DNA of 64,000 nt, from positions 62,001-126,000 of the forward strand of contig JALHNJ010000014.1 of NCBI GenBank assembly GCA_022843585.1, written 5' to 3'. The translations under genes and the position numbers were made by a program. The notes beneath the pieces are model-generated. The model was not told the DNA's origin. It saw only the letters and a program-made list of their open reading frames with translations, and searched no databases. The DNA comes from Chitinophagaceae bacterium. GTDB lineage: Bacteria > Bacteroidota > Bacteroidia > Chitinophagales > Chitinophagaceae. Shown here piece by piece: positions 1-64,000 of this stretch (within the stretch, counting starts at the first letter, position 1; each line of letters opens with the position of its first letter).

Positions 1-94
1 CCGGCTCCAGTGTGATTGAAAATGGCTGGGAAGTTTGGGCGTTCGCAATAGCATTTAACAGCAAGTAGCTAATGGCAATAAGAAAATTTTTCAT
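1..94 (-). CDS. Secreted protein, N-terminal fragment (gene continues past the left edge)
   Basis: Reading the minus strand from an ATG at 94..92 gives an open frame to the window edge, about 31 residues. It starts with a clear signal peptide: a Lys-Asn start, a hydrophobic stretch, then Ala-Asn-Ala-Gln, which is the usual Bacteroidota cleavage context. Its ATG overlaps the stop of the upstream acetolactate-decarboxylase-like gene (ATGA overlap), so the two are very probably translationally coupled and belong to the sulfur operon that starts near 1917. The mature protein is not in the window, so its function cannot be called. Confidence 0.6.
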   Translation of the reverse strand, partial: MKNFLIAISYLLLNAIANAQTSQPFSITLEP

Positions 95-795
95 GGAGTA
101 AGTGGAATTAAAAGTGTTATACTGCTGGCACTAGTGGAGATTTCTTCAAGATGGCCAACTGTAGTTTTTTTATCATCCATAATATGCACATGCATATTTG
201 TGGTGTGATGAGTGAATATGCTATGATGTTTGTTGGAATAAAACCCCAGCAATGTAACCGGCTCTTTTTTGAAATTTCCGAACTGGGCAAACTGTTTATG
301 ATTGTCGAATGTATGTTGAGTGCCTTCTTTCCAATCAATGATATGGTAAGTTGATTTAGCAAAGTTGCCTTTTATCATAAAGGGAAAAGGCTCATCAAGA
401 CTAAGTCCATTTTTTAAAGCAAGTTCTTCTACTTTTTTTTCCAATGTTGAATAATCTTTTATTGCATCTGTAACAGTAATTGATTTCCAGGATGGCACTT
501 GTGCATATACCAGCATGGCGGCTTTTGCATTATTGTTAGCCGATGTATTTGCCTTTCCGTTTTCTACTTTGCACCAGTAGGCTTTGCTATCAATTATCAT
601 CAGCTCACCTTTAATGCCCTCGGCTGGACCAAGGCCATACATATTCGGATGAGATAGCAATGTGTCTAATGAGATATGAGCTGATAAATCGCCTTTGTGC
701 ATTATCTTTTTCATTTCACCGGCCACTTTTACTTCTACCCGGGTTGAAAAAAAGAATACGAATGCACTGGCGACTGCTATAAAATATTTGTTCAT
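91..795 (-). CDS. Secreted acetolactate decarboxylase-fold protein
   Basis: The protein has 234 residues with an N-terminal hydrophobic export segment. The body matches the alpha-acetolactate decarboxylase fold (BudA/AldB family): an early GDLSAHISLDTLL-type segment, a G-E-L-M/I-D segment, and near the C-terminus a His-x-His pair (H202, H204) followed by His215. The 2- and 11-residue spacing equals that of the zinc-binding triad of the characterised Bacillus enzyme. Known enzymes decarboxylate acetolactate to acetoin. Here the gene sits third in an operon after two YeeE/YedE-type sulfur transporters, so a different secreted substrate is possible. It is shorter at the C-terminus than typical enzymes, so a C-terminal active-site acid may be missing. 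Fold call is confident; substrate is unknown. Confidence 0.7.
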   Translation of the reverse strand: MNKYFIAVASAFVFFFSTRVEVKVAGEMKKIMHKGDLSAHISLDTLLSHPNMYGLGPAEGIKGELMIIDSKAYWCKVENGKANTSANNNAKAAMLVYAQVPSWKSITVTDAIKDYSTLEKKVEELALKNGLSLDEPFPFMIKGNFAKSTYHIIDWKEGTQHTFDNHKQFAQFGNFKKEPVTLLGFYSNKHHSIFTHHTTNMHVHIMDDKKTTVGHLEEISTSASSITLLIPLTP

Positions 796-801
796 ATGTT
801 T

Positions 802-1335
802 TTAATGTGGAAGACTGCCTCTAAATTTTCCATACACCCATGTTCCTGCAATAGCACTCAATAATGTAACGATGATTACCGTTGCACCAGTTCCAATTTG
901 TGCAAACAATGGGCCCGGACAAGCACCGGTAACAGCCCAGCCTAAACCAAATATCAAACCACCATAGATCTGTCCTTTGCTGAATTTTTTGTCTTCCAGC
1001 TTTATCTTTTCACCTTCCATTGATTTGGCATTGTATCTTTTTATCAGCAACACACTAATCATACCTACAACGATAGCGGACCCAATTACCCCATACATAT
1101 GGAAACTTTGCAGACGGAACATTTCCTGAATACGAAACCAGGATACGATTTCCGCTTTTACAAATACAATTCCAAACAGGATTCCTAAAATACCGTATTT
1201 AATATTGGAAGAAAGTGGCTTATCCAGTTCACTTTCGTTAACACACATGGCGTTTTGCGAACGAACTTCATAATCCGTATTAGCAGGTTGTGCTACAAAA
1301 GCTGTATTACCTTCTATTATATCTTTTACTGACAT
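802..1335 (-). CDS. YeeE/YedE-type sulfur transport half (DUF6691-like membrane protein)
   Basis: This is a 177-residue inner-membrane protein. A soluble N-terminal stretch of about 45 residues is followed by four hydrophobic segments. The diagnostic part is the conserved G-x-G-W-x-x-x-G-A-C-P-G-P motif around residues 132-145, with a cysteine typical of YeeE/YedE (TsuA-like) channels that move thiosulfate or related sulfur species. The gene lies 18 bp after the next YeeE-like gene, and the pair resembles the common arrangement in which two short proteins replace one long transporter. It is probably co-transcribed with the neighbours on both sides from the operator-bearing promoter near 1950. 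Confidence 0.82.
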   Translation of the reverse strand: MSVKDIIEGNTAFVAQPANTDYEVRSQNAMCVNESELDKPLSSNIKYGILGILFGIVFVKAEIVSWFRIQEMFRLQSFHMYGVIGSAIVVGMISVLLIKRYNAKSMEGEKIKLEDKKFSKGQIYGGLIFGLGWAVTGACPGPLFAQIGTGATVIIVTLLSAIAGTWVYGKFRGSLPH

Positions 1336-1353
1336 ATCAGTGAATATTAATTG

Positions 1354-1917
1354 TTAGAGTTTTAAAATAAATGGCAGAATTAAATTGGCCATGATAAAAC
1401 CACCAGCCATAAAACAACAAGTGGCAACTAAAGATGGCCATTGCAGATTGCTTAAACCCATAATAGCATGACCCGATGTGCAACCACCTGCATATCTTGT
1501 TCCAAAGCCTACGAGAAAACCACCGATTACCATCATAAAAATGCCTCTTACAGTCAACAACTCTGACCAGGAAAATAAATCTTTGGGTATAATGCTGTCA
1601 TAATTTGTAACACCATAGGTAGCTAATTCTGATGACAGCTTTGCATTTACCTGTATCGGTTCCGGATTTGCTAATAGTTGCGCCGCAATAATGCCCCCAA
1701 CTAAAATACCGGCGACAAAAAACAAATTCCACACTTCTTTTTTCCAATCATATTGAAAGAAAGGAATTTTTGCCGGTATGCAGGCTGCACATACATGGCG
1801 AAGGGAAGAAGAAATGCCAAATGATTTATTACCCAATAATAGAAGGGCAGGCACTGTTAATCCAATAAGTGGTCCGGCAATATACCAGGGCCAGGGTTGT
1901 TTCAAAAAATCAAGCAT
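1354..1917 (-). CDS. YeeE/YedE family sulfur transporter half
   Basis: A 187-residue membrane protein, first gene of its unit. It carries the YeeE/YedE signature G-x-G-T-R-Y-A-G-G-C-T-S-G-H in the third quarter, including the conserved cysteine used to pass sulfur compounds in the TsuA structure, and a further Cys-rich stretch near residues 40-47. About five transmembrane segments are visible. Together with the following 177-residue partner it probably forms a two-subunit thiosulfate or sulfane-sulfur permease. A GTGA-N6-TCAC operator lies 54 bp upstream of the ATG, so regulation by the Crp/Fnr protein at 9811-10428 is likely. Confidence 0.85.
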   Translation of the reverse strand: MLDFLKQPWPWYIAGPLIGLTVPALLLLGNKSFGISSSLRHVCAACIPAKIPFFQYDWKKEVWNLFFVAGILVGGIIAAQLLANPEPIQVNAKLSSELATYGVTNYDSIIPKDLFSWSELLTVRGIFMMVIGGFLVGFGTRYAGGCTSGHAIMGLSNLQWPSLVATCCFMAGGFIMANLILPFILKL

Positions 1918-1940
1918 AACTATTTCCTTTTTAGGTTGTG

Positions 1941-1984
1941 CAAATGTGAGTTAATAGAAAAATCTATACCGTGATATTTGTCAC
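1941..1984 (-). promoter_or_regulatory. Crp/Fnr-type operator plus -7-like box upstream of the YeeE operon
   Basis: The palindrome at 1971..1984 reads GTGACAAATATCAC on the minus strand. A box CACATTTG, matching xAnnTTTG of the Bacteroidetes -7 element, starts at 1948, leaving 22 nt in between. The same spacing recurs at three other promoters in this island, which argues against chance. Confidence 0.7.
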
Positions 1985-1999
1985 AGGACAGTGAATCTT

Positions 2000-2986
2000 T
2001 TACTTCTTTTGTTTAGCGATTATAGGTTTGTATGGTCCAAATTTATGTTCTGTTTCTGTAAAGCCATCAGCATAAGGTCCGAAGGGATGGTCGAATGGTT
2101 TTTTGGAAATATCCGGCCAATCTTTACTTAAATCTTTTGATGGTCTGGGTTGGCTGTTTACATATGCCGCTACATCCCATGCTTCTTCACTTGTTAGTTT
2201 TGGATTACTATGTGTTGATTGTTTAAATGGCATATTGCTATGAAGATACCCGGCAAGGTTACTGATGCGAAATAAACCAGCACCGGAGTTATAACTATGT
2301 TGCCCCCAAAGAGGTGGATACTCAAAACTATTTCCACCCAGACTTAGCTGTCCCTCTCCAGTAGCACCATGGCAACTCTGGCATTGTGATGTATAAACCT
2401 GTTTTCCTTTGATCGGGTCAGCGGCTCTTTCCAGAAACGGCAATTTTTCTATACCACTACCAATTGGTTTCTCCCCTTTTTTTACATCCTGCCCTAACCA
2501 TTTTATGTACGCATAAATAGCCTGGTACTCTTTACTGTTACTGTCGGGTGCTGTACCGTTAAGGCTTCTTTCAAAACAATCACTTACCCTTTTATAAATT
2601 GTTTCAACGGCGCCGCTGCGGTCACGGAATTTCGGATACGTTGAAAATACAGCACTGTAATTATTGCCCCAGTTGGTTTTACCGGCATTCAGGTGACAGT
2701 TCTGACAGTTCATTCCATTGGAAATTTGTGCAACAGAACCTTTTGGTCCTAAATAAATGGATGTGTTAGCGATTAACTCTTCTCCATAAATAATTTTTTT
2801 TCTTTCTTCACCTTCCACATCATCATAATATAAACTGGGTGCCACCCATACACTGTCATCCAGTGATGCACTGAATGCTTCTTTCGTTGAAGGCCGGGTA
2901 GATGTTATGATGTTTGACAATACAACAACCAGTATTATCATCATAATAATTACTAATGGCCAGTTTGATTTAATATTCTTCCACAT
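2000..2986 (-). CDS. Dihaem c-type cytochrome, thiosulfate dehydrogenase (TsdA)-like
   Basis: 328 residues with one N-terminal membrane anchor (residues about 9-29), the rest periplasmic. Two haem c sites are visible: CQNCH at 94-98 and CQSCH near 201. Between them lies the R-V-x-D-C-F-E-R-S segment typical of TsdA, whose conserved Cys (near 138-140) can serve as an axial haem ligand. TsdA couples two thiosulfates to tetrathionate and passes electrons to the respiratory chain. The gene follows the SoxB-like gene by only 13 bp, so both are probably expressed together. Alternative: a more general dihaem electron carrier of the SoxXA/TsdA superfamily. Confidence 0.75.
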   Translation of the reverse strand: MWKNIKSNWPLVIIMMIILVVVLSNIITSTRPSTKEAFSASLDDSVWVAPSLYYDDVEGEERKKIIYGEELIANTSIYLGPKGSVAQISNGMNCQNCHLNAGKTNWGNNYSAVFSTYPKFRDRSGAVETIYKRVSDCFERSLNGTAPDSNSKEYQAIYAYIKWLGQDVKKGEKPIGSGIEKLPFLERAADPIKGKQVYTSQCQSCHGATGEGQLSLGGNSFEYPPLWGQHSYNSGAGLFRISNLAGYLHSNMPFKQSTHSNPKLTSEEAWDVAAYVNSQPRPSKDLSKDWPDISKKPFDHPFGPYADGFTETEHKFGPYKPIIAKQKK

Positions 2987-2999
2987 AACTTTTGATTAC

Positions 3000-4706
3000 T
3001 TATCTGAATTCGTAAGTAGTACCTTGTAATTGTGTAAGCAGTGTGTGTGGTTGGTCTGTAGCAGTAGCTCTTTTTTCTAATGTTGGTGATACGGGTGATT
3101 TAGCAGCCAGGTATTCTTCTATCACTTTGTGCATAAATACACCAAGTCGTGTTGGATTTTTTACTTTCTCTACCCGGCAAAGTGTGTCATCGGGGTCGCC
3201 TTCTCTTTCGCAGGCTACAATGCTGTATTCTTTATTAAGATCTAGCGGTTCGCCTTTTATTTTTACCCAGTTTACCCGTTTACCCATTTCATTACCAATT
3301 GTAAAATTTACTTCCATGCCTGCAAAGCGTACAAACCAACCGCCAAATCGTTTAGAAGGGTCTTTAGCAAAAGCATTTTGTAATTCTTTTTCCAGCCAAT
3401 CCCATAATTGCTTGCCACTTACCATTCCTGTTTTTGCTTCGCTATCTACCGGCAGCATATTCCATAAAAATTCTTTGGTGATGGCTGCGTTGCCTTTTTT
3501 CGGATCCACCGCTAAGGGCTGACAAAAACGGAAACCATTACTTAAGGCAATATCAGTTTTAAATTTCCAATGGATAGCATCAGTAATTAAATTGTCCATT
3601 GGCGTTTCCATTACAAAATACCGGACGAGTGGGGTAGTGGTAGTGCCAATTACTTTTGCCAGTTCTTTTTTAAATGGTTCATTGGCTTTTTCAATCAGCG
3701 ATAATAATTTTTTATCTGCAGGATATTTAGCCGGGTCCACATCCAATAACTGGTATTGATATTTTTTTATTTTTCCGTTTTCGATTTCGATATCCAGTTT
3801 ACCCATGAATGAACCAAAAGCGCCACACTCAACCACTTTGCAATATTTTCCTTCTATGGGTACCCGTACTCTTTCATGTGTGTCGGCACCTAAGATAAAA
3901 TCAGCACCCTGCACCGCCGGATTATTAGCTAATCCAACTTGCTGTGCCAGGCCCATATGTGTTACAATGAATATGATACCGCAACCTTCCACTTCTTTTA
4001 GCAGCTTGATATATTTAGCAACATTAAAATCGGCATGTTCAAAACGGATGCCTTCGCTATACGCAGGTGATTGACGTTTTGGAATTAGGTGGTCGGTGTA
4101 GCCTACAAAACCAATCTTTGCACCGGCAATATATTTTACCCAGTAGGGCGGATAGATTAATTCACCATTATCATCATCCGTTGTTTTATGCCACATGTTG
4201 GCACAAATTTTTGCTGCGTTGGCATGCCCCATATCATAGAGCATCTTTTTTTTCTTATACACTACTTCCCAGTTACCGGGGAGAATCAGGTCGTAATTAA
4301 AATCATTCAGTAATGGTATTAATGCTTCGCCTTCTGTTAAAGATGCTACAGCACTGCCATGAAAATAATCACCACCATCAATCAACAACGTATTGGCAGG
4401 ATTTTGTTTTCTAAAATGATTGATCATTGTCTTCAATACAGCCAGTCCACCTCTTTTTTTATACACTCCTTTTCCATTTTCCCAAAAAAATTCATCATGG
4501 GTGTATAGCTGCGCATGAATGTCTGATGTATATAAAATGGTAAACCGGTTGGATGTCATATCCTCATTTGTTTGTATGTCCTTGCTTGATGTGGTGGGCA
4601 TAGCAACTGCCACTGTAGCCAGTGATGTGCCCAGACTTGCGAGGGCTGTCTTTTTTAAGAAGTCACGACGGGAGTTCTGATTTTCATCATTTAGAGTAAA
4701 AGGCAT
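3000..4706 (-). CDS. SoxB-like Tat-exported metallohydrolase (5'-nucleotidase superfamily)
   Basis: About 568 residues from the ATG at 4706; a TTG two codons earlier is possible but less likely. The N-terminus has a twin-arginine signal (S-R-R-D-F-L-K-K then a hydrophobic Ala-rich stretch). A calcineurin-like domain follows, with D-I-H at about 62-64, a G-G-D motif near 111-113, then G-N-W-E near 144-147, and later T-H-M and G-A-D-T-H metal-ligand motifs; the C-terminal half is a 5'-nucleotidase C domain. The W in G-N-W-E, where ordinary 5'-nucleotidases have H, resembles SoxB thiosulfohydrolases, which hydrolyse the sulfone from SoxYZ-bound cysteine-S-sulfonate. No soxYZ, soxXA or soxCD is visible here. 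The operon with the TsdA-like cytochrome and the sulfur context favour SoxB-like function over nucleotide hydrolysis. Confidence 0.72.
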   Translation of the reverse strand: MPFTLNDENQNSRRDFLKKTALASLGTSLATVAVAMPTTSSKDIQTNEDMTSNRFTILYTSDIHAQLYTHDEFFWENGKGVYKKRGGLAVLKTMINHFRKQNPANTLLIDGGDYFHGSAVASLTEGEALIPLLNDFNYDLILPGNWEVVYKKKKMLYDMGHANAAKICANMWHKTTDDDNGELIYPPYWVKYIAGAKIGFVGYTDHLIPKRQSPAYSEGIRFEHADFNVAKYIKLLKEVEGCGIIFIVTHMGLAQQVGLANNPAVQGADFILGADTHERVRVPIEGKYCKVVECGAFGSFMGKLDIEIENGKIKKYQYQLLDVDPAKYPADKKLLSLIEKANEPFKKELAKVIGTTTTPLVRYFVMETPMDNLITDAIHWKFKTDIALSNGFRFCQPLAVDPKKGNAAITKEFLWNMLPVDSEAKTGMVSGKQLWDWLEKELQNAFAKDPSKRFGGWFVRFAGMEVNFTIGNEMGKRVNWVKIKGEPLDLNKEYSIVACEREGDPDDTLCRVEKVKNPTRLGVFMHKVIEEYLAAKSPVSPTLEKRATATDQPHTLLTQLQGTTYEFR

Positions 4707-4736
4707 GGACAATCGTTTAAAAGGTAAAAGAGAACT

Positions 4737-4780
4737 TAAAAATGGCCGTTTTTTTCTACAGGCTTCGTGACAACAGTCAC
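4737..4780 (-). promoter_or_regulatory. Crp/Fnr-type operator plus -7-like box upstream of the soxB-like operon
   Basis: The palindrome at 4767..4780 has perfect five-base arms: GTGAC, four bases, GTCAC. A box CATTTTTA (xAnnTTTA) starts at 4744 on the minus strand, again 22 nt from the operator edge. It sits in the 94-bp gap after the porin gene. Confidence 0.7.
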
Positions 4781-4800
4781 ACTAAGCTACCAAATGCCTG

Positions 4801-6219
4801 TTAAAACTGGTAATTGAATACAAGGTTCCAGAGGTTCATATCCACCTTGTTGATGACGTATTTGTTGTTGTTGTAATTATTTCCTGTTTTGCCTTTGTAC
4901 ACATATAAAAGCTGCGTTTCAAATCCTTTTAACCATCCAGCAAATTTGTAGCGGACATCAACATTCAATTGATTGTAAGAAGGCAGTCCATATTTGTTCA
5001 TGGCGAAATTTGTAACATCGGGAAGCTGAAAGTGTCCAAATCCGATAGAAGAAACGATTCTTGCTTTTGGAATTTTGTAATTTATTTTTCCAACAATGGC
5101 ATGTACATCTCCAAGGCCTTCATTTCTTTCTCGGGGAAGAAAAGTGAAGAATGGGTCCCGACCCCATTCTCTTGGCATCAGGTATCTGCCATGTGTGGTA
5201 ATGCGGTTATAATTCAAGGTTGTCTCCCAACGATTATTTTTCCAGCCCAATCTTCCGCCAAAGCTGTATGATTTACCGCTTTTTTTGAAATAGGCTTTTG
5301 TTGCGTCTTCATGGCCGCCGTCATTCACTCCATCCTGGCGTATAAGCTGACCACCGGCAATTAATTTTGATTTGTTTGGCAAGCTGTATTCGTAATCTGC
5401 CTGTAGTAATGCGCTGTTAAAAATGTTTGTAGTGAATTGATTCCAGAAAACCAGTTTCAAATTTTTACTATGCTGGTAATTAACACCAACAAGTACTATT
5501 CCGTTGCTTTCCAAATTACCAGCATAACCAGATTTAGTACCTGCTTCATTTACACCAACCGGGTAAATGCCAATAGATTCTCCCACCTTATACCATTTTA
5601 CTGTGCTGCGTGGCGACATACCATATAGATAGCCGAGTTCAATTTTTATTTTTTTGATCTGGTTGACTTCAGCCCAAAATCCTTCAACTTCAGAAGGTCT
5701 CATTCTTCCATCTTGCAGATTAATGAAAGGAGTATTTAGTAATTGTTTACCAAATGTGATGGATGAATTTTTGAAATGATATTTGATATATAATTCTTCC
5801 AACCGGTCAATATCTTTTTTATTGTTGGCATCTTCAATATCAAAGAGGCCAATCTCATAGCGGTTAGGCTGGTTGGTACTGGCATCCGGAACCGCCAGGT
5901 TAGAAGAACCAACATTAAATACAAAAAAACCGCTAACGCCCAATTGAAAATTTTTAAATCTTGCTGTTTCAAATTTGATTCCACCGCCTACTGCATTGGC
6001 ATGGTAATCGGTTAGTTCTCCCTTGTTTTGCGTAGCCATAAAGAAATAGCGAAGATGGCCGCTTGCATGTCCTCTTTTAAAAGCAGACAGGAGTGAAGTG
6101 GAATCTGTTTCCATTTCTTTTTCTTTCCATAATCCCGGCTTTTCATTTACTTCCTGGTGTTGAGCAAAAAGATGGAAGGACAGTATAGACAATTCAAATA
6201 GTGTAAAAAGTTTTTTCAT
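4801..6219 (-). CDS. Outer-membrane porin, OprD-like
   Basis: 472 residues with a signal peptide (cleavage after ...LFA) and an all-beta pattern of alternating polar and hydrophobic residues ending in ...FNYQF. A C-terminal aromatic is the outer-membrane barrel sorting signal. Early features such as the GHASGHLRYFFM segment and the middle R-x-x-E-x-Y-I-K-Y-x-F stretch resemble OprD-family porins, which let small organic or inorganic solutes in. It lies 72 bp after the DsrE-like gene and before the soxB-like unit, so a role in taking up the sulfur substrate of the island is a reasonable inference. The substrate cannot be read from the sequence. Confidence 0.72.
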   Translation of the reverse strand: MKKLFTLFELSILSFHLFAQHQEVNEKPGLWKEKEMETDSTSLLSAFKRGHASGHLRYFFMATQNKGELTDYHANAVGGGIKFETARFKNFQLGVSGFFVFNVGSSNLAVPDASTNQPNRYEIGLFDIEDANNKKDIDRLEELYIKYHFKNSSITFGKQLLNTPFINLQDGRMRPSEVEGFWAEVNQIKKIKIELGYLYGMSPRSTVKWYKVGESIGIYPVGVNEAGTKSGYAGNLESNGIVLVGVNYQHSKNLKLVFWNQFTTNIFNSALLQADYEYSLPNKSKLIAGGQLIRQDGVNDGGHEDATKAYFKKSGKSYSFGGRLGWKNNRWETTLNYNRITTHGRYLMPREWGRDPFFTFLPRERNEGLGDVHAIVGKINYKIPKARIVSSIGFGHFQLPDVTNFAMNKYGLPSYNQLNVDVRYKFAGWLKGFETQLLYVYKGKTGNNYNNNKYVINKVDMNLWNLVFNYQF

Positions 6220-6291
6220 TCTTTTTAATAGTTCAATATCTCGATTATGTTGAAATGCTAAACCGTAAGGATGTGCAGAAGGCCCAACGTA

Positions 6292-6714
6292 TTAAAAACC
6301 AGCTTTAATATAACTCCAGCCTTGTTCCTGTTTCAGTATAATTTCACCTACACCCATTTTTACAAACCCGGCTTCGGAAATAATATTTTCTTTAGTAATT
6401 TTTCTTTCTGTCAATGTGTTTTCACATCCAACAAAAACTACTCCTTTTGATTTGAAATAAGTTATTCTTTCCTGCTGTGTTGTTTTTCCTTTTGTAAGAA
6501 AATCAATTCCGGGACCATGGGCCACTACTTCAATGCTAACACTATCGCCCCAGCCATTTTTTAAGTTCTTGATATTATTCATTACACCCTTCCAGGCCAA
6601 TGTATCATTACTACTGAGTTGTATTACAACACGATGTTGCGTTACTGCATTTTGTGCAGACAAATGAAATGTAAAGAACAGAACAGTAATGGCCAGCAGG
6701 AGTTTTTTGTTCAT
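6292..6714 (-). CDS. Periplasmic DsrE/DsrF-like sulfur-relay protein
   Basis: 140 residues: a signal peptide ending ...LSAQ, then a single DsrE-fold domain. Seen are an initial beta strand (HRVVIQLSSND), a helix with K-G-x-x-x-N-I-x-N, then the V-E-V-V-A-H-G-P-G-I strand-loop typical of DsrE/F/PF02635 proteins, and a V-F-V-G-C-E-N-T segment with a cysteine at the position where sulfur-carrying members keep theirs. Homologues are often found beside rhodaneses and persulfide dioxygenases. The gene is 22 bp downstream of a rhodanese gene, so it may take sulfane sulfur from it, although this one is exported. Confidence 0.78.
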   Translation of the reverse strand: MNKKLLLAITVLFFTFHLSAQNAVTQHRVVIQLSSNDTLAWKGVMNNIKNLKNGWGDSVSIEVVAHGPGIDFLTKGKTTQQERITYFKSKGVVFVGCENTLTERKITKENIISEAGFVKMGVGEIILKQEQGWSYIKAGF

Positions 6715-6736
6715 AAAAGATATTTATTTATTCAAG

Positions 6737-7045
6737 TTACAGTTTACTTTTTAAACTGGTCCAGGGCCCGCCATTATACACTTCTATTCCGCCTGATTTT
6801 AATATTCCTTTTGCCATACCACTTCTGGCTCCGCTACGACATACTGTTATGACAGGCTTGTTTGTTTTTCTTAGTTCTGTCAGTTTTGTACGGATAATAT
6901 CCAACGGAAAATTTTTTGAACCGGGTATATGGCCGGCCTTATATTCACTGGCGGAACGAACATCTACAATAATAGCTCCATTACTTACCAGTTCTTTGTA
7001 ATTGACGGATGCGCCACCAAATATTTTTTTTAATAATCCTAACAT
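6737..7045 (-). CDS. Single-domain rhodanese
   Basis: 102 residues, one rhodanese domain. The active-site loop is C-R-S-G-A-R-S-G with catalytic Cys69, preceded by the usual I-I-V-D-V-R-S and G-H-I-P-G-S segments. Such proteins carry a persulfide on the cysteine and hand sulfane sulfur to acceptors such as cyanide, thiols or other sulfur-transfer proteins. A short N-terminal hydrophobic run is not a convincing signal peptide, so it is probably cytoplasmic. It is 6 bp after another rhodanese gene with which it shares the loop sequence; they look like an ancient duplication. Confidence 0.88.
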   Translation of the reverse strand: MLGLLKKIFGGASVNYKELVSNGAIIVDVRSASEYKAGHIPGSKNFPLDIIRTKLTELRKTNKPVITVCRSGARSGMAKGILKSGGIEVYNGGPWTSLKSKL

Positions 7046-7051
7046 GGTTTA

Positions 7052-7333
7052 TTAGTTTAACAGGACTTGCAGATCGCCAAGGCCACCGCCATTGTACACA
7101 TCAGCTACTCCATTTTGTTTTAAAATACTTACCGCCATTCCGCTTCTGTTGCCACTGCGGCAATAGAGTACTACCGGGCTTTTGAAGGCTTTGAATTCTT
7201 CCACTTTGTAAGGCACTTCTTCCAGCGGAATATTTTTAGCACCAGGTATATGATTGGTTTCATATTCCCAGCTACTGCGTACATCTACCACAACAGTGGC
7301 AGGATTTTTTATTAATTCTTTTAATGTTTTCAT
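7052..7333 (-). CDS. Single-domain rhodanese
   Basis: 93 residues, one cytoplasmic rhodanese domain with loop C-R-S-G-N-R-S-G (Cys58), the V-V-V-D-V-R-S strand and N-H-I-P-G-A helix start. It is the first gene of the downstream part of the island: an intrinsic terminator separates it from the CstB-like gene, so its transcription depends on read-through or on a promoter in the 91-bp gap. Together with the next rhodanese and the DsrE-like protein it forms a sulfur-transfer chain next to the persulfide dioxygenase. Confidence 0.88.
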   Translation of the reverse strand: MKTLKELIKNPATVVVDVRSSWEYETNHIPGAKNIPLEEVPYKVEEFKAFKSPVVLYCRSGNRSGMAVSILKQNGVADVYNGGGLGDLQVLLN

Positions 7334-7351
7334 TGCTCTTAATTTTAAAAA

Positions 7352-7371
7352 GCCGGGGCAAATACCCCGGC
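7352..7371 (-). terminator. Intrinsic terminator after the cstB-like gene
   Basis: Perfect 7-bp GC stem GCCGGGG / CCCCGGC with a 6-nt loop, followed on the minus strand by a T-rich run. It lies in the 91-bp gap between the CstB-like gene and the first rhodanese, so it should stop or attenuate transcription into the rhodanese genes. Confidence 0.85.
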
Positions 7372-7424
7372 CGGGTTTTAACCATTAAACCTTGCCATTT
7401 ACAGGCCTCAAATCAACCAACTTT

Positions 7425-8843
7425 TTATAATAACGTAGAAGGGCACACATAATCACTTACGTTGAACTTGCCACTTTCTTTCATTTCTTTAAACCCACCT
7501 TTTACGTCGATCAAGTTATCAAAACCTCTTGCACGGAGCGTTGAGTTAAATATCATGGAGCGGTATCCACCGGCACAATGCACATAGTAAGTTTTGTTTT
7601 TATCAATTAGCGCCATGCTGTCGTTGATGAAATCCAACGGTGCATTCTCCGCATCAATGATATGTTCACTCTGGTATTCACTTTTTTTACGAACATCCAG
7701 CACATTCACTTTTTCATTACTCATAATTGATGCTAGCTCATCTGCACTGATGGAAGTTATTTGGTCAACTTCTTTACCAGCATTTTTCCAGGCATTAAAT
7801 CCGCCTTTCAAATAGCCAATGGTAAAATCGTAGCCAACTCTTGCCAATCTTGTTATTACTTCTTCTTCACGGCCTTCATCTGTTACCAACAATATTTCCT
7901 GCTTGATGTCTGGAATCATGGCGCCCACCCAGGGAGCAAAACTCCCATCAATACCAATATTGATAGAATTAGGAACAAAACCTTTGGCAAATGTCTGCGG
8001 GTCCCTGGTATCCAATACCAATGCACTTGTTTCGTTGGCTGCTGCTTCAAATGCTTCGGGATTTAATGCATGCTGGCCTCTTTCTAATACTTTATCTATG
8101 CTATCATAGCCCTGGATATTCATCATTACATTCAGTGGGAAGTAGGCTGGGGGAGCTACTAAACCAGTGGTTACTTCTTTGACAAATTCTTCTTTTGTCA
8201 TATTAGCTCTCAATGCATAGTTTGTTTCTTTCTGGTGACCAAGTGTATCAGTCGTTTCTTTACTCATGTTTTTGCCACAAGCACTACCAGCACCATGTGC
8301 AGGGTAAACAATAATGTCATTATCCAGCGGCATTATTTTATTACGCAATGAATCAAACAAATAGCCGGCTAATTTATCCTGCGTTAAATCAGTCACTAGT
8401 TTTTGTGCCAGGTCAGGGCGGCCTACATCGCCAATAAACAATGTATCACCGGAGAATAAGGCAATATCTTTTCCCTTCTCATCTTTTAGTAAGTAACAAG
8501 TACTTTCCATAGTATGGCCGGGAGTATGCAAAACTTTCAAAGTCACATTACCTACTTTAAATTCTTCGCCATCTTTAGCAACATGAGCTTCAAATTCGGG
8601 TTTGGCATTGGGTCCGTAAATGATTGGAGCACCTGTTTTTTTGCTTAGGTCTAAGTGACCACTTACAAAGTCAGCATGAAAGTGAGTTTCGAGTACATAC
8701 TTGATTTTTGCATTGTTGCGTTCCGCCTTTTGTATATAAGGCATTACTTCACGTAACGGGTCAATAACTACTGCTTCGCCATTACTTTCAATGTAGTAAG
8801 CACCTTGTGCAAGGCAACCTGTATAAATTTGTTCAATTATCAT
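7425..8843 (-). CDS. Persulfide dioxygenase-rhodanese fusion (CstB-like)
   Basis: 472 residues in three parts. Residues 1 to about 230 form a metallo-beta-lactamase fold like ETHE1/persulfide dioxygenases: T-H-F-H-A-D at 53-58, T-P-G-H-T with His110, F-S-G-D-T-L-F-I-G-D-V-G-R-P-D, and Y-P-A-H-G-A-G. A rhodanese-like domain (about 265-360) lacks the catalytic cysteine; its loop reads T-D-E-G-R-E. A second rhodanese (about 365-472) has an intact H-C-A-G-G-Y-R-S loop, Cys423. This layout equals Staphylococcus CstB, which oxidises low-molecular-weight persulfides to sulfite and can form thiosulfate on the rhodanese. The TauE exporter next door fits a sulfite or thiosulfate product. A regulatory palindrome lies 62 bp upstream. 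Confidence 0.87.
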   Translation of the reverse strand: MIIEQIYTGCLAQGAYYIESNGEAVVIDPLREVMPYIQKAERNNAKIKYVLETHFHADFVSGHLDLSKKTGAPIIYGPNAKPEFEAHVAKDGEEFKVGNVTLKVLHTPGHTMESTCYLLKDEKGKDIALFSGDTLFIGDVGRPDLAQKLVTDLTQDKLAGYLFDSLRNKIMPLDNDIIVYPAHGAGSACGKNMSKETTDTLGHQKETNYALRANMTKEEFVKEVTTGLVAPPAYFPLNVMMNIQGYDSIDKVLERGQHALNPEAFEAAANETSALVLDTRDPQTFAKGFVPNSINIGIDGSFAPWVGAMIPDIKQEILLVTDEGREEEVITRLARVGYDFTIGYLKGGFNAWKNAGKEVDQITSISADELASIMSNEKVNVLDVRKKSEYQSEHIIDAENAPLDFINDSMALIDKNKTYYVHCAGGYRSMIFNSTLRARGFDNLIDVKGGFKEMKESGKFNVSDYVCPSTLL

Positions 8844-8874
8844 ACTATTATTTTTTAATTTTTAATTGATATGT

Positions 8875-8918
8875 CAAATTTCGGATTCTGAATAATTCTG
8901 TACAGTGACATTCATCAC
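8875..8918 (-). promoter_or_regulatory. Crp/Fnr-type operator plus -7-like box upstream of the cstB-like gene
   Basis: The palindrome at 8905..8918 reads GTGATGAATGTCAC on the minus strand, just behind the tauE-like stop codon. A box GAAATTTG (xAnnTTTG) starts at 8882, 22 nt from the operator edge, as at the other three promoters. Confidence 0.72.
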
Positions 8919-8920
8919 AA

Positions 8921-9739
8921 TTAATGAGAGCCACCGCCGGGGAAGAATAATTCTTTTACAATTATATAAATACCCATTACCAGTACAAACCAACCAAAGC
9001 CTTTTTTCAATTTATTGCCATCTACTTTTTTACTTAGTGCATCACCAATAAAAATTCCGACAATTGCCAATGCTGTTACGGACAGCAATAGCTTCCAGTC
9101 CATGGTATAATTAGATAAATCTCCCGTAAAGCCAATCAATGATTTGGCAGCTATGATGAGTAAGGAAGTTCCTACCGCTTGTTTCATTGGTAATTTACTT
9201 AGTAACACTAACGCAGGAATGATAAGGAAACCACCACCGGCACCTACAAGACCAGTAAGTGTGCCAACAACAGCACCTTCTACCAATATTAACGGGTAAT
9301 TAAATTTCTGTTTGATTTCTTCTGGTGTGTCATTGCCGTTTTTATTCTTTTCCCGAATCATAGATACAGATGCAAATACCATTAGTATCGCAAAGAGTAT
9401 CATCATCAAAATGCTTTTTGTTACTACAAAGTCTCCGAGGGTAAAAACTTCCTGTGGAATACGGGGAACAATAAATTTGCGGGTGGCAAACACGGCAGCA
9501 ATAGAAGGGATGCCGAAAATCAAGGCTGTCTTCAAGTTCACCTGCCCTTGCTTATATTTTGGAATGGCCCCCACAAGGCTTGCCAAGCCTACTATAAATA
9601 AGGAATATGCCGTTGCTACAACCGGCTCTACTTTAAAAAGGTACACTAAAACGGGAACAGTAAGAATGGAGCCGCCACCGCCGATTAGACCGAGGGAAAT
9701 ACCGATAATAAGTGATGCGATATAGCCAATGATTTCCAT
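8921..9739 (-). CDS. TauE/SafE family sulfite/sulfur-anion exporter
   Basis: 272 residues, about eight transmembrane segments in two homologous halves. Each half begins with the glycine-rich family motif: G-x-S-L-G-L-I-G-G-G-G-S near residue 14 and G-x-L-T-G-L-V-G-A-G-G-G in the second half. TauE/SafE proteins export sulfite, sulfoacetate and similar anions. The position between the CstB-like enzyme and the regulator suggests export of sulfite made by persulfide oxidation. It has its own promoter with the shared palindrome 45 bp upstream of the ATG. Confidence 0.88.
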   Translation of the reverse strand: MEIIGYIASLIIGISLGLIGGGGSILTVPVLVYLFKVEPVVATAYSLFIVGLASLVGAIPKYKQGQVNLKTALIFGIPSIAAVFATRKFIVPRIPQEVFTLGDFVVTKSILMMILFAILMVFASVSMIREKNKNGNDTPEEIKQKFNYPLILVEGAVVGTLTGLVGAGGGFLIIPALVLLSKLPMKQAVGTSLLIIAAKSLIGFTGDLSNYTMDWKLLLSVTALAIVGIFIGDALSKKVDGNKLKKGFGWFVLVMGIYIIVKELFFPGGGSH

Positions 9740-9753
9740 GTAAAATATTTATG

Positions 9754-9797
9754 CAAGATTATATCAAAGGCCTTGCTCACAATGTGACAGAAATCAC
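9754..9797 (-). promoter_or_regulatory. Crp/Fnr-type operator plus -7-like box upstream of the tauE-like gene
   Basis: The palindrome at 9784..9797 reads GTGATTTCTGTCAC on the minus strand, just downstream of the regulator gene's stop codon. A box TAATCTTG (TAnnTTTG with one mismatch) starts at 9761, 22 nt from the operator edge. Confidence 0.72.
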
Positions 9798-9810
9798 AAC
9801 CGTATCAGCT

Positions 9811-10428
9811 TTATAAGAGTTCAATCATATTCCGGTGCAATTTTACCATGTTTCGTTGCTCCATTTTTTTCAAGAGCCTGGAAATAACTTCCCGAGAGCT
9901 GTTCAGGTCGTCTGCAATTTGCTGATGCGACAATTCAATATTCTTCTTGCCAGTTTTATCTGTATATCGTTTCAGATAAAACTCTAATCGTTCATCCATA
10001 TTTCTGAAGGCGATATTATCAACTACTGATAATAATTCATCAAACCGGCTCCGATAAGTTTGAATAACGAACTGGTACCAGCTTTTATATTTGTTCATCA
10101 TGTCATCCATCAGTTGCACAGGGATCATCAATACTTCTGTGTCTTCTTCCGCCTTCGCCATTATTTCGCTGGTATGAGATTGAATGGCACAAATCATAGA
10201 TACTGCACAGGCCTGGCCTGGGCCGAGATAATACATCAAGAATTCGCCACCATCCTGGTTTTCCCGGTAGATTTTTATCTGGCCTTCCAATACTAATGCA
10301 GTAGACTTGATGTATTGACCGGTACGCATGATAATATCTCCGGCATTAAAGCTTCTTTGAACGGCTTCTTTTTCTATCAGCTCAATTAATTCAGGTTCAA
10401 ATTGCGGGAAGAGTTGTTTCCAGTTCAT
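9811..10428 (-). CDS. Crp/Fnr family transcription regulator of the sulfur island
   Basis: 205 residues. A cyclic-nucleotide-binding-like beta roll spans about 1-115, a dimer helix about 115-150, and a winged helix-turn-helix about 150-205. The recognition helix reads S-S-R-E-V-I-S-R-L-L-K-K (R179, E180, R184), the same R-E-x-x-x-R pattern E. coli CRP uses to read GTGA. Four GTGA-N6-TCAC palindromes stand before sulfur genes in this window, so it is very likely their regulator. It lacks an N-terminal FNR iron-sulfur cysteine set. Two cysteines six apart, C74 and C80, sit in the roll and could sense persulfides or redox state; that is inference. Its gene follows murF by 9 bp and has no palindrome directly upstream, so autoregulation is not evident. 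Confidence 0.88.
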   Translation of the reverse strand: MNWKQLFPQFEPELIELIEKEAVQRSFNAGDIIMRTGQYIKSTALVLEGQIKIYRENQDGGEFLMYYLGPGQACAVSMICAIQSHTSEIMAKAEEDTEVLMIPVQLMDDMMNKYKSWYQFVIQTYRSRFDELLSVVDNIAFRNMDERLEFYLKRYTDKTGKKNIELSHQQIADDLNSSREVISRLLKKMEQRNMVKLHRNMIELL

Positions 10429-10437
10429 GATAATAAG

Positions 10438-11718
10438 TTAGTTCGATATTACTTTTTCCATTTGTATACTGCGGCTGCCTTTAATGAGCAAATGAGTATT
10501 TTCAAAATGTTGTTGTCGCAGCCATTCTTTTGCTTCTGTAGCATTGGCGAATGAAATAAATGGATGTTTGAACTGTAAGAAATCACCGCCAACCAATACT
10601 ACCGCTTTCCAGCTAGTTTGACTAATAAGCTCAACAATACCTTTATGTTCATTGAGGCTTTCTTCGCCGAGTTCTGCCATGCCACCCAACATCAGTACTT
10701 TATTATCAGCCTGTAATCTTGAAAAATTTTCAATAGCCGATTTCATGCTGCTGGGGTTTGCATTATATGCGTCCAGTATTATTTTATTCGAATCTTTTTC
10801 TATTAATTGAGAACGGCTATTCGAAGGAGTGTAATTTTCCAGTGAAGCCTTAATTTTCTCATCGGCTACTCCAAAGTGTTTTCCGAGAGTTACTGCTGCT
10901 AGCACATTCGGTAAATTATAGTCGCCTACTAATTGTGTTTTTATATTTCCGGTTGATGCACCTTTATTAATATTTACTGATAAAAAGGGTGCGCTTTGTG
11001 AAATATTTCCTTCTATTGCTGCATCTGTTGTTCCATATTTAATAATGGTTGAAATGCCTATGCTCATTTCATCTAAGTAATCATAGTCCGACATGATAAA
11101 AGCTGTTCCATTATTTTTTTTGAGATAGTCGAATAGTTCTCCTTTCCCTTTTCTTACACCCTCCACACCACCAAAGCCTTCAAGATGGGCTTTGCCACAA
11201 TTAGTGATTAAGCCATGAGTGGGCATTGCATATTCACAATAAGAAGTAATTTCTTTTTGATGATTAGCCCCCATTTCAATAACAGCTAATTCCGCATCTG
11301 ACTTAATTTTTAGAATGGTTATGGGAACACCAATATGGTTATTCAAATTTCCATCGGTTGTATAAGTTTTATAAGAAGAAGAGAGAACAGCATGAATCAA
11401 TTCCTTAGTGGTTGTCTTGCCATTACTTCCTGTTATAGCAATAAAGGGGATATTGAATTGCTGACGGTGATGTTTTGCTAATTGTTGTAATGCTGTTAGC
11501 ACATCATCTACTAAAACAGTTTTACCCGGAATTTCAAAAGCTGCTTGATCTATTACTGCATACACGGCACCAGAATCAATAGCTTGTTTGGCAAATGTGT
11601 TTCCATTAAAACTGTCGCCTTTTAATGCAAAAAAGATATCGCCTGATTTTAATTTTCGGGTGTCTGTTTGTACCGAAGGATGTTGCTGATAAATTTTATA
11701 TAGTGTCTCAATTTGCAT
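10438..11718 (-). CDS. murF: UDP-N-acetylmuramoyl-tripeptide--D-alanyl-D-alanine ligase
   Basis: About 426 residues. MurF adds D-Ala-D-Ala to the UDP-MurNAc-tripeptide, the last cytoplasmic step of the peptidoglycan precursor. Visible are the N-terminal S-V-Q-T-D-T-R-K-L-K-S-G-D-I-F-F-A-L segment, the P-loop I-T-G-S-N-G-K-T-T-T-K-E, the I-E-M-G-A-N-H segment and D-A-Y-N-A-N-P-S-S-M specific to MurF. The start chosen is the ATG at 11718. The frame stays open to 11766, but that extension would run into the terminator hairpin of the preceding gldK unit. It is followed after 9 bp by the Crp/Fnr gene. Confidence 0.95.
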   Translation of the reverse strand: MQIETLYKIYQQHPSVQTDTRKLKSGDIFFALKGDSFNGNTFAKQAIDSGAVYAVIDQAAFEIPGKTVLVDDVLTALQQLAKHHRQQFNIPFIAITGSNGKTTTKELIHAVLSSSYKTYTTDGNLNNHIGVPITILKIKSDAELAVIEMGANHQKEITSYCEYAMPTHGLITNCGKAHLEGFGGVEGVRKGKGELFDYLKKNNGTAFIMSDYDYLDEMSIGISTIIKYGTTDAAIEGNISQSAPFLSVNINKGASTGNIKTQLVGDYNLPNVLAAVTLGKHFGVADEKIKASLENYTPSNSRSQLIEKDSNKIILDAYNANPSSMKSAIENFSRLQADNKVLMLGGMAELGEESLNEHKGIVELISQTSWKAVVLVGGDFLQFKHPFISFANATEAKEWLRQQHFENTHLLIKGSRSIQMEKVISN

Positions 11719-11760
11719 CTTGCAAAAATATGTGTTTCCCTTAGGCAGAACGTACATAAA

Positions 11761-11792
11761 AAGCAAACCCTCCTTGTGGGGAGGGTTTGCTT
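11761..11792 (-). terminator. Intrinsic terminator after gldK
   Basis: Perfect 13-bp inverted repeat (arms 11761..11773 and 11780..11792, 6-nt loop), followed on the minus strand by a T run. It ends the gldK unit and leaves murF with its own promoter in the short space before 11718. Confidence 0.92.
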
Positions 11793-11815
11793 AATACTAT
11801 GCTTTGAAATTTATT

Positions 11816-13384
11816 TTATTTCTTTTGTCTTCTAGTTTTATAGTGCTGACCAGTTTTGCGGCCATTACCTTCTGGACTACCCATGCGGTTCATTGCGCAA
11901 CGGAAACCAAGTGTGCTTAAGGCCTGATCTTCTTCCAAATGACGGCGGGCACTGGGCGTAAGCCAATAAGCTCTGTCGTTCCAGCTACCACCTTTGTACA
12001 CTTTTGATTTTTCAGGGTGTATTAAAGTAGTAGTGCCGTAACCATATTGTGATTGTGATAATGAGTCACCATCTAAGAAGTCAATAACATTACCTCTTTG
12101 ATAGTTTCTGCGATTTTTACTTTCCGCATCTGTAACATCAGCCATTTTTACACGGCCAGTGCTATCTTTTTCATACCGGGTAGATGGATCCATAGTAGTA
12201 GAATCAGCTACATACAGTTTCTGGTATTTATTACCCCGGAAAGGAGCTGGTTGGTCATCAAAATCCAGAGAAGATAAAGGACGATAAGTATCTTCCACCC
12301 ACTCACTTACATTTCCTGCCATATTGTAGATACCAAAACCGTTCGGGAAGAACGATTTTACATCAGCAGTATAAAAGGCACGGTCATTCAAACCACCAGC
12401 AGTACCGGCGTTATCACCAGAACCTCTTTTAAAGTTTGCAAGAAACTGACCTTGCCAGCTTCCACGACGGGTATCTCTAAGGCCATTTACATTCTGTGCC
12501 CAGGGGTAAACTTGTTTGTTAGATTGTAATTCTTCACCTCTTTTACCTTCTTTTACTGAAGGACGAGGATTTTGATTGATCAAACCATATGCTGCATATT
12601 CCCACTCGGCTTCAAAAGGAAGACGATAATCGGGTAATAATTTTCCAGATTCCATGGTTGGAGCCATTGCCGGAGTTCCTTTTTTAGATTGCATGGCTTT
12701 GCCCGGAGGTGCAGTGTATAATCCTAATAAGTAAGATTTAGTAGTAAAGTTGTTATCACCCTGTTGTGCACCCGGCTTTACGTTAGCTTTATTAATGTAG
12801 CCATCTTTTACAAGAGCACCTTCATTTACCCTGTCACTTCTCCAAAGACAGAAGTCTTTCGCCTGTTTCCAGGTAACACCAACTACAGGATAATCGTTGA
12901 AACCAGGGTGACGGAAATAGAATTCAACCATTGGTTCGTTATAACTAAGTTCACTTCTCCAAACCAAAGTGTCGGGAAGTGCGCCTTCTAAAATTTTAGC
13001 ATTCGCAGGATCAGATGCGTCAAACACCCTGTTTAACCAATGGAGGTATTCTCGGTAGTGTACGTTTGCTACCTCTGTACGGTCGATATAGAAAGAAGGT
13101 ACAGATACACGACGAGGAATATTATTCCAGTCGCCCATTACATCCTCTTCTGTTTGTCCCATGGTAAAGGTACCACCCTGCACAAATACCAGACCTGGCC
13201 CAAGACCCTGCTCTTTTGATTTAGCTACCTGGTAACCACCCATGTTTTTATCATTGTAGTTCCAGCCGGTAACATCGGACTTGTCTTGTTTTTTCTTGAA
13301 AAGACCACCGTTTTTGCAGGATGCGAGCAGCACTGCACAGGATAAAAGGATTAGTAAGTTTTTCACTGTCATTGTTTTTTGCAT
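11816..13384 (-). CDS. gldK: Gliding motility / type IX secretion lipoprotein GldK
   Basis: About 522 residues from the ATG at 13384. A lipoprotein signal is clear (L-L-A-S-C, then Lys-rich linker), followed by a formylglycine-generating-enzyme-like (SUMF1) domain starting G-P-G-L-V-F-V-Q-G-G-T-F-T-M-G and ending with the family's W-x-x-x-A-R-R-H and G-F-R-C-A segments. GldK (PorK) forms the periplasmic outer-membrane ring of the type IX secretion system with GldN; the SUMF1 fold is structural here, not catalytic. Usually gldL, gldM and gldN follow directly. Here an intrinsic terminator and murF follow instead. The open frame extends 20 codons upstream, but only the chosen start gives a proper lipoprotein signal; an ATG at 13372 is also possible. 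Confidence 0.85.
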   Translation of the reverse strand: MQKTMTVKNLLILLSCAVLLASCKNGGLFKKKQDKSDVTGWNYNDKNMGGYQVAKSKEQGLGPGLVFVQGGTFTMGQTEEDVMGDWNNIPRRVSVPSFYIDRTEVANVHYREYLHWLNRVFDASDPANAKILEGALPDTLVWRSELSYNEPMVEFYFRHPGFNDYPVVGVTWKQAKDFCLWRSDRVNEGALVKDGYINKANVKPGAQQGDNNFTTKSYLLGLYTAPPGKAMQSKKGTPAMAPTMESGKLLPDYRLPFEAEWEYAAYGLINQNPRPSVKEGKRGEELQSNKQVYPWAQNVNGLRDTRRGSWQGQFLANFKRGSGDNAGTAGGLNDRAFYTADVKSFFPNGFGIYNMAGNVSEWVEDTYRPLSSLDFDDQPAPFRGNKYQKLYVADSTTMDPSTRYEKDSTGRVKMADVTDAESKNRRNYQRGNVIDFLDGDSLSQSQYGYGTTTLIHPEKSKVYKGGSWNDRAYWLTPSARRHLEEDQALSTLGFRCAMNRMGSPEGNGRKTGQHYKTRRQKK

Positions 13385-14367
13385 AAACCTATGAATTGGA
13401 ATAAAATTAACGCCGGATGAGGTTAAATTATTGCATAGCACCAATAATTGCCCACCCGGATTGCGAATATATGCACTTTCAATAAACAGATATACGCAGA
13501 ACTACTTTTTTTAGGGTGTAAAAACCCCATTAAACCCTTGTTTTACAGCTATTGTAATAGGTTGCGGTATGCTGCTTCTTGCACTGTGACTTTGAACTTC
13601 TTTTCTTTTAATCTGGTTAGTTGTTTGCTCACCTTATTCAATGCCTTTTTCCGGGCTATCGGTATATTTAAATTCAGTCAAGAATGTATTGTATACAATA
13701 GCTTTTAATTTAGGAGTGTTATATTAAGACCATCCTTTTGAGTGGAGTACAATATGGGTGGTAAGACTGCACGGGACCTTTATATATGAAAGCGAAGAAT
13801 AATTATAGTAAGCAGGAAACATAATAGTACAGGTAAGAAGCTTTTCAGAAGGGATAGAATGGGGGAGTTAGACAACCGGTATATAATAATATTGTAGTAT
13901 ACAGATTTGAATGAAGGAAAAGCAGGCTATTGGAGCTGAATAAATTTTTAATTAGAAAGTTTATTATCAAATTAACAGGGCTTAAGGATTTATTAAAGCC
14001 GACAACAAGGAAAATCTGCAATCTAATTTGGCTCTTGAAGAAGTTTTTTATATAAGTTAGCCTTTGCGTATAATAAACAAATAATAGTCTGTGAGAGCCG
14101 AATTAAATAGTGATTAGAGAGCACATATTCAACCGATAACGATGTTTTATTAAAAAACTTTAGTTTTTGCAATAAAAAAAAATAAAAGTCGTTTATTTGC
14201 AAATCATTCGAATTACCAAAGCCAATATCCAATTAGACCTGCGGGTCTGATTTTCAGGAAAAGACCAAAAAAAAATCATGTTTTTTTTGTTTTAAGCTAA
14301 AATTCAATATTTTAGTTTGACAATTTACCAAAAGCTCTATATTTACACCAATATTAAACATTAACTA
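13385..14367. other. Long divergent intergenic region between gldK and porV
   Basis: About 980 bp of AT-rich DNA between two divergently read secretion genes. Short open frames exist on both strands (for example 13448..13708 and 14023..14232) but have no recognisable domain, ribosome-binding context or signal peptide. The last 60 bp contain the porV promoter candidate. No tRNA or known RNA fold was recognised. Confidence 0.6.
14316..14345 (+). promoter_or_regulatory. Candidate Bacteroidetes-type promoter of porV
   Basis: TTTG at 14316..14319 and TATATTTA at 14338..14345 match the -33 TTTG and -7 TAnnTTTG elements with 18 bp between them. The ATG of porV follows 22 bp later. Confidence 0.5.
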
Positions 14368-15528
14368 ATGAGACCAACTGCTTTAAAACTAACTGCCGGA
14401 ATCCTGCTTTTATGTGGTTTATCATCAACCGTAAAGGCTCAGGTTAACCCAATCAATGTTGTTACCACTGCCGTTCCTTTTTTACGTATTTCACCAGATG
14501 CCCGTTCAGGTGGTATGGGTGAGCTTGGAGTAGCTACTTCAGCTGATCAATATTCAAGTCTATGGAATATGGGTAAAGTTGCCTTTAATCAATCAAGAGG
14601 TGGAATAGGCGCAACTTACACTCCATGGCTTAAAAATCTGGTAAACGACGTTTACCTTGCTTCACTTGCAGGGTATTTTAAATTTGACGAAAACCAGGCT
14701 ATTTCTGGTTCACTTCGTTATTTCAGCCTAGGAAATATCCAATTTACTGATGGTGCTGGCCAAGATTTTGGTAGTGCCCGTCCCCGTGAATTCGGTATTG
14801 ATGTAGGTTATTCAAGAAAATTAAATTCAAAGCATGGTATCGGTATCGCTTTGAAATTTATTAACTCAAACCTTACAGGTGGTGGAGTTACTTTTGGTAG
14901 TACAACATTTGAAGCTGCCAGCGCAGTTGCTGCTGACCTTGGATGGTACTACACTGGTCCTAAAGGTTGGTCTTGGGGTGCTACTCTATCTAATCTTGGT
15001 TCTAAAATTTCTTATTCTCCTAATGCTAATAGCAAAGATTTCTTACCTGCAAATCTTGGTTTTGGTACAAATTATACAAAGAAGTTTAACGCCCAGAACC
15101 AAATTGCTTTTGGTTTGGAAATAAACAAATTGTTAGTGCCTACTCCTCCTGCAGATCCTTACACTCAAGCTGATTTGGATGCATATCGCAGCAGAGGTGT
15201 TGTTTCTAGCTGGTTTAAGTCTTTCGGAGATGCTCCTGATGGATTTTCTGAAGAATTAAAAGAAATGCAAATTTCTATCGGTGCTGAATATTGGTACAAC
15301 AACCAATTTGCTTTACGTGGTGGTTATTTTTATGAGAATAAAGTAAAAGGAGACCGTCGCTATTTTACAGCTGGCTTAGGCGTAAAATACAATATGCTAG
15401 GTTTTAATTTTGCTTATTTGATTCCTCAGGGATCTGGTGTAAACCAAAGCCCTCTTGCTAACACATTACGTTTCTCTCTATTGTTCGATTTCGGCAATGG
15501 TGGTGAAAAAATGAAAGCAGATAAATAA
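14368..15528 (+). CDS. porV: Type IX secretion outer-membrane protein PorV (LptO)
   Basis: 386 residues with a signal peptide ending ...VKAQ. The mature start V-P-F-L-R-I-S-P-D-A-R-S-G-G-M-G-E and the following S-S-L-W-N-M-G-K-V-A-F are the hallmark of PorV, a 14-strand FadL-like barrel. PorV shuttles substrates with the conserved C-terminal sorting domain from the Sov translocon to the attachment complex. Length and pattern fit the family throughout. It is a single-gene unit: a promoter candidate lies upstream and a strong terminator directly after. Together with gldK and the porP-like gene it implies a working type IX system. Confidence 0.92.
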   Translation: MRPTALKLTAGILLLCGLSSTVKAQVNPINVVTTAVPFLRISPDARSGGMGELGVATSADQYSSLWNMGKVAFNQSRGGIGATYTPWLKNLVNDVYLASLAGYFKFDENQAISGSLRYFSLGNIQFTDGAGQDFGSARPREFGIDVGYSRKLNSKHGIGIALKFINSNLTGGGVTFGSTTFEAASAVAADLGWYYTGPKGWSWGATLSNLGSKISYSPNANSKDFLPANLGFGTNYTKKFNAQNQIAFGLEINKLLVPTPPADPYTQADLDAYRSRGVVSSWFKSFGDAPDGFSEELKEMQISIGAEYWYNNQFALRGGYFYENKVKGDRRYFTAGLGVKYNMLGFNFAYLIPQGSGVNQSPLANTLRFSLLFDFGNGGEKMKADK

Positions 15529-15550
15529 TAAGTTGATCTCTTTTCTATAC

Positions 15551-15580
15551 AAAGCGTCCCGCCCAAAAGCGGGACGCTTT
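15551..15580 (+). terminator. Intrinsic terminator after porV
   Basis: Perfect 12-bp stem (AAAGCGTCCCGC / GCGGGACGCTTT) with a 6-nt loop, followed by a T-rich run, 22 bp after the porV stop codon. Confidence 0.95.
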
Positions 15581-15657
15581 ATTTTTAATATTGCCCATCA
15601 AATAGAAGAGAAGTAATTATTAGCCCATCTTTATTGGATATTTGTAAAAAAAACTCA

Positions 15658-16143
15658 ATGGCATATCGGATAGGTTCAGGTGTTGATTTTCATAAACTGG
15701 TAGAAGGCCGTGACCTTTGGATAGGAGGGGTAAAAATTCCTCACTATAAAGGAGCACTGGGCCATAGTGATGCTGACGTATTATTGCATGCAATATGTGA
15801 TGCAATGCTTGGAGCTGTTTGCCTGGGCGACATAGGAGTTCATTTTCCTGACACAGATTCAGCTTACAAGGATATTGACAGCAAAATTCTATTAGAGAAA
15901 ACGGCTCAGCTTGTAAAAAATGAAGGATACCAGGTTATAAATATTGATAGTACTCTTTGCCTTGAGTTACCCAAAATAAAGCCCTATGTTGAGCACATGC
16001 AAAAAGTAATTGCTGATACATTGCATATCAGTATTAAAGATGTTTCTATTAAGGCAACTACTACAGAAAAAATGGGATTTGTTGGAAGAGAAGAAGGCTT
16101 AATGGCTTATGCATCTGTTTTATTGGTGCGTTTAGATGTCTAA
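15658..16143 (+). CDS. ispF: 2-C-methyl-D-erythritol 2,4-cyclodiphosphate synthase
   Basis: About 161 residues. IspF converts CDP-methylerythritol phosphate into the cyclic diphosphate in the MEP isoprenoid pathway. Signatures: Y-R-I-G-S-G-V-D-F-H at the N-terminus (Asp and His are metal ligands), G-A-L-G-H-S-D-A-D-V-L-L-H-A-I-C-D-A, G-D-I-G-x-H-F-P-D-T, and K-A-T-T-T-E-K-M-G-F-x-G-R-E-E-G near the end. The start at 15658 puts the first motif four residues in, as in the family; the open frame begins eight codons earlier. It begins a plus-strand run with dut, the DUF4292 lipoprotein and the EnvC-like gene. Confidence 0.96.
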   Translation: MAYRIGSGVDFHKLVEGRDLWIGGVKIPHYKGALGHSDADVLLHAICDAMLGAVCLGDIGVHFPDTDSAYKDIDSKILLEKTAQLVKNEGYQVINIDSTLCLELPKIKPYVEHMQKVIADTLHISIKDVSIKATTTEKMGFVGREEGLMAYASVLLVRLDV

Positions 16144-16155
16144 TAAGTTATTGCA

Positions 16156-16190
16156 TTTGTGCTAATCCTTTATGATGCTGCTTATCTTTG
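16156..16190 (+). promoter_or_regulatory. Candidate promoter immediately before dut
   Basis: TATCTTTG at 16183..16190 is a perfect TAnnTTTG match, with TTTG at 16156..16159 upstream (23-bp gap, slightly long). The dut ATG starts only 5 bp after the box, so transcription from here would give an almost or fully leaderless message. Confidence 0.4.
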
Positions 16191-16195
16191 TTTGA

Positions 16196-16639
16196 ATGGC
16201 TGATATTAAAGTAAAAATAATTAATCAATCTGCTAATTCTTTACCTGAGTATGCCACACCTGGTTCCTCGGGTATGGATTTAAGAGCCAATCTTACTACT
16301 TCTCAGGTGATACAGCCAATGGAGCGGCTCCTGATAGCTACAGGGTTGTTTATTGAACTTCCTGAAGGATACGAAGCTCAAATTCGTCCAAGAAGTGGGT
16401 TGGCAATAAAACAGGGTATTACTTGTCTTAATACACCAGGTACTATAGATGCTGATTATAGAGGAGAAATTAAGATTATATTAATCAACCTTTCCAACGA
16501 AGAACAGGTCATACAGCCCGGTGATAGAATTGCTCAAATGATAATTCAATCTGTAGAAAAATGCAAATGGGTTCAGGTAGAAGAAATAGCTACTTCTAAT
16601 AGAAATGCCGGGGGATTTGGGCATACGGGTAAAAATTAA
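16196..16639 (+). CDS. dut: dUTP diphosphatase
   Basis: 147 residues, the usual size of trimeric dUTPases. Hydrolyses dUTP to dUMP and pyrophosphate, keeping uracil out of DNA and feeding dTMP synthesis. All five family motifs are visible: G-S-S-G-M-D-L-R-A near 25, R-P-R-S-G-L-A near 67, N-T-P-G-T-I-D-A-D-Y-R-G-E, the G-D-R-I-A-Q-M-I strand, and the C-terminal R-N-A-G-G-F-G-H-T-G arm that closes the active site. It follows ispF by 52 bp and precedes the lipoprotein gene by 9 bp. Confidence 0.97.
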   Translation: MADIKVKIINQSANSLPEYATPGSSGMDLRANLTTSQVIQPMERLLIATGLFIELPEGYEAQIRPRSGLAIKQGITCLNTPGTIDADYRGEIKIILINLSNEEQVIQPGDRIAQMIIQSVEKCKWVQVEEIATSNRNAGGFGHTGKN

Positions 16640-16648
16640 AAATATTAA

Positions 16649-17470
16649 ATGCTTAGAGCTCTGGTAATACTGGTTGTATCCATTACTTCACTTGCTTCCT
16701 GCAGGTCCACCAAAAAAATACAAACAGCTATAGCTAAAATTGATACTACCGTAGTTATTACTACTCCGCCTGCAGGTAATCCGGCAGAAGATTCCATTGC
16801 ATTTATTAAAGACAATTATTCGGCGGTTATAAAGAATCGTATTGACTTTACAACATTCTCTGCTAAAATGGATCTGGACTATACAGATGCAGAGGGTAAG
16901 AAGTATGATGTCAATGCACATATCAGAATGTATAAAGACAGTGCAATTTGGGTTTCAATTACTGCTATTTTGGGTATAGAAGGATTAAGAGCATTGATAA
17001 CCCGTGACTCTGTAAAACTGCTTGATAAACAGAATAAAGTTTACACAGCCCGTAGTGTGTCTTATCTGCAGGAAGTAACTGCATTGCCACTTACATTATC
17101 TTCACTACAGGACTTAATAATCGGCAACCCGGTATTTCTTGATTCAAATATTATTTCATATAGTAAATCGCCAGGTAGAATCTCTTTCCAGAGCAATGGC
17201 AGTTTTTTCAAAAACCTTTTTACAATAGGTGAAACAGGTAAATTGGTACAAAGTAGCAAGCTGGATGATATGGATGAATTAAGGAATAGAACCTGCTACC
17301 TTACCTATACTGAATATGAAAATAAGAAGGGAGTTAGCTTCTCTGCTAAGCGTACCATCCATGTTTCTGAAAAGAAGAAATTGGATATTAAGCTTGATTT
17401 CAAGCAATATGAGTTTAATGAAACGTTAAGTTTCCCGTTTAATATCCCTAAAAGTTACAAGCAGAATTAG
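16649..17470 (+). CDS. DUF4292 lipoprotein
   Basis: 273 residues. The N-terminus is a lipoprotein signal (hydrophobic run then L-A-S-C-R-S). The rest fits the Bacteroidota DUF4292 family, which has a LolA/LolB-like fold: strand-rich, with a F-S-A-K-M-D-L-D-Y segment early, an I-W-V-S-I-T-A-I-L-G-I-E-G-x-R-A segment and a D-L-I-I-G-N-P-V-F loop. By fold it could bind lipid or lipoprotein in the periplasm, but no activity is established. In Bacteroidota this gene is usually found beside the EnvC-like activator, as here. Confidence 0.75.
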   Translation: MLRALVILVVSITSLASCRSTKKIQTAIAKIDTTVVITTPPAGNPAEDSIAFIKDNYSAVIKNRIDFTTFSAKMDLDYTDAEGKKYDVNAHIRMYKDSAIWVSITAILGIEGLRALITRDSVKLLDKQNKVYTARSVSYLQEVTALPLTLSSLQDLIIGNPVFLDSNIISYSKSPGRISFQSNGSFFKNLFTIGETGKLVQSSKLDDMDELRNRTCYLTYTEYENKKGVSFSAKRTIHVSEKKKLDIKLDFKQYEFNETLSFPFNIPKSYKQN

Positions 17471-17550
17471 GCAATTAAAATTTATTTTGCAAATTGCCGT
17501 TATTACAACGTACTATCCGGCCCATGTTTAATAAAACACACCTATTAACT

Positions 17551-18912
17551 ATGCGAAAATTATTATTTATTGCAGCACTTATTGTAGGCGTAAGTGGTAT
17601 CGCAACAGCCCAGGATAAGACACAGTTAGAAAAGGAAAGGCAAGAGCTTCAACGGGAGTTGAAGGAAATGGAAGGAGCCTATAATAAAATTAAAGGGCAA
17701 AAGAAGCAAACTTTAGGACAGCTAAGTGTACTGAACAGGAAAATACAGTTACAGGAACAGTATATCAACAGCATTAGTAAAGAACTTAAATCAATTGATG
17801 ATGATATTTACCTGAGCAATCTGGAAATATATCGTCTGCAAAAGCAACTCGATACTTTAAAATCGCAGTATGCAAAAACGATAGTATATGCTTACAAGAA
17901 TAAAAGTAATTATGATTATCTCAATTTTATTTTTTCATCCAGCAGTTTCAATGATGCGGTTAAACGAATTGCATATTTAAAAAGCTACAGGGCTTACAGG
18001 GAAAAGCAGGTAACAACTATTCTTGAAACACAGGATTTAATTGCCAAAAGAAAACAGCAGCAGTTAGGTAGAAAAGTTCAGAAGAATGAAGCACTGACCA
18101 ACCAAACAAAACAAGTAGGAGAATTAGCGGTGCAAAAGAAGGAAAAGGATGCGGTTATTTCTCAATTAAAATCAAAAGAAAAGGATATTCAAAAGCAAAT
18201 AGCCACTAAGAAAAAGAGGGATAAGGATTTGAACAATGCGATAGTAGCTATTGTAAGAAGAGAAATTAAAGCAGCTGAGGATAAGGCGAAAGCTGAAGCT
18301 AAGGCAAAAGCTGAAGCGGATGCAAAAAAGAAATCAGAAGAAGTAGTAAAGAAAACTGTGAATCCTACTACACCAATAGAGGAAACAAAACCAACTACCA
18401 CAAAGCCCACTACAACCCCAACTACCACAACTGCAAAAAGGAATGAACCTGTAAAAAAACCTGCTAGTTACCTAGATTTTAATGCTACCGACGTCGCCTT
18501 AAATAATAAGTTTGAACTAAACAGGGCTAAACTGCCTTGGCCGGTAGATAATGGTATTGTAACAATGCGATTTGGTAATAATAAAATTGAAAACACATTG
18601 CTCACATTTGACAATCCCGGGATCACCATTTCTACTCCTTCACCCGGCGCAAATGTAAAAGCCGTTTTTGATGGCGAAGTGGTGGGTGTTTATAACCTGG
18701 GAGATGGTATGGCTGTTACAATTCGCCATGGTAAATACTTTACTACCTATAGTAATTTGAACGGAGTAGGAGTTACGAAAGGAACGGTTGTAAAAACTGG
18801 ACAATCAATTGGAAGGGCAGGAAAAGATGATGATGGAAACGGTGGGCAGATTGATTTTATTTTGATGATTGAAAGCAAAAACATTGATCCGTCCCCATGG
18901 TTGAGAAGGTAA
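17551..18912 (+). CDS. EnvC-like murein hydrolase activator (degenerate LytM)
   Basis: About 453 residues from the ATG at 17551, chosen because it opens directly into a signal peptide ending ...ATAQ. Residues about 22-250 are a long coiled coil rich in Lys, Glu and Gln; about 250-310 is an Ala/Lys then Thr/Pro-rich linker; the last 130 residues are an M23/LytM-like domain. The metal ligands of active M23 peptidases are missing: the first His/Asp site reads G-I-T-I-S and the H-L-H position reads Q-I-D-F. This matches EnvC, which activates amidases during cell separation instead of cutting murein. Last gene of the ispF-dut unit. Confidence 0.85.
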   Translation: MRKLLFIAALIVGVSGIATAQDKTQLEKERQELQRELKEMEGAYNKIKGQKKQTLGQLSVLNRKIQLQEQYINSISKELKSIDDDIYLSNLEIYRLQKQLDTLKSQYAKTIVYAYKNKSNYDYLNFIFSSSSFNDAVKRIAYLKSYRAYREKQVTTILETQDLIAKRKQQQLGRKVQKNEALTNQTKQVGELAVQKKEKDAVISQLKSKEKDIQKQIATKKKRDKDLNNAIVAIVRREIKAAEDKAKAEAKAKAEADAKKKSEEVVKKTVNPTTPIEETKPTTTKPTTTPTTTTAKRNEPVKKPASYLDFNATDVALNNKFELNRAKLPWPVDNGIVTMRFGNNKIENTLLTFDNPGITISTPSPGANVKAVFDGEVVGVYNLGDGMAVTIRHGKYFTTYSNLNGVGVTKGTVVKTGQSIGRAGKDDDGNGGQIDFILMIESKNIDPSPWLRR

Positions 18913-18934
18913 AAAAAATTTATTGATATAATAA

Positions 18935-18961
18935 GAAAGCCCTGATTATAGCAGGGCTTTC
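18935..18961. terminator. Bidirectional terminator between the envC-like gene and bshA
   Basis: 10-bp perfect stem (GAAAGCCCTG / CAGGGCTTTC) with a 7-nt loop between convergent genes. T-rich on the plus side and A-rich on the other, so it can serve both. Confidence 0.9.
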
Positions 18962-18966
18962 TTTAT

Positions 18967-20085
18967 TTATAGAAACTTCTCGTAAAGCTTTTCATATAAC
19001 GGAACGATGTTAGCGATGTCAAAAATTTTGGCATGCTCGGCTGCATTTTCTTTAAACGTTTTCAATGTCGCATCATCTTTTAAAATAGACATTGCCTGTT
19101 TGCTCATGGTCTCAATGTCTCCTACATTGGCCATATAACCTGTTTTGCCTTGAATATTTATTTCGCCAAGTCCACCTGCATTGGTAGATACTACCGGAAC
19201 GCCGGCAGCCATTGCTTCCAGTGCTGCCAAACCAAAACTTTCATACTCCGAAGTCAGCAAAAATAAATCGGCTATGGCCAAAATATCCTCCATTTGCTCT
19301 TGCTTACCCACGAAGCGGATTTCATCGCACACTCCTAATTCTCTTGCCAGGTCTTCGGCAGTAGAACGTTCAGGGCCATCTCCTACAAATAATAATTTGG
19401 AGGGGATTTGTTTATTTACTTCGGCAAATATTTTTACTACATCCTGCACTCTCTTAATTTTTCTAAAATTCGACGCATGCATTAAAACCCGTTCTCCATT
19501 GGGTGCAATAACTTTCTTGAATGCATCAATAGGTTTGCGACTAAAACGGCTTACATCAACAAAGTTTACAATTACTTCAATTTCTTTTTTGATGTCGAAA
19601 TGCTTGAATGTTTCATCCCGCAGGTTTTGTGATACGGCAGTGATGGCATCACTTTCATTGATTGAAAATGTAACTACTGGGGCATAGGTTTTATCTCTTC
19701 CGACCAAGGTGATATCGGTACCGTGAAGTGTAGTGACAACAGGAATATTCTTTCCTTCTTTCTTTAAAATTTGTTTAGCCATATAGGCCGCCGAAGCATG
19801 AGGAATAGCATAGTGCACATGCAGAAGATCCAGGTTATTATTTTTTATAACATCTACCATCGTACTGGCCAATGCCGTTTCATATGGTGGATAATCAAAT
19901 AAAGGATATGTGGGTACCTGTACTTCGTGGTAAAATATATTTGGAATAAACCCATTTAACCGTACCGGTTGCTGATAGGTAATAAAATGAACCATGTGGC
20001 CTTTTTGAGCCAGGGCTTTGCCCAACTCAGTAGCTAAAACTCCGCTACCGCCGAATGTTGGATAGCAAACAATACCAATTTTCAT
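18967..20085 (-). CDS. bshA: N-acetyl-alpha-D-glucosaminyl L-malate synthase, bacillithiol pathway
   Basis: 372 residues. BshA is a GT4-family glycosyltransferase joining GlcNAc from UDP-GlcNAc to L-malate, the first step of bacillithiol synthesis. Evidence: N-terminal I-G-I-V-C-Y-P-T-F-G-G-S-G-V-L-A-T-E-L-G, the H-V-H-Y-A-I-P-H-A segment, T-L-H-G-T-D-I-T-L-V-G, and the GT4 E-S-F-G-L-A-A-L-E-A-M-A motif with its conserved Glu pair. Its presence shows that the cell probably uses bacillithiol, a natural low-molecular-weight thiol for the CstB-like persulfide dioxygenase at 7425-8843. It is a single minus-strand gene with its own terminator. Confidence 0.93.
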   Translation of the reverse strand: MKIGIVCYPTFGGSGVLATELGKALAQKGHMVHFITYQQPVRLNGFIPNIFYHEVQVPTYPLFDYPPYETALASTMVDVIKNNNLDLLHVHYAIPHASAAYMAKQILKKEGKNIPVVTTLHGTDITLVGRDKTYAPVVTFSINESDAITAVSQNLRDETFKHFDIKKEIEVIVNFVDVSRFSRKPIDAFKKVIAPNGERVLMHASNFRKIKRVQDVVKIFAEVNKQIPSKLLFVGDGPERSTAEDLARELGVCDEIRFVGKQEQMEDILAIADLFLLTSEYESFGLAALEAMAAGVPVVSTNAGGLGEINIQGKTGYMANVGDIETMSKQAMSILKDDATLKTFKENAAEHAKIFDIANIVPLYEKLYEKFL

Positions 20086-20381
20086 AATGTATTATAATCT
20101 GGCTACCGAAGGTAACAGTTTTAAAGGAGTAAGGTTTACCGCTTGTCTTAAATCTTTAATGGCATTTCAATTATCTTTATCGGAGTAAGTTTTGAGATAG
20201 GGAAAAGTTGGGTTTTATCGGAGACTTAATATAATGCTGGGTAACGAGCAGAACGATGAAGGGTGATTATTCTTTCCTTTCACTGAAAGAAAAGAATAAC
20301 AGAACAAGTTCGCAAGTGACGATGATAGTAGCTATGCAGCCGGCAAACAGAAATTGTATTTTAATTTAATAAATATCACCA
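20086..20381. other. Divergent intergenic region bshA / M28 peptidase
   Basis: 296 bp with no convincing open frame. It must hold both promoters; no clear TTTG/TAnnTTTG pair, operator or RNA fold was recognised. Confidence 0.5.
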
Positions 20382-21785
20382 ATGAGAAAACTGTCTGTTT
20401 TATTTATCCTTCTCTTTTCAGTAATTGTGGCATTCGCACAGAAAGAAGACTCGGCTTTTATTAAACGGATTTCGGATGAGATATTAATGAATGGAAAAGC
20501 CTATGAGAACTTGCGGCACCTTACTAAAAATATAGGAGCAAGATTGGCCGGTTCGCAGGGAATGGTGAAGTCTGAACAGTGGGGTTTAAAAATAATGCAG
20601 GAAAGTGGAGCAGACAAAGCGTATATGCAGGAATGTATGGTGCCACATTGGGTAAGGGGCGGAGAGGATAAAGCAGCACTCAAAAAAAAGACAGCTGGTG
20701 CTACTGAATGGACATCAAAAACACTGGATGTAGTAGCACTCGGAAATTCAATCGGAGGTGGGAAAAATGGCATTTCAGCCGAAGTAATTGAAGTAAAATC
20801 TTTTGATGAGTTAGAGAAGCGAAAGGATGAAGTGAAGGGGAAAGTTGTTTTTTACAATTATAAATTCAACCCCACATTCATTCGTACTTTTCAGGCATAT
20901 GGCGATGCTAATAAATACAGAGGACAAGGGCCAAGTATGGCGGCAAAATATGGTGCAGTAGGAGTAGTTGTGAGGAGTATGAGTCACAGTACAGATAATA
21001 ATCCGCATACAGGGTCTACACGGTATGACTCAGCATATGCTAAAATTCCGGCTGTAGCAATTGGGTTACAGGATGCAGATTGGTTAAGCACTGAAATAAA
21101 TGCACAGGCAGAAACAACTAAACCTGCACAATTGCGACTGGAGCTATTTACAAACGGCCACTTTTTACCTGATACAATTGGACATAATATCATTGGAGAA
21201 TTAAAGGGAGCTGAGTTTCCAGAGGAAATAATAACTGTTGGTGGCCACCTGGATAGTTGGGATAATTGCGAAGGAGCACATGATGATGGTGCTGGTTGTG
21301 TACAAACCATAGAAATACTAAGAGCTTTTAAGGCGATAGGTTATAAACCCAAAAGAACCATTCGCTTTGTGTTATTTGCAAATGAAGAAAATGGTTTGCG
21401 TGGCGGAAACAAATATGCAGATGAGGCCAAAGCAAAAGGCGAGAAACATATTTTCGCATTGGAGAGTGATGCGGGAGGGTTTACACCACGAGGTTTTGGA
21501 ATGACTGGAACTGATGAGCAATTTCAGAAATTTTTAAGCTGGAAACCCTTGATAGCTCCTTATGGATGCTCTGAATTTAACCGCGGAGGCGGCGGGGCAG
21601 ATATTGGCCCGCTGAACCGAGCTTTTAAAACGCCAACGGCAGGATTGAATCCGGATTCACAACGCTACTTTGATGTTCATCATGCCCGTAACGATGTGTT
21701 TGAGGCGGTGAATAAAAGAGAATTGGATTTAGGTGCAGTGAATATGGCAGCGTTGATCTATCTCGTTGATAAATACGGAATGTAA
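20382..21785 (+). CDS. Secreted M28 family metallopeptidase with PA domain
   Basis: 467 residues with a signal peptide ending ...VAFAQ. The middle region (about 120-250) is a protease-associated insert, and the last 200 residues are an M28 aminopeptidase/carboxypeptidase Q-like domain: G-G-H-L-D-S-W-D (His and Asp metal ligands), H-D-D-G-A-G (bridging Asp), A-N-E-E-N-G (catalytic Glu then metal Glu), E-S-D-A-G-G, and a late H-H-A-R-N-D-x-F with the last His. All expected ligands are present, so it should be active, probably freeing amino acids from peptides in the periplasm. Its stop codon directly abuts that of argH on the other strand. Confidence 0.9.
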   Translation: MRKLSVLFILLFSVIVAFAQKEDSAFIKRISDEILMNGKAYENLRHLTKNIGARLAGSQGMVKSEQWGLKIMQESGADKAYMQECMVPHWVRGGEDKAALKKKTAGATEWTSKTLDVVALGNSIGGGKNGISAEVIEVKSFDELEKRKDEVKGKVVFYNYKFNPTFIRTFQAYGDANKYRGQGPSMAAKYGAVGVVVRSMSHSTDNNPHTGSTRYDSAYAKIPAVAIGLQDADWLSTEINAQAETTKPAQLRLELFTNGHFLPDTIGHNIIGELKGAEFPEEIITVGGHLDSWDNCEGAHDDGAGCVQTIEILRAFKAIGYKPKRTIRFVLFANEENGLRGGNKYADEAKAKGEKHIFALESDAGGFTPRGFGMTGTDEQFQKFLSWKPLIAPYGCSEFNRGGGGADIGPLNRAFKTPTAGLNPDSQRYFDVHHARNDVFEAVNKRELDLGAVNMAALIYLVDKYGM

Positions 21786-23117
21786 TTATGAAACTAATTT
21801 CTCAATTGCTTTTTGAACAGATGCAAAAGGAAAAGTACTAACCACTTTTTGCATCTGTTTTTTTATTTCTTCCGTACAAAGGTTGCCAATGCTTCCCTCA
21901 TGAGTATGATTTACGGAGCTGTTGTAAGTAAAGTTGCCGGCTTCAATATCTAATCCTACTTTTTTATACGCATCACGGAAAGGCACTCCTGCATTTACCA
22001 GTTTGTTTACTTCTTCTACGCTGAACAGATATTTGTATTTCTCATCAGCAAGAATGTCTTTCTTTATTTCAATGTTCAATAACATTAGTCCTGCCATTTC
22101 AATACAATCTTTCAAGGTATTGAAAGCAGGGAATAAATGTTCTTTCAGCAATTGCAGATCCCGGTGATAACCAGATGGTAGGTTGGTTGTCATCATCATT
22201 ATTTCATTCGGCAGTGCTTTTAGTTGATTGCAACGGGAACGGATGAGTTCAAATACATCCGGATTTTTTTTGTGCGGCATAATGCTGCTGCCGGTTGTAA
22301 GCTCAGTAGGGAAGCTGATAAACCCAAAGTTTTGATTAAGGTATAAGCAGGCATCCATGCTCAACCTCACCAATGTATCAGCAACATTTGCTAATGACTG
22401 TGCAACGATGCGTTCTGCTTTTCCTCTTCCCATTTGCGCATACACTACATTGTAATTCAAATCATCAAAGCCGAGCAGTTTTGTTGTTAATGTTCTGTTG
22501 ATTGGAAATGAAGAGCCATAGCCTGCGGCAGAACCTAAGGGATTTTTATTTACCACATCGTAGGCTGCTTTGATCGTAACTACATCATCCACCAAACTTT
22601 CTGCATACGCACCAAACCAAAGCCCAAAGGAAGAAGGCATGGCTAATTGCAAATGTGTGTAGCCAGGTAGGAGATCAGCTTTATATTTTTCACTTTGCGA
22701 TTGTAATAGTTCAAAGAATGGTTGAACTGTATTTACCAGCTCTTCCAGTTCATTGCGGAGAAATAATTTTACATCTACTAAAACCTGGTCGTTTCGGCTT
22801 CTGGCACTGTGAATTTTTTTGCCGACATCACCGAGTTTTTGCGTCAATAACAATTCAACTTGTGAGTGAATATCTTCTACATCATCCTGTAATTTGAATT
22901 CGCCTTTTTGTATTTGCTGGTAAATGTTTTTTAACTCTACTTGTAATTGCTTCAGCTCATCTCTTGTCAGCAATCCAACTGATTCCAACATTTCGGTATG
23001 TGCTAATGAACCTAATACATCAAATGCCGCTAAATACATATCCATCTCACGGTCGTTACCAACGGTAAATTTTTCTACTTCTTTTAGTGATGCTTTGTCT
23101 TTTTGCCAGAGTTTCAT
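21786..23117 (-). CDS. argH: Argininosuccinate lyase
   Basis: 443 residues. ArgH splits argininosuccinate into arginine and fumarate, the final step. The fumarase/aspartase superfamily signature G-S-S-I-M-P-H-K-K-N-P-D is intact (catalytic Ser in the first part), together with H-S-A-R-S-R-N-D-Q early and T-H-L-Q-L-A-M-P in the second conserved block. Its ATG overlaps the stop of the deacylase gene by 4 bp, so the two are translationally coupled. Last gene of the eight-gene arginine operon. The C-terminal coding DNA also contains a plus-strand terminator for the convergent peptidase gene. Confidence 0.96.
   Translation of the reverse strand: MKLWQKDKASLKEVEKFTVGNDREMDMYLAAFDVLGSLAHTEMLESVGLLTRDELKQLQVELKNIYQQIQKGEFKLQDDVEDIHSQVELLLTQKLGDVGKKIHSARSRNDQVLVDVKLFLRNELEELVNTVQPFFELLQSQSEKYKADLLPGYTHLQLAMPSSFGLWFGAYAESLVDDVVTIKAAYDVVNKNPLGSAAGYGSSFPINRTLTTKLLGFDDLNYNVVYAQMGRGKAERIVAQSLANVADTLVRLSMDACLYLNQNFGFISFPTELTTGSSIMPHKKNPDVFELIRSRCNQLKALPNEIMMMTTNLPSGYHRDLQLLKEHLFPAFNTLKDCIEMAGLMLLNIEIKKDILADEKYKYLFSVEEVNKLVNAGVPFRDAYKKVGLDIEAGNFTYNSSVNHTHEGSIGNLCTEEIKKQMQKVVSTFPFASVQKAIEKLVS
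21816..21859 (+). terminator. Plus-strand terminator lying inside the argH coding sequence
   Basis: A perfect 13-bp inverted repeat (AACAGATGCAAAA at 21816..21828, TTTTGCATCTGTT at 21847..21859) with an 18-nt loop, then a run of T. It follows the M28 gene by 30 bp and lies fully within the 3' end of argH, so those argH codons may also be constrained to keep the hairpin. Confidence 0.7.
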
Positions 23118-24181
23118 AGTACTTGGTTTAGAAGTTTGATATACAGTTCGATCCCTTCCACAATTTCTTTAATATAAATATACTCATCTGCTGTATGACT
23201 TCTTGCACTGTCGCCCGGTCCCATTTTCAACGAAGGAAAAGGCATCAATGCTTTATCAGAAGTGGTAGGCGAACCGTAATAAGTTCTGTTGAGATTGAGC
23301 CCTGCTTTAACCAAAGGATGATTTAATGCAATTGACGTAGAACGAAGTCTTGTACTTCTGGGTTTTACTTCGCAATCAACATTGGCTTTTATAATTTCCA
23401 GTACTTCTTCAAAACTATATAGTTCATTAATGCGGGTATCCACTACAAATTTGCATTGTGATGGAACCATATTGTGTGCTTTATTTTCTGTTTCAATAAC
23501 GGTCACACTCATTTTGGACAGGCCTAGTAATTCAGAAACTTTTGGCAGCTTATAATCCCTGAACCACTCAATATCTTTCAATGCTTTGTAAATGGAATTT
23601 TCACCTTCTTTTCTGGCTGCGTGGCCGGCTTTGCCATAGCTGATACAATCCAGCACCATTAACCCTCTTTCAGCAACGGCCATTTGCATAAGGGTAGGCT
23701 CGCCAACAATTGCACAATCAATTTTCGGCAAGTATGGCAAAGTGTATTCAATTCCACCGGTACCGGATATTTCCTCTTCTGCAGTGGCGGCGAAAATGAT
23801 ATTGTATGCTGTTGTTTTATCGTAGAAATGTAAAAATGTGGCTAAAAGTGAAACTAAACATCCACCAGCATCGTTACTTCCTAATCCATAAAGTTTTTCA
23901 TCTTCAACAATGGGAGAGAAGGGATCCTTAGAGTATTGCGGATTTGGTTTTACCGTATCATGATGTGAGTTAAGAAGAATGGTTGGTTTGTTTTCGTCAT
24001 ACTGTTTGTTTAATGCAAAAACATTATTGCCAACCCTTGTATGTACTATATTTCTTTCGCCAATAAAGCGGCAAAGTAAGCTTGCTGTTTGGTCTTCTTC
24101 TTTGCTAAACGATGGTGTGGCAATCAATTCTTTTAATAAGGAGATTGCTTCGGTTTGTAAAGTGTGTAAATCGTTACTCAT
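23114..24181 (-). CDS. M20 family deacylase, probable N-acyl-ornithine/citrulline deacetylase
   Basis: 355 residues. M20 dizinc hydrolase motifs are complete: L-L-N-S-H-H-D-T-V with His and the following Asp, G-S-N-D-A-G-G, A-E-E-E-I-S-G-T-G-G with the catalytic and metal Glu residues, I-V-G-E-P-T, and a near C-terminal G-D-S-A-R-S-H-T-A-D-E. With an acyl-ornithine carbamoyltransferase in the same operon, the likely substrate is N-acylcitrulline rather than N-acetylornithine, giving citrulline for ArgG. The gene overlaps argB by 8 bp upstream and argH by 4 bp downstream. An acetyl versus succinyl preference cannot be read from the sequence. Confidence 0.85.
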   Translation of the reverse strand: MSNDLHTLQTEAISLLKELIATPSFSKEEDQTASLLCRFIGERNIVHTRVGNNVFALNKQYDENKPTILLNSHHDTVKPNPQYSKDPFSPIVEDEKLYGLGSNDAGGCLVSLLATFLHFYDKTTAYNIIFAATAEEEISGTGGIEYTLPYLPKIDCAIVGEPTLMQMAVAERGLMVLDCISYGKAGHAARKEGENSIYKALKDIEWFRDYKLPKVSELLGLSKMSVTVIETENKAHNMVPSQCKFVVDTRINELYSFEEVLEIIKANVDCEVKPRSTRLRSTSIALNHPLVKAGLNLNRTYYGSPTTSDKALMPFPSLKMGPGDSARSHTADEYIYIKEIVEGIELYIKLLNQVL

Positions 24182-24959
24182 TAATTATGCTTGTTCCTGA
24201 TTTTCCGGCAATCAGCTCCTTTAAATTCTCAGCTTTGCCAATAATGACTTTTTTTACACCGCTGTTCAGGGCTGTAAATGCATTGTCCAGTTTCGGTATC
24301 ATGCCGGCGAATATTTTTTCTTTTGCTTTCAATTCCTTGTAAGATGATGGATTGATGACAGGAATAACAGTAGTATCATCTTTAGCGTCAAGCAATACAC
24401 CGCTTTTTTCAAAAGAATAAATAAGCTCAACTGTAAAATCATTGCTTAATCCTTTTGCCAGCTCCTGGGCAATTGTATCGGCATTCGTATTTAATAATTG
24501 CCCTTGCTGGTCGTGAGTAATAGGAGCAAAAACAGGAGTAAGGTTTTTCTCCAGCAAGCTGCTGATAAGATCTGTATTTATTGAATCTACATCACCTACA
24601 AAACCATAATCCATTACCGGATGTTTGCGTTTATGCGCCAGAATTGCATCACCATCGGCGCCGCAAAGACCAATCGCATTGCAATTATTCATTTGCAGTT
24701 TAGCAACAATATTTTTATTGATATAGCCAGCATACACCATGGTTACGATCTTCAATGTTTCAGCATCTGTAATACGTCTTCCATCTATTACCTGCTGTGG
24801 CACATTCATTTGCTCTGCCATTTTGGTGGCCAGCTTTCCGCCACCATGCACCAGTATTTTGTTTCCTTCAACAGCAGCAAAATCTTTTAAGAATGAGGAA
24901 AGTTTCTTTTCATCATCAATAATGTTACCGCCGATTTTTATGATATATAAATTATCCAT
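24174..24959 (-). CDS. argB: Acetylglutamate kinase (or acyl-glutamate kinase)
   Basis: 261 residues, amino acid kinase fold. It phosphorylates N-acylglutamate, the second step of arginine synthesis. Seen: I-I-K-I-G-G-N-I-I-D at the N-terminus (phosphate binding), L-V-H-G-G-G-K-L-A-T, a G-R-R-I-T-D segment for the acylglutamate, and N-T-N-A-D-T-I-A-Q-E-L-A. The short N-terminus lacks the extra helix of arginine-inhibited hexameric ArgB, which suggests the unregulated type. It overlaps its upstream and downstream neighbours by 8 bp each. Confidence 0.92.
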   Translation of the reverse strand: MDNLYIIKIGGNIIDDEKKLSSFLKDFAAVEGNKILVHGGGKLATKMAEQMNVPQQVIDGRRITDAETLKIVTMVYAGYINKNIVAKLQMNNCNAIGLCGADGDAILAHKRKHPVMDYGFVGDVDSINTDLISSLLEKNLTPVFAPITHDQQGQLLNTNADTIAQELAKGLSNDFTVELIYSFEKSGVLLDAKDDTTVIPVINPSSYKELKAKEKIFAGMIPKLDNAFTALNSGVKKVIIGKAENLKELIAGKSGTSIINE

Positions 24960-25920
24960 TATTCCTGAGAATTTCAGACAGCACTGCCTGTGCTGCCCAA
25001 ACTCTGTTTGCTGCTTCTTGTGTGATAATACTATTCGAACCGTCTAATATCTCATCGCTCAATTCCACATTTCTTCTTACCGGAAGACAATGCATCACTT
25101 TCGCATTATTAGTTATTGCTAATTTTTTATTTGTAAGCATCCATCTTGGATCGCTTTCATAAATTTTACCATAATCATTAAAAGTGCTCCAGTTCTTTAC
25201 GTATACAAAGTCAGCATCTTTCAGCGCTTCATTTTGATCATGTGTAACAGTAGCTCCTTTGGTGAATTCCCCGCTCAGTTCATAATCTTCCGGATGAGTA
25301 ATTACAAAATCAGCCTTGCCCCATGCATTTACCCATTGAGCAAAACTATTGGCTACACATTGCGGTAAAGGTTTTACATGCGGAGCCCAAGTCAATACAA
25401 TTTTTGGTTTTAGATTGATGATTTTAGATTTCTCCAACTCTTCTGTAATTGTAATAATGTCCGTAAGCGATTGTAGCGGATGTAATGTCGAGCTTTCTAA
25501 ACTCACCACAGGTATTCCTGCGTACTTGATAAATTGCTTAATGTATAATTCACTGTAATCGTCTTCTCTATTTTTAAGTGAAGGAAAAGTTCTGATGGCA
25601 AGAATGTCGAAGTATTTTCCAAACACAGGGGCTGCATCTTTTACATGTTCTACTGTTGTTCCGCTCATGATAGCCTCTTCTTCAAATTCCAACATCCAGC
25701 CTTCGCTGCCCACATTAAAAATGATTGGCTCCATCCCCAGGTTTTGTGCAGCGATCTGTGTGCTCAACCTTGTACGCATACTTGGATTAAGAAACAAGCA
25801 ACCAATCCGTTTATTAGTACCCAATGTTTTATCAATATAAGGATTGGCTTTATAAGCCAACGCCTTTTGCACTAATGCATCAATATTGCTTACATCATTA
25901 ACGGAAACAAAATTTTTCAA
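24952..25920 (-). CDS. N-acyl-ornithine carbamoyltransferase (acetyl or succinyl type)
   Basis: About 322 residues. There is no ATG at the front; a TTG at 25920 gives (M)KNFVSVNDV, which aligns with the start of the Bacteroides fragilis succinylornithine carbamoyltransferase as I remember it, so TTG is the probable start (another TTG at 25926 is less likely). The carbamoyl phosphate loop is S-M-R-T-R instead of S-T-R-T-R of ordinary ornithine enzymes, and the W-x-L-E-x-E block, H-P-L-Q-S-x-x-D, H-C-L-P-V-R-R and the proline-rich W-A-P-H-V-K-P-L-P follow that family. At residue 90, where the succinyl enzyme has Pro and the acetyl enzyme Glu, this protein has Val. Product is N-acylcitrulline. 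Confidence 0.88.
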   Translation of the reverse strand: MKNFVSVNDVSNIDALVQKALAYKANPYIDKTLGTNKRIGCLFLNPSMRTRLSTQIAAQNLGMEPIIFNVGSEGWMLEFEEEAIMSGTTVEHVKDAAPVFGKYFDILAIRTFPSLKNREDDYSELYIKQFIKYAGIPVVSLESSTLHPLQSLTDIITITEELEKSKIINLKPKIVLTWAPHVKPLPQCVANSFAQWVNAWGKADFVITHPEDYELSGEFTKGATVTHDQNEALKDADFVYVKNWSTFNDYGKIYESDPRWMLTNKKLAITNNAKVMHCLPVRRNVELSDEILDGSNSIITQEAANRVWAAQAVLSEILRNNG

Positions 25921-25982
25921 GCGCAATAATTTATTTGTTAGTCATCGTTCAGTTCATTGGTCATCAAATGCAGGGTCGTTTA

Positions 25983-27131
25983 TCAGGCCGTAGCCATCAA
26001 CTTTTCTACCTCTTCTTTTATCGAATCAATAAATTGTTCTGCATCCCTTTTCTTTAAACCAAGTGATGGCAATAAACGTATCACATTTGGTTTTGCTTCA
26101 CCGGTAAATATTTTCTGTTCCCACAACAAATTTTTCTTCAAATCTTTTAGTTCATCAGGTACATCAAACCCGATAATCAATCCACGACCTCTAATGTTTT
26201 TCAATTGTGGTATCGCTTCTAATTCATCTCTCAGATATTTGCCAACCATTACAGCGTTGCCCATCAGTTTTTCTTCTTCTATTATTTCTAATACGGCCAA
26301 TGCTGCTGCACAAGCCAGGTGATTGCCTCCGAATGTAGTGCCCAATTGAAAATGTTTTGGTTTGATATGCGGTGCAACAATAATTCCTGCCACAGGAAAA
26401 CCATTTCCCATCCCTTTAGCCATTGTATAGATATCGGCATTTACTCCTGCAAAATCATGACTAAAGAACTTTCCTGTTCTTCCATAGCCGCATTGCACAC
26501 TATCAGCAATATAAACTGCACCATGTTTATCACATAATGAACGGATCTTTTTCAAAAATGAATCTTCTGCTATATTTATACCCCCTACACCTTGAATTCC
26601 TTCTATTATAACAGATGAAATTTCTTTTCCATTTTTCTCAAAACATTCTTCTAACGCATCTTCATCGTTAAAAGGAAGGAAGATCACATTGTCTGTTTCG
26701 TTAACCGGTGCAGAATAGTTTTTGTTATCTGTTACTGCAACTGCCAACGATGTTCTGCCATGAAAGGATTTGCTGAAGGCAATTATTTTTTTTCTTCCAT
26801 TATGAAAGGAAGCAAGCTTCAATGCATTTTCATTCGCTTCAGCACCGCTGTTACAAAGAAATAGCTGGTAATCTGTTTTGCCGGATACTTTCCCCAGTTT
26901 CTCAGCCAGTTGCTGCTGCAATGGAATTCTGATCGAGTTAGAATAGAACGCAATTTGTTCTAACTGACCCTCTATGCGCTTCACCCAATGCGGATGTGTA
27001 TGTCCAATACTAATTACAGCATGGCCGCCGTAGAGGTCAAGATACTGTTCTCCCTTATCATCCCACACATAAGAGCCTTTGGCTTTTACAATGGTGATTT
27101 CGTTGATAGGATAAACATCAAATAAGTTCAT
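25983..27131 (-). CDS. argD: Acetylornithine aminotransferase
   Basis: 382 residues, class III PLP aminotransferase. It swaps the semialdehyde of N-acyl-glutamate for an amine, using glutamate. Visible: Y-L-D-L-Y-G-G-H-A-V near the start, N-S-G-A-E-A-N-E-N-A-L-K-L-A, the S-F-H-G-R-T substrate loop, a D-S-V-Q-C-G-Y-G-R-T-G block for cofactor binding, and A-K-G-M-G-N-G-F-P with the PLP lysine in the centre. Separated from argC by 9 bp and from the carbamoyltransferase by 62 bp, the widest gap in the operon. Confidence 0.94.
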   Translation of the reverse strand: MNLFDVYPINEITIVKAKGSYVWDDKGEQYLDLYGGHAVISIGHTHPHWVKRIEGQLEQIAFYSNSIRIPLQQQLAEKLGKVSGKTDYQLFLCNSGAEANENALKLASFHNGRKKIIAFSKSFHGRTSLAVAVTDNKNYSAPVNETDNVIFLPFNDEDALEECFEKNGKEISSVIIEGIQGVGGINIAEDSFLKKIRSLCDKHGAVYIADSVQCGYGRTGKFFSHDFAGVNADIYTMAKGMGNGFPVAGIIVAPHIKPKHFQLGTTFGGNHLACAAALAVLEIIEEEKLMGNAVMVGKYLRDELEAIPQLKNIRGRGLIIGFDVPDELKDLKKNLLWEQKIFTGEAKPNVIRLLPSLGLKKRDAEQFIDSIKEEVEKLMATA

Positions 27132-27140
27132 TTCTATAGT

Positions 27141-28133
27141 TTAAAAGTAACTGGCTTTAAGTTTGAGTCCCGAAGTTTCTTCCAGGCCAAACAGCAGGTT
27201 CATATTCTGCACAGCCTGGCCTGACGCACCTTTTACCAAATTATCAATCACAGAATGCACAACTAATTTGCTTCCTGCTTTTTCTAATTGAACGACTGCT
27301 TTATTGGTATTGACAACTTGTTTTAAAAAAACGGGTTCTTTAGTTACAACTGTAAACGGCTGCTCTTTATAGAATTCCGAATACAACACATTTAATTCTT
27401 CCAGGCTCAGGTCACAATGTAAAGTAGAGCTGATGAAAATACCTCTGGTAAAATCTCCTCTCCAGGGAACAAAACTCAGGTCCACATCATTGATGGGTTG
27501 TAATTGCAAAAGTGATTCGCCAATTTCACCAAGATGCTGATGCGTTAATGTTTTATAGGCTTGAATATTGTTGGCTCTCCAACTAAAATGAGAAGTAGAA
27601 GAAAGAGATTGCCCTGCACCCGTAGAACCAGTAATACCGGTTGTATAAATATCAGATAATAGACCGGCTTTTGCTAATGGTAATAATCCTAATTGGATAG
27701 CCGTAGCAAAACACCCCGGATTAGCAATGTTTTGTGCGGTCTTAATTTCTTCTTTGTTCAACTCGGGTAGACCGTATACAAATTGTCTGGCGCCAATGGA
27801 AGAATGTGCTGCTAATCGAAAATCATTTGCCAGGTCAATCACTTTGGTGATGCCGCTAATTTTATTCTCCGTCAAAAATTTATTTGATTCACCATGTCCT
27901 AAACATAAAAACAATACATCAATAGATCCGTCGGTGATACCGTTTGTGTCATCTGTAAAATGTAATGCAGATTCACCGATCAAATCCTGGTGAATGCTTT
28001 CGATAGATTTGCCAGCATTGCTACGGCTATGTATAAAAGAGATACTTGCACCGGGGTGATTTAACAATATTCTTATTAACTCACCTCCGGTGTAGCCTGC
28101 ACCTCCTATAATACCAACTTTAATTTTCTCCAT
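27141..28133 (-). CDS. argC: N-acetyl-gamma-glutamyl-phosphate reductase
   Basis: 330 residues. NADPH-dependent reduction of acyl-glutamyl phosphate to the semialdehyde. The N-terminal Rossmann loop I-G-G-A-G-Y-T-G-G-E-L-I-R, the active-site N-P-G-C-F-A-T-A with the catalytic Cys, and the G-S-T-G-A-G loop identify it. Its ATG lies 14 bp inside the end of argG, so the two are probably coupled in translation. The shorter N-terminal fold is the ordinary bacterial type. Confidence 0.95.
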   Translation of the reverse strand: MEKIKVGIIGGAGYTGGELIRILLNHPGASISFIHSRSNAGKSIESIHQDLIGESALHFTDDTNGITDGSIDVLFLCLGHGESNKFLTENKISGITKVIDLANDFRLAAHSSIGARQFVYGLPELNKEEIKTAQNIANPGCFATAIQLGLLPLAKAGLLSDIYTTGITGSTGAGQSLSSTSHFSWRANNIQAYKTLTHQHLGEIGESLLQLQPINDVDLSFVPWRGDFTRGIFISSTLHCDLSLEELNVLYSEFYKEQPFTVVTKEPVFLKQVVNTNKAVVQLEKAGSKLVVHSVIDNLVKGASGQAVQNMNLLFGLEETSGLKLKASYF

Positions 28134-29325
28134 TGGTGTCCGTCTTTACCAAATGATAAATAGATGTTTGATTGCCAAATATTTTGCTGAAACCTCTTAC
28201 ATCGTCACCGGTAAAACCAGTATTCATCTCACCATATTTACCAAACTTGCTGTTCATCAGATCATATTTACTTTCAATTCCTATAACCTGGAAACGGTAA
28301 GGATATAGTTGAACAAATACATCGCCTGTTACATTTCGCTGGCTGCTTTCCAAATAAGTTTCCATATCTCTCATCACCGGGTCAAGAATTTGCCCCTCAT
28401 GTAACCAGTTGCCATAGAATTGTGCTATCTGATCTTTCCATTGCAATTGCCACTTGCTCAGCACATGTTTTTCCAACGCATGATGAGCTTTTAAAATTAC
28501 CATTGGCGCAGCTGCTTCAAAACCAACTCTGCCTTTAATACCAATGATGGTATCACCAACATGTATATCACGGCCAATACCATAAGGTCCGGCTATAGTT
28601 TGTAAATATTGTATAGCATCTGCAGGGTGATCGAATTTTTTATCATTCACTTTTTTCAACTCACCTTTCTCAAAATGAAGTTTTACTTCTTCACTACCTG
28701 TTTTGGTTACTTGTGTAGGCCATGCTTCTTCCGGCAACATACCTTTTGATGATAATGTTTCTTTTCCTCCCACACTTGTTCCCCAAAGTCCTTTGTTGAT
28801 AGAGTACATTGATTTTTCAAAGTTCATATCAACATTCTTTGCTTTCAAATAAGCAATCTCTTCTTCACGACTCAATTTTAAATCCCTGATAGGTGTAATG
28901 ATCTCTACTCCCGGAATCATAATATGAAAGATCATATCGAACCGAACCTGGTCATTACCGGCACCGGTGCTACCATGTGCTACTGCATCTGCATTTAATT
29001 CCTCAGCATGTTCCGCAATATGCAATGCCTGGCTCAAACGTTCTGCCGATACAGACAAGGGATAGGTATTATTCTTTAACACATTTCCATAAATAAGATA
29101 TCGGATGATGCGTTCATAATATCCTTTTATTGCATTTACGGTCTTATGCGTTTTTACACCCAGTTTATATGCATGAGCTTCTACCTGTTTTAATTCTTCG
29201 GGAGTAAAACCACCAGTATTTACAATAATGCTATGCACTTCATAACCCAGGTCTTCTGTCAGGTATTTTACACAATAAGAAGTGTCTAAACCACCACTAA
29301 AACCTAAAACAACTTTTTTTGACAT
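28120..29325 (-). CDS. argG: Argininosuccinate synthase
   Basis: 401 residues. It joins citrulline and aspartate with ATP to make argininosuccinate. The PP-loop V-L-G-F-S-G-G-L-D-T-S-Y-C at the N-terminus binds pyrophosphate; A-H-G-S-T-G-A-G-N-D-Q-V-R-F, Y-S-I-N-K-G-L-W-G and the I-G-I-K-G-R-V-G-F-E-A-A segments follow as expected. Second gene of the arginine operon, 18 bp after the acetyltransferase. Full length, no anomalies seen. Confidence 0.95.
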   Translation of the reverse strand: MSKKVVLGFSGGLDTSYCVKYLTEDLGYEVHSIIVNTGGFTPEELKQVEAHAYKLGVKTHKTVNAIKGYYERIIRYLIYGNVLKNNTYPLSVSAERLSQALHIAEHAEELNADAVAHGSTGAGNDQVRFDMIFHIMIPGVEIITPIRDLKLSREEEIAYLKAKNVDMNFEKSMYSINKGLWGTSVGGKETLSSKGMLPEEAWPTQVTKTGSEEVKLHFEKGELKKVNDKKFDHPADAIQYLQTIAGPYGIGRDIHVGDTIIGIKGRVGFEAAAPMVILKAHHALEKHVLSKWQLQWKDQIAQFYGNWLHEGQILDPVMRDMETYLESSQRNVTGDVFVQLYPYRFQVIGIESKYDLMNSKFGKYGEMNTGFTGDDVRGFSKIFGNQTSIYHLVKTDTNGEN

Positions 29326-29343
29326 CGTATGTGAGGGGTTGAT

Positions 29344-30051
29344 TTATAAATGAAATAAATGATGCAGCAATGATTTTGGTTTTGCGGCACCACCGGTTTT
29401 ATCTTTTTTCATAAACGGACGTAACAATTTCCATTGTTTAAAACGTAATAAACGTTCAAATCCCTTTACATTTTCTTTAAAGAATTCTTTAGTTTCTTCC
29501 GGCTCGTAATGGTCTTTAGGATCAAAAAGCATGGCTGTACACATACAGTTCTTTCTCTCTTTACTCATCAGTATATCATAGTTCACACAGCTTTTGCAAC
29601 CAGCCCAAAAGGCTTCGTCCTGTGTTAGTTCAGAATAGGTAACTGGCTCATAACCCAGATCGCTGTTAATTTTCATAACGGCAAGTCCGGTTGTAAGACC
29701 AAATATTTTTGAATCCGGATATTTTTGACGGGAGAGATTGAATATTTTCTGCTTGATATTTTTTGCTACACCACTTTTTCTAAATGCAGGTGCAACAATC
29801 AATCCGCTGTTAGCAACATACTCTCCGTGTCCCCATGTTTCGATGTAGCAAAAACCAACCCATTCATTCTGGTCGGTAATTGCAATCACTGCTTTGCCTT
29901 CATCAATTTTTTGTTCAACATAATCAGGACTTCGCTTGGCAATACCTGTTCCACGGGCAGCGGCAGAAGCCTCCATCTCATCGGTGATGGTTTTGGAATA
30001 CACTTTATCAGCAGCAGTAGCTACCCTGATAATGATATTTTGATTGTCCAT
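29344..30051 (-). CDS. GNAT acetyltransferase leading the arginine operon
   Basis: 235 residues. Residues about 6-150 form a GNAT fold with the acetyl-CoA loop region near V-A-P-A-F-R-K-S-G-V-A-K. The C-terminal part has a cysteine cluster: C-K-S-C, then 15-odd residues later C-M-C, which may bind a metal. No classical argA or argJ is visible in the operon, so this first gene may supply N-acetylglutamate, the entry substrate; Bacteroidota operons commonly begin with such a gene. This role is inferred from context only. An unusual extra tail (about 50 residues, basic, ends L-L-H-H-L-F-H-L) follows. Confidence 0.7.
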   Translation of the reverse strand: MDNQNIIIRVATAADKVYSKTITDEMEASAAARGTGIAKRSPDYVEQKIDEGKAVIAITDQNEWVGFCYIETWGHGEYVANSGLIVAPAFRKSGVAKNIKQKIFNLSRQKYPDSKIFGLTTGLAVMKINSDLGYEPVTYSELTQDEAFWAGCKSCVNYDILMSKERKNCMCTAMLFDPKDHYEPEETKEFFKENVKGFERLLRFKQWKLLRPFMKKDKTGGAAKPKSLLHHLFHL

Positions 30052-30355
30052 TTTGTATTTAACTTGATATATAGCGGCTCACCAGTCCAAAAAATCATAT
30101 TGTGGGAGTTGCTTCACTGACAGGGACCATGGTGAAGGGTTCGTCCTGTCAGAATACAGGGCGACGTCGTGGGCGGCAAAATGTAAACAAGTCATACCCA
30201 ACAGCATAAACGCCGCAGGTAATAGATCCGTGAAAAGCGATTTGTTTAGTATGTGTCAGTATATTGCTCATGTTTACAAACAAGTCGTAAATTGGCAACA
30301 AATGTAAACTATTAATTGGTTTTATTGATAAAATTTTTGTTATAAAATTGCTTGT
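30052..30355 (-). promoter_or_regulatory. Leader of the arginine operon with alternative hairpins
   Basis: About 300 bp upstream of the GNAT gene with no convincing coding frame. On the transcript (minus) strand segment B, CTGACAGG at 30152..30145, can pair either with CCTGT just before it (30160..30156) or with CCTGTCAG at 30124..30117. The two structures exclude each other. There is no T run after either, so an effect on translation or RNA stability is more likely than a terminator. No clear ARG box was found. Confidence 0.4.
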
Positions 30356-30799
30356 ATGACAAATGATAATGAACAGTTTACCGAACAATCGTTAGAACAA
30401 AAACCTGCAAAGAAAAAAGTATCAGGATTTAAAAAATTTACCAGGACTTTATTGATACTTCTGCTGATAGGGCTGGGTGTATTTTTTTATTTCCGTTTTT
30501 TCTTTGTGTTCGGCGATGGTGTTAAAAGCGGGCATTTAAACTATGCAGTAAAAAAGGGGAATTTTTTCAAAACCTATGAAGGGAAATTAATTCAGGAAGG
30601 CTACCGAACAAAAACTCCCGGCTCTATTCAATCGTATGAGTTTGAGTTTTCTATAAAAAGTAAAGCCATTTACGATATTCTTTCTACCAACAGCGGTAAA
30701 TTATTCGATTTGCATTACAAAGAATATCACGGCGCATTACCCTGGCGGGGAAATACAAAGTATATAGTAGATAGCATTATCTCAATGAGGAGTGAGTAG
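30356..30799 (+). CDS. Small single-span membrane protein of unknown function
   Basis: 147 residues. A polar, Lys/Gln-rich N-terminus of about 30 residues, one transmembrane segment (about 32-50), then an extracytoplasmic domain of about 95 residues with K-x-G-N-F-F-K-T-Y-E-G-K-L and E-F-E-F-S-I-K segments. Similar short proteins are widespread in Bacteroidota and are sometimes mislabelled as 6-phosphogluconate dehydrogenase; nothing here supports that. It stands alone, divergent from the arginine operon. Function unknown. Confidence 0.7.
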   Translation: MTNDNEQFTEQSLEQKPAKKKVSGFKKFTRTLLILLLIGLGVFFYFRFFFVFGDGVKSGHLNYAVKKGNFFKTYEGKLIQEGYRTKTPGSIQSYEFEFSIKSKAIYDILSTNSGKLFDLHYKEYHGALPWRGNTKYIVDSIISMRSE

Positions 30800-30813
30800 T
30801 TTACTAGTAAACT
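30798..30813. repeat. 16-bp perfect palindrome at the end of the small membrane protein gene
   Basis: AGTTTACTAGTAAACT overlaps the TAG stop codon. It could form a short hairpin at the message end, but no T run follows. Confidence 0.5.
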
Positions 30814-30887
30814 GGGTAATTAGGAAATTAGGGTAGAGTATTTTATTATCCCGGCTGCAGTACTACTATTATCCTTGGTTGCGTCGC

Positions 30888-30905
30888 ACCCGATAGCTAT
30901 CGGGT
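30888..30905. repeat. 18-bp perfect palindrome, probable interspersed repeat
   Basis: ACCCGATAGCTATCGGGT in the gap between two convergent genes. The core CCCGATAGCTATCGGG is, from memory, frequent between genes in several Bacteroidota genomes, so this may be a copy of a REP-like element. The flanking sequence from about 30875 to 30945 is more GC-rich than its surroundings. Confidence 0.5.
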
Positions 30906-30984
30906 CTTGTACAGAACTCTCGCCTCAGTCGAGACGGATGAGCATTTGCGAATTACAAAATCGTGTTGTAAAATTAGCCTCAAC

Positions 30985-31674
30985 TCATTTTGCATACAGC
31001 AAAAAAATTGCTGGCCGCTTATGAATATCTATTTTTTCCTTTTGCCATTCACCAAGGGTCTTCGTTTTTATCCATTCGTTCTTACCAGTAATATCAACGG
31101 CAATACATAACCTTGTAGCCGGGTTGCAGTTTTTTACCAATGCTTCAATTAGTTGATTATTTCTATACGGCGTTTCTATAAAAATTTGTGTGCTATCTCT
31201 TTTCTGCGAATCCAATTCCAAATCTTTAATCGCTTTATTGCGTTGCGCAATATCAATTGGTAAATAACCAGCAAACCTAAATTGTTGACCATTCATTCCG
31301 CTGGCCATTAATGCCAATAAAATGGAATTAGGTCCCACCAAAGGTTTAATCGTCGCATTCATTTCTTGTGCAATTCCTACCAGGAATTGGCCAGGATCAG
31401 CCACCCCGGGGCAACCAGCGTCGCTAACAATGCCGATTATTGTATCATCTTTTAATCTGCTTTTGAAAATTGCTGCAGCGTTATTATCAATTGTATGCCA
31501 TTCGTAATTATCAATCACCATATCCTTCCATACTTGCTTAAAGTAGCGACGGGTCGTTCTTTCATTCTCTACAAAAAAAACAGTACATTTTTTTATTGCA
31601 TCAATAGCGTAAGTGTTAATAGCATCCAGCCCTTCTTCTGCGAGTAATGATGGTATAAGATATACTGTGGCCAT
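30985..31674 (-). CDS. RsmI-like SAM-dependent methyltransferase, short form
   Basis: 229 residues. It belongs to the tetrapyrrole methylase-like fold: an N-terminal beta strand with Y-L-I-P-S, the E-x-x-R-T-T-R-R segment, S-D-A-G-C-P-G-V-A-D-P-G (SAM and substrate loop), G-P-N-S-I-L-L-A-L-M-A-S-G, and E-T-P-Y-R-N. RsmI methylates the 2'-hydroxyl of C1402 in 16S rRNA but is normally about 280 residues with a C-terminal extension that is missing here. A second, shorter RsmI-type paralogue is common in Bacteroidota; its target is not clear. It is 10 bp after the EI24 gene. Confidence 0.8.
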   Translation of the reverse strand: MATVYLIPSLLAEEGLDAINTYAIDAIKKCTVFFVENERTTRRYFKQVWKDMVIDNYEWHTIDNNAAAIFKSRLKDDTIIGIVSDAGCPGVADPGQFLVGIAQEMNATIKPLVGPNSILLALMASGMNGQQFRFAGYLPIDIAQRNKAIKDLELDSQKRDSTQIFIETPYRNNQLIEALVKNCNPATRLCIAVDITGKNEWIKTKTLGEWQKEKIDIHKRPAIFLLYAK

Positions 31675-31684
31675 AAATAACGAA

Positions 31685-32431
31685 TCAGCTGTTTTTTACT
31701 TTATGAACACTAAGCGTAGCCGCAATAATTGCATACGCCGGTGCCAGTATGATGATAATATGCATAATGTAAAATATAAGGCCATTAGCAATAGCTAATC
31801 CTTTATGACGGCCAGTAAACGTAATGCTTTGTGCAGGTGTAAAGCCGGCTCTTGCAAAACTATAATCAAGCATCGAGAATCCGAAGTAATAACACTCCAT
31901 CAACAAAGCAATAACAGGAGTAATCCAACCTACTGCAGGTATCAACGATAGTAAGATAAGTGAAATCAGATACACTGATTGCCAACCACAATTTCTTACT
32001 GCCAATTTAATACTACGCAGACAATCCTTTTTAAGATCTTTCCAGTTAAATAAATGTTCCTTGCCTTCTATAATAGCTTCTGTTTTTTCACTTAAATAGG
32101 CAAATACCGGCGAGCCGATTATTAGTATGAGGTATTTGAAGAACGAGAAATAGAATAGAACTAATATCAGCCGCAGCATCATTCCAGTCATCACAAATAA
32201 AAAACTCAGCCATTCGCTTCTTTCTTTTTGTAGCCATGTTTCAATACCGAGTTGGCTGCTTATCCAGGAGATCACATCATTACCAGAAGACCAAAAGAAA
32301 AACATTCCAACGATAAACAATAACGCATAGATTATTCCAGGGATAATGATCCATTTAAACAGCCGATGTTTTTGAATAAACAACCGGGCATCTTCCCATG
32401 ATTGAGCCGCAATAACGATTTCTTTCAGCAA
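31685..32431 (-). CDS. EI24/CysZ-like membrane protein
   Basis: 248 residues with four to five hydrophobic segments and a loop pattern like the EI24 domain family, which includes the CysZ sulfate-uptake protein. The frame starts with TTG at 32431 followed by CTG AAA; no upstream ATG exists, and the L-K-E-I-V-I-A opening resembles family starts, so TTG is the probable start. The function is not certain: CysZ-type anion transport is one option, but many Bacteroidota members have no assigned role. It forms a two-gene unit with the RsmI-like gene. Confidence 0.68.
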   Translation of the reverse strand: MLKEIVIAAQSWEDARLFIQKHRLFKWIIIPGIIYALLFIVGMFFFWSSGNDVISWISSQLGIETWLQKERSEWLSFLFVMTGMMLRLILVLFYFSFFKYLILIIGSPVFAYLSEKTEAIIEGKEHLFNWKDLKKDCLRSIKLAVRNCGWQSVYLISLILLSLIPAVGWITPVIALLMECYYFGFSMLDYSFARAGFTPAQSITFTGRHKGLAIANGLIFYIMHIIIILAPAYAIIAATLSVHKVKNS

Positions 32432-32516
32432 AGCCTTAATTTGTAGCGGTAAATATAGTGAATAGTCAATAGTGTATTGTGAGTGAAAATCGGTTGTATA
32501 AAATTGAAGATCGGGT

Positions 32517-33122
32517 ATGAAAAAATTAGCAAATGAATTTTATCAACGAACTAATGTTTTGCAGATTGCTAGGGAGTTGTTGGGCAAAATAATAGTTACG
32601 AAATGGAATGGCATTACTACCTCCGGAAGAATTGTTGAAGTAGAAGCTTATAATGGCATTGTTGATAAAGCCTCTCATGCATTTGGTGGACGCAGAACCA
32701 ATCGCAATGAAATGATGTATGCGGGTGCAGGAGTGGCATACATTTATTTGTGCTATGGTATTCACCACCTTTTTAATGTGATAACAAATAGTACAGATAT
32801 TCCTCATGCAATATTAATAAGAGCAGTAGAACCAATTTTGGGATTTGAGGAAATGCTTAAACGAACCGGAAAGAAAAAATTAGACAACACTTTAACGAGA
32901 GGTCCGGGAAATGTTTCCAAAGCATTGGGTATCCATACAAGCCAAACTGGTTATTCGCTTCTCAGTAAAGAATTGTTTATTGCAGATGATAAGTGTAAAT
33001 ACAAAAAAAGTGAAATAGCCAGCTCCCCAAGAATTGGTGTAGACTATGCCGGCGATGATGCTTTATTGCCTTACAGATTTTATATAAAAGGAAATCCTTT
33101 TGTGAGCGGTAAACCAAAATAG
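32517..33122 (+). CDS. DNA-3-methyladenine glycosylase (AAG/MPG type)
   Basis: 201 residues. It removes alkylated purines from DNA to begin base excision repair. Conserved segments: G-R-I-V-E-V-E-A-Y near 40 (contains the catalytic Glu), D-x-A-S-H-A-F-G-G-R-R-T-x-R-N, M-Y-A-G-A-G-V-A-Y-I-Y-L-C-Y-G-I-H-H, R-A-V-E-P and G-P-G-N-V-S-K-A-L-G. Length matches the family. The end lies 29 bp before the SLC13 gene, so the pair may share a message, though the two functions are unrelated. Confidence 0.93.
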   Translation: MKKLANEFYQRTNVLQIARELLGKIIVTKWNGITTSGRIVEVEAYNGIVDKASHAFGGRRTNRNEMMYAGAGVAYIYLCYGIHHLFNVITNSTDIPHAILIRAVEPILGFEEMLKRTGKKKLDNTLTRGPGNVSKALGIHTSQTGYSLLSKELFIADDKCKYKKSEIASSPRIGVDYAGDDALLPYRFYIKGNPFVSGKPK

Positions 33123-33151
33123 ATTGTATTTTCAGCTAAAATCTAAACTGT

Positions 33152-34636
33152 TTGACCAAACAACAACTCAAATTCATTTCGCTTTTTGCGGGAATAGCTG
33201 TTGCGCTGCTATTATATTTTGTAAATCCATTTGGAGTAGATGCCAGTGCTGCAAAAGTGTTGGCCATTGCCGGATTAATGATTACCTGGTGGGTAACAGA
33301 AGCTTTGCCTATGCCGGTAGTCGCATTGCTACCACTCATTCTTCTTCCTTTAATGAATGGTGCAAAATTGGATGAAACTGCAGCTGCGTATGCCAACCCG
33401 GTTATCTTTTTATTTCTTGGCGGTTTTATGCTTGGGCTTGCTATTGAAAAATGGAATCTTCATAAGCGAATTGCATTAAATATTGTACGAATAACCGGCA
33501 CTAGTGGCGACCAAATTGTACTGGGATTTATTTTAGCATCCGGTTTATTAAGTATGTGGCTGAGTAATACAGCTACTACGATGATGATGTTCCCGATTGC
33601 ATTGTCTGTAATACATGTAATGAAAGAAAATAATAGGGGCGAGGGTAGTATTGCCAATTTTTCATTGGCGATTATGCTGGCTATTGCTTATGCTTCTAAT
33701 ATTGGCGGTATTGCTACCATAATAGGAACACCACCAAACGTTGCCTATGTTGGTTATATTCAAAAAAAATATAATTATGATATTGACTTTGTGAACTGGA
33801 TGCTTATCTGCACTCCATTAGCCATTCTTTTATTGATCTGTTTGTATTTGGTAATGGTGAAATGGCTTTTCCCGAACCGGATAAAGGCTGATGATGGAAC
33901 TAAACAATTAATACGAAATGAAATTCAGCAACTTGGCCCAATGTCAGTTGCAGAAAAAAGAGTGCTATCTATTTTCATTGGTACAGCTTTGTTATGGATT
34001 ACAAGGGGCCTTCTTAACAACGATGTTTTTCCATGGCTGAATAATGTTTTGGCAATAAAATTTTTCTCCTTCAAATTGGATGATACAATTATAGCAGTAA
34101 TGTGTGCGGTCGCATTATTTATTTGTCCCTCCGGCTCAAAGGAACCCAGTAGTGATTCGTTATTGGAATGGGGCGACACATCAAAAATGGCATGGGGAAT
34201 TTTGTTATTATTTGGCGGCGGTATTTGCCTGGCAGGTGCATTAGAAAAAGCTGGATTAATGCAACAACTGGGTGGGTGGCTAGCTCAATTCTCGGGCAAT
34301 GGATTTGTTCTTGTATTAGTAATCGTAACTGTTTCTTTATTCGTAAGCGAAGTAATGAGTAACGTGGCACAGGTAATTGTTTTTGCACCGGTTGTATCTT
34401 CATTAGCTGAAGCAATTGGAATGAATCCTTTATTACTTGGTATTCCGATGACGCTAGCAGCAAGCTGCGCCGGTATGTTGCCGATGGGTACACCACCCAA
34501 TGCTATTGTATTTGCCAGCGGTCATATCAAACTCAAGCATATGACAAAAGCAGGATTTGTAATGAATATCATTGCAATTATCCTTATCACACTTTTCTGT
34601 TGGTTCCTGCTTCCTTTATTGATGAAACTGCAATAG
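33152..34636 (+). CDS. SLC13/DASS family sodium-coupled carboxylate or anion transporter
   Basis: 494 residues and about twelve transmembrane segments. DASS signature segments are clear: W-V-T-E-A-L-P-M-P-V-V-A-L-L-P in the first part, S-N-T-A-T-T-M-M-M-F-P near 150 and the second S-N-T-like motif M-S-N-V-A-Q-V in the second half, plus G-T-P-P-N-A-I-V-F-A-S-G. Likely substrates are dicarboxylates, citrate or sulfate; sequence alone does not decide. The start is a TTG codon at 33152: the first ATG is after the first membrane segment, so the non-standard start is well supported. Confidence 0.87.
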   Translation: MTKQQLKFISLFAGIAVALLLYFVNPFGVDASAAKVLAIAGLMITWWVTEALPMPVVALLPLILLPLMNGAKLDETAAAYANPVIFLFLGGFMLGLAIEKWNLHKRIALNIVRITGTSGDQIVLGFILASGLLSMWLSNTATTMMMFPIALSVIHVMKENNRGEGSIANFSLAIMLAIAYASNIGGIATIIGTPPNVAYVGYIQKKYNYDIDFVNWMLICTPLAILLLICLYLVMVKWLFPNRIKADDGTKQLIRNEIQQLGPMSVAEKRVLSIFIGTALLWITRGLLNNDVFPWLNNVLAIKFFSFKLDDTIIAVMCAVALFICPSGSKEPSSDSLLEWGDTSKMAWGILLLFGGGICLAGALEKAGLMQQLGGWLAQFSGNGFVLVLVIVTVSLFVSEVMSNVAQVIVFAPVVSSLAEAIGMNPLLLGIPMTLAASCAGMLPMGTPPNAIVFASGHIKLKHMTKAGFVMNIIAIILITLFCWFLLPLLMKLQ

Positions 34637-34650
34637 AATGGAACAATAAA

Positions 34651-34677
34651 AAATGCGAAACCTATAGTTTCGCATTT
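34651..34677. terminator. Terminator between the SLC13 and porP-like genes
   Basis: Perfect 11-bp stem (AAATGCGAAAC / GTTTCGCATTT) with a 5-nt loop between convergent genes, A/T-rich on both sides, so it can act in both directions. Confidence 0.85.
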
Positions 34678-34702
34678 CGCAATTATAATATTTTGGTTAC
34701 GA

Positions 34703-35716
34703 CTAGAATCTCGGACAGTTTAGTTTTTTAGTATTGGGATCCACAGGCTTTTTAATATAAATTATAGAAAGCTCCATTCCACCTCTTGTATTAGAAGCTG
34801 ACTTTAAACTAGACGTAGTAGCATCATAGGTAGCGCCAATATGCAAGCCATTAAATTCTAAACCGATATAGGGAATAGCGGCATCATTAAACCGATACCA
34901 GGCACCTAAAAAAAGATTAGTGGGATTTTCTTCGTTATTATTTATGTTCAATGAAAAGGTACCGCCTACAATTGTATTCTTGGCCTGGGCTTGCATACTG
35001 TGGTTAGCAGCAAAATGAATAAAATTATACGTTCCTACAGGAATTTTACCTCCAGCTTGGATAGTTGTTCTGGTGTTTAAAAGATAGTCACCACCCTGAA
35101 AACTTTCTTTAGGGCGGTTGATGTGATACATAGAAGCACCAATATAAAAACTATTATACCCGTTAGTACTGCCATTGTAAAGCACCCCTGCATTTACATC
35201 TACATAAGAGACATTGACTTGCTGATTAGTAAAAATTTCACTGGTTACTCCTGTAAAACCAAGCGGTGTCAACTCATCCTGAAAGTCAACTTTACTTACA
35301 TCAACTCTTTTGTTAGTGTAACCACCCTGAAAACCGGCACCAATCTGGTGGTATCCATTTTCATCAAGGCCTTTATGAAATGCAACAGATATTGCCGCCG
35401 AATTTGTAACTAATACGCCATCACCAGCTCTGTCTGTCATAGCAAGTATACCTACTCCGAGCTGGTCAATATCCGATAAGCGATTCTTCATAATCCCTGC
35501 ATCAAACGAAGCAGTTTTTGTTACAAATGCATTATTGATAGTAGGCCATTGGTCACGGAAATTGCCAGCCACCCTGAACACACCATCAAACTTTCCCGTC
35601 ATAGCAGGATTAAGCGTCATAGGCGAGGCAAAAAATTGCGAAAAGTTGGGATCCTGAGCAGTTGACACACTAGCCAGCATCACACAAACAATAAAAGTGG
35701 AAAGGATTTTTTTCAT
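34703..35716 (-). CDS. PorP/SprF family type IX secretion outer-membrane protein
   Basis: 337 residues with a signal peptide ending ...VSTAQ. The mature start D-P-N-F-S-Q-F-F-A-S-P-M-T-L-N-P-A-M-T-G is the family hallmark; the remainder is beta-rich and ends in N-C-P-R-F. PorP/SprF-type barrels work with the type IX translocon, often dedicated to exporting one large adhesin that is encoded next to them. No SprB-like adhesin lies next to this gene, so it is a stand-alone copy. Confidence 0.88.
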   Translation of the reverse strand: MKKILSTFIVCVMLASVSTAQDPNFSQFFASPMTLNPAMTGKFDGVFRVAGNFRDQWPTINNAFVTKTASFDAGIMKNRLSDIDQLGVGILAMTDRAGDGVLVTNSAAISVAFHKGLDENGYHQIGAGFQGGYTNKRVDVSKVDFQDELTPLGFTGVTSEIFTNQQVNVSYVDVNAGVLYNGSTNGYNSFYIGASMYHINRPKESFQGGDYLLNTRTTIQAGGKIPVGTYNFIHFAANHSMQAQAKNTIVGGTFSLNINNNEENPTNLFLGAWYRFNDAAIPYIGLEFNGLHIGATYDATTSSLKSASNTRGGMELSIIYIKKPVDPNTKKLNCPRF

Positions 35717-35894
35717 CTCAGCAAAAATGGTTTTTTCGGTCCGGCAGGATTGGTTACCAGTTAACTATAAATTGTATGTTCTAAAACGTTGTTTACTTGT
35801 TGAAATTGCCTTAGCCGGGGTCAACTTTTGACTTTACCGGAACTTGAAAAATACAATAAATTAAAGACCCGTAAAAATAGGTATTAGCTGCACC

Positions 35895-36545
35895 TCACAT
35901 TTGAACTTTAGTACCAAAGGCAAGGTCTCCCGCATCTCCAAGACCGGGTACTATGTAACCCTTGGCGGTCAATTCCTCATCAATATCCCCACACCAAATG
36001 GTTGCCGATGGTGCTTCTCTTTTCACATATTCTATGCCAACGGAGCAGGCAATGGCTGCAACTATATGAATTTCACGGGGATTTCCTTCTTCTTTTAAAA
36101 AATGAATGGTTTTTACTAAGGAAGCTCCCGTTGCCAGCATGGGATCTGAAACAATGATAACCCTGTTTTCCAATTCCGGGCAAGAAACATAATCAAGGCT
36201 TATTTCAAAGCTACCGTCTTTATTGTGTTTGCGGTAGGCGGAAATAAAAGCATTGTCGGCCTGGTCAAAATAGTTCAACAAACCATTGTGTAAGGGCAGG
36301 CCGGCCCGCAGAATAGTAGCTAAAACTGGTTGTTCCTTTAAAACTTTATGTACTGCTATGCCAAGTGGCGTTTGAATCTCTTTTTCTACAAAAGGAAGCA
36401 CTTTGCTGATTTCGTAGGCTGCAGCTTCGCCAATACGTTCCAGGTTACGGCGAAAACGCATCCTGTCGTTTTGAAGGGTTACATCCCGCAGTTCACCGAC
36501 CCAGTTGCTTACTAAAGAATGTTGTTGGCTTAGATTAACAATCAT
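35895..36545 (-). CDS. upp: Uracil phosphoribosyltransferase
   Basis: 216 residues. It salvages uracil to UMP with PRPP. The PRPP loop is V-I-I-V-S-D-P-M-L-A-T-G-A-S-L, and the uracil loop near the C-terminus reads G-Y-I-V-P-G-L-G-D-A-G-D. These are standard for Upp, and the length fits. Single gene, minus strand, divergent from the AnmK-like gene. Confidence 0.95.
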   Translation of the reverse strand: MIVNLSQQHSLVSNWVGELRDVTLQNDRMRFRRNLERIGEAAAYEISKVLPFVEKEIQTPLGIAVHKVLKEQPVLATILRAGLPLHNGLLNYFDQADNAFISAYRKHNKDGSFEISLDYVSCPELENRVIIVSDPMLATGASLVKTIHFLKEEGNPREIHIVAAIACSVGIEYVKREAPSATIWCGDIDEELTAKGYIVPGLGDAGDLAFGTKVQM

Positions 36546-36651
36546 TGTGAAGATTTACTTTTGGCATCCTTCGGCGGGCTCAGGATGACAATAGCCAAGC
36601 TGGTCAACGAAGAATAAATACTTTTAGCAAATCTAACTCAAAAAAGGATTC

Positions 36652-37269
36652 ATGGTTTACAGAGCAATTGGTTTGGCGTGTGATAATCTTTCAGCAGGGC
36701 TGAACATAACATTTACTGAATTTCAGGAACAGGCTGGCAAATGGACTTATGAAGTATTGCAAACAGCCGATTTTATCTATGAAGAAAACTGGGCCAACCG
36801 CTTAAAAAATGCTGACACCTTATCGATTCCTGACTTTCAACAACTGCATACCGATTATGGAGAATACATGGGGCAACAAATAAATAAATTCATTGAGCAA
36901 TACCAGTTACACTATAAAGTGGCATTGATAGCTTTTGAAGGCCACACTGTATTAGCTGGTAATAATCAATTACAACTGGGTAATGGGGCTGTTATTGCCT
37001 CGTTAACACAATTGCCGGTCGTTAATAATTTTTATTCAATTGATATTGCACTGGGGGGGCAACAAACAGGCTCTTCCGCTTTTGTCAACAATAAAATATT
37101 AAAAGAGAAACTTGCTTTGCAAGCAGTTGATGATGTTGTCAGCAATGCTATTCTCGTTGCTTTTATGGGAATTCTGCGCTGGCGCCAAGAGTACAATGTT
37201 TTTGCGGCAGAAACCGGGGCTTCCCGCAATAGTATAGGTGGTGCATTGTGGACAGGACAAGAGGCGTAG
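36652..37269 (+). CDS. AnmK-like protein with internal deletion, probably not an active kinase
   Basis: 205 residues against about 360 for AnmK, the anhydro-N-acetylmuramic acid kinase of murein recycling. Residues 1 to about 150 follow the AnmK N-terminal half, including the F-E-G-H-T-V, L-Q-L-G-N-G-A and D-I-A-L-G-G blocks. The usual ATP loop M-S-G-T-S-L-D-G is replaced by A-C-D-N-L-S-A-G. The last 45 residues, V-A-F-M-G-I-L-R-W-R then T-G-A-S-R-N-S-I-G-G-A, match the extreme C-terminus of AnmK. So roughly 150 central residues are missing although the frame is intact. It may be a decaying gene or a protein with a new role; the codon pattern looks maintained. Confidence 0.68.
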   Translation: MVYRAIGLACDNLSAGLNITFTEFQEQAGKWTYEVLQTADFIYEENWANRLKNADTLSIPDFQQLHTDYGEYMGQQINKFIEQYQLHYKVALIAFEGHTVLAGNNQLQLGNGAVIASLTQLPVVNNFYSIDIALGGQQTGSSAFVNNKILKEKLALQAVDDVVSNAILVAFMGILRWRQEYNVFAAETGASRNSIGGALWTGQEA

Positions 37270-37356
37270 ATTATCTAAGTACCTGCCTGTGCGGATGAAT
37301 GGGTGAATTAATATCTGTATTTTCATATGTAAGATATACCACCTAAATTTTTTGTG

Positions 37357-38916
37357 ATGGCAGATTTGAAAAAAAACGCAATTCCAAAAAAAGCCGTTGC
37401 CGGAACTCCTACCAGGGATTCTGTAGCCGAAGCCATTAAGTTTAAAAAGATACAGCAACGTTTTCCGCAACAGTTTGAGCAGGTTTTCCCGGATAAACTT
37501 GCACCCAGAACAGTTGTCATTATTCCATCTTTATCAATGGATGAAGAAATTCTATCGAAAATTACCGGTATCAATCATTACGAAGAAAGAATGCTTTGTA
37601 TGCTGATGCTGCTTCGGATGCCCCGCACCAATGTTATTTATGTTACCAGCGAAACAATAGACCCTATTATAATTGATTATTACTTACACCTGTTACCGGG
37701 TATTACAGGTTATCATGCACAACGAAGGCTTACCTTATTAAGTTGTCATGATTCATCACCCATGCCACTCACAAAAAAAATATTAGAACGACCACGATTA
37801 ATGCAGCGGATCAAAGATTTTATTCCGCCGGAACATGAAGCACATATGTCCTGTTTTATTGTTACTGAACAAGAAAGATCACTGGCAGTACAATTACAAA
37901 TTCCTATTTATGGCTGCGATCCTGATTTATATGATTTGGGTAGTAAAAGTAATGGCCGTAAAATTTTTAGAGAGTGTGGTTTAAATGTTCCACCGGGTGT
38001 TGAAGACCTTAGCACTGAAGAAGATATAATTAATGGGTTAACTAAATTGAAACAACAAAATCCTGCTTTAAGAAAAGGAGTTGTGAAAGTAAATGATGGT
38101 TTTTCTGGCGATGGCAATGCTGTTTTTTCCTACGAGGATTTTGATGAAAGCAATGATTTAAAAAACTGGATAAAAGAACAACTACCAATACGATTAAAAA
38201 TGGTGGCTGAGGAACTTACTTATCCCCTTTTTTTGCGCAAGTATGCAAGTATGGGTGGTATAGTAGAAGAATTTTTGGAAGGTGATATAAAGGAGTCTCC
38301 GTCCGTGCAATGTCGCATCACACCTACCGGCGCAATAGAAATTATTTCCACCCACGACCAGCAGCTTGGCGGCGAAAGTGGCCAGGTTTATATCGGAGCA
38401 CATTTTCCGGCCTCGCCGGAGTATGCAATTGAGCTGGCAGTCATGGGAAGATGTGTAGCCGCTGCTTTGTTAAAGAAAGGTGTGCTAGGAAGATTTGCGG
38501 TAGATTTTATTTCTGTAAAAGAAGAAACTGGCTGGAAGCATTATCCAATAGAGATCAATTTGCGAAAAGGTGGCACCACACATCCATTTCTGATGCTGCA
38601 GTTTTTAACGGATGGAATATATAATGAGGAGCAAGGATTGTACTATACATCTAAAGGAAATCTGGTACGTTATTATTTCTGTTCTGATAATTTGAAGAAC
38701 GAAAAATATAAAGGCCTCAGTCCGCATGACCTGATTGATATTGCTATGGTTAATGACTTACATTACGATGGCACTTCGCAGGAAGGAGTAATGTTTCACT
38801 TGATTGGTGCATTATCACAATTTGGAAAATTAGGTGTTGTATGTATCGGCAGTACACCAGAACGGGCAAGAGAGTTTTATGCAAAAATTGCGGAAGTGTT
38901 GGAAAAAGAATGTTGA
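37357..38916 (+). CDS. PGM1-type ATP-grasp peptide ligase-like protein
   Basis: About 519 residues from the ATG at 37357. The first 200 residues are a distinctive N-domain (I-I-P-S-L-S-M-D-E-E-I-L, later H-L-L-P-G-I-T-G-Y-H-A). An ATP-grasp core follows: G-R-K-I-F-R-E-C-G-L-N-V-P-P-G, V-K-V-N-D-G-F-S-G-D-G-N, I-V-E-E-F-L-E-G, and the metal-binding P-I-E-I-N-L-R-K-G-G-T-T-H-P. This pattern fits proteins annotated as peptide ligase PGM1-related, after the pheganomycin peptide ligase. Such enzymes join a carboxylate to an amine with ATP. Substrates are unknown and there are no peptide-natural-product genes nearby. Ends 321 bp before the FIST operon. Confidence 0.75.
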   Translation: MADLKKNAIPKKAVAGTPTRDSVAEAIKFKKIQQRFPQQFEQVFPDKLAPRTVVIIPSLSMDEEILSKITGINHYEERMLCMLMLLRMPRTNVIYVTSETIDPIIIDYYLHLLPGITGYHAQRRLTLLSCHDSSPMPLTKKILERPRLMQRIKDFIPPEHEAHMSCFIVTEQERSLAVQLQIPIYGCDPDLYDLGSKSNGRKIFRECGLNVPPGVEDLSTEEDIINGLTKLKQQNPALRKGVVKVNDGFSGDGNAVFSYEDFDESNDLKNWIKEQLPIRLKMVAEELTYPLFLRKYASMGGIVEEFLEGDIKESPSVQCRITPTGAIEIISTHDQQLGGESGQVYIGAHFPASPEYAIELAVMGRCVAAALLKKGVLGRFAVDFISVKEETGWKHYPIEINLRKGGTTHPFLMLQFLTDGIYNEEQGLYYTSKGNLVRYYFCSDNLKNEKYKGLSPHDLIDIAMVNDLHYDGTSQEGVMFHLIGALSQFGKLGVVCIGSTPERAREFYAKIAEVLEKEC

Positions 38917-39237
38917 TTATATAGCTCAATTAAACTGGTTGTAATGTTTATTACGCCATTCTAACAGTGATGAACATTTGTGAAGTTGACTGTTCCTATT
39001 CAAACAGTATTTAATCGGGTTTTATTTACTTCTAACTAGCTGAATACAAGCTAAATTTTGAATAAAAATTACTAAATTCAGTTTTTATTGCCCCGACCCT
39101 CTTAAACAAAGCTTAATCTACAAAAATGGGGGTCAAATATTATCAACAAGAATTTATTGATGCTGCTAAAAAGTGGCGGTATATGGTTTGGCAAAAGCCA
39201 ATAGGTAATACTTTTTAATTTTATTAAACCAGCATAG
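38917..39237. other. Intergenic region before the signalling operon
   Basis: 321 bp between the ATP-grasp gene and the first FIST gene. There is no terminator-like hairpin, so weak read-through is possible. A 30-codon open frame (39126..39218) exists but has no ribosome-binding context and overlaps the promoter candidate; it is not called. The rest is AT-rich without recognised structure. Confidence 0.5.
39187..39216 (+). promoter_or_regulatory. Candidate promoter of the FIST/histidine kinase operon
   Basis: TTTG at 39187..39190 and TACTTTTT at 39209..39216 (TAnnTTTG with one mismatch), 18 bp apart. This is the same geometry as the porV promoter candidate; the first ATG follows 21 bp later. 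Confidence 0.45.
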
Positions 39238-40395
39238 ATGAAAGCAAAATCTATCAAAGGAAAGTCGACAGAACAAATCAAAGAGGCTTTGGAGCAAAGT
39301 ATGGATGATGGCTATCAACCAACGCTGGCTATTGTTTTTATATCCATCAAACAAGATAGAAAGGCAGTTTGTGACATTTTAAACCATGAAGGAATAGATA
39401 TTTTTGGTGCCACTTCTTGCGGCGAATTTATCAATGGCTATCAAAGCGAAGGTGAAATGGTAATACTGCTGCTGGATATAAATAGAGACAATTATACAAT
39501 TTTGTTCGAAACAATTGACGACAGCACAATTGAGGTAGCTGCCACCAAAGTTGCACAAGCAGCTTTAGAAAAATTTGATAACCCTTCTTTACTGGTTTGC
39601 AGTACGGGTATTACCACAAAGGGAAAATATTTTGATGGTGAGACTTTTGTAAGAAACCTTGAAAATAGAATTGGTTCGGATAAAATTTTCTTTGGAGGAA
39701 TGGCAGGAGATGATTGGACTTTTTTGGGTACTTATGTTTTTAACAATCATCAGGAAACTGATTTTGGAATGGTTGCATTGGTTATAGATACCGACAAGGT
39801 TTGCCTGAATGGAATGGCTATTACAGGATGGAAGCCTATGGGGATTTCCAGAAAAGTGACCAAAAGCAAAGGGACATTGCTGTACGCTATTGACGATAAG
39901 CCTGCAATAGAAATGTATTTTAAATATCTCGGGCAAATGGAGAAGCTGGAGGATAAGGATTTTAATATGTTTAAAGAAATCTCCATTCACTATCCGCTTA
40001 TTGTTAAAAGAGAATCAGGAGAAACGGTGCTGCGTTCGCCAATGAGCATTGACCATAGCGAGAATGCTTTAGTGATGGACAGTGAAATGAAGGAAGGATC
40101 CGAGTTTTGGTTTACAGTACCTCCAGATTTTGATATTGCAGAAGAAATCATAGATCAGGCAAAACAATTAAAAGATGAAACCATAGGCGATGCAGATGCA
40201 TTGCTTATTTTTTCCTGTGCAGGAAGGCCACCTGTTTTAGGCCCATTGGTAACAGTGGAAAATAATGGTTTAGCCGAAGTTTGGAACACACCCATGGCAG
40301 GCTTTTTTACCTATGGAGAATACGGGAGAGCCAAAAATGGAAAACAGGAATTTCACTCCGGCGCCTGTTGCTGGGTAGCATTAAAAGAAAAATAA
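39238..40395 (+). CDS. FIST-domain sensory protein 1
   Basis: 385 residues, soluble, made of FIST N and FIST C domains only. The start M-K-A-K-S-I-K-G-K-S is shared by all three FIST proteins here. Features: an S-x-D-G-Y-Q-P-T-L-A-I-V-F strand, I-F-G-A-T-S-C-G-E-F, G-G-M-A-G-D-D near 148, I-T-G-W-K-P-M-G in the junction, and a C-terminal A-L-L-I-F-S-C-A-G-R then G-F-F-T-Y-G-E-Y-G-R. FIST domains are small-ligand sensors found alone or fused to signalling proteins. First gene of the operon; the kinase at 44233 has no sensor of its own, so the FIST proteins may act as its separate inputs. Confidence 0.88.
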   Translation: MKAKSIKGKSTEQIKEALEQSMDDGYQPTLAIVFISIKQDRKAVCDILNHEGIDIFGATSCGEFINGYQSEGEMVILLLDINRDNYTILFETIDDSTIEVAATKVAQAALEKFDNPSLLVCSTGITTKGKYFDGETFVRNLENRIGSDKIFFGGMAGDDWTFLGTYVFNNHQETDFGMVALVIDTDKVCLNGMAITGWKPMGISRKVTKSKGTLLYAIDDKPAIEMYFKYLGQMEKLEDKDFNMFKEISIHYPLIVKRESGETVLRSPMSIDHSENALVMDSEMKEGSEFWFTVPPDFDIAEEIIDQAKQLKDETIGDADALLIFSCAGRPPVLGPLVTVENNGLAEVWNTPMAGFFTYGEYGRAKNGKQEFHSGACCWVALKEK

Positions 40396-40416
40396 TTAAT
40401 CTTAAAACAAACTAGT

Positions 40417-40737
40417 ATGAAAAAGGGAATGATCAAAGTAAGTGTAATGTATCCAAATGGAGAGGATAAAAATTTCAACATGGAATACTATATCAACAAC
40501 CATGTGCCACTTGTTTCAAAAACATTGGGTGATGCTTTAAAAATCGCAAGCTATGATAAAGGAGTAGGCGGTGGAGCACCAGGTACTGCTGTAACCTATG
40601 TTGCCATAGCCAATTTATATTTCAATACCATGGAAGAATTTGGACAGGCATTCGCTGCGGGAGCACCAACATTAATGGCCGATTTACCCAATTTTACCAA
40701 TATAGAGCCGGTGGTACAGATAAGCGAAGTAATGTGA
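40417..40737 (+). CDS. EthD family protein
   Basis: 106 residues with the EthD dimeric alpha-beta barrel pattern: I-K-V-S-V-M-Y-P-N at the start, Y-Y-I-N-N-H-V-P-L (His in the usual position), and a repeated second half ending in F-T-N-I-E-P-V-V-Q-I. EthD relatives are small enzymes or binding proteins linked with organic compound metabolism. It sits 21 bp after FIST protein 1 and 17 bp before FIST protein 2, an odd insertion into a signalling operon. It could produce or bind the FIST ligand; this is speculative. Confidence 0.82.
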   Translation: MKKGMIKVSVMYPNGEDKNFNMEYYINNHVPLVSKTLGDALKIASYDKGVGGGAPGTAVTYVAIANLYFNTMEEFGQAFAAGAPTLMADLPNFTNIEPVVQISEVM

Positions 40738-40754
40738 TTGTAAAACCAGCAGGA

Positions 40755-41894
40755 ATGAAAGCAAAATCAATTCAAGGGAAATCGGTACAAGAAATTCAAG
40801 CTGCACTTTTACAAAGTATGGAGGATGGATTCAAGCCAACACTGGCAATTGTATTCATATCAGTTAAGCAGGATAGCGAAGCCATTGTCAGCATACTCCA
40901 TAAAGAAGGGATACAAATTTTTGGCTCCACAACTTCAGGAGAATTTATCAGTAATGAAATAAGTGAAGGTAGCATCGCCATTATGTTGTTAGATATAAAT
41001 GCAGCATATTTTAAAGTAACCTTCCAGGATACCGGAAACAGTTCTGTTTATGAAACAGCGAAACAATTTGGGGCAGATGGGAAAAAAGCATTTACAAATC
41101 CGGCATTTATTATTGCTTCCGGTTGGTTGCATACGGATGGAGAAGAAATCATAAAAGGAATTGAAGATGGTTTTGATGGAGAAGTTCCCATTTTTGGAGG
41201 AATGGCTGGTGACGATCTTGCCTTGCGGGAACCCATCGTTTTTACCTATGGGAAAAGCAGCACCACTGGCCTTGTGGCCATCATTATTGATAAAGATAAA
41301 ATTAATATCAGCGGCATTGCTACTTGTGGATGGAAACCAATCGGTATTACTAAAACCATTACGAAAAGTACAGGCAATATTGTTTATACTATCGACGATC
41401 AGCCTGCATTGGATTTGGTAATAAAATATTTGGGCTTGAATCTCGATAATGAGATAAGTGAAAGTATGGTGGTTAACCTAGGCGCTTATTACCCGTTGCA
41501 ATTAGAAAGAGAAAATGCACCGCCGGTTATGCGTACTGCTATGCTTGGTAATAAAGAAGACCGTTCACTCATTTGCGCCGGTACCGTACCTCAAGGGGCT
41601 AAAGTTCGTTTCTCCTTACCACCCGATTTTGATGCAATAGATACAGTGATTGATGAATGTACCAGTTTAAAAACGGAGAATCACAACGAAGCCGATGCAG
41701 TCATTATGTTTTCCTGTATCAGCCGCTATTTATCATTTGGAGTAATGACAAGTGAAGAAATTGAACGGGTGATGAATGTATGGAATGCGCCGTTCATTGG
41801 TTTTTTCTGCTATGGTGAATTTGGAAAATCAAAAGCAGGCAAACATGAATTTCATAATAATACTTGCTGCGTAGTGGCATTGAAAGAAAAATAA
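40755..41894 (+). CDS. FIST-domain sensory protein 2
   Basis: About 379 residues from the ATG at 40755, chosen because it gives the same M-K-A-K-S-I start as its paralogues; a GTG at 40734 overlapping the EthD stop also exists. Same FIST N + FIST C arrangement: I-F-G-S-T-T-S-G-E-F, F-G-G-M-A-G-D-D, I-A-T-C-G-W-K-P-I-G, I-M-F-S-C-I-S-R and F-F-C-Y-G-E-F-G-K. Compared with protein 1 many surface residues differ, so the three may bind different ligands. 12 bp before the serine hydrolase gene. Confidence 0.88.
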   Translation: MKAKSIQGKSVQEIQAALLQSMEDGFKPTLAIVFISVKQDSEAIVSILHKEGIQIFGSTTSGEFISNEISEGSIAIMLLDINAAYFKVTFQDTGNSSVYETAKQFGADGKKAFTNPAFIIASGWLHTDGEEIIKGIEDGFDGEVPIFGGMAGDDLALREPIVFTYGKSSTTGLVAIIIDKDKINISGIATCGWKPIGITKTITKSTGNIVYTIDDQPALDLVIKYLGLNLDNEISESMVVNLGAYYPLQLERENAPPVMRTAMLGNKEDRSLICAGTVPQGAKVRFSLPPDFDAIDTVIDECTSLKTENHNEADAVIMFSCISRYLSFGVMTSEEIERVMNVWNAPFIGFFCYGEFGKSKAGKHEFHNNTCCVVALKEK

Positions 41895-41906
41895 ATTACA
41901 ACAAAA

Positions 41907-43058
41907 ATGAATCAAAGATTTCTCGTACTCCTTATTGGCTTGTTTTTTCTATCGGCTGTAACCCAAGCCCAGTCAACTTATTTTCCGGATACAGCCTGGC
42001 AAACAAAAACGCCGCAACAGCTTGGCATGAACAAGCAATGGCTCGACAGTGCTGTTGCTTTTGCCATGACCAATGAAAATAAAATGGAAAGAGATTTACG
42101 TATAGCAAATCTCAAAGCTTATACAAGAGAACCCGGTTATGCAATCATTGGCCCCATGAAAGAAAGAGGTGGCCCTGCGGGAATGATCATTAAAAATGGT
42201 TTTATTGCTGCTCAATGGGGTGATGTAAACAGAGTTGATATGACATTTAGTGCTACAAAAAGTTTTCTATCTACTGTAGCAGGACTTGCTGTTGGTGATG
42301 GATTAATAAAAAATGTACAAGAACCGGTTGCAAAATATATGTGGGATGATACATACAAAGGAGAACACAATGTAAAGATCACCTGGGAACATTTATTGAA
42401 TCAGTCATCTGATTGGAGCGGCACATTATTCGGATTGCATGATTGGGCCGATCGTCCGCCCAGAGAAGGCGGTATTGATGATTGGAAAAACAGGAAATTA
42501 CTGCCACCCGGAACAGTATATGAATACAACGATGTGAGAGTGAACTTGCTGGCTTACTCTTTATTACAGGTTTACCGCAAGCCATTGCCAATGGTACTGA
42601 AAGAAAAATTAATGGATCCAATTGGTGCATCCACAACGTGGCGTTGGTATGGGTATGATAATAGCTTTGTAAATATGGATGGCATCATGATGCAATCAGT
42701 AAGCGGTGGCGGACATCACGGCGGCGGTATTTTTATTAATACAACAGATATGGCAAGATTTGGCTTGCTGTTTTTGCGAAAAGGTAAATGGAATAACAAG
42801 CAACTCTTATCCGAAAAATGGATTGCAGAGGCACATCGTCCATCTGCGCCTAATAAAGAGTATGGTTATTTATGGTGGATTAACAGTACAAAAAAATGGT
42901 CGGATGTTTCATCTAATATTTATTACGCAGTGGGTTTTGGTGGAAATTATATAGTGGTAGATGAGGAACATGATATCGTAGTGGTAACAAGATGGATGGA
43001 TGACAGTAAGATGGGCGAACTGATGAAACGTGTTATTCAATCAATTGATAAGAAATAA
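41907..43058 (+). CDS. Secreted serine hydrolase, class C beta-lactamase family
   Basis: 383 residues with a signal peptide (cleavage after ...VTQA). The fold is the beta-lactamase class C/D-amino-peptidase type: S115-A-T-K118 as the S-x-x-K nucleophile motif, Y-E-Y-N-D-V as the Y-x-N motif, and a G-G-G-H-H-G-G-G segment where the third motif is expected. Probably an esterase or peptidase acting in the periplasm; a real beta-lactamase is less likely. It is placed between two FIST genes with 12- and 25-bp gaps, so it might release or degrade a signal sensed by them. Confidence 0.86.
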   Translation: MNQRFLVLLIGLFFLSAVTQAQSTYFPDTAWQTKTPQQLGMNKQWLDSAVAFAMTNENKMERDLRIANLKAYTREPGYAIIGPMKERGGPAGMIIKNGFIAAQWGDVNRVDMTFSATKSFLSTVAGLAVGDGLIKNVQEPVAKYMWDDTYKGEHNVKITWEHLLNQSSDWSGTLFGLHDWADRPPREGGIDDWKNRKLLPPGTVYEYNDVRVNLLAYSLLQVYRKPLPMVLKEKLMDPIGASTTWRWYGYDNSFVNMDGIMMQSVSGGGHHGGGIFINTTDMARFGLLFLRKGKWNNKQLLSEKWIAEAHRPSAPNKEYGYLWWINSTKKWSDVSSNIYYAVGFGGNYIVVDEEHDIVVVTRWMDDSKMGELMKRVIQSIDKK

Positions 43059-43083
43059 AGCGGTACTAAAAAGATATTACAAC

Positions 43084-44232
43084 ATGAAAGCAAAATCAAT
43101 CAAAGGAAAATCAACAGAAGAAATTCAATTAGCATTAGAAGAAAGCATGGCCGATGGCTTCAAGCCAACATTGTCTATTTGCTTTATTTCTAAAATCCAG
43201 GATAGAGCTGCTATCAGTAATATGCTTGATGCCAACGGTATTGCTGTGTTTGGTTGCACCACACATGGAGAGTTTATCGATGAAGAAACAGAAAAACAAT
43301 CAGCTGCCATATTGCTGCTCGACATGAACAGGAAAAATTTTGAAATATATTTTGAAGAGTATCCCCAAAAAAACTACAGAGAAATCGCCGCCGCTATTGC
43401 ACGGAAAGCTAAAACCAAGTTTGCTGTTCCTGCATTTTTAATTGGCATCAGCGATGCGGTGGCTGATGGTGAAGAAGTTTTGCATGGATTTGAAGACGAA
43501 ATCGGAGCAGATGTAGATGTGTTTGGCGGTGCTGCGGGTGACGATTATTCATTTACTGAGACCTTTGCTTTTACCAATAATAAGGAAACCAAAAATGGTA
43601 TCATTTGCATTGCCTTTGATAAAAACAATGTACAAATAAAAGGGGTTGCTACCTGCGGCTGGACAGCAGTGGGGACAGAAAAAATAGTTACTAAAAGCGA
43701 AGGTAACCATGTGTACACTATTGATAATATACCAGCCCTTGACATTACAATAAAATTTGGAGGCCTTGAAAATGTTACTCCTGACAATAAGGATGTAAAA
43801 AATGTATTGGTAGAACTGGCAACAAATTTTCCCCTTCAGTTGCAAAAAGAAAAAGGTGATCCGGTTATGCGTCCGGGTCTTGTAGTTGACTGGACCGATC
43901 GTTCTTTTTATACCAGCGGCTCCGTTCCGCAGGGATCAAAAGTTCGTTTTTCAGTTCCACCCGATTGGGATGTAATGGAAAAAGTCATCAAAGGCGTTGA
44001 GAATTTGCGGGACACAGAAATGCCCGATGCAGACGCCGTGGTGGTTTTCAGTTGTGCCGGACGAATTCTTGCATTAGGCCCTATGATGAAAGATGAACTG
44101 GAAGGAATAAAACAAGTATGGAATGTCCCTATGGCAGGTATGTTCAGCAATGCAGAGCTTGGCAGAGCCACCGGAGGAAATTTAGAAATGCACAACATCA
44201 CAACTTGCTGTGTAGCCATAAAAGAAAAATAA
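43084..44232 (+). CDS. FIST-domain sensory protein 3
   Basis: About 382 residues from the ATG at 43084 (the frame runs on 18 codons upstream inside the hydrolase gene, but the paralogues begin at M-K-A-K-S-I). FIST N and C domains with V-F-G-C-T-T-H-G-E-F, F-G-G-A-A-G-D-D, V-A-T-C-G-W-T-A-V-G and V-V-F-S-C-A-G-R. It lacks the Met in the G-G-M-A-G-D-D motif of the others. Its stop codon directly precedes the ATG of the histidine kinase, with no spacer, a tight coupling that suggests a working pair. Confidence 0.88.
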   Translation: MKAKSIKGKSTEEIQLALEESMADGFKPTLSICFISKIQDRAAISNMLDANGIAVFGCTTHGEFIDEETEKQSAAILLLDMNRKNFEIYFEEYPQKNYREIAAAIARKAKTKFAVPAFLIGISDAVADGEEVLHGFEDEIGADVDVFGGAAGDDYSFTETFAFTNNKETKNGIICIAFDKNNVQIKGVATCGWTAVGTEKIVTKSEGNHVYTIDNIPALDITIKFGGLENVTPDNKDVKNVLVELATNFPLQLQKEKGDPVMRPGLVVDWTDRSFYTSGSVPQGSKVRFSVPPDWDVMEKVIKGVENLRDTEMPDADAVVVFSCAGRILALGPMMKDELEGIKQVWNVPMAGMFSNAELGRATGGNLEMHNITTCCVAIKEK

Positions 44233-45270
44233 ATGAACCAGCACCTGCAAAATATACTAACCATTATTCAGCAAGATGAAAGCTTAACCGCTGAACAAAA
44301 AGATAGTATTGCCAAATCACTAAAGGATGCCAATAAAGAATTAGAGATAACCGCTTTCAAGCTCGACCGTACCGAAAAAGTAAAACGTACTACTGCCATT
44401 CTTCTAGAAGAAACCATTGAAGAGCTGGAACAAAAGCGAAAAGCCATTGAAGAAACAAATGCAGCACTAACCCAATCATTAGAAGAATTAAAAGCTGCCC
44501 AGGCACAATTGATCCAATCAGAAAAAATGGCCAGCTTGGGCGAATTGACAGCCGGCATTGCCCATGAAATCCAAAACCCGTTAAACTTCGTCAATAATTT
44601 TTCGGATGTAAGTACAGAGTTGGTAGATGAAATGAATGAAGAAATAGATAAGGGAAATCTGGAAGATGCAAAGCAAATAGCACAAGACCTCAAACAAAAT
44701 CTCGAAAAAATAAATCATCATGGCAAACGAGCCGGCGATATTGTAAAAGGAATGTTGCAACATAGCCGAACCAGTAGCGGGCAAAAAGAACTCACAGATA
44801 TTAATGCATTAGCAGATGAATATCTGCGATTAGCCTATCATGGCTTGCGGGCAAAGGACAAAACCTTTAATGCGGCTATGAAAACAGACTACGATGAAAG
44901 TATCGGGCTGATAAAAATTATTCCGCAGGATATTGGCCGTGTGATACTCAATCTTATCACCAATGCATTTTATGCAGTTAATGAGCGAAAGAAACTTTCT
45001 GTTGAAGGATATGAGCCAGTAGTTTCAGTAAGCACCCGAAAAGATAATAATACAAATGAAATCAGGGTGAAGGATAATGGAACAGGCATTCCACAAAAAG
45101 CATTGGATAAAATATTCCAGCCTTTCTTTACCACCAAACCAACAGGACAAGGAACAGGTTTAGGCTTAAGTTTAAGTTATGACATTGTAAAAGCACATAA
45201 CGGGGAATTAAAAATGGAAACGAAGGAAGGTGAAGGCAGTGAGTTTATTATTCAAATACCAACTAATTAG
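44233..45270 (+). CDS. Sensorless cytoplasmic histidine kinase
   Basis: 345 residues. There is no membrane segment and no sensor domain; residues 1-95 are a coiled coil. The dimerisation domain has G-I-A-H-E-I-Q-N-P with phosphoacceptor His111 and an E-x-x-N phosphatase-type pair, followed by an H-G-K-R-A helix. The ATP-binding domain shows I-L-N-L-I-T-N-A (N box), D-N-G-T-G-I-P (G1), F-T-T-K-P-T-G-Q-G-T-G-L-G-L (F and G2 boxes). With no sensor of its own and starting right at the end of FIST 3, it probably receives its signal from the FIST proteins. Its first 130 core residues are nearly identical to the next kinase. Confidence 0.92.
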   Translation: MNQHLQNILTIIQQDESLTAEQKDSIAKSLKDANKELEITAFKLDRTEKVKRTTAILLEETIEELEQKRKAIEETNAALTQSLEELKAAQAQLIQSEKMASLGELTAGIAHEIQNPLNFVNNFSDVSTELVDEMNEEIDKGNLEDAKQIAQDLKQNLEKINHHGKRAGDIVKGMLQHSRTSSGQKELTDINALADEYLRLAYHGLRAKDKTFNAAMKTDYDESIGLIKIIPQDIGRVILNLITNAFYAVNERKKLSVEGYEPVVSVSTRKDNNTNEIRVKDNGTGIPQKALDKIFQPFFTTKPTGQGTGLGLSLSYDIVKAHNGELKMETKEGEGSEFIIQIPTN

Positions 45271-45279
45271 ATTCAACAG

Positions 45280-47313
45280 GTGAAACTATTTGTAAAAATA
45301 ATTTTCTTTCTGCTGCTGCCTGGTTGGCTCAGTGCACAAACCGGGACTTACTACGATTATAATTATTACAGCCAAAACCGGTTTGACAGTTTGCAATTGC
45401 TTTTTAAAAGCACCTCCAACGATTCAGTAAAAATGGCTGTATCCAGGGATCTTGGTTTGTATTATAATGAGTCAAAAACCGATAGTGGTTTTTATTTTCA
45501 TTCCGTTCAATTGAAATTAGCCCAACAATTAAAATTGAAATTGTGGGAAGCAGATGCTTATGACATTTCAGGTTATGTGCTTACAAGCATAGGAAATTAT
45601 CCCCTGGCACTGGAATACTTTTTACATGCATTACGAATTGCGGAAGACCCGAAAACGGAAAAGAATATTTGGCGGATCACAAAATTTTCAGAGAAAGCAG
45701 ATCCGTATGTTGCCCGTATGACGGTGCTGGCGAATATTCATAATGATATGAATGTGCTATATAAAATGTCGGGTAATACAAACAAGCATCTTGTAAGCCT
45801 TTTTGAAGCTCAAAAAATTGCAACAAATATTAAAGATACCATCATGTTATCTTTTACTGCAATGAACCTGGGCAATACCTACAAGGATTTAAATAAATTG
45901 GATTCAGCACTGATCTATGAAAAAAGGGCAGTAAGCTATGCAGAGCAAACCGGGTTTAAAGTGTATTATGGATACATGCTAGGCTTACAAGCAGATATAT
46001 ATGCAGCAATGAATAAATCAGATTCTGCAAGCAAGTACTATCTGCAATCAATATATCTTAATAAGGTTCAGCGAACCTATTCTAACCAGGCAAGGTTTAG
46101 TCTTGCTTATGCAAAATTATTGAGCCATAAAAACATAATAGACTCCGCCCTTTATTATGCAAAATCAGGGTTAAATATTTATACCACCACTAATGAACTT
46201 GCCGGTAAACTAAATGCATACAAAACACTTTCATCTATCTATAAAAAAATAAAGAATAACGACAGTGCTTTTTACTACCAGGAATTGGCCATTGCGGCTA
46301 ATGATAGCCTTGCCAATGCAGATAAAGTAAAGCAGTTTGAGAATATTGGATTTGATCAGCAGCTAAAAGTACAGGAACTGGAAAAGGAAAAAGTAATAAC
46401 GCAAAACAGGAACAGAACATATGCTTTTATTGCTGGTTCTGCCTTTTTTCTTTTAATAGGATTGCTCCTTTACAGGAACAACCGCCAAAAACAAAAAGCT
46501 AATAAAATTTTAGAAACAACACTAGCCAATTTAAAATCCACCCAATCCCAACTGATACAATCAGAAAAAATGGCTTCGTTGGGAGAACTCACTGCCGGCA
46601 TTGCCCATGAAATTCAAAACCCGTTAAACTTCGTCAATAATTTTTCGGATGTAAGTACAGAACTGGTGGATGAAATGAACGAAGAAATTGATAAAGGAAA
46701 TCTGGAAGATGCAAAGCAAATAGCACAAGACCTGAAACAAAATCTCGAAAAAATAAATCATCATGGCAAACGGGCTGGTGATATTGTAAAAGGAATGTTG
46801 CAGCACAGCCGTAGCAGCAGCGGACAAAAAGAGCCAACGGATATTAATGCATTAGCCGACGAATATTTGCGCTTAGCTTATCATGGACTAAGGGCAAAAG
46901 ACAAAACTTTCAATGCAACATTAAAAACAGGCTATGATGAAAGCATTGGCAATATCAATATCATTCCGCAGGATATAGGAAGAGTAATCTTGAATTTAAT
47001 TACGAATGCTTTCTATGCCGTACATCAAAAATCAAAACAAGGTCTTACAGGTTATGAACCAACTGTTGCAATCAGCACTAAGAAAGAAGGCAACAATGTT
47101 TTCATTGAGGTAATAGATAATGGCAGCGGTATTCCATTAAAAGTATTAGATAAAATCTTTCAACCATTCTTTACCACCAAGCCAACAGGACAGGGAACAG
47201 GGTTAGGCTTATCATTGAGTTATGATATTGTAAAAGCACATGGTGGGGAATTGAGGGTAGAGACGAAAGAGGGAGAAGGGGCAACGTTTATTATTGTTTT
47301 ACTAGTTAATTAA
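45280..47313 (+). CDS. TPR-transmembrane histidine kinase 1
   Basis: 677 residues, starting with GTG. The signal peptide ends ...WLSAQ, then come about 360 helical residues with TPR-like repeats (for example N-L-G-N-T-Y-K-D-L-N-K-L-D-S-A-L and similar), one membrane span around 381-401, a short coiled coil, and the kinase core with His443. The layout puts the TPR part in the periplasm and the kinase in the cytoplasm, so it likely senses a periplasmic protein or peptide partner. The gene is 9 bp after the sensorless kinase. Its core from S-E-K-M-A-S to the H-G-K-R-A helix is almost the same as that kinase, suggesting recent duplication or gene conversion. Confidence 0.92.
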   Translation: MKLFVKIIFFLLLPGWLSAQTGTYYDYNYYSQNRFDSLQLLFKSTSNDSVKMAVSRDLGLYYNESKTDSGFYFHSVQLKLAQQLKLKLWEADAYDISGYVLTSIGNYPLALEYFLHALRIAEDPKTEKNIWRITKFSEKADPYVARMTVLANIHNDMNVLYKMSGNTNKHLVSLFEAQKIATNIKDTIMLSFTAMNLGNTYKDLNKLDSALIYEKRAVSYAEQTGFKVYYGYMLGLQADIYAAMNKSDSASKYYLQSIYLNKVQRTYSNQARFSLAYAKLLSHKNIIDSALYYAKSGLNIYTTTNELAGKLNAYKTLSSIYKKIKNNDSAFYYQELAIAANDSLANADKVKQFENIGFDQQLKVQELEKEKVITQNRNRTYAFIAGSAFFLLIGLLLYRNNRQKQKANKILETTLANLKSTQSQLIQSEKMASLGELTAGIAHEIQNPLNFVNNFSDVSTELVDEMNEEIDKGNLEDAKQIAQDLKQNLEKINHHGKRAGDIVKGMLQHSRSSSGQKEPTDINALADEYLRLAYHGLRAKDKTFNATLKTGYDESIGNINIIPQDIGRVILNLITNAFYAVHQKSKQGLTGYEPTVAISTKKEGNNVFIEVIDNGSGIPLKVLDKIFQPFFTTKPTGQGTGLGLSLSYDIVKAHGGELRVETKEGEGATFIIVLLVN

Positions 47314-47318
47314 ATCGA

Positions 47319-49286
47319 ATGAAAAAATTATTTTTATTGATCCTGGCTTCCTGCTCAATTTTCATAAACTCATATGGTCAAAGTTCCCCGGAAGAGATAA
47401 AGAGGATGAAGGATCAATTATTAATAGCAAAACATGATTCAATAAAGGTTGGCTTGACCTATATGTTGGCCTATGGGTATCGATTTTCTAATATCGACTC
47501 TTCTCTTTTTTATTCTGATGTTACCATTGCTTTAGCAGATAAATTCAATTTACCTTCTATTAAAGCGCAGATGTTATCGCTGAAAGGAGCTACTGTTCTA
47601 GAGGCTGGTAAACTACCTGAATCGCTGCGATTTCAATTTGAAGCAATGGGAATAAGTGAAAAGATAAAAGACACTTCCAATATTGCCTTTGCATTAAACC
47701 GGATCGGAAATATATATATGGAATTGGGCGATTATAGAAAAGCGAATGAGTATTATTTTCAGTCAAAAGACTTATTTGATAAAATTGCTGATAGTGGAAT
47801 GGTCTATAATGAATTGTCAAATATTGGAAACATTTATGACCTCATGCAAATTCCCGATTCCGGATTGTACTATCAACAGATCGTATATGAAGCATCGCTT
47901 ACAACTACTGACAGACAGAAATTTACCCGCCCGGAAATGATGTTTAGAATGGGCAATGCATATAGTTTGAAAGGGAATAAAGAGAAGGCAATGTATTTTT
48001 ATAAGCAGGGTATTAAAGAAGCAAATATTGATAATGATACCAGGAACCTGACTATGAATAACCTGTTCCTTGCAAAACTATACGATGAACTGAATATGCC
48101 CGACTCTAGTATCAAGTATGCCTACAATGCAATACAAACGGGTAGAACAATTACATTCAGAAAAGGTGTTTATGATGCTTCTTTACTGATCAGTGGTTTG
48201 TATAAAAAAAGAAATCAGAATGACAGTGCCTATAAATATTTATTGATTGCCAACGTTGAAAAAGATAGCTTAACCGGCACAAAAAGATTCCAGGAATTAC
48301 AGCGTATTGTGTTAGATGAGCAAGAACGGGAAAGGAATGCAGAAGCGGAAAGAATTGCTGACCGAAACAGGCAAAGACAAATGGCCCTTTTAGCAGGACT
48401 GGGATTATTTTTAATTATCGCTACTATTCTCTTTCGGAACAATAAGCAAAAGCAAAAAACAAACAGGGCATTAGAAAATACCTTGACAAGACTTAGACTA
48501 ACGCAATCCCAACTCGTTCAATCCGAAAAAATGGCCAGCCTTGGAGAGCTCACCGCAGGCATTGCCCATGAAATTCAAAACCCGTTAAACTTCGTCAATA
48601 ATTTTAGCGAGGTAAATACTGAATTGATTGATGAGATGAAAATTGAAATGGATAAAGGAAACATCGACGATGCAAAAGTAATTGCAGATGATATAAAAGA
48701 GAATGAACAAAAAATAAACCATCACGGTAAAAGAGCCGATGCCATTGTAAAAGGAATGTTGCAACATAGCAGCAGTGGAAGCGGAAAAAAAGAACCTACT
48801 GATATTAATAAACTGGCCGATGAATATTTACGATTGGCTTATCATGGGTTAAGAGCAAAAGACAAATCCTTTAATGCAACGATGAAAACAGATTTTGATG
48901 AAAGTGTTGGCAACATAAATATCATTCCGCAGGATATTGGAAGGGTTATTCTCAACCTCATCACTAATGCATTTTATGCCACCAACGAAAAACAGAAGCA
49001 AGGCCTTGCGAACTATGAACCTATTGTTACAGTAAAGACTTCTAAAATCCCCCTTTCGGGGGGTGGGGGGGCTGTTATTATTAGAGTTGCTGATAATGGC
49101 AACGGCATTCCTCAAAAAGTCTTAGATAAAATATTTCAACCATTTTTCACCACCAAACCAACCGGGCAGGGAACAGGTTTGGGTTTATCATTGAGTTATG
49201 ATATTGTAAAAGCACATGGCGGAGAAATAAAAGTTGACACAAAAGAAAATGAGGGAACAGTATTTATTATTCAGTTACCTCTTTAA
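47319..49286 (+). CDS. TPR-transmembrane histidine kinase 2
   Basis: 655 residues: signal peptide (about 1-21), TPR-like repeats with R-I-G-N-I-Y-M-E-L-G-D-Y-R-K-A-N-E-Y, a membrane span at about 354-373, then the kinase core with His417 and the same F-T-T-K-P-T-G-Q-G-T-G-L-G-L box as its neighbours. An oddity lies in the ATP-binding domain at 49049..49071: a GC-rich palindromic stretch adds I-P-L-S-G-G-G-G-A in frame between two beta strands. A matching insert occurs at the same place in the kinase at 59715. Starts 5 bp after the previous kinase. Confidence 0.92.
   Translation: MKKLFLLILASCSIFINSYGQSSPEEIKRMKDQLLIAKHDSIKVGLTYMLAYGYRFSNIDSSLFYSDVTIALADKFNLPSIKAQMLSLKGATVLEAGKLPESLRFQFEAMGISEKIKDTSNIAFALNRIGNIYMELGDYRKANEYYFQSKDLFDKIADSGMVYNELSNIGNIYDLMQIPDSGLYYQQIVYEASLTTTDRQKFTRPEMMFRMGNAYSLKGNKEKAMYFYKQGIKEANIDNDTRNLTMNNLFLAKLYDELNMPDSSIKYAYNAIQTGRTITFRKGVYDASLLISGLYKKRNQNDSAYKYLLIANVEKDSLTGTKRFQELQRIVLDEQERERNAEAERIADRNRQRQMALLAGLGLFLIIATILFRNNKQKQKTNRALENTLTRLRLTQSQLVQSEKMASLGELTAGIAHEIQNPLNFVNNFSEVNTELIDEMKIEMDKGNIDDAKVIADDIKENEQKINHHGKRADAIVKGMLQHSSSGSGKKEPTDINKLADEYLRLAYHGLRAKDKSFNATMKTDFDESVGNINIIPQDIGRVILNLITNAFYATNEKQKQGLANYEPIVTVKTSKIPLSGGGGAVIIRVADNGNGIPQKVLDKIFQPFFTTKPTGQGTGLGLSLSYDIVKAHGGEIKVDTKENEGTVFIIQLPL
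49049..49071 (+). repeat. GC-rich palindromic repeat inserted in frame in a histidine kinase gene
   Basis: CCCCC-TTT-C-GGGGGG-T-GGGGGGG. The C and G runs form a hairpin. The AT-rich gene has no other such run. The homologous position in the kinase gene at 59715 has a near copy (61715..61737), and the other four kinase genes have none. Confidence 0.7.
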
Positions 49287-49298
49287 AGAAGTTGAATT

Positions 49299-50399
49299 AT
49301 GAAACAACATCTAACTGCCCGTTGGCCTATATTATCTACCAGCATAGTGGGTATATACTTTATCTTTTTCATAGCTGCAGCACCTGCTGTTCCGTCAACA
49401 GAAGAAACGGTTGCTGAAAAAGGCCTTTTTGAGTCGGATACTATTTTGAATATTACGTTGCAAGGAAACCTGCGAAATGTATTAAATGACAGGTCGGATC
49501 TTCCGCAAAATTTTTCGTTAGTTCTTGCGTATAAAAAAGAAGATAGTACTGAAGTGCAGCTACCTGTACAGGTAAGAACAAGAGGTCATTTTCGGCGATT
49601 GAAAGAAAACTGTTCTTACCCGCCTTTATTGATCCAGTTTCCAACACAGGGCCCTCATCTCACTTCCCTTTTCAAGGAACAAAAAAAACTAAAATTAGTA
49701 ATGCCCTGCAAAGGCGATGAATATTTGATCCGTGAATGGCTGGTATATAAAATATATAATCTTGTTACACCAAAAAGCTTTAGGGCCCGGCTGGTAAAAG
49801 TAAAACTGGAAGATGACCGAAATAAAAAATCAATTGCTCCTTTTTACGGAATACTGTTGGAAGAAGAAAAGCAAATGGCAAAGAGAAATAAGGCAGTAGC
49901 CGTAGAGCAGCCACTAAGACCGCAGCAAACACAAACAGATGCTTTTTTACACATGGCCATTTTTGAATATCTAATAGGTAATACAGACTGGTCAACACAA
50001 TTTCAGCATAATATTAAATTCTTGCGTACAGATTCCAATTCAGTTCCTGTTACGGTGCCGTATGATTTTGATCATTCTGGTATCGTCAATGCTCCATATG
50101 CACTACCTGCCGAAGAGTTGCAGTTAAGGTCAATACGAGATCGCCGTTACCGGGGTTACTGTATGAGTGATCTCAAAGTATTTGAACCCATCATTGCCCG
50201 GTACAATCAGTTGAAAAACGATATCTATAAAATATATACCAGCTGTACCCTGCTGGATGAAAAGTATATCAAATCCACCTTGCAGTTTCTGGATGAATTT
50301 TATGCGACAATCAATAATCCGAAAGCCTGGCAAAAAGAATTTAGTTATCCCTGTGATAAGAACGGAACTGGTAATGTTGTGATAAAGGGGTTGAAGTAA
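49299..50399 (+). CDS. Secreted or membrane-anchored protein, distantly CotH kinase-like
   Basis: 366 residues. An N-terminal hydrophobic segment (about 12-30) is a signal peptide or anchor. The body shows features similar to the CotH kinase family: V-R-T-R-G-H-F-R-R near 90, Y-L-I-R-E-W-L-V-Y-K-I-Y-N, a Y-G-I-L-L-E-E-E-K-Q segment, N-T-D-W then an N-I-K-F strand, and V-P-Y-D-F-D-H-S-G with a D-x-D that could bind metal. CotH kinases phosphorylate spore coat proteins; homologues elsewhere are poorly known. Located between two kinase genes (12- and 25-bp gaps). Assignment is tentative. Confidence 0.5.
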   Translation: MKQHLTARWPILSTSIVGIYFIFFIAAAPAVPSTEETVAEKGLFESDTILNITLQGNLRNVLNDRSDLPQNFSLVLAYKKEDSTEVQLPVQVRTRGHFRRLKENCSYPPLLIQFPTQGPHLTSLFKEQKKLKLVMPCKGDEYLIREWLVYKIYNLVTPKSFRARLVKVKLEDDRNKKSIAPFYGILLEEEKQMAKRNKAVAVEQPLRPQQTQTDAFLHMAIFEYLIGNTDWSTQFQHNIKFLRTDSNSVPVTVPYDFDHSGIVNAPYALPAEELQLRSIRDRRYRGYCMSDLKVFEPIIARYNQLKNDIYKIYTSCTLLDEKYIKSTLQFLDEFYATINNPKAWQKEFSYPCDKNGTGNVVIKGLK

Positions 50400-50424
50400 A
50401 ACTAGGCAAACAAAAAACTAACAA

Positions 50425-53400
50425 ATGAAGTTGACTAAACAGATAAAAGCAGATCTAGCAAAAGCCTATCAATGTGCTATGGAGATAAGTATACTTGATA
50501 TGAAGGCACCGCTTCGTTACATTAACCAGTACATTGCTGAAAACGTAAGCGGCTATGGCACTGCGGCCGATGAAAAGGTACAATCGAGAGAAGACTACAG
50601 GAAAATGCTTATGAAAAGCCGGCAACAGGCTAAAGGCATGTTGTTTAAAGCAAAGATCATTACTCCATACCGTCCAAAATTTACTGATGAAACCACTGCA
50701 AAGTTTCACGACGAAATAGTGGTTCAAATTGGCGACAACAAAAATAAGCACAGCATTCATCTATACATGAGTTGTGTATATAAATACCAGTTCGATAAGT
50801 GGCAATTGGTCTTGTTTCATGGCTCTATGCCTGATGCGGCAAGCACCACAGAAGATACCTTTCATCTTGGTGAAGCACAAAAAAAGCTACAGGAGCTTGA
50901 GCAAGTAGTTACACAGCGAACAGCAGATTTGCAAATCAAAACCCGGGAATTAGAAATTGAAGCATCATTGGAAAGAGTAAGAGCAGTAACGATGGGCATG
51001 AATAAACCGGGTGATATTCTGAATATCTGCAAAGTTTTTTTTAACGAATTACAATCACTCGGCTTTAAAGATTTGCGAAATACCCTTATTAACTTTTGGG
51101 ATGATGAAAATGGACAACTGCATGATTATGATTACTCCGATTTTGCCGGCGGGAACTTTGCCAAACTTGCTTACAGCAGTCACCCCGCATTTGCAGCATT
51201 TCAAAAGAAAATACGAAAAGCGAAAGATGCTTTTGCAAAACTGGTTATCAATAAACAGGGATTAAAAAGCTGGCAACAAAGAAGACGAAGCAGTGGCGAA
51301 TACAAAGACCCACGGCTTAATAAAATTTCTGCGCTGTATTATTATTTCTACTCCACCGGAGTGGGTGCGTTGGGCATTTCCACTTTTAGCCCTATCTCAA
51401 AAGATGAGGTGGAGGTGTTGAAAAAATTCCGCAATGTATTTGATATGGCCTATCAACGATATGTTGATATTCAAAAAGCAGAAGCACAGGCAAGAGAAGT
51501 TCAGATAGAACTGGCACTGGAAAGAGTAAGGGCGGCTGCTATGGCTATGAGAGCTTCAACTGAAATTGGTAACCTTATTTACCATTTGTATGGTGAGCTT
51601 AATAAACTGGATGCCCAACTTGAACGTTGCTTTATAATGATTGTGAACCCGGAGAACCTGGGTATTACGTGGTGGATGGCAGGCATGGAAGGTCTCTTAA
51701 ATGAAAATGGCTTTTTTGTTCAATACAATCAGCATCCAACACACCTGCTGTATTTGAAGCATTGGAAAAATCACACAAAAAAATGGAACTATCTTTTTAA
51801 AGGGAAAGAAAAAAAGGATTGGGATATTTTTGGGTTTACCCAAACAGACCTGTCTCAACTTCCTGCACCGGTGAAAGCAGGTATGTCGGCAGTAAGATCC
51901 GTTTATCTTTCAGGTTCTTCTGATACATTTGGTTGCCTTGTTACAGGTAGCATGGAGCAACTAAGTGATGGACACCAGGAAATCATTAGTCGGTTTGCCA
52001 CTGTATTCAATCAAACCTATACTCGTTTTCTCGACTTAAAAAAAGCAGAAGCACAGACAAGAGAAGCAGAGATAGAATTAGCATTAGAAAGAGTAAGAGC
52101 CAGAACAATGGCTATGCAGCACAGCAACGAATTACCTGAAGCTGCAAATCTTTTATTTCAACAAGTGCAATTACTGGGTATGCCGGCATGGAGTGCTGGT
52201 TATTGTACCTGGAATGATGATAAAAAAAGTGCTGTTACACTTTGGATGAGCAGCGAAGGCGTATTGCAACCACCCTTTACTGCCCCTACAACAAAAGATG
52301 AATTATTTATTGAAATGCGGAAGGGTGCGGAAGAAAATAAAGCATTACATGTAGTTGAAATGGGTGGCAAAAAATTAGTGAGGCATTACCAATATATGCG
52401 TACACTCCCGGTGGTGGGTGAAATACTGGATTCAATTATTAAAGCAGGTCATCCCTTACCCACTTTTCAGATAATGCACCAGGCTTATTTCTCAAAAGGT
52501 TTCTTGTTGTTCATTACCTATGAACCTGTACCTGATGCTCATGAAATTTTTCAGCGTTTTGGAAAAGTGTTTGACCAGACGTATACCCGCTTTCTCGATC
52601 TGCAAAAAGCAGAAGCACAGGCAAAAGAAGCAATGATTGAAGCTGCATTGGAAAAAGTGAGAAGCCGTTCATTGGCTATGCACAAAAGTGATGAGCTGAA
52701 TGAAGTAGTCATGGTATTGTTTGAAAGACTAAAAGATTTGCAGATTCCAGTAACTGCAGTGGGCATCCATATTTTCTCCGAAGGTTCAAAAGACCTGAAC
52801 GTATACGTATGCGGAGATATTGGAAATGGCCTGGCCATCAATAATTATCTCCTTCCTTATTTTAATCATCCTATTGCCGATGATTTATACGATGCACATG
52901 GGAAGGGATTGGATTTTTTTGTAGGGAACTATTCAAAGAATCAAAAAAACAGTTTTTATAAACATCTGTTTGAACATTCTGCATTAAGGGATTTATCGGA
53001 TGATATTAAGAACATGATTTTCCAAAGCGAGTCTTACTCCATTACCATGGCGCCGGTTAAAAATTCAGTGATTACGGTGAATGATTTTGAAGGAAAGCCA
53101 CTTTCGGATGCTGAAGCAGATGTAGTAAAACGCTTTGCCAAAGTATTTGAACAGGCATATATTCGTTTCCTCGATTTACAAAAAGCAGAAGCACAGGCAA
53201 GAGAAGCGCAGATAGAAGGGGCATTGGAAAGAGTACGTTCTCAATCGATGGGAATGCAAACCAGTAAGGATTTGAGTAATGTTACTACTGCAATGTTCGA
53301 GCAGCTGAGAATGCTTGGAGGCGAATTATATGCCACCGGAATAGTGTTTTGTGATAAACATGAACATGATGTGGAACAGTGGCACAGCGTACCGGGGGCA

Positions 53401-56400
53401 GGCATGTTATCTCCATTTATTGTGCCTGTTGATTTGGACTACATTCATCAATACCGGTACGATCAATGGAAAAAAGGCGTTGAATTGTTTTCTGTTGAAA
53501 TACCCGAAGATTTTATTGCGCAGCACTTTGAGGCGATGTTCAACCTGCCAACAGTAAAGGCCGTATTGGATGATTTTGCAGCAAAAAATATCCCGATGCC
53601 CGAAACGCCAAGCTGGGAAATAGATTATGGAGCATCATTCAAACATGGATATATCCTGGTGTCGGCACTTCAGCCTTTCAGTAGTGCAAACATTCTTCCT
53701 CGCTTTGCAAAAGTTTTTGAACAAACCTATACACGGTTTCTTGATCTGCAAAAAGCCGAAGCACAGGCAAGGGAAGCACAAATAGAAGCAGCATTGGAAA
53801 AAGTCCGTTCCCGTTCATTGGCTATGCAGAAGCCCGAAGAGCTGGTGGAAGTAGCTGAGTTATTAAGAGAAGAAATGGGGCATTTGGGTGTTGAAGAATT
53901 AGAAACAAGTTCCATATACCTTGTTGACAAAGAAAACAGGCAGGCAGAGTGTTGGTACGCCATCAAAGATATCAGGGATGGGAATAAAAAATTAGTGAGT
54001 GATGAAATGACCTTATTACTTCCTGATACCCGGGTAGGTAGTGAGATGTGGAAGTTTTATCAATCAGATAAAGCGCAGGCTTCCATTGTAATGAAAGGGG
54101 ATAACAGGAAAGAATGGATAAATTATTGTGCAAATCGGTCACAGGTTTTACAAGGATATTATGGCAATGAAATTCCTGAACGTACCTATCATTTGGTAAA
54201 GTTTAATGGTGGTTACATGGGTGCTGCATCACCCGGAGATATTTCATCTGAAAGCTGGGATTTGCTCAAAAGGGCAGCCGCAGTTTTTTCATTTGCATAC
54301 ACAAGGTTCAAAGATTTACAGGACGCAGCGGCCAGAGCAAGGGAAGCACAGATAGAATTGGCTTTGGAAAGAGTGCGGAGCAGGAGCATGGCCATGCATA
54401 AAAGTGATGAACTGAAAGAGGTGATACAAGTGGTGTATGAACAATTCATTCAGTTAGATATCCATATCGAGCACACTGGTTTTATTATCGATTATAAAGA
54501 AAGAGATGATATGCATATCTGGCTGGCTGACCAGTTTGTATCTCCTTTTGAAATAGCCATCCCCTATTTTGATTCACCGCATTGGAATAGTTTTGTCAAC
54601 GCCAAAAGGAAAGGCGAAAACTTCTTTGCCAACCTGCTGACGTTTGAAGAAAAAAATAAATTTTACCAGGATCTCTTTCAATTGATACCATCGCTGCCAG
54701 AAGAATCAAAGCAAACAATTTTTAGCAAACCTGGTCTTGCTATTTCTACCGTGTTGTTAGATAATGTTGGGCTGTACATCGAAAATTTCTCAGGTATTCC
54801 CTTTACTGATGAAGAGAATACTACGCTGATGCGCTTTGGAAAGGTATTTCAACAAACCTATACCCGTTTTCTTGATCTGCAAAAAGCAGAAGCACAGGCC
54901 AAAGAAGCACAGATAGAAGCAGCTTTGGAAAGAGTTCGTTCACGATCTTTAGCTATGCATTCCAGTGGGGAGCTGGGAGAAGTTGTTACCGTTGTATTGA
55001 ATAATTTGCTGGAGCTAGGTTATATCATTGATCAGGGTTCAGCGGCCCACCTGGCAATATTTTCCGAGGGCACAAAAGATTTTTTTCAATGGTCAGCAGA
55101 CCCGGCCCTTCCACATCCTGTGAGATCCTTCATTCCTTATACGGATCTCCCTATACTAACTGAATTCTGGGATGCCAGGCAAAAAGGGCATGACTTTTTA
55201 GCCAAGGTTTATTCTTTTGATGAAAAAAATACCTGGTTCAACTTCGCCTTTGAGCATTCAGATCTTAAACATATTCCAGGGGAATTAAAAAAACTCCTCC
55301 TGGAAAGTGAAACCTATGCTCATTCAATTGCGATAGAGAAGAACTCCGCAATTATCATAAACAGTATTACAGGCAATCAACTTTCAGGAAATCAAATTGA
55401 TATTCTAAGACGATTTTCAAAAGTTTTTGAACAAGCCTATGTACGTTTTCTTGATTTGCAAAAAGCCGAAGCACAGGCAAGAGAAGCAAGGATAGAAGCA
55501 GCGTTGGAGAAAGTTAGAAGTCGTTCACTGGCTATGCATAAAGCAGATGAACTGGGTGAAGTGATTACTGTTGTAGTGGAGAAATTACAAGAGCTGGATT
55601 TTTCAGTAAGTGATGGCGTGGCACTTATAACTTATAACGAGGGTTCAAAAGATCTGAATGAGTGGATGGCAAATCCAGGTTTCCCATCTGCCATTAAATT
55701 TCACCTTCCTTACTTTAAACATCCTGTACTAGCTAACCTGTGGAAGGCAAAGAATAATGGAACAGCGTTTTTAGAGGAACGATATACTGCGGAGGAAAAC
55801 AAATCTTTCTTAGATCATATTTTTAAGCACAGCGATTTTAAACACACTCCCCAACCGGTAAAAGATTATTGCCTGGCTGCTAACACTTACGCTACTTCAA
55901 TTGCCTTTCAGAAAAACACTTCCATATTTATTAACGACTACTCAGGTAAATCGCTTTCAGAGCAGGAGATTGACATTTTAAAACGTTTTTCAAAAGTATT
56001 TGAGCAAGCCTACATCCGTTTTCTCGATCTTCAAAAAGCCGAAGCACAGGCAAGAGAAGCAAAGATTGAAATGGCGTTGGAAAAGATCCGTTCAAGAACT
56101 ATGGCTATGCAGCATAGTGATGAGTTGCCTGAAGCTGCTAACCTGTTATTCCTCGAAGTTCAGGCATTGGGAATTCCGGCATGGAGTTGCGGATACAATG
56201 TTTTGGCAGAAGATAAAAAAACAAGTGATTGCTGGATGAGTAGTGAGGGAGCTATCCAGGAACCGTTTAACCTGTATTTCACGGAAGAGGCTTCTTTTAT
56301 AGAATGGTATAATTTTATTCAGAGTGATGAAAACTTCTTTGTTCAGGAACTGGGAGGTGAAGCATTGGTTCAGCATTACAATTACATGCGGAATATCCCC

Positions 56401-59400
56401 AGGCTTGGCGAAGTGATCAAAAAGCTGGAAGATGCAGGCATTTCGTTACCCACTTATCAAATCAATCACCTGTGTAAGTATGCATATGGTTTTCTTTTGT
56501 TCATTACCTACGAACCGGTGCCCGATGCACATGATCTGTTCAAACGTTTCACTAAAGTTTTTGAACAGACCTATACCCGTTTCCTTGATTTGCAGAAAGC
56601 AGAAGAGCAAACAAGAGAAGCTCAGATAGAACTTTCACTGGAACGCATACGGGCAAAAGTTACAGCCATGAAAGTATCATCAGACCTGTTAGATATTGTA
56701 GTCACTATGCGGACGGAGTTTGTGAAACTTGGTCATGAAGCACATTATTTCTGGCACATGCGATGGCTGCCGGATATGTATGAAAAAGCAATGACATCAG
56801 GTGATGGTTCCCGTATTGGTCATGTGATGACATTGCCCCGTCATATTCATGGTGATGTGCCGCTGATTTCCAATTGGGAAAAAACAAATGAGCCAACAGT
56901 AGTATATGCAATGGATGCAGAAGCAGCGGTGGATTATGTAACTAAAATGATCAACCTCGGAAATTTTGAACAGGTTGATCCTAACTCTCCAACGCTGGAT
57001 GATATCCGACATATTGGGGGTCTTACTTTCATCATGGCCCGCACCACACATGGCGAAATAGGTTATAGTTTACCCGGAGTAGTTACACATCCGCCTGCTG
57101 AAGGTATAGCAACCGTTGTTCGCTTTGCTTCGGTATTTGATTTAGCCTATCGCCGTTTTGAAGATCTGAAAAGTTCGGAAAAACAAATTCGGGAAGCACA
57201 AATTGAATTGGCATTGGAAAGAGTGCGGGCAAGAAGTTTAGCCATGCACAAAAGCGAAGAACTGGCGGATCTTTCGCTGGAGTTGGTAAAGCAGGTGCAG
57301 GCCTTGGACGTAGCTACCTGGTTTTGCGCATTTAATATTTACGATGAAAACCCGCAAAGCTCATTGGAATGGGGCAGTAATGGCATTGGAACATTTCCAA
57401 AATACCGAACACCAAGAGAACATGTTTTTCTGAAGTATTATGAAGCAGGGCAAAAGGGAGAAACATTTTTAATCAATACCATTGCCGAAGATGAATGTGT
57501 TGCACATTATGAATACCTGTGCAGTTTGCCGGGTGTTGGTGAACAGCTATTGCAAATGAAAGCGGCTGGTATTCCCTTCCCTGCTTTTCAAATAGACCAT
57601 GTAGCTTTTATGAAATATGGCTATGTGCTTTTTATAACGTATGAGCCGGTGCCCGAAGCCCACGATATATTTATTCGCTTTGCAAAAGTGTTTGAACAAA
57701 CCTATACCCGTTTCCTCGATTTGCAAAAAGCAGAAGCACAGGCAAAGGAAGCACAGATTGAAGCTTCGTTGGAAAGAGTGAGAAGTAAAACCATGGCGAT
57801 GCATAATAGCAAGAATGTGGGTGAGAGTGTTGCAGCTTTATTTGATGAACTTACAGCCCTTGGAGTTCTTACTTCATTCGACCGTTGCGGCATCGGTATT
57901 ATGCAACCCAATGAAATGATGGAGTTATGGACTGCAGAAAAAGCAACAGGAAAAACAGAATTGACAATCGGCCATTTGAATATGCGGCTCCATACATTGC
58001 TCAAAAATGTTTATCAAAATTGGCTTGATAAAAAACAAACTTATGAATACATACTGGAAGGAAATGACAAGGTTGCCTACTATGAAGCCATGGGCAAACA
58101 AACTAACTACAAAATCAGGAAAGACTATTATTCAGCACACGAAAGGATAGTGCATACTGATTTCTTTTTTAAAGAAGGTTGCCTGTATGTATTCTCATTA
58201 AATGAGTTTACAACAGAAGCAACTTTAATTTTCATTCGTTTTGTAAATGTATTCGGGCAAACCTATCGTCGTTACCTCGATTTACAAAAGGCAGAAGCAC
58301 AGGCCAAAGAAGCACAGATAGAAGCAGCATTAGAAAGAGTAAGAAGCCGGACACTGGCCATGCAAAAAAGTGATGAACTGGCAGAAACAGCAGCTGAAGT
58401 ATTCAGACAACTAATCAACTTAGGCATTGAGCCCAACCGTTTATATATTGGTATTGTAAAAGAAGAAACGGGTGATATGGAAATGTGGGCAACTGATGAA
58501 GATGGTACACAGGTAGGAAAGAAATTTATGTTCAATAAAAATGAAAATTCTTCAGTAAAAAAACTTTTCGATGGCTGGCAGGCAAAAGAAAAATCAGTGA
58601 TAGTAGATATGCAGGGAAAAGAACTGGAAGATTATTTTCATTATCTGAATAATGTTATGCATATTCCATTTAAAGGCGGACTTGCTCAAAAGCGAAGAGT
58701 GCAGAGTGTTGCTTATTTCAGCAAAGGATTTATTGGTATGGCTTCACCCGACGGGCAAGGTGATGAAACAATACAATTATTAGAACGTTTTGCAGCTGTA
58801 TTCAACCTCACTTTTACCCGTTTTAATGATTTAAAAATTGCAGAAGCACATGCCGAACAGGCAGAACAGGATTTAATTGCTATTAAAGAAGCCAAGCAAA
58901 AAGCAGAAGAAGCATTAACGGAGTTGCAGGCAACCCAAAAGCAACTGATACAAAGTGAAAAAATGGCGAGCCTTGGAGAACTTACCGCAGGCATTGCACA
59001 TGAAATTCAAAACCCGTTAAACTTCGTCAACAACTTTAGTGAAGTAAGTAAAGAGTTGCTGGATGAAATGAAAGAAGCCATAGAAAAAGGAGATACTGAA
59101 GAAGCAAAAGAAATCATGAATGATGTGATTCAGAATCTGGAAAAGATAAATCACCATGGTAAACGGGCTGATGGTATTGTAAAAGGAATGTTGCAGCATA
59201 GCCGTAGCAGCAGCAACCAAAAAGAGGCAACTGATATTAATGCCTTAGCAGATGAATATTTGCGGTTAGCTTATCATGGTTTACGGGCAAAAGACAAATC
59301 CTTCAATGCAACCTTGAAAACAGAATATGATGAAAGTATTGGCAAGGTTAGTATCATTCCGCAGGATATGGGAAGAGTGATTCTCAATTTAATTACCAAT

Positions 59401-59703
59401 GCGTTTTATGTAGTCGCAGAAAAGAAAAAGGAAAGTATTGAAGGATACGAACCAACTGTTTCGGTAAGTACAAAGAAGATGGGTGACAAAATGGAAGTGA
59501 GTGTAAAGGATAACGGCAATGGTATTCCGCCGAAAATATTAGACAAAATATTTCAACCGTTCTTTACAACCAAGCCAACAGGACAAGGAACTGGGTTAGG
59601 GTTGAGTTTGAGTTATGATATTGTAAAAGCACATGGAGGTGAGTTAAAGGTAGAAACAAAAGAAGGAGAGGGAAGTGAATTTATTATTCAATTACCAATT
59701 TGA
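50425..59703 (+). CDS. Giant soluble histidine kinase with about fourteen tandem GAF-like modules
   Basis: 3092 residues with no membrane span. Residues 1-135 resemble a SnoaL/NTF2-like domain, then a coiled coil (about 145-190). From about 190 to 2800 there are some fourteen modules of about 187 residues, each ending F-x-K-V-F-E-Q-x-Y-x-R-F-L-D-L and joined by a helical linker Q-K-A-E-A-Q-A-R-E-A-Q-I-E followed by A-L-E-R-V-R-S-R-S-x-A-M. Modules fall into at least four sequence types; one type (about 3, 5, 10, 12) keeps F-I-T-Y-E-P-V-P-x-A-H, another (4, 7, 8, 9) keeps L-P-Y-F-x-H-P. The C-terminal kinase core has His2859 and all ATP-binding boxes. The modules look like GAF-family sensors. 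The whole may integrate many signals into one kinase. Reading frame is open throughout, so it is not a pseudogene. Confidence 0.9.
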   Translation: MKLTKQIKADLAKAYQCAMEISILDMKAPLRYINQYIAENVSGYGTAADEKVQSREDYRKMLMKSRQQAKGMLFKAKIITPYRPKFTDETTAKFHDEIVVQIGDNKNKHSIHLYMSCVYKYQFDKWQLVLFHGSMPDAASTTEDTFHLGEAQKKLQELEQVVTQRTADLQIKTRELEIEASLERVRAVTMGMNKPGDILNICKVFFNELQSLGFKDLRNTLINFWDDENGQLHDYDYSDFAGGNFAKLAYSSHPAFAAFQKKIRKAKDAFAKLVINKQGLKSWQQRRRSSGEYKDPRLNKISALYYYFYSTGVGALGISTFSPISKDEVEVLKKFRNVFDMAYQRYVDIQKAEAQAREVQIELALERVRAAAMAMRASTEIGNLIYHLYGELNKLDAQLERCFIMIVNPENLGITWWMAGMEGLLNENGFFVQYNQHPTHLLYLKHWKNHTKKWNYLFKGKEKKDWDIFGFTQTDLSQLPAPVKAGMSAVRSVYLSGSSDTFGCLVTGSMEQLSDGHQEIISRFATVFNQTYTRFLDLKKAEAQTREAEIELALERVRARTMAMQHSNELPEAANLLFQQVQLLGMPAWSAGYCTWNDDKKSAVTLWMSSEGVLQPPFTAPTTKDELFIEMRKGAEENKALHVVEMGGKKLVRHYQYMRTLPVVGEILDSIIKAGHPLPTFQIMHQAYFSKGFLLFITYEPVPDAHEIFQRFGKVFDQTYTRFLDLQKAEAQAKEAMIEAALEKVRSRSLAMHKSDELNEVVMVLFERLKDLQIPVTAVGIHIFSEGSKDLNVYVCGDIGNGLAINNYLLPYFNHPIADDLYDAHGKGLDFFVGNYSKNQKNSFYKHLFEHSALRDLSDDIKNMIFQSESYSITMAPVKNSVITVNDFEGKPLSDAEADVVKRFAKVFEQAYIRFLDLQKAEAQAREAQIEGALERVRSQSMGMQTSKDLSNVTTAMFEQLRMLGGELYATGIVFCDKHEHDVEQWHSVPGAGMLSPFIVPVDLDYIHQYRYDQWKKGVELFSVEIPEDFIAQHFEAMFNLPTVKAVLDDFAAKNIPMPETPSWEIDYGASFKHGYILVSALQPFSSANILPRFAKVFEQTYTRFLDLQKAEAQAREAQIEAALEKVRSRSLAMQKPEELVEVAELLREEMGHLGVEELETSSIYLVDKENRQAECWYAIKDIRDGNKKLVSDEMTLLLPDTRVGSEMWKFYQSDKAQASIVMKGDNRKEWINYCANRSQVLQGYYGNEIPERTYHLVKFNGGYMGAASPGDISSESWDLLKRAAAVFSFAYTRFKDLQDAAARAREAQIELALERVRSRSMAMHKSDELKEVIQVVYEQFIQLDIHIEHTGFIIDYKERDDMHIWLADQFVSPFEIAIPYFDSPHWNSFVNAKRKGENFFANLLTFEEKNKFYQDLFQLIPSLPEESKQTIFSKPGLAISTVLLDNVGLYIENFSGIPFTDEENTTLMRFGKVFQQTYTRFLDLQKAEAQAKEAQIEAALERVRSRSLAMHSSGELGEVVTVVLNNLLELGYIIDQGSAAHLAIFSEGTKDFFQWSADPALPHPVRSFIPYTDLPILTEFWDARQKGHDFLAKVYSFDEKNTWFNFAFEHSDLKHIPGELKKLLLESETYAHSIAIEKNSAIIINSITGNQLSGNQIDILRRFSKVFEQAYVRFLDLQKAEAQAREARIEAALEKVRSRSLAMHKADELGEVITVVVEKLQELDFSVSDGVALITYNEGSKDLNEWMANPGFPSAIKFHLPYFKHPVLANLWKAKNNGTAFLEERYTAEENKSFLDHIFKHSDFKHTPQPVKDYCLAANTYATSIAFQKNTSIFINDYSGKSLSEQEIDILKRFSKVFEQAYIRFLDLQKAEAQAREAKIEMALEKIRSRTMAMQHSDELPEAANLLFLEVQALGIPAWSCGYNVLAEDKKTSDCWMSSEGAIQEPFNLYFTEEASFIEWYNFIQSDENFFVQELGGEALVQHYNYMRNIPRLGEVIKKLEDAGISLPTYQINHLCKYAYGFLLFITYEPVPDAHDLFKRFTKVFEQTYTRFLDLQKAEEQTREAQIELSLERIRAKVTAMKVSSDLLDIVVTMRTEFVKLGHEAHYFWHMRWLPDMYEKAMTSGDGSRIGHVMTLPRHIHGDVPLISNWEKTNEPTVVYAMDAEAAVDYVTKMINLGNFEQVDPNSPTLDDIRHIGGLTFIMARTTHGEIGYSLPGVVTHPPAEGIATVVRFASVFDLAYRRFEDLKSSEKQIREAQIELALERVRARSLAMHKSEELADLSLELVKQVQALDVATWFCAFNIYDENPQSSLEWGSNGIGTFPKYRTPREHVFLKYYEAGQKGETFLINTIAEDECVAHYEYLCSLPGVGEQLLQMKAAGIPFPAFQIDHVAFMKYGYVLFITYEPVPEAHDIFIRFAKVFEQTYTRFLDLQKAEAQAKEAQIEASLERVRSKTMAMHNSKNVGESVAALFDELTALGVLTSFDRCGIGIMQPNEMMELWTAEKATGKTELTIGHLNMRLHTLLKNVYQNWLDKKQTYEYILEGNDKVAYYEAMGKQTNYKIRKDYYSAHERIVHTDFFFKEGCLYVFSLNEFTTEATLIFIRFVNVFGQTYRRYLDLQKAEAQAKEAQIEAALERVRSRTLAMQKSDELAETAAEVFRQLINLGIEPNRLYIGIVKEETGDMEMWATDEDGTQVGKKFMFNKNENSSVKKLFDGWQAKEKSVIVDMQGKELEDYFHYLNNVMHIPFKGGLAQKRRVQSVAYFSKGFIGMASPDGQGDETIQLLERFAAVFNLTFTRFNDLKIAEAHAEQAEQDLIAIKEAKQKAEEALTELQATQKQLIQSEKMASLGELTAGIAHEIQNPLNFVNNFSEVSKELLDEMKEAIEKGDTEEAKEIMNDVIQNLEKINHHGKRADGIVKGMLQHSRSSSNQKEATDINALADEYLRLAYHGLRAKDKSFNATLKTEYDESIGKVSIIPQDMGRVILNLITNAFYVVAEKKKESIEGYEPTVSVSTKKMGDKMEVSVKDNGNGIPPKILDKIFQPFFTTKPTGQGTGLGLSLSYDIVKAHGGELKVETKEGEGSEFIIQLPI
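51460..58830 (+). repeat. Tandem linker repeat in the giant kinase gene, about 550-580 bp period
   Basis: The linker coding sequence (CTCGATCTGCAAAAAGCAGA type) recurs near 51460, 52021, 52581, 53161, 53731, 54301, 54861, 55441, 56011, 56571, 57148, 57700 and 58261, with a degenerate last copy near 58810. Copies at 54301 and 57148 are diverged. Linker DNA is more alike between copies than the modules between, so the linkers may serve as recombination points that add, lose or swap modules. Confidence 0.85.
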
Positions 59704-59714
59704 AATGTAAAATT

Positions 59715-61958
59715 ATGTTGAAGCAATTTGTAAGGATTGTTTTGGAGAAAATAGTAGCAATTTCATTATTGCTAATGCTTGCACAACCTCTGGTGGCTCA
59801 GCAGAGTAAGGTAGATTCTGTCATATTCTTTCTCAACAAGAGTTTTGCTACGGAAACACTGGACTCACTCAGTTTAAAGAAAGTATTTGAAACCTTAAAT
59901 GGAGCTGTGTTGAGCAATAAGCATGTTGAACAAATAGAGCAGGCTTTAAAGAACTACAAAAACTGGGAAGGTAACGGGAGTATTGATACTGTGAGGTTAA
60001 TTATGCTGAGAACTATTGTCAATACCAATGCAGATAAAGCCATTGAGTATGGTAAGCTGCAAATTGAGCAATTAGACAAAATCAACACTGCAAAGGCCTC
60101 CGAATTGAGGAGCTACTATCTAAATACACTGCGGTTTCCTTTCAGAAATTCGAACAGGTTGGAGGAAGGGTTTCAATATTTTACAAGGAAACTGAATCAA
60201 TACAAATCAAGCAACGACTCTTCTTGCATTGCTGAGTGCCATTTTGTTTTAGGCGGCTTCTACAGAATTTCAGGCCTGGACGATTTGGCCATTTATAACA
60301 TGAAAAAATCAATTAGCTATATTGATTCATCTAAATATAAAAGGAAATGGATGAATAATATAGGTGTACTAGGATTTTATTACTATTTGAAAAACGACCC
60401 AACCGAGAGCATACGATATAACAGAATTTCAAACAATTACCACCTAAAAGATAGCTTAACTCATTCAATTACCTCGCAAAGAATGGCTTCAGCAATGCTT
60501 CTTGATAATCAATTAGACAGTGCTGCGTATTATATTAGATTGGCAAAATCAAGTAAGGATGCAAGCCGACCTGATATAACAGCAGCAATCCTTCAAACCG
60601 AAGCTGAATACAACATCCAGGCAGGAGCTTTTACAGAAGCGGATAGTCTTTTGAAAAAATGCTGGGAAGTAATTATTGAAAATAACCTCCAGGTGAATGC
60701 AGCAGCTGGAATTCAAGCCCCTGATTATTACCTCGCCCAGCTCCGCATTAAACAAAATAGACTGCCGGAGGCTATTGATTTGCTTACAAAAGATATTGCA
60801 CGGCTGCTGAACAACCGGGTGCTGATTCTGAGAGATTACAAGCTGATAGCAGAGTTGTATAAGAAAATGGGTAAGGGTAATGAAGCTGCTATTGCTTATG
60901 CCACTTATGTAGCCAAACTCGACAGCTTACAAACCGATCAGGAGAAATACCGCTCCATTACTTTTGAAGCAGAACAACAGTTGAATGAAAAGGAGCTTTC
61001 TATTGCCAGCCTCGAGAGTAAGAACAGAATCGCTTCACTCACCCGTAATTTTTTAATGGGTATTGCTGCACTTTTTGTATTGCTGGCAGCAGGCATATAC
61101 AGCAGGTTTCAGTTTAAAAAGAAAGCCAATAAGGTTTTGGAAAAGACTTTAGTTGATTTAAAATCTACCCAGTCCCAGTTAATTCAATCAGAAAAAATGG
61201 CCAGCCTGGGAGAACTCACCGCCGGCATTGCCCATGAAATTCAAAACCCATTAAACTTCGTTAATAATTTTTCGGAGGTAAATAAGGAATTACTAGTGGA
61301 GATGAAAGATGAAATTGAGAAAGGAAATGTGGATGAAGTAAATGCTTTAGTTGATGATGTAATTGCAAATGAAGAAAAAATAAATCACCACGGCAAAAGA
61401 GCCGATGCCATTGTAAAAGGAATGTTGCAACACTCCAATAGCGGTACCGGCAAAAAAGAACCTGCCAATATCAATGCACTGGCAGATGAATATTTAAGAC
61501 TGGCCTATCATGGTTTAAGAGCAAAAGATAAAACTTTCAATGCCACTATGAAAACTGATTTTGATGAAACCATCAGCAACATCAATATCATTCCTCAGGA
61601 TATTGGAAGAGTGATTTTGAATTTGATTACAAATGCATTTTATGTGGTCAACGAAAAATCAAAGCAAGGAATTGCCGGTTATGAACCAATTGTAACTGTG
61701 AAGACTTTCAAGAACCCCCCTTCGGGGGGCAGGGGGGCCGAAGTTTTCATCTCAGTAAAAGACAACGGCAACGGCATCTCACAAAAAATACTTGATAAAA
61801 TCTTTCAACCCTTCTTTACCACTAAACCAACCGGGCAGGGAACAGGTTTAGGGTTGAGTTTGAGTTATGATATTGTGAAGGCACATGGTGGGGAGTTGAA
61901 GGTGGAAACGAAGGAAGGGGAAGGAAGCAAATTTATAATTGTATTACCATCTAATTAA
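59715..61958 (+). CDS. TPR-transmembrane histidine kinase 3
   Basis: About 747 residues from the ATG at 59715, which opens directly into a signal peptide ending ...LVAQQ; a TTG at 59700 overlapping the giant gene's stop is a possible but less likely start. The periplasmic part (about 25-440) is helical with TPR-like repeats, longer than in its relatives. The membrane span lies at about 446-465, then coiled coil and kinase core with His507. The ATP-binding domain carries an in-frame GC-rich insert coding N-P-P-S-G-G-R-G-A at 61715..61737, as in the kinase at 47319. Confidence 0.92.
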   Translation: MLKQFVRIVLEKIVAISLLLMLAQPLVAQQSKVDSVIFFLNKSFATETLDSLSLKKVFETLNGAVLSNKHVEQIEQALKNYKNWEGNGSIDTVRLIMLRTIVNTNADKAIEYGKLQIEQLDKINTAKASELRSYYLNTLRFPFRNSNRLEEGFQYFTRKLNQYKSSNDSSCIAECHFVLGGFYRISGLDDLAIYNMKKSISYIDSSKYKRKWMNNIGVLGFYYYLKNDPTESIRYNRISNNYHLKDSLTHSITSQRMASAMLLDNQLDSAAYYIRLAKSSKDASRPDITAAILQTEAEYNIQAGAFTEADSLLKKCWEVIIENNLQVNAAAGIQAPDYYLAQLRIKQNRLPEAIDLLTKDIARLLNNRVLILRDYKLIAELYKKMGKGNEAAIAYATYVAKLDSLQTDQEKYRSITFEAEQQLNEKELSIASLESKNRIASLTRNFLMGIAALFVLLAAGIYSRFQFKKKANKVLEKTLVDLKSTQSQLIQSEKMASLGELTAGIAHEIQNPLNFVNNFSEVNKELLVEMKDEIEKGNVDEVNALVDDVIANEEKINHHGKRADAIVKGMLQHSNSGTGKKEPANINALADEYLRLAYHGLRAKDKTFNATMKTDFDETISNINIIPQDIGRVILNLITNAFYVVNEKSKQGIAGYEPIVTVKTFKNPPSGGRGAEVFISVKDNGNGISQKILDKIFQPFFTTKPTGQGTGLGLSLSYDIVKAHGGELKVETKEGEGSKFIIVLPSN
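61715..61737 (+). repeat. GC-rich palindromic repeat, second in-frame copy
   Basis: CCCCCC-TT-C-GGGGGG-CA-GGGGGG in the ATP-binding domain of TPR kinase 3, at the same place and frame as the copy at 49049..49071. Both code a Pro-Ser-Gly-Gly loop. Confidence 0.7.
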
Positions 61959-61969
61959 TAAATAAAAAG

Positions 61970-64000
61970 ATGAAAAATTTACTTGCCATAATTCTCTTTT
62001 TCTATTTCCCGTTGCAACTCTGTGCTCAAGTTCAAGTAGACAGTATGTCTCCGGGCTACAATCCATTTTTAGCAGATAGTCTGCGTTCAAGGATTGACCG
62101 GGATGACAACGACTCTACAAAAGCCTGGAACATGATTTTGCTTTACTGGGCAATTGAAGGGGTTCAGTCAGATAGTGCAATGGCTATTGCGAAACAAGCC
62201 TATGAATTCTCAAAAAGTAAGCAATTGAAATTTATGGAGGTCTATGCATTGATGGCCATAGGATATAATCAAAAAAACACGGGAGATTATGCTGAATCAT
62301 TAAAAACATACTTACAGGTATTTGAAATATTAGGGTATTCTTCTTTTCATGAAAGTAACAGACTACCTGATGCTGATGGTTCTGTTCTTGACAGGGAGAG
62401 TTTGCATCAATATGCAGAGACACAGAGACATATGGGTTTTTTACTTGGACAAGTTGGTAATAGAACGGAGGAGCTGAACAAATACAGAACAGCATTGAAG
62501 ATACATGAAGCATTAAAGGATGAACGCTTAGTAGCCATGACAACCATTAATATCGCTGAAGTTTACCTGGCGACGAATCTCCCTGATTCAGCTATACTAT
62601 TTGCAGAAAAAAGTTTAGGATATTACGAAAAACAAAATGTTCCTTTTTATGTAAAAACATATCTTGGTCATATCTATAATATTATCGGGGAATCCAATCT
62701 TTTAATTAAAAAATATGATTTGGCAGAAGAGGCTTTATGGAAAGCAGAAAAGGCCAATATCCAGTATAAGAATTTTAGAAATTTAATTCTAACGTATTTA
62801 TTCCGGGCAGAAATCTACAATCAAAAAAAGGAGTATGATTCCAGTTTGAACTATGCACACAAAGCCAGGGTAACAGCTATTGAAGTAGGGCTGAAAAGCT
62901 ATATCGCTAAAAGCTATGCCGCACTTGCCAAATCCTACCAGACACTCAATAAGCAGGATAGCGGGTATCATTATTTAAAACTGGCCGCTCCATTAATAGA
63001 CAGTCTTAACAAAGTAGAAAAAAACAATTTAATACGATATCAAAATATTCTATTTACAGAGAATCAGAATTTGCAAAGAATAGAAAAGGAGAAAACTGCA
63101 ACCCAGAACCGTATCCGGGTAATTTCACTTTTGAGCATACTTGGATTTATCCTCTTAATTGCTCTGCTGCTTTATCGAAATAACCGGCAAAAACAAAAAA
63201 CCAATAAAGTTTTAGAATCCACACTTACCAATTTAAAATCCACTCAATCCCAACTCATCCAATCCGAAAAAATGGCAAGCCTTGGAGAACTCACTGCCGG
63301 CATTGCCCATGAAATTCAAAACCCGTTGAATTTCGTCAACAACTTTTCTGAAGTAAATGAAGAGTTATTGGTTGAAATGAAAGATGAATTAGATAAAGGA
63401 AATATTGCTGATGCCAAAGCCATTGCAAATGATGCGATAGAGAATCAACAAAAAATCCTGCATCACGGCAAAAGAGCCGATGCAATAGTAAAAGGAATGC
63501 TGCAACACAGTCGTAGCAGTAGCGGCGCAAAAGAACCAACAGATATTAATGCATTAGCCGATGAATATTTAAGATTAGCCTATCACGGTTTAAGAGCAAA
63601 GGACAAATCATTTAATGCATCAACGAAAACAGATTTTGATGAAACGATTGACAACATCAACATTATTCCGCAGGATATTGGAAGGGTGATCCTCAATTTA
63701 ATTACCAATGCATTTTATGTAGTCAATGAAAAATCAAAACAAAATATTCAAGGATACGAACCAACTGTTTCGGTAAGTACAAAAAAAATCAACGGTAAAA
63801 TAGAAATAAAAGTTGCAGATAACGGCAATGGTATCTCTCAAAAAATATTAGATAAAATTTTTCAACCCTTCTTCACCACCAAACCCACCGGGCAAGGCAC
63901 TGGTTTAGGATTGAGTTTAAGTTATGATATTGTAAAAGCACATGGGGGAGAGTTGAAGGTGGAAACGAAGGAAGGTGAAGGTTCAACATTTATCATTCAA
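61970..64000 (+). CDS. TPR-transmembrane histidine kinase 4 (C-terminus cut by the window edge)
   Basis: Open from the ATG at 61970 to the window end, 677 codons. A signal peptide (ending ...LCAQ) is followed by about 350 helical residues with TPR-like repeats, a membrane span at about 383-402, and a kinase core with His447 and the complete F-T-T-K-P-T-G-Q-G-T-G-L-G-L box. By comparison with the others only the last few residues are missing. It follows TPR kinase 3 by 11 bp, so the operon continues at least to the edge. The sequence after the palindrome-bearing loop lacks the GC-rich insert. Confidence 0.92.
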   Translation, partial: MKNLLAIILFFYFPLQLCAQVQVDSMSPGYNPFLADSLRSRIDRDDNDSTKAWNMILLYWAIEGVQSDSAMAIAKQAYEFSKSKQLKFMEVYALMAIGYNQKNTGDYAESLKTYLQVFEILGYSSFHESNRLPDADGSVLDRESLHQYAETQRHMGFLLGQVGNRTEELNKYRTALKIHEALKDERLVAMTTINIAEVYLATNLPDSAILFAEKSLGYYEKQNVPFYVKTYLGHIYNIIGESNLLIKKYDLAEEALWKAEKANIQYKNFRNLILTYLFRAEIYNQKKEYDSSLNYAHKARVTAIEVGLKSYIAKSYAALAKSYQTLNKQDSGYHYLKLAAPLIDSLNKVEKNNLIRYQNILFTENQNLQRIEKEKTATQNRIRVISLLSILGFILLIALLLYRNNRQKQKTNKVLESTLTNLKSTQSQLIQSEKMASLGELTAGIAHEIQNPLNFVNNFSEVNEELLVEMKDELDKGNIADAKAIANDAIENQQKILHHGKRADAIVKGMLQHSRSSSGAKEPTDINALADEYLRLAYHGLRAKDKSFNASTKTDFDETIDNINIIPQDIGRVILNLITNAFYVVNEKSKQNIQGYEPTVSVSTKKINGKIEIKVADNGNGISQKILDKIFQPFFTTKPTGQGTGLGLSLSYDIVKAHGGELKVETKEGEGSTFIIQ

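What the first reader, a model, noticed from the sequence alone, without database searches (positions are those of the whole stretch)
50425..59703. A 3092-residue kinase with about fourteen tandem GAF-like sensor modules and a repeated linker
One open frame codes an NTF2-like domain, about fourteen modules of about 187 residues and a single histidine kinase core. Modules are divided by a near-constant helical linker whose DNA recurs every 550-580 bp. Modules group into at least four types, and types alternate (A at 3, 5, 10, 12; B at 4, 7-9; C-like at 6 and 14), so the order is a mosaic, not a simple tandem duplication. Seen directly: repeats, open frame, kinase boxes. Inference: each module is a separate input, or the chain is a long signalling rod whose length is set by recombination between linkers. 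I know of no described kinase with this many GAF-like modules, but I cannot search.
Basis: partly seen in the sequence, partly recalled or inferred. Interest (0 to 1): 0.92.

Follow-up and report, generated by a model that had tools for sequence, protein, structure and literature searches.

The report
Shuffled fourteen-sensor array on one kinase
A Bacteroidota bacterium strings fourteen different GAF-type sensor modules onto one histidine kinase, and its relatives carry the same kinds of modules in ever different order and number, as if sensors were cassettes swapped through a standard linker.

Summary
In detail: one 3092-aa frame codes an NTF2-like cap, 14 modules spaced 183-193 aa and one complete histidine kinase core. 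AlphaFold2 of one module pair (pLDDT 96) plus PDB comparison shows tandem GAF folds joined by a 48-residue helix, though Pfam, NCBIfam and PDB sequence searches name none of the modules. An assembly artefact is unlikely (longest exact repeat 38 bp).

It belongs to a widespread family without a library model: 37 of 392 sampled genomes of its phylum, 1-17 modules in complete frames, so 14 is not the record. By my typing, 76 of 76 complete arrays with four or more modules differ in module order. Long DNA blocks shared with relatives end at linkers (83 of 84 interior ends), and module halves agree in type in 703 of 711. Whole modules, linker to linker, are what moves.

Outputs vary: mostly kinase, rarely cyclase or SpoIIE. 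FIST (NosP-family) genes lie directly upstream of 20 of 29 testable frames with a 77-aa cap and of 0 of 201 other frames. REC and REC-cyclase genes follow a minority of arrays, and this genome has such a pair on another contig.

Ligands, signal integration and partners are inferred. A new variant of multi-GAF kinases.

The parts
50425..59703 (+). Array kinase, 3092 aa: NTF2-like cap, 14 GAF-fold modules, one histidine kinase core
50524..50835 (+). NTF2-like (SnoaL_3) domain, aa 34-137
50947..51495 (+). Module 1 (type 0)
51496..52062 (+). Module 2 (type 3)
52063..52626 (+). Module 3 (type 1)
52627..53202 (+). Module 4 (type 7)
53203..53772 (+). Module 5 (type 1)
53773..54342 (+). Module 6 (type 13)
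54343..54903 (+). Module 7 (type 4)
54904..55482 (+). Module 8 (type 7)
55483..56055 (+). Module 9 (type 7); GAF fold modelled
56056..56616 (+). Module 10 (type 1); GAF fold modelled
56617..57192 (+). Module 11 (type 15)
57193..57747 (+). Module 12 (type 1)
57748..58308 (+). Module 13 (type 8)
58309..58854 (+). Module 14 (type 2); its exit helix runs into DHp in the model
58972..59208 (+). HisKA (dimerisation and phospho-acceptor), aa 2850-2928
59362..59697 (+). HATPase_c, aa 2980-3091
39238..40395 (+). FIST-domain gene 1 (neighbour)
40734..41894 (+). FIST-domain gene 2 (neighbour)
43030..44232 (+). FIST-domain gene 3, directly before the capped zero-module kinase
44233..45270 (+). Sister kinase, 345 aa: 77-aa-type cap and kinase core, no modules
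45280..47313 (+). TPR histidine kinase (neighbour)
47319..49286 (+). TPR histidine kinase (neighbour)
59700..61958 (+). Histidine kinase directly after the array (no TPR seen by Pfam)
61970..64000 (+). TPR histidine kinase, runs off the window

Best explanation
This is a soluble, many-input histidine kinase. A row of GAF-fold modules, each most likely tuned to its own intracellular small molecule or cofactor, is joined by continuous helices that end in the dimerising helix of one kinase core, so many inputs bias one kinase/phosphatase switch. The array evolves as a cassette rack: whole modules, cut at the near-constant linker, are gained, lost and reordered, so arrays in different genomes hold different sets and orders from a shared dictionary of module types. 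The likely output is phosphotransfer to a single-domain REC and a REC-cyclase, giving a cyclic nucleotide. Neighbouring FIST (NosP-family) proteins probably feed the same pathway through the 77-aa cap of a sister kinase. Shown: architecture, GAF fold (modelled, one pair), linker-bounded shuffling, type-specific conservation, gene neighbourhoods. Inferred: ligands, signal passage along the rod, phosphotransfer partners, FIST docking.
Against: No ligand, kinase activity or phosphotransfer is shown; GAF domains can serve dimerisation only. REC genes lie within 4 kb downstream in only 15 of 53 loci with enough DNA, FIST within 4 kb upstream in 19 of 69; no receiver was found in the window's frames. 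In the window FIST stands before the sister kinase, not the array; 9 of 29 capped frames lack FIST directly upstream. Linker synonymous conservation is only weakly array-specific. Inner order is not fully random (0.719 against 0.654). Block ends at linkers are partly expected because the linker is the conserved part; among all blocks >=200 bp, 42 of 160 interior ends lie outside the zone.
Confidence: 0.7

Rival explanations
1. Structural rod. The GAF-fold modules bind no ligands; they make a long dimeric stalk or scaffold whose length, not chemistry, matters, and only the cap and last module signal.
For: Continuous helices between modules and into the kinase; module number varies from 1 to 17 in complete frames; the last module is often type 6 or 2 (44 of 57).
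Against: Cores differ by type and keep type-specific residues; same-type pairs inside an array are fewer than chance (141 against 175, sd 12), where a stalk could repeat one type.
Confidence: 0.15
2. Neutral expansion. Recombination at linkers multiplies and scatters modules without benefit; most inner modules are passengers.
For: High turnover of inner modules between close relatives while caps and kinase stay similar; near-random inner order.
Against: Long frames stay open, inner cores stay conserved by type across genomes, and fewer same-type pairs than chance.
Confidence: 0.1
3. Assembly artefact: copy number or order produced by collapse or chimeras of repeats.
For: Linker DNA repeats; contigs end within similar kinase genes.
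Against: Longest exact repeat 38 bp; modules 19-58% identical; like arrays in many separate assemblies, one of them a single-contig genome.
Confidence: 0.02

Closest known systems
Multi-GAF cyanobacteriochromes, e.g. PtxD/NpF2164 of Nostoc punctiforme, seven GAF domains (passages in PMC6696110 and PMC5812497)
   Same: Row of GAF domains in one signalling protein, several of them separate inputs
   Different: No photoreceptor family is matched by sequence; 14 modules; histidine kinase output; relatives carry other orders and numbers
Tandem-GAF and GAF-PHY proteins of known structure: PDE2A, PDE5A, PDE6, CyaB2, phytochromes
   Same: Fold and helical connection
   Different: Two units, not 14; 5-14% identity in the aligned rows; other outputs
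NosP-NosK (FIST protein and soluble histidine kinase; PMC12570481, passages); VpsV-VpsS (PMC4398556, one passage)
   Same: Stand-alone FIST gene next to a soluble kinase without its own sensor domain, as 43030-44232 and 44233-45270 here
   Different: The kinase here has a 77-aa cap, and relatives place GAF modules between cap and core; heme and NO untested; the nearby response regulators tested are REC-cyclase or REC-SpoIIE
Signalling helix and inter-GAF coiled coils (PMC1592074, passages)
   Same: Helical connector between signalling domains
   Different: The linker here is near-constant along the array, and shared DNA blocks end in it; not tested against an S-helix model

Membership tests
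GAF fold | Predicted structure matches GAF domains | tested here: met
   Modules 9-10. Other modules by homology only (profile, E<=1e-48 for each)
Pfam/NCBIfam GAF families | Sequence match to a GAF model | tested here: not met
   No GAF model among hits at E<=1 for any of 14 modules. I say GAF fold, not member of these families
GAF sensor domain | Ligand or cofactor in the pocket | not testable with these tools
   Only type-specific conservation
HisKA-type histidine kinase | HisKA and HATPase_c above cut-off; H, N, G1, G2 boxes | tested here: met
HisKA-type histidine kinase | Autophosphorylation and a cognate response regulator | not testable with these tools
   Candidate REC and REC-cyclase on another contig
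Cyanobacteriochrome | Bilin-binding cysteine in GAF | not tested
   No alignment to a cyanobacteriochrome was made
NosP/FIST system (neighbour genes) | FIST N and C domains in a stand-alone protein encoded beside a histidine kinase | tested here: met
NosP/FIST system (neighbour genes) | Heme-bound NO sensing and control of the kinase | not testable with these tools
   Precedent only (PMC12570481)

The most novel reading that the evidence does not exclude
Bacteroidota run a combinatorial sensor-cassette system. A dictionary of some tens of GAF-fold sensor types is exchanged through one standard helical linker, at the DNA level, within and between genomes. Each strain thus wires its own set of a dozen or more intracellular inputs into one kinase (or cyclase, or phosphatase), with swappable caps at the front, one of which docks FIST/NosP-type sensor proteins.
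Probability: 0.4. Interest if true: 0.88.

Novelty: new variant of a known kind. Interest (0 to 1): 0.72.

Why it matters
Sensor kinases are mostly studied with one or two inputs. A rack of 14 non-identical sensor modules on one core, rearranged between relatives, is a natural experiment in how far signals travel along helix-linked GAF chains and how many inputs one kinase can weigh. The boundary data give cut points, so single modules, deletions and swaps can be built and assayed. The module family matches no Pfam or NCBIfam model although about one in ten sampled genomes of the phylum carries it (37 of 392), and the FIST-cap pairing gives a directly testable docking prediction.

Tried and rejected
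Assembly artefact: rejected (like arrays in separate assemblies). Module identity by sequence: no hit above a cut-off in Pfam, NCBIfam or PDB. Full-length Pfam hits just under their cut-offs were set aside: DUF7951 'repeat of unknown function' 25.5 against 27 bits, ToxN 24.6 against 25, DCC1-like 25.4 against 27.8; none of the three appears when modules are scanned singly.

First module always type 0: seen in 51 of 57, then found biased, because the scan confirmed loci by module 1. In the phylum sample it is 3 of 19. Dropped.

Gene conversion inside each array: the synonymous excess sits in the linker (linker above core in 73 of 80 arrays), but the flanking columns also carry some (0.052), different genomes share nearly as much (0.070 against 0.099), and the GC3-matched difference is +0.018, positive in 55 of 79. 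Not claimed.

Block ends: the linker zone (<=32 aa after or <=35 aa before a module boundary) was fixed. For blocks >=200 bp 118 ends are inside and 42 outside; the short ones are linker matches with core remnants. Types depend on the clustering threshold (56, 37 or 31 types); small types are conserved partly because their members are few and close.

Rows dropped: L122 (= L046) and L116 (= L093) before order counts; still held L122. L131 and L141 repeat arrays of L056 and L039. L001-L034 overlap other loci and were left out from then on. From 37 genomes with matches, 20 stretches of 17 genomes were fetched. Structure alignments used 120 of 514 module pairs and 56 last-module-kinase stretches. 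Paper searches listed no description of such arrays; open-licence papers only.

Full report
WHAT IS THERE. The window carries an uninterrupted frame at 50425-59703 (+), 3092 aa. Fourteen linker motifs stand 183-193 aa apart. The N-terminus is a SnoaL_3/NTF2-like domain (32.5 bits alone, cut-off 22). The C-terminus is one histidine kinase, HisKA and HATPase_c above cut-off, with H, N, G1 and G2 box patterns once each. No 19-residue stretch is hydrophobic enough for a membrane helix (maximum 1.47). Cores of different modules are 5-45% identical while the linker is nearly constant. The longest exact DNA repeat is 38 bp. In the own genome the family is found only in this gene.

A FAMILY OF ARRAYS. 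The profile finds the family in 12 of 58 relatives and 37 of 392 genomes spread over the phylum, the own genome counted in both. Complete frames in the loci examined hold 1 to 17 modules, and one cut by its contig end holds 19. By record title the 78 loci are Bacteroidota or Ignavibacteria, but two MAG titles say Gammaproteobacteria and Proteobacteria.

SHUFFLED MODULES. Clustering 738 module cores gave 37 types, 9 of them singletons. The window reads 0-3-1-7-1-13-4-7-7-1-15-1-8-2. In four close relatives the NTF2 cap (71-95%), module 1 (85-94%) and kinase (73-93%) are conserved, while inner modules differ: L037 has the counterpart of module 7 before those of 2, 11 and 12, and L038 has that of 12 before 7. 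All 57 deduplicated complete arrays of four or more modules have different type orders, as do 19 more from the phylum sample, 76 of 76 in all. Inner order is close to random but not wholly (majority share 0.719, shuffles 0.654, sd 0.016). The last module is of type 6 in 25 of 57 and 12 of 19. That the first module is of type 0 (51 of 57) is a selection effect: it is 3 of 19 in the phylum sample.

THE UNIT IS LINKER TO LINKER. Between the window and arrays of 14 related loci, 54 DNA blocks of 350 bp or more were found; 83 of their 84 interior ends lie in a linker zone that is 36% of a module. I set that zone after seeing the ends, and the linker is the conserved part, so this alone is weak. The halves test is stronger: 711 of 727 modules could be typed on both core halves, and 703 agree, against 0.087 expected by chance; old chimeras that became a type of their own would escape it. 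Of 405 modules with a partner at least 60% identical elsewhere, 339 lack a next module at least 50% identical to the partner's. So whole modules move; recent chimeric cores are rare.

LINKER DNA. In the window, synonymous identity between module copies exceeds expectation in the linker (0.70 against 0.45 in the first ten columns) and not in the core (0.417 against 0.429). Over 80 arrays the excess is 0.099 in linker, 0.052 in the flanking columns and 0.003 in core; linker above core in 73. Arrays of different genomes share much of it (0.070), and the GC3-matched difference is small (+0.018, 55 of 79 positive, p 8e-5; window 0.200 against 0.154). It falls with kinase divergence. This fits linkers exchanged within and between genomes, or a nucleotide-level constraint; I cannot tell these apart.

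TYPE-SPECIFIC CORES. Aligned by type, the cores of 12 types examined keep 9-55 columns at 85% or more, against 1 in 60 modules drawn from all types. Type 4 keeps 42 columns over 47 members; types 10, 13 and 15 keep 51-55 but have only 12-17 members. Same-type pairs inside one array are fewer than expected (141 against 175, sd 12). This fits different jobs for different types, most simply different ligands. No ligand is known.

OUTPUTS AND CAPS. Of 81 frames complete at the 3' end, 69 end in the kinase core; three end in SpoIIE-like and four rows (one a duplicate) in cyclase-like sequence, and five are short or broken. Pfam was run on one of each: L043 SpoIIE, L046 Guanylate_cyc. Front caps: NTF2-like in 45 of 93 5'-complete frames and in 25 of 27 frames of the phylum sample; a 77-aa cap in another group; TPR-like with membrane helix in one, by eye (L061).

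NEIGHBOURS AND PATHWAY. The window holds three FIST genes, the only ones found in this genome, a zero-module kinase with the 77-aa-type cap directly after the third, and a row of kinases with cores 74-85% identical. FIST occurs in 10 of 12 array-bearing and 10 of 46 array-free relatives (Fisher p 1.5e-4; kinship not corrected). The two array-bearing genomes without FIST, G022 and G036, have cyclase-ended arrays. In distinct array loci FIST lies within 4 kb upstream in 19 of 69 and downstream in 3 of 53, and 64 of 64 FIST frames are on the array's strand. FIST stands within 150 bp upstream of 9 of 15 cap-plus-module frames and 11 of 14 cap frames without modules, but of 0 of 59 NTF2 arrays, 0 of 114 other kinases and 0 of 28 other module frames; frames with too little upstream DNA were set aside, the window is one of the positives, and its FIST genes seeded the profile. 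Three of the nine misses (L078, L041, L038) have FIST further up. NosP proteins are FIST-domain heme proteins that sense NO and control a neighbouring soluble kinase (PMC12570481, passages). I infer that the 77-aa cap is a FIST docking site. REC genes lie within 4 kb downstream in 15 of 53 loci and upstream in 5 of 69. L077 shows the whole row with touching genes: FIST, FIST, cap-array-kinase, a 671-aa gene, REC, REC-cyclase. No receiver was found in the window's frames, but the own genome has kinase, REC and REC-cyclase at the end of contig C2, the latter two 78% and 81% identical to those of L077.

HOW IT WORKS. My best reading: a cytosolic dimer in which many GAF inputs act through one long helical spine on one kinase/phosphatase switch, with REC and REC-cyclase as likely target. 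Array-cyclase fusions point to the same output by another route. Shown: architecture, fold of a modelled pair, shuffling unit, neighbourhoods. Inferred: dimer, ligands, integration, phosphotransfer, docking.

KNOWN OR NEW. Tandem GAF sensors are known; the most found in my paper searches is seven, in PtxD (PMC6696110 and PMC5812497, passages). Searches listed no description of this family. I file it as a new variant of multi-GAF histidine kinases, distinguished by number, by modules without a library model, and by shuffling at a standard linker.

Noticed in passing
39238-44232: Three FIST genes with a beta-lactamase-family serine hydrolase gene (41907-43058) among them; no homologue of the hydrolase was seen among the frames of the fetched array loci.
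   Followed up: partly
44233-64000 and L130: At least six histidine kinases in a row with cores 74-85% identical but different inputs; the contig ends just after.
   Followed up: partly
L155 (end of contig C2) and L130 (end of contig C14): One contig end holds the 3' part of a membrane kinase gene followed by REC and REC-cyclase, the other the 5' part of a gene; they may be one cluster.
   Followed up: partly
L037:3631-11104: Array split into two overlapping frames (9 modules, then 2 modules and kinase); frameshift or real split.
   Followed up: no
L137: Two giant arrays (14 and 13 modules found) side by side in a single-contig genome.
   Followed up: no
L040, L091: Arrays on contigs titled Gammaproteobacteria and Proteobacteria MAGs; misbinning or horizontal transfer.
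   Followed up: no
linkers, e.g. 54886 and 58291: Linker codons are conserved at synonymous sites even between genomes; cause unknown.
   Followed up: partly
49299-50399: CotH-like protein, below the Pfam cut-off, between kinases; an 86% identical neighbour lies in L035.
   Followed up: no
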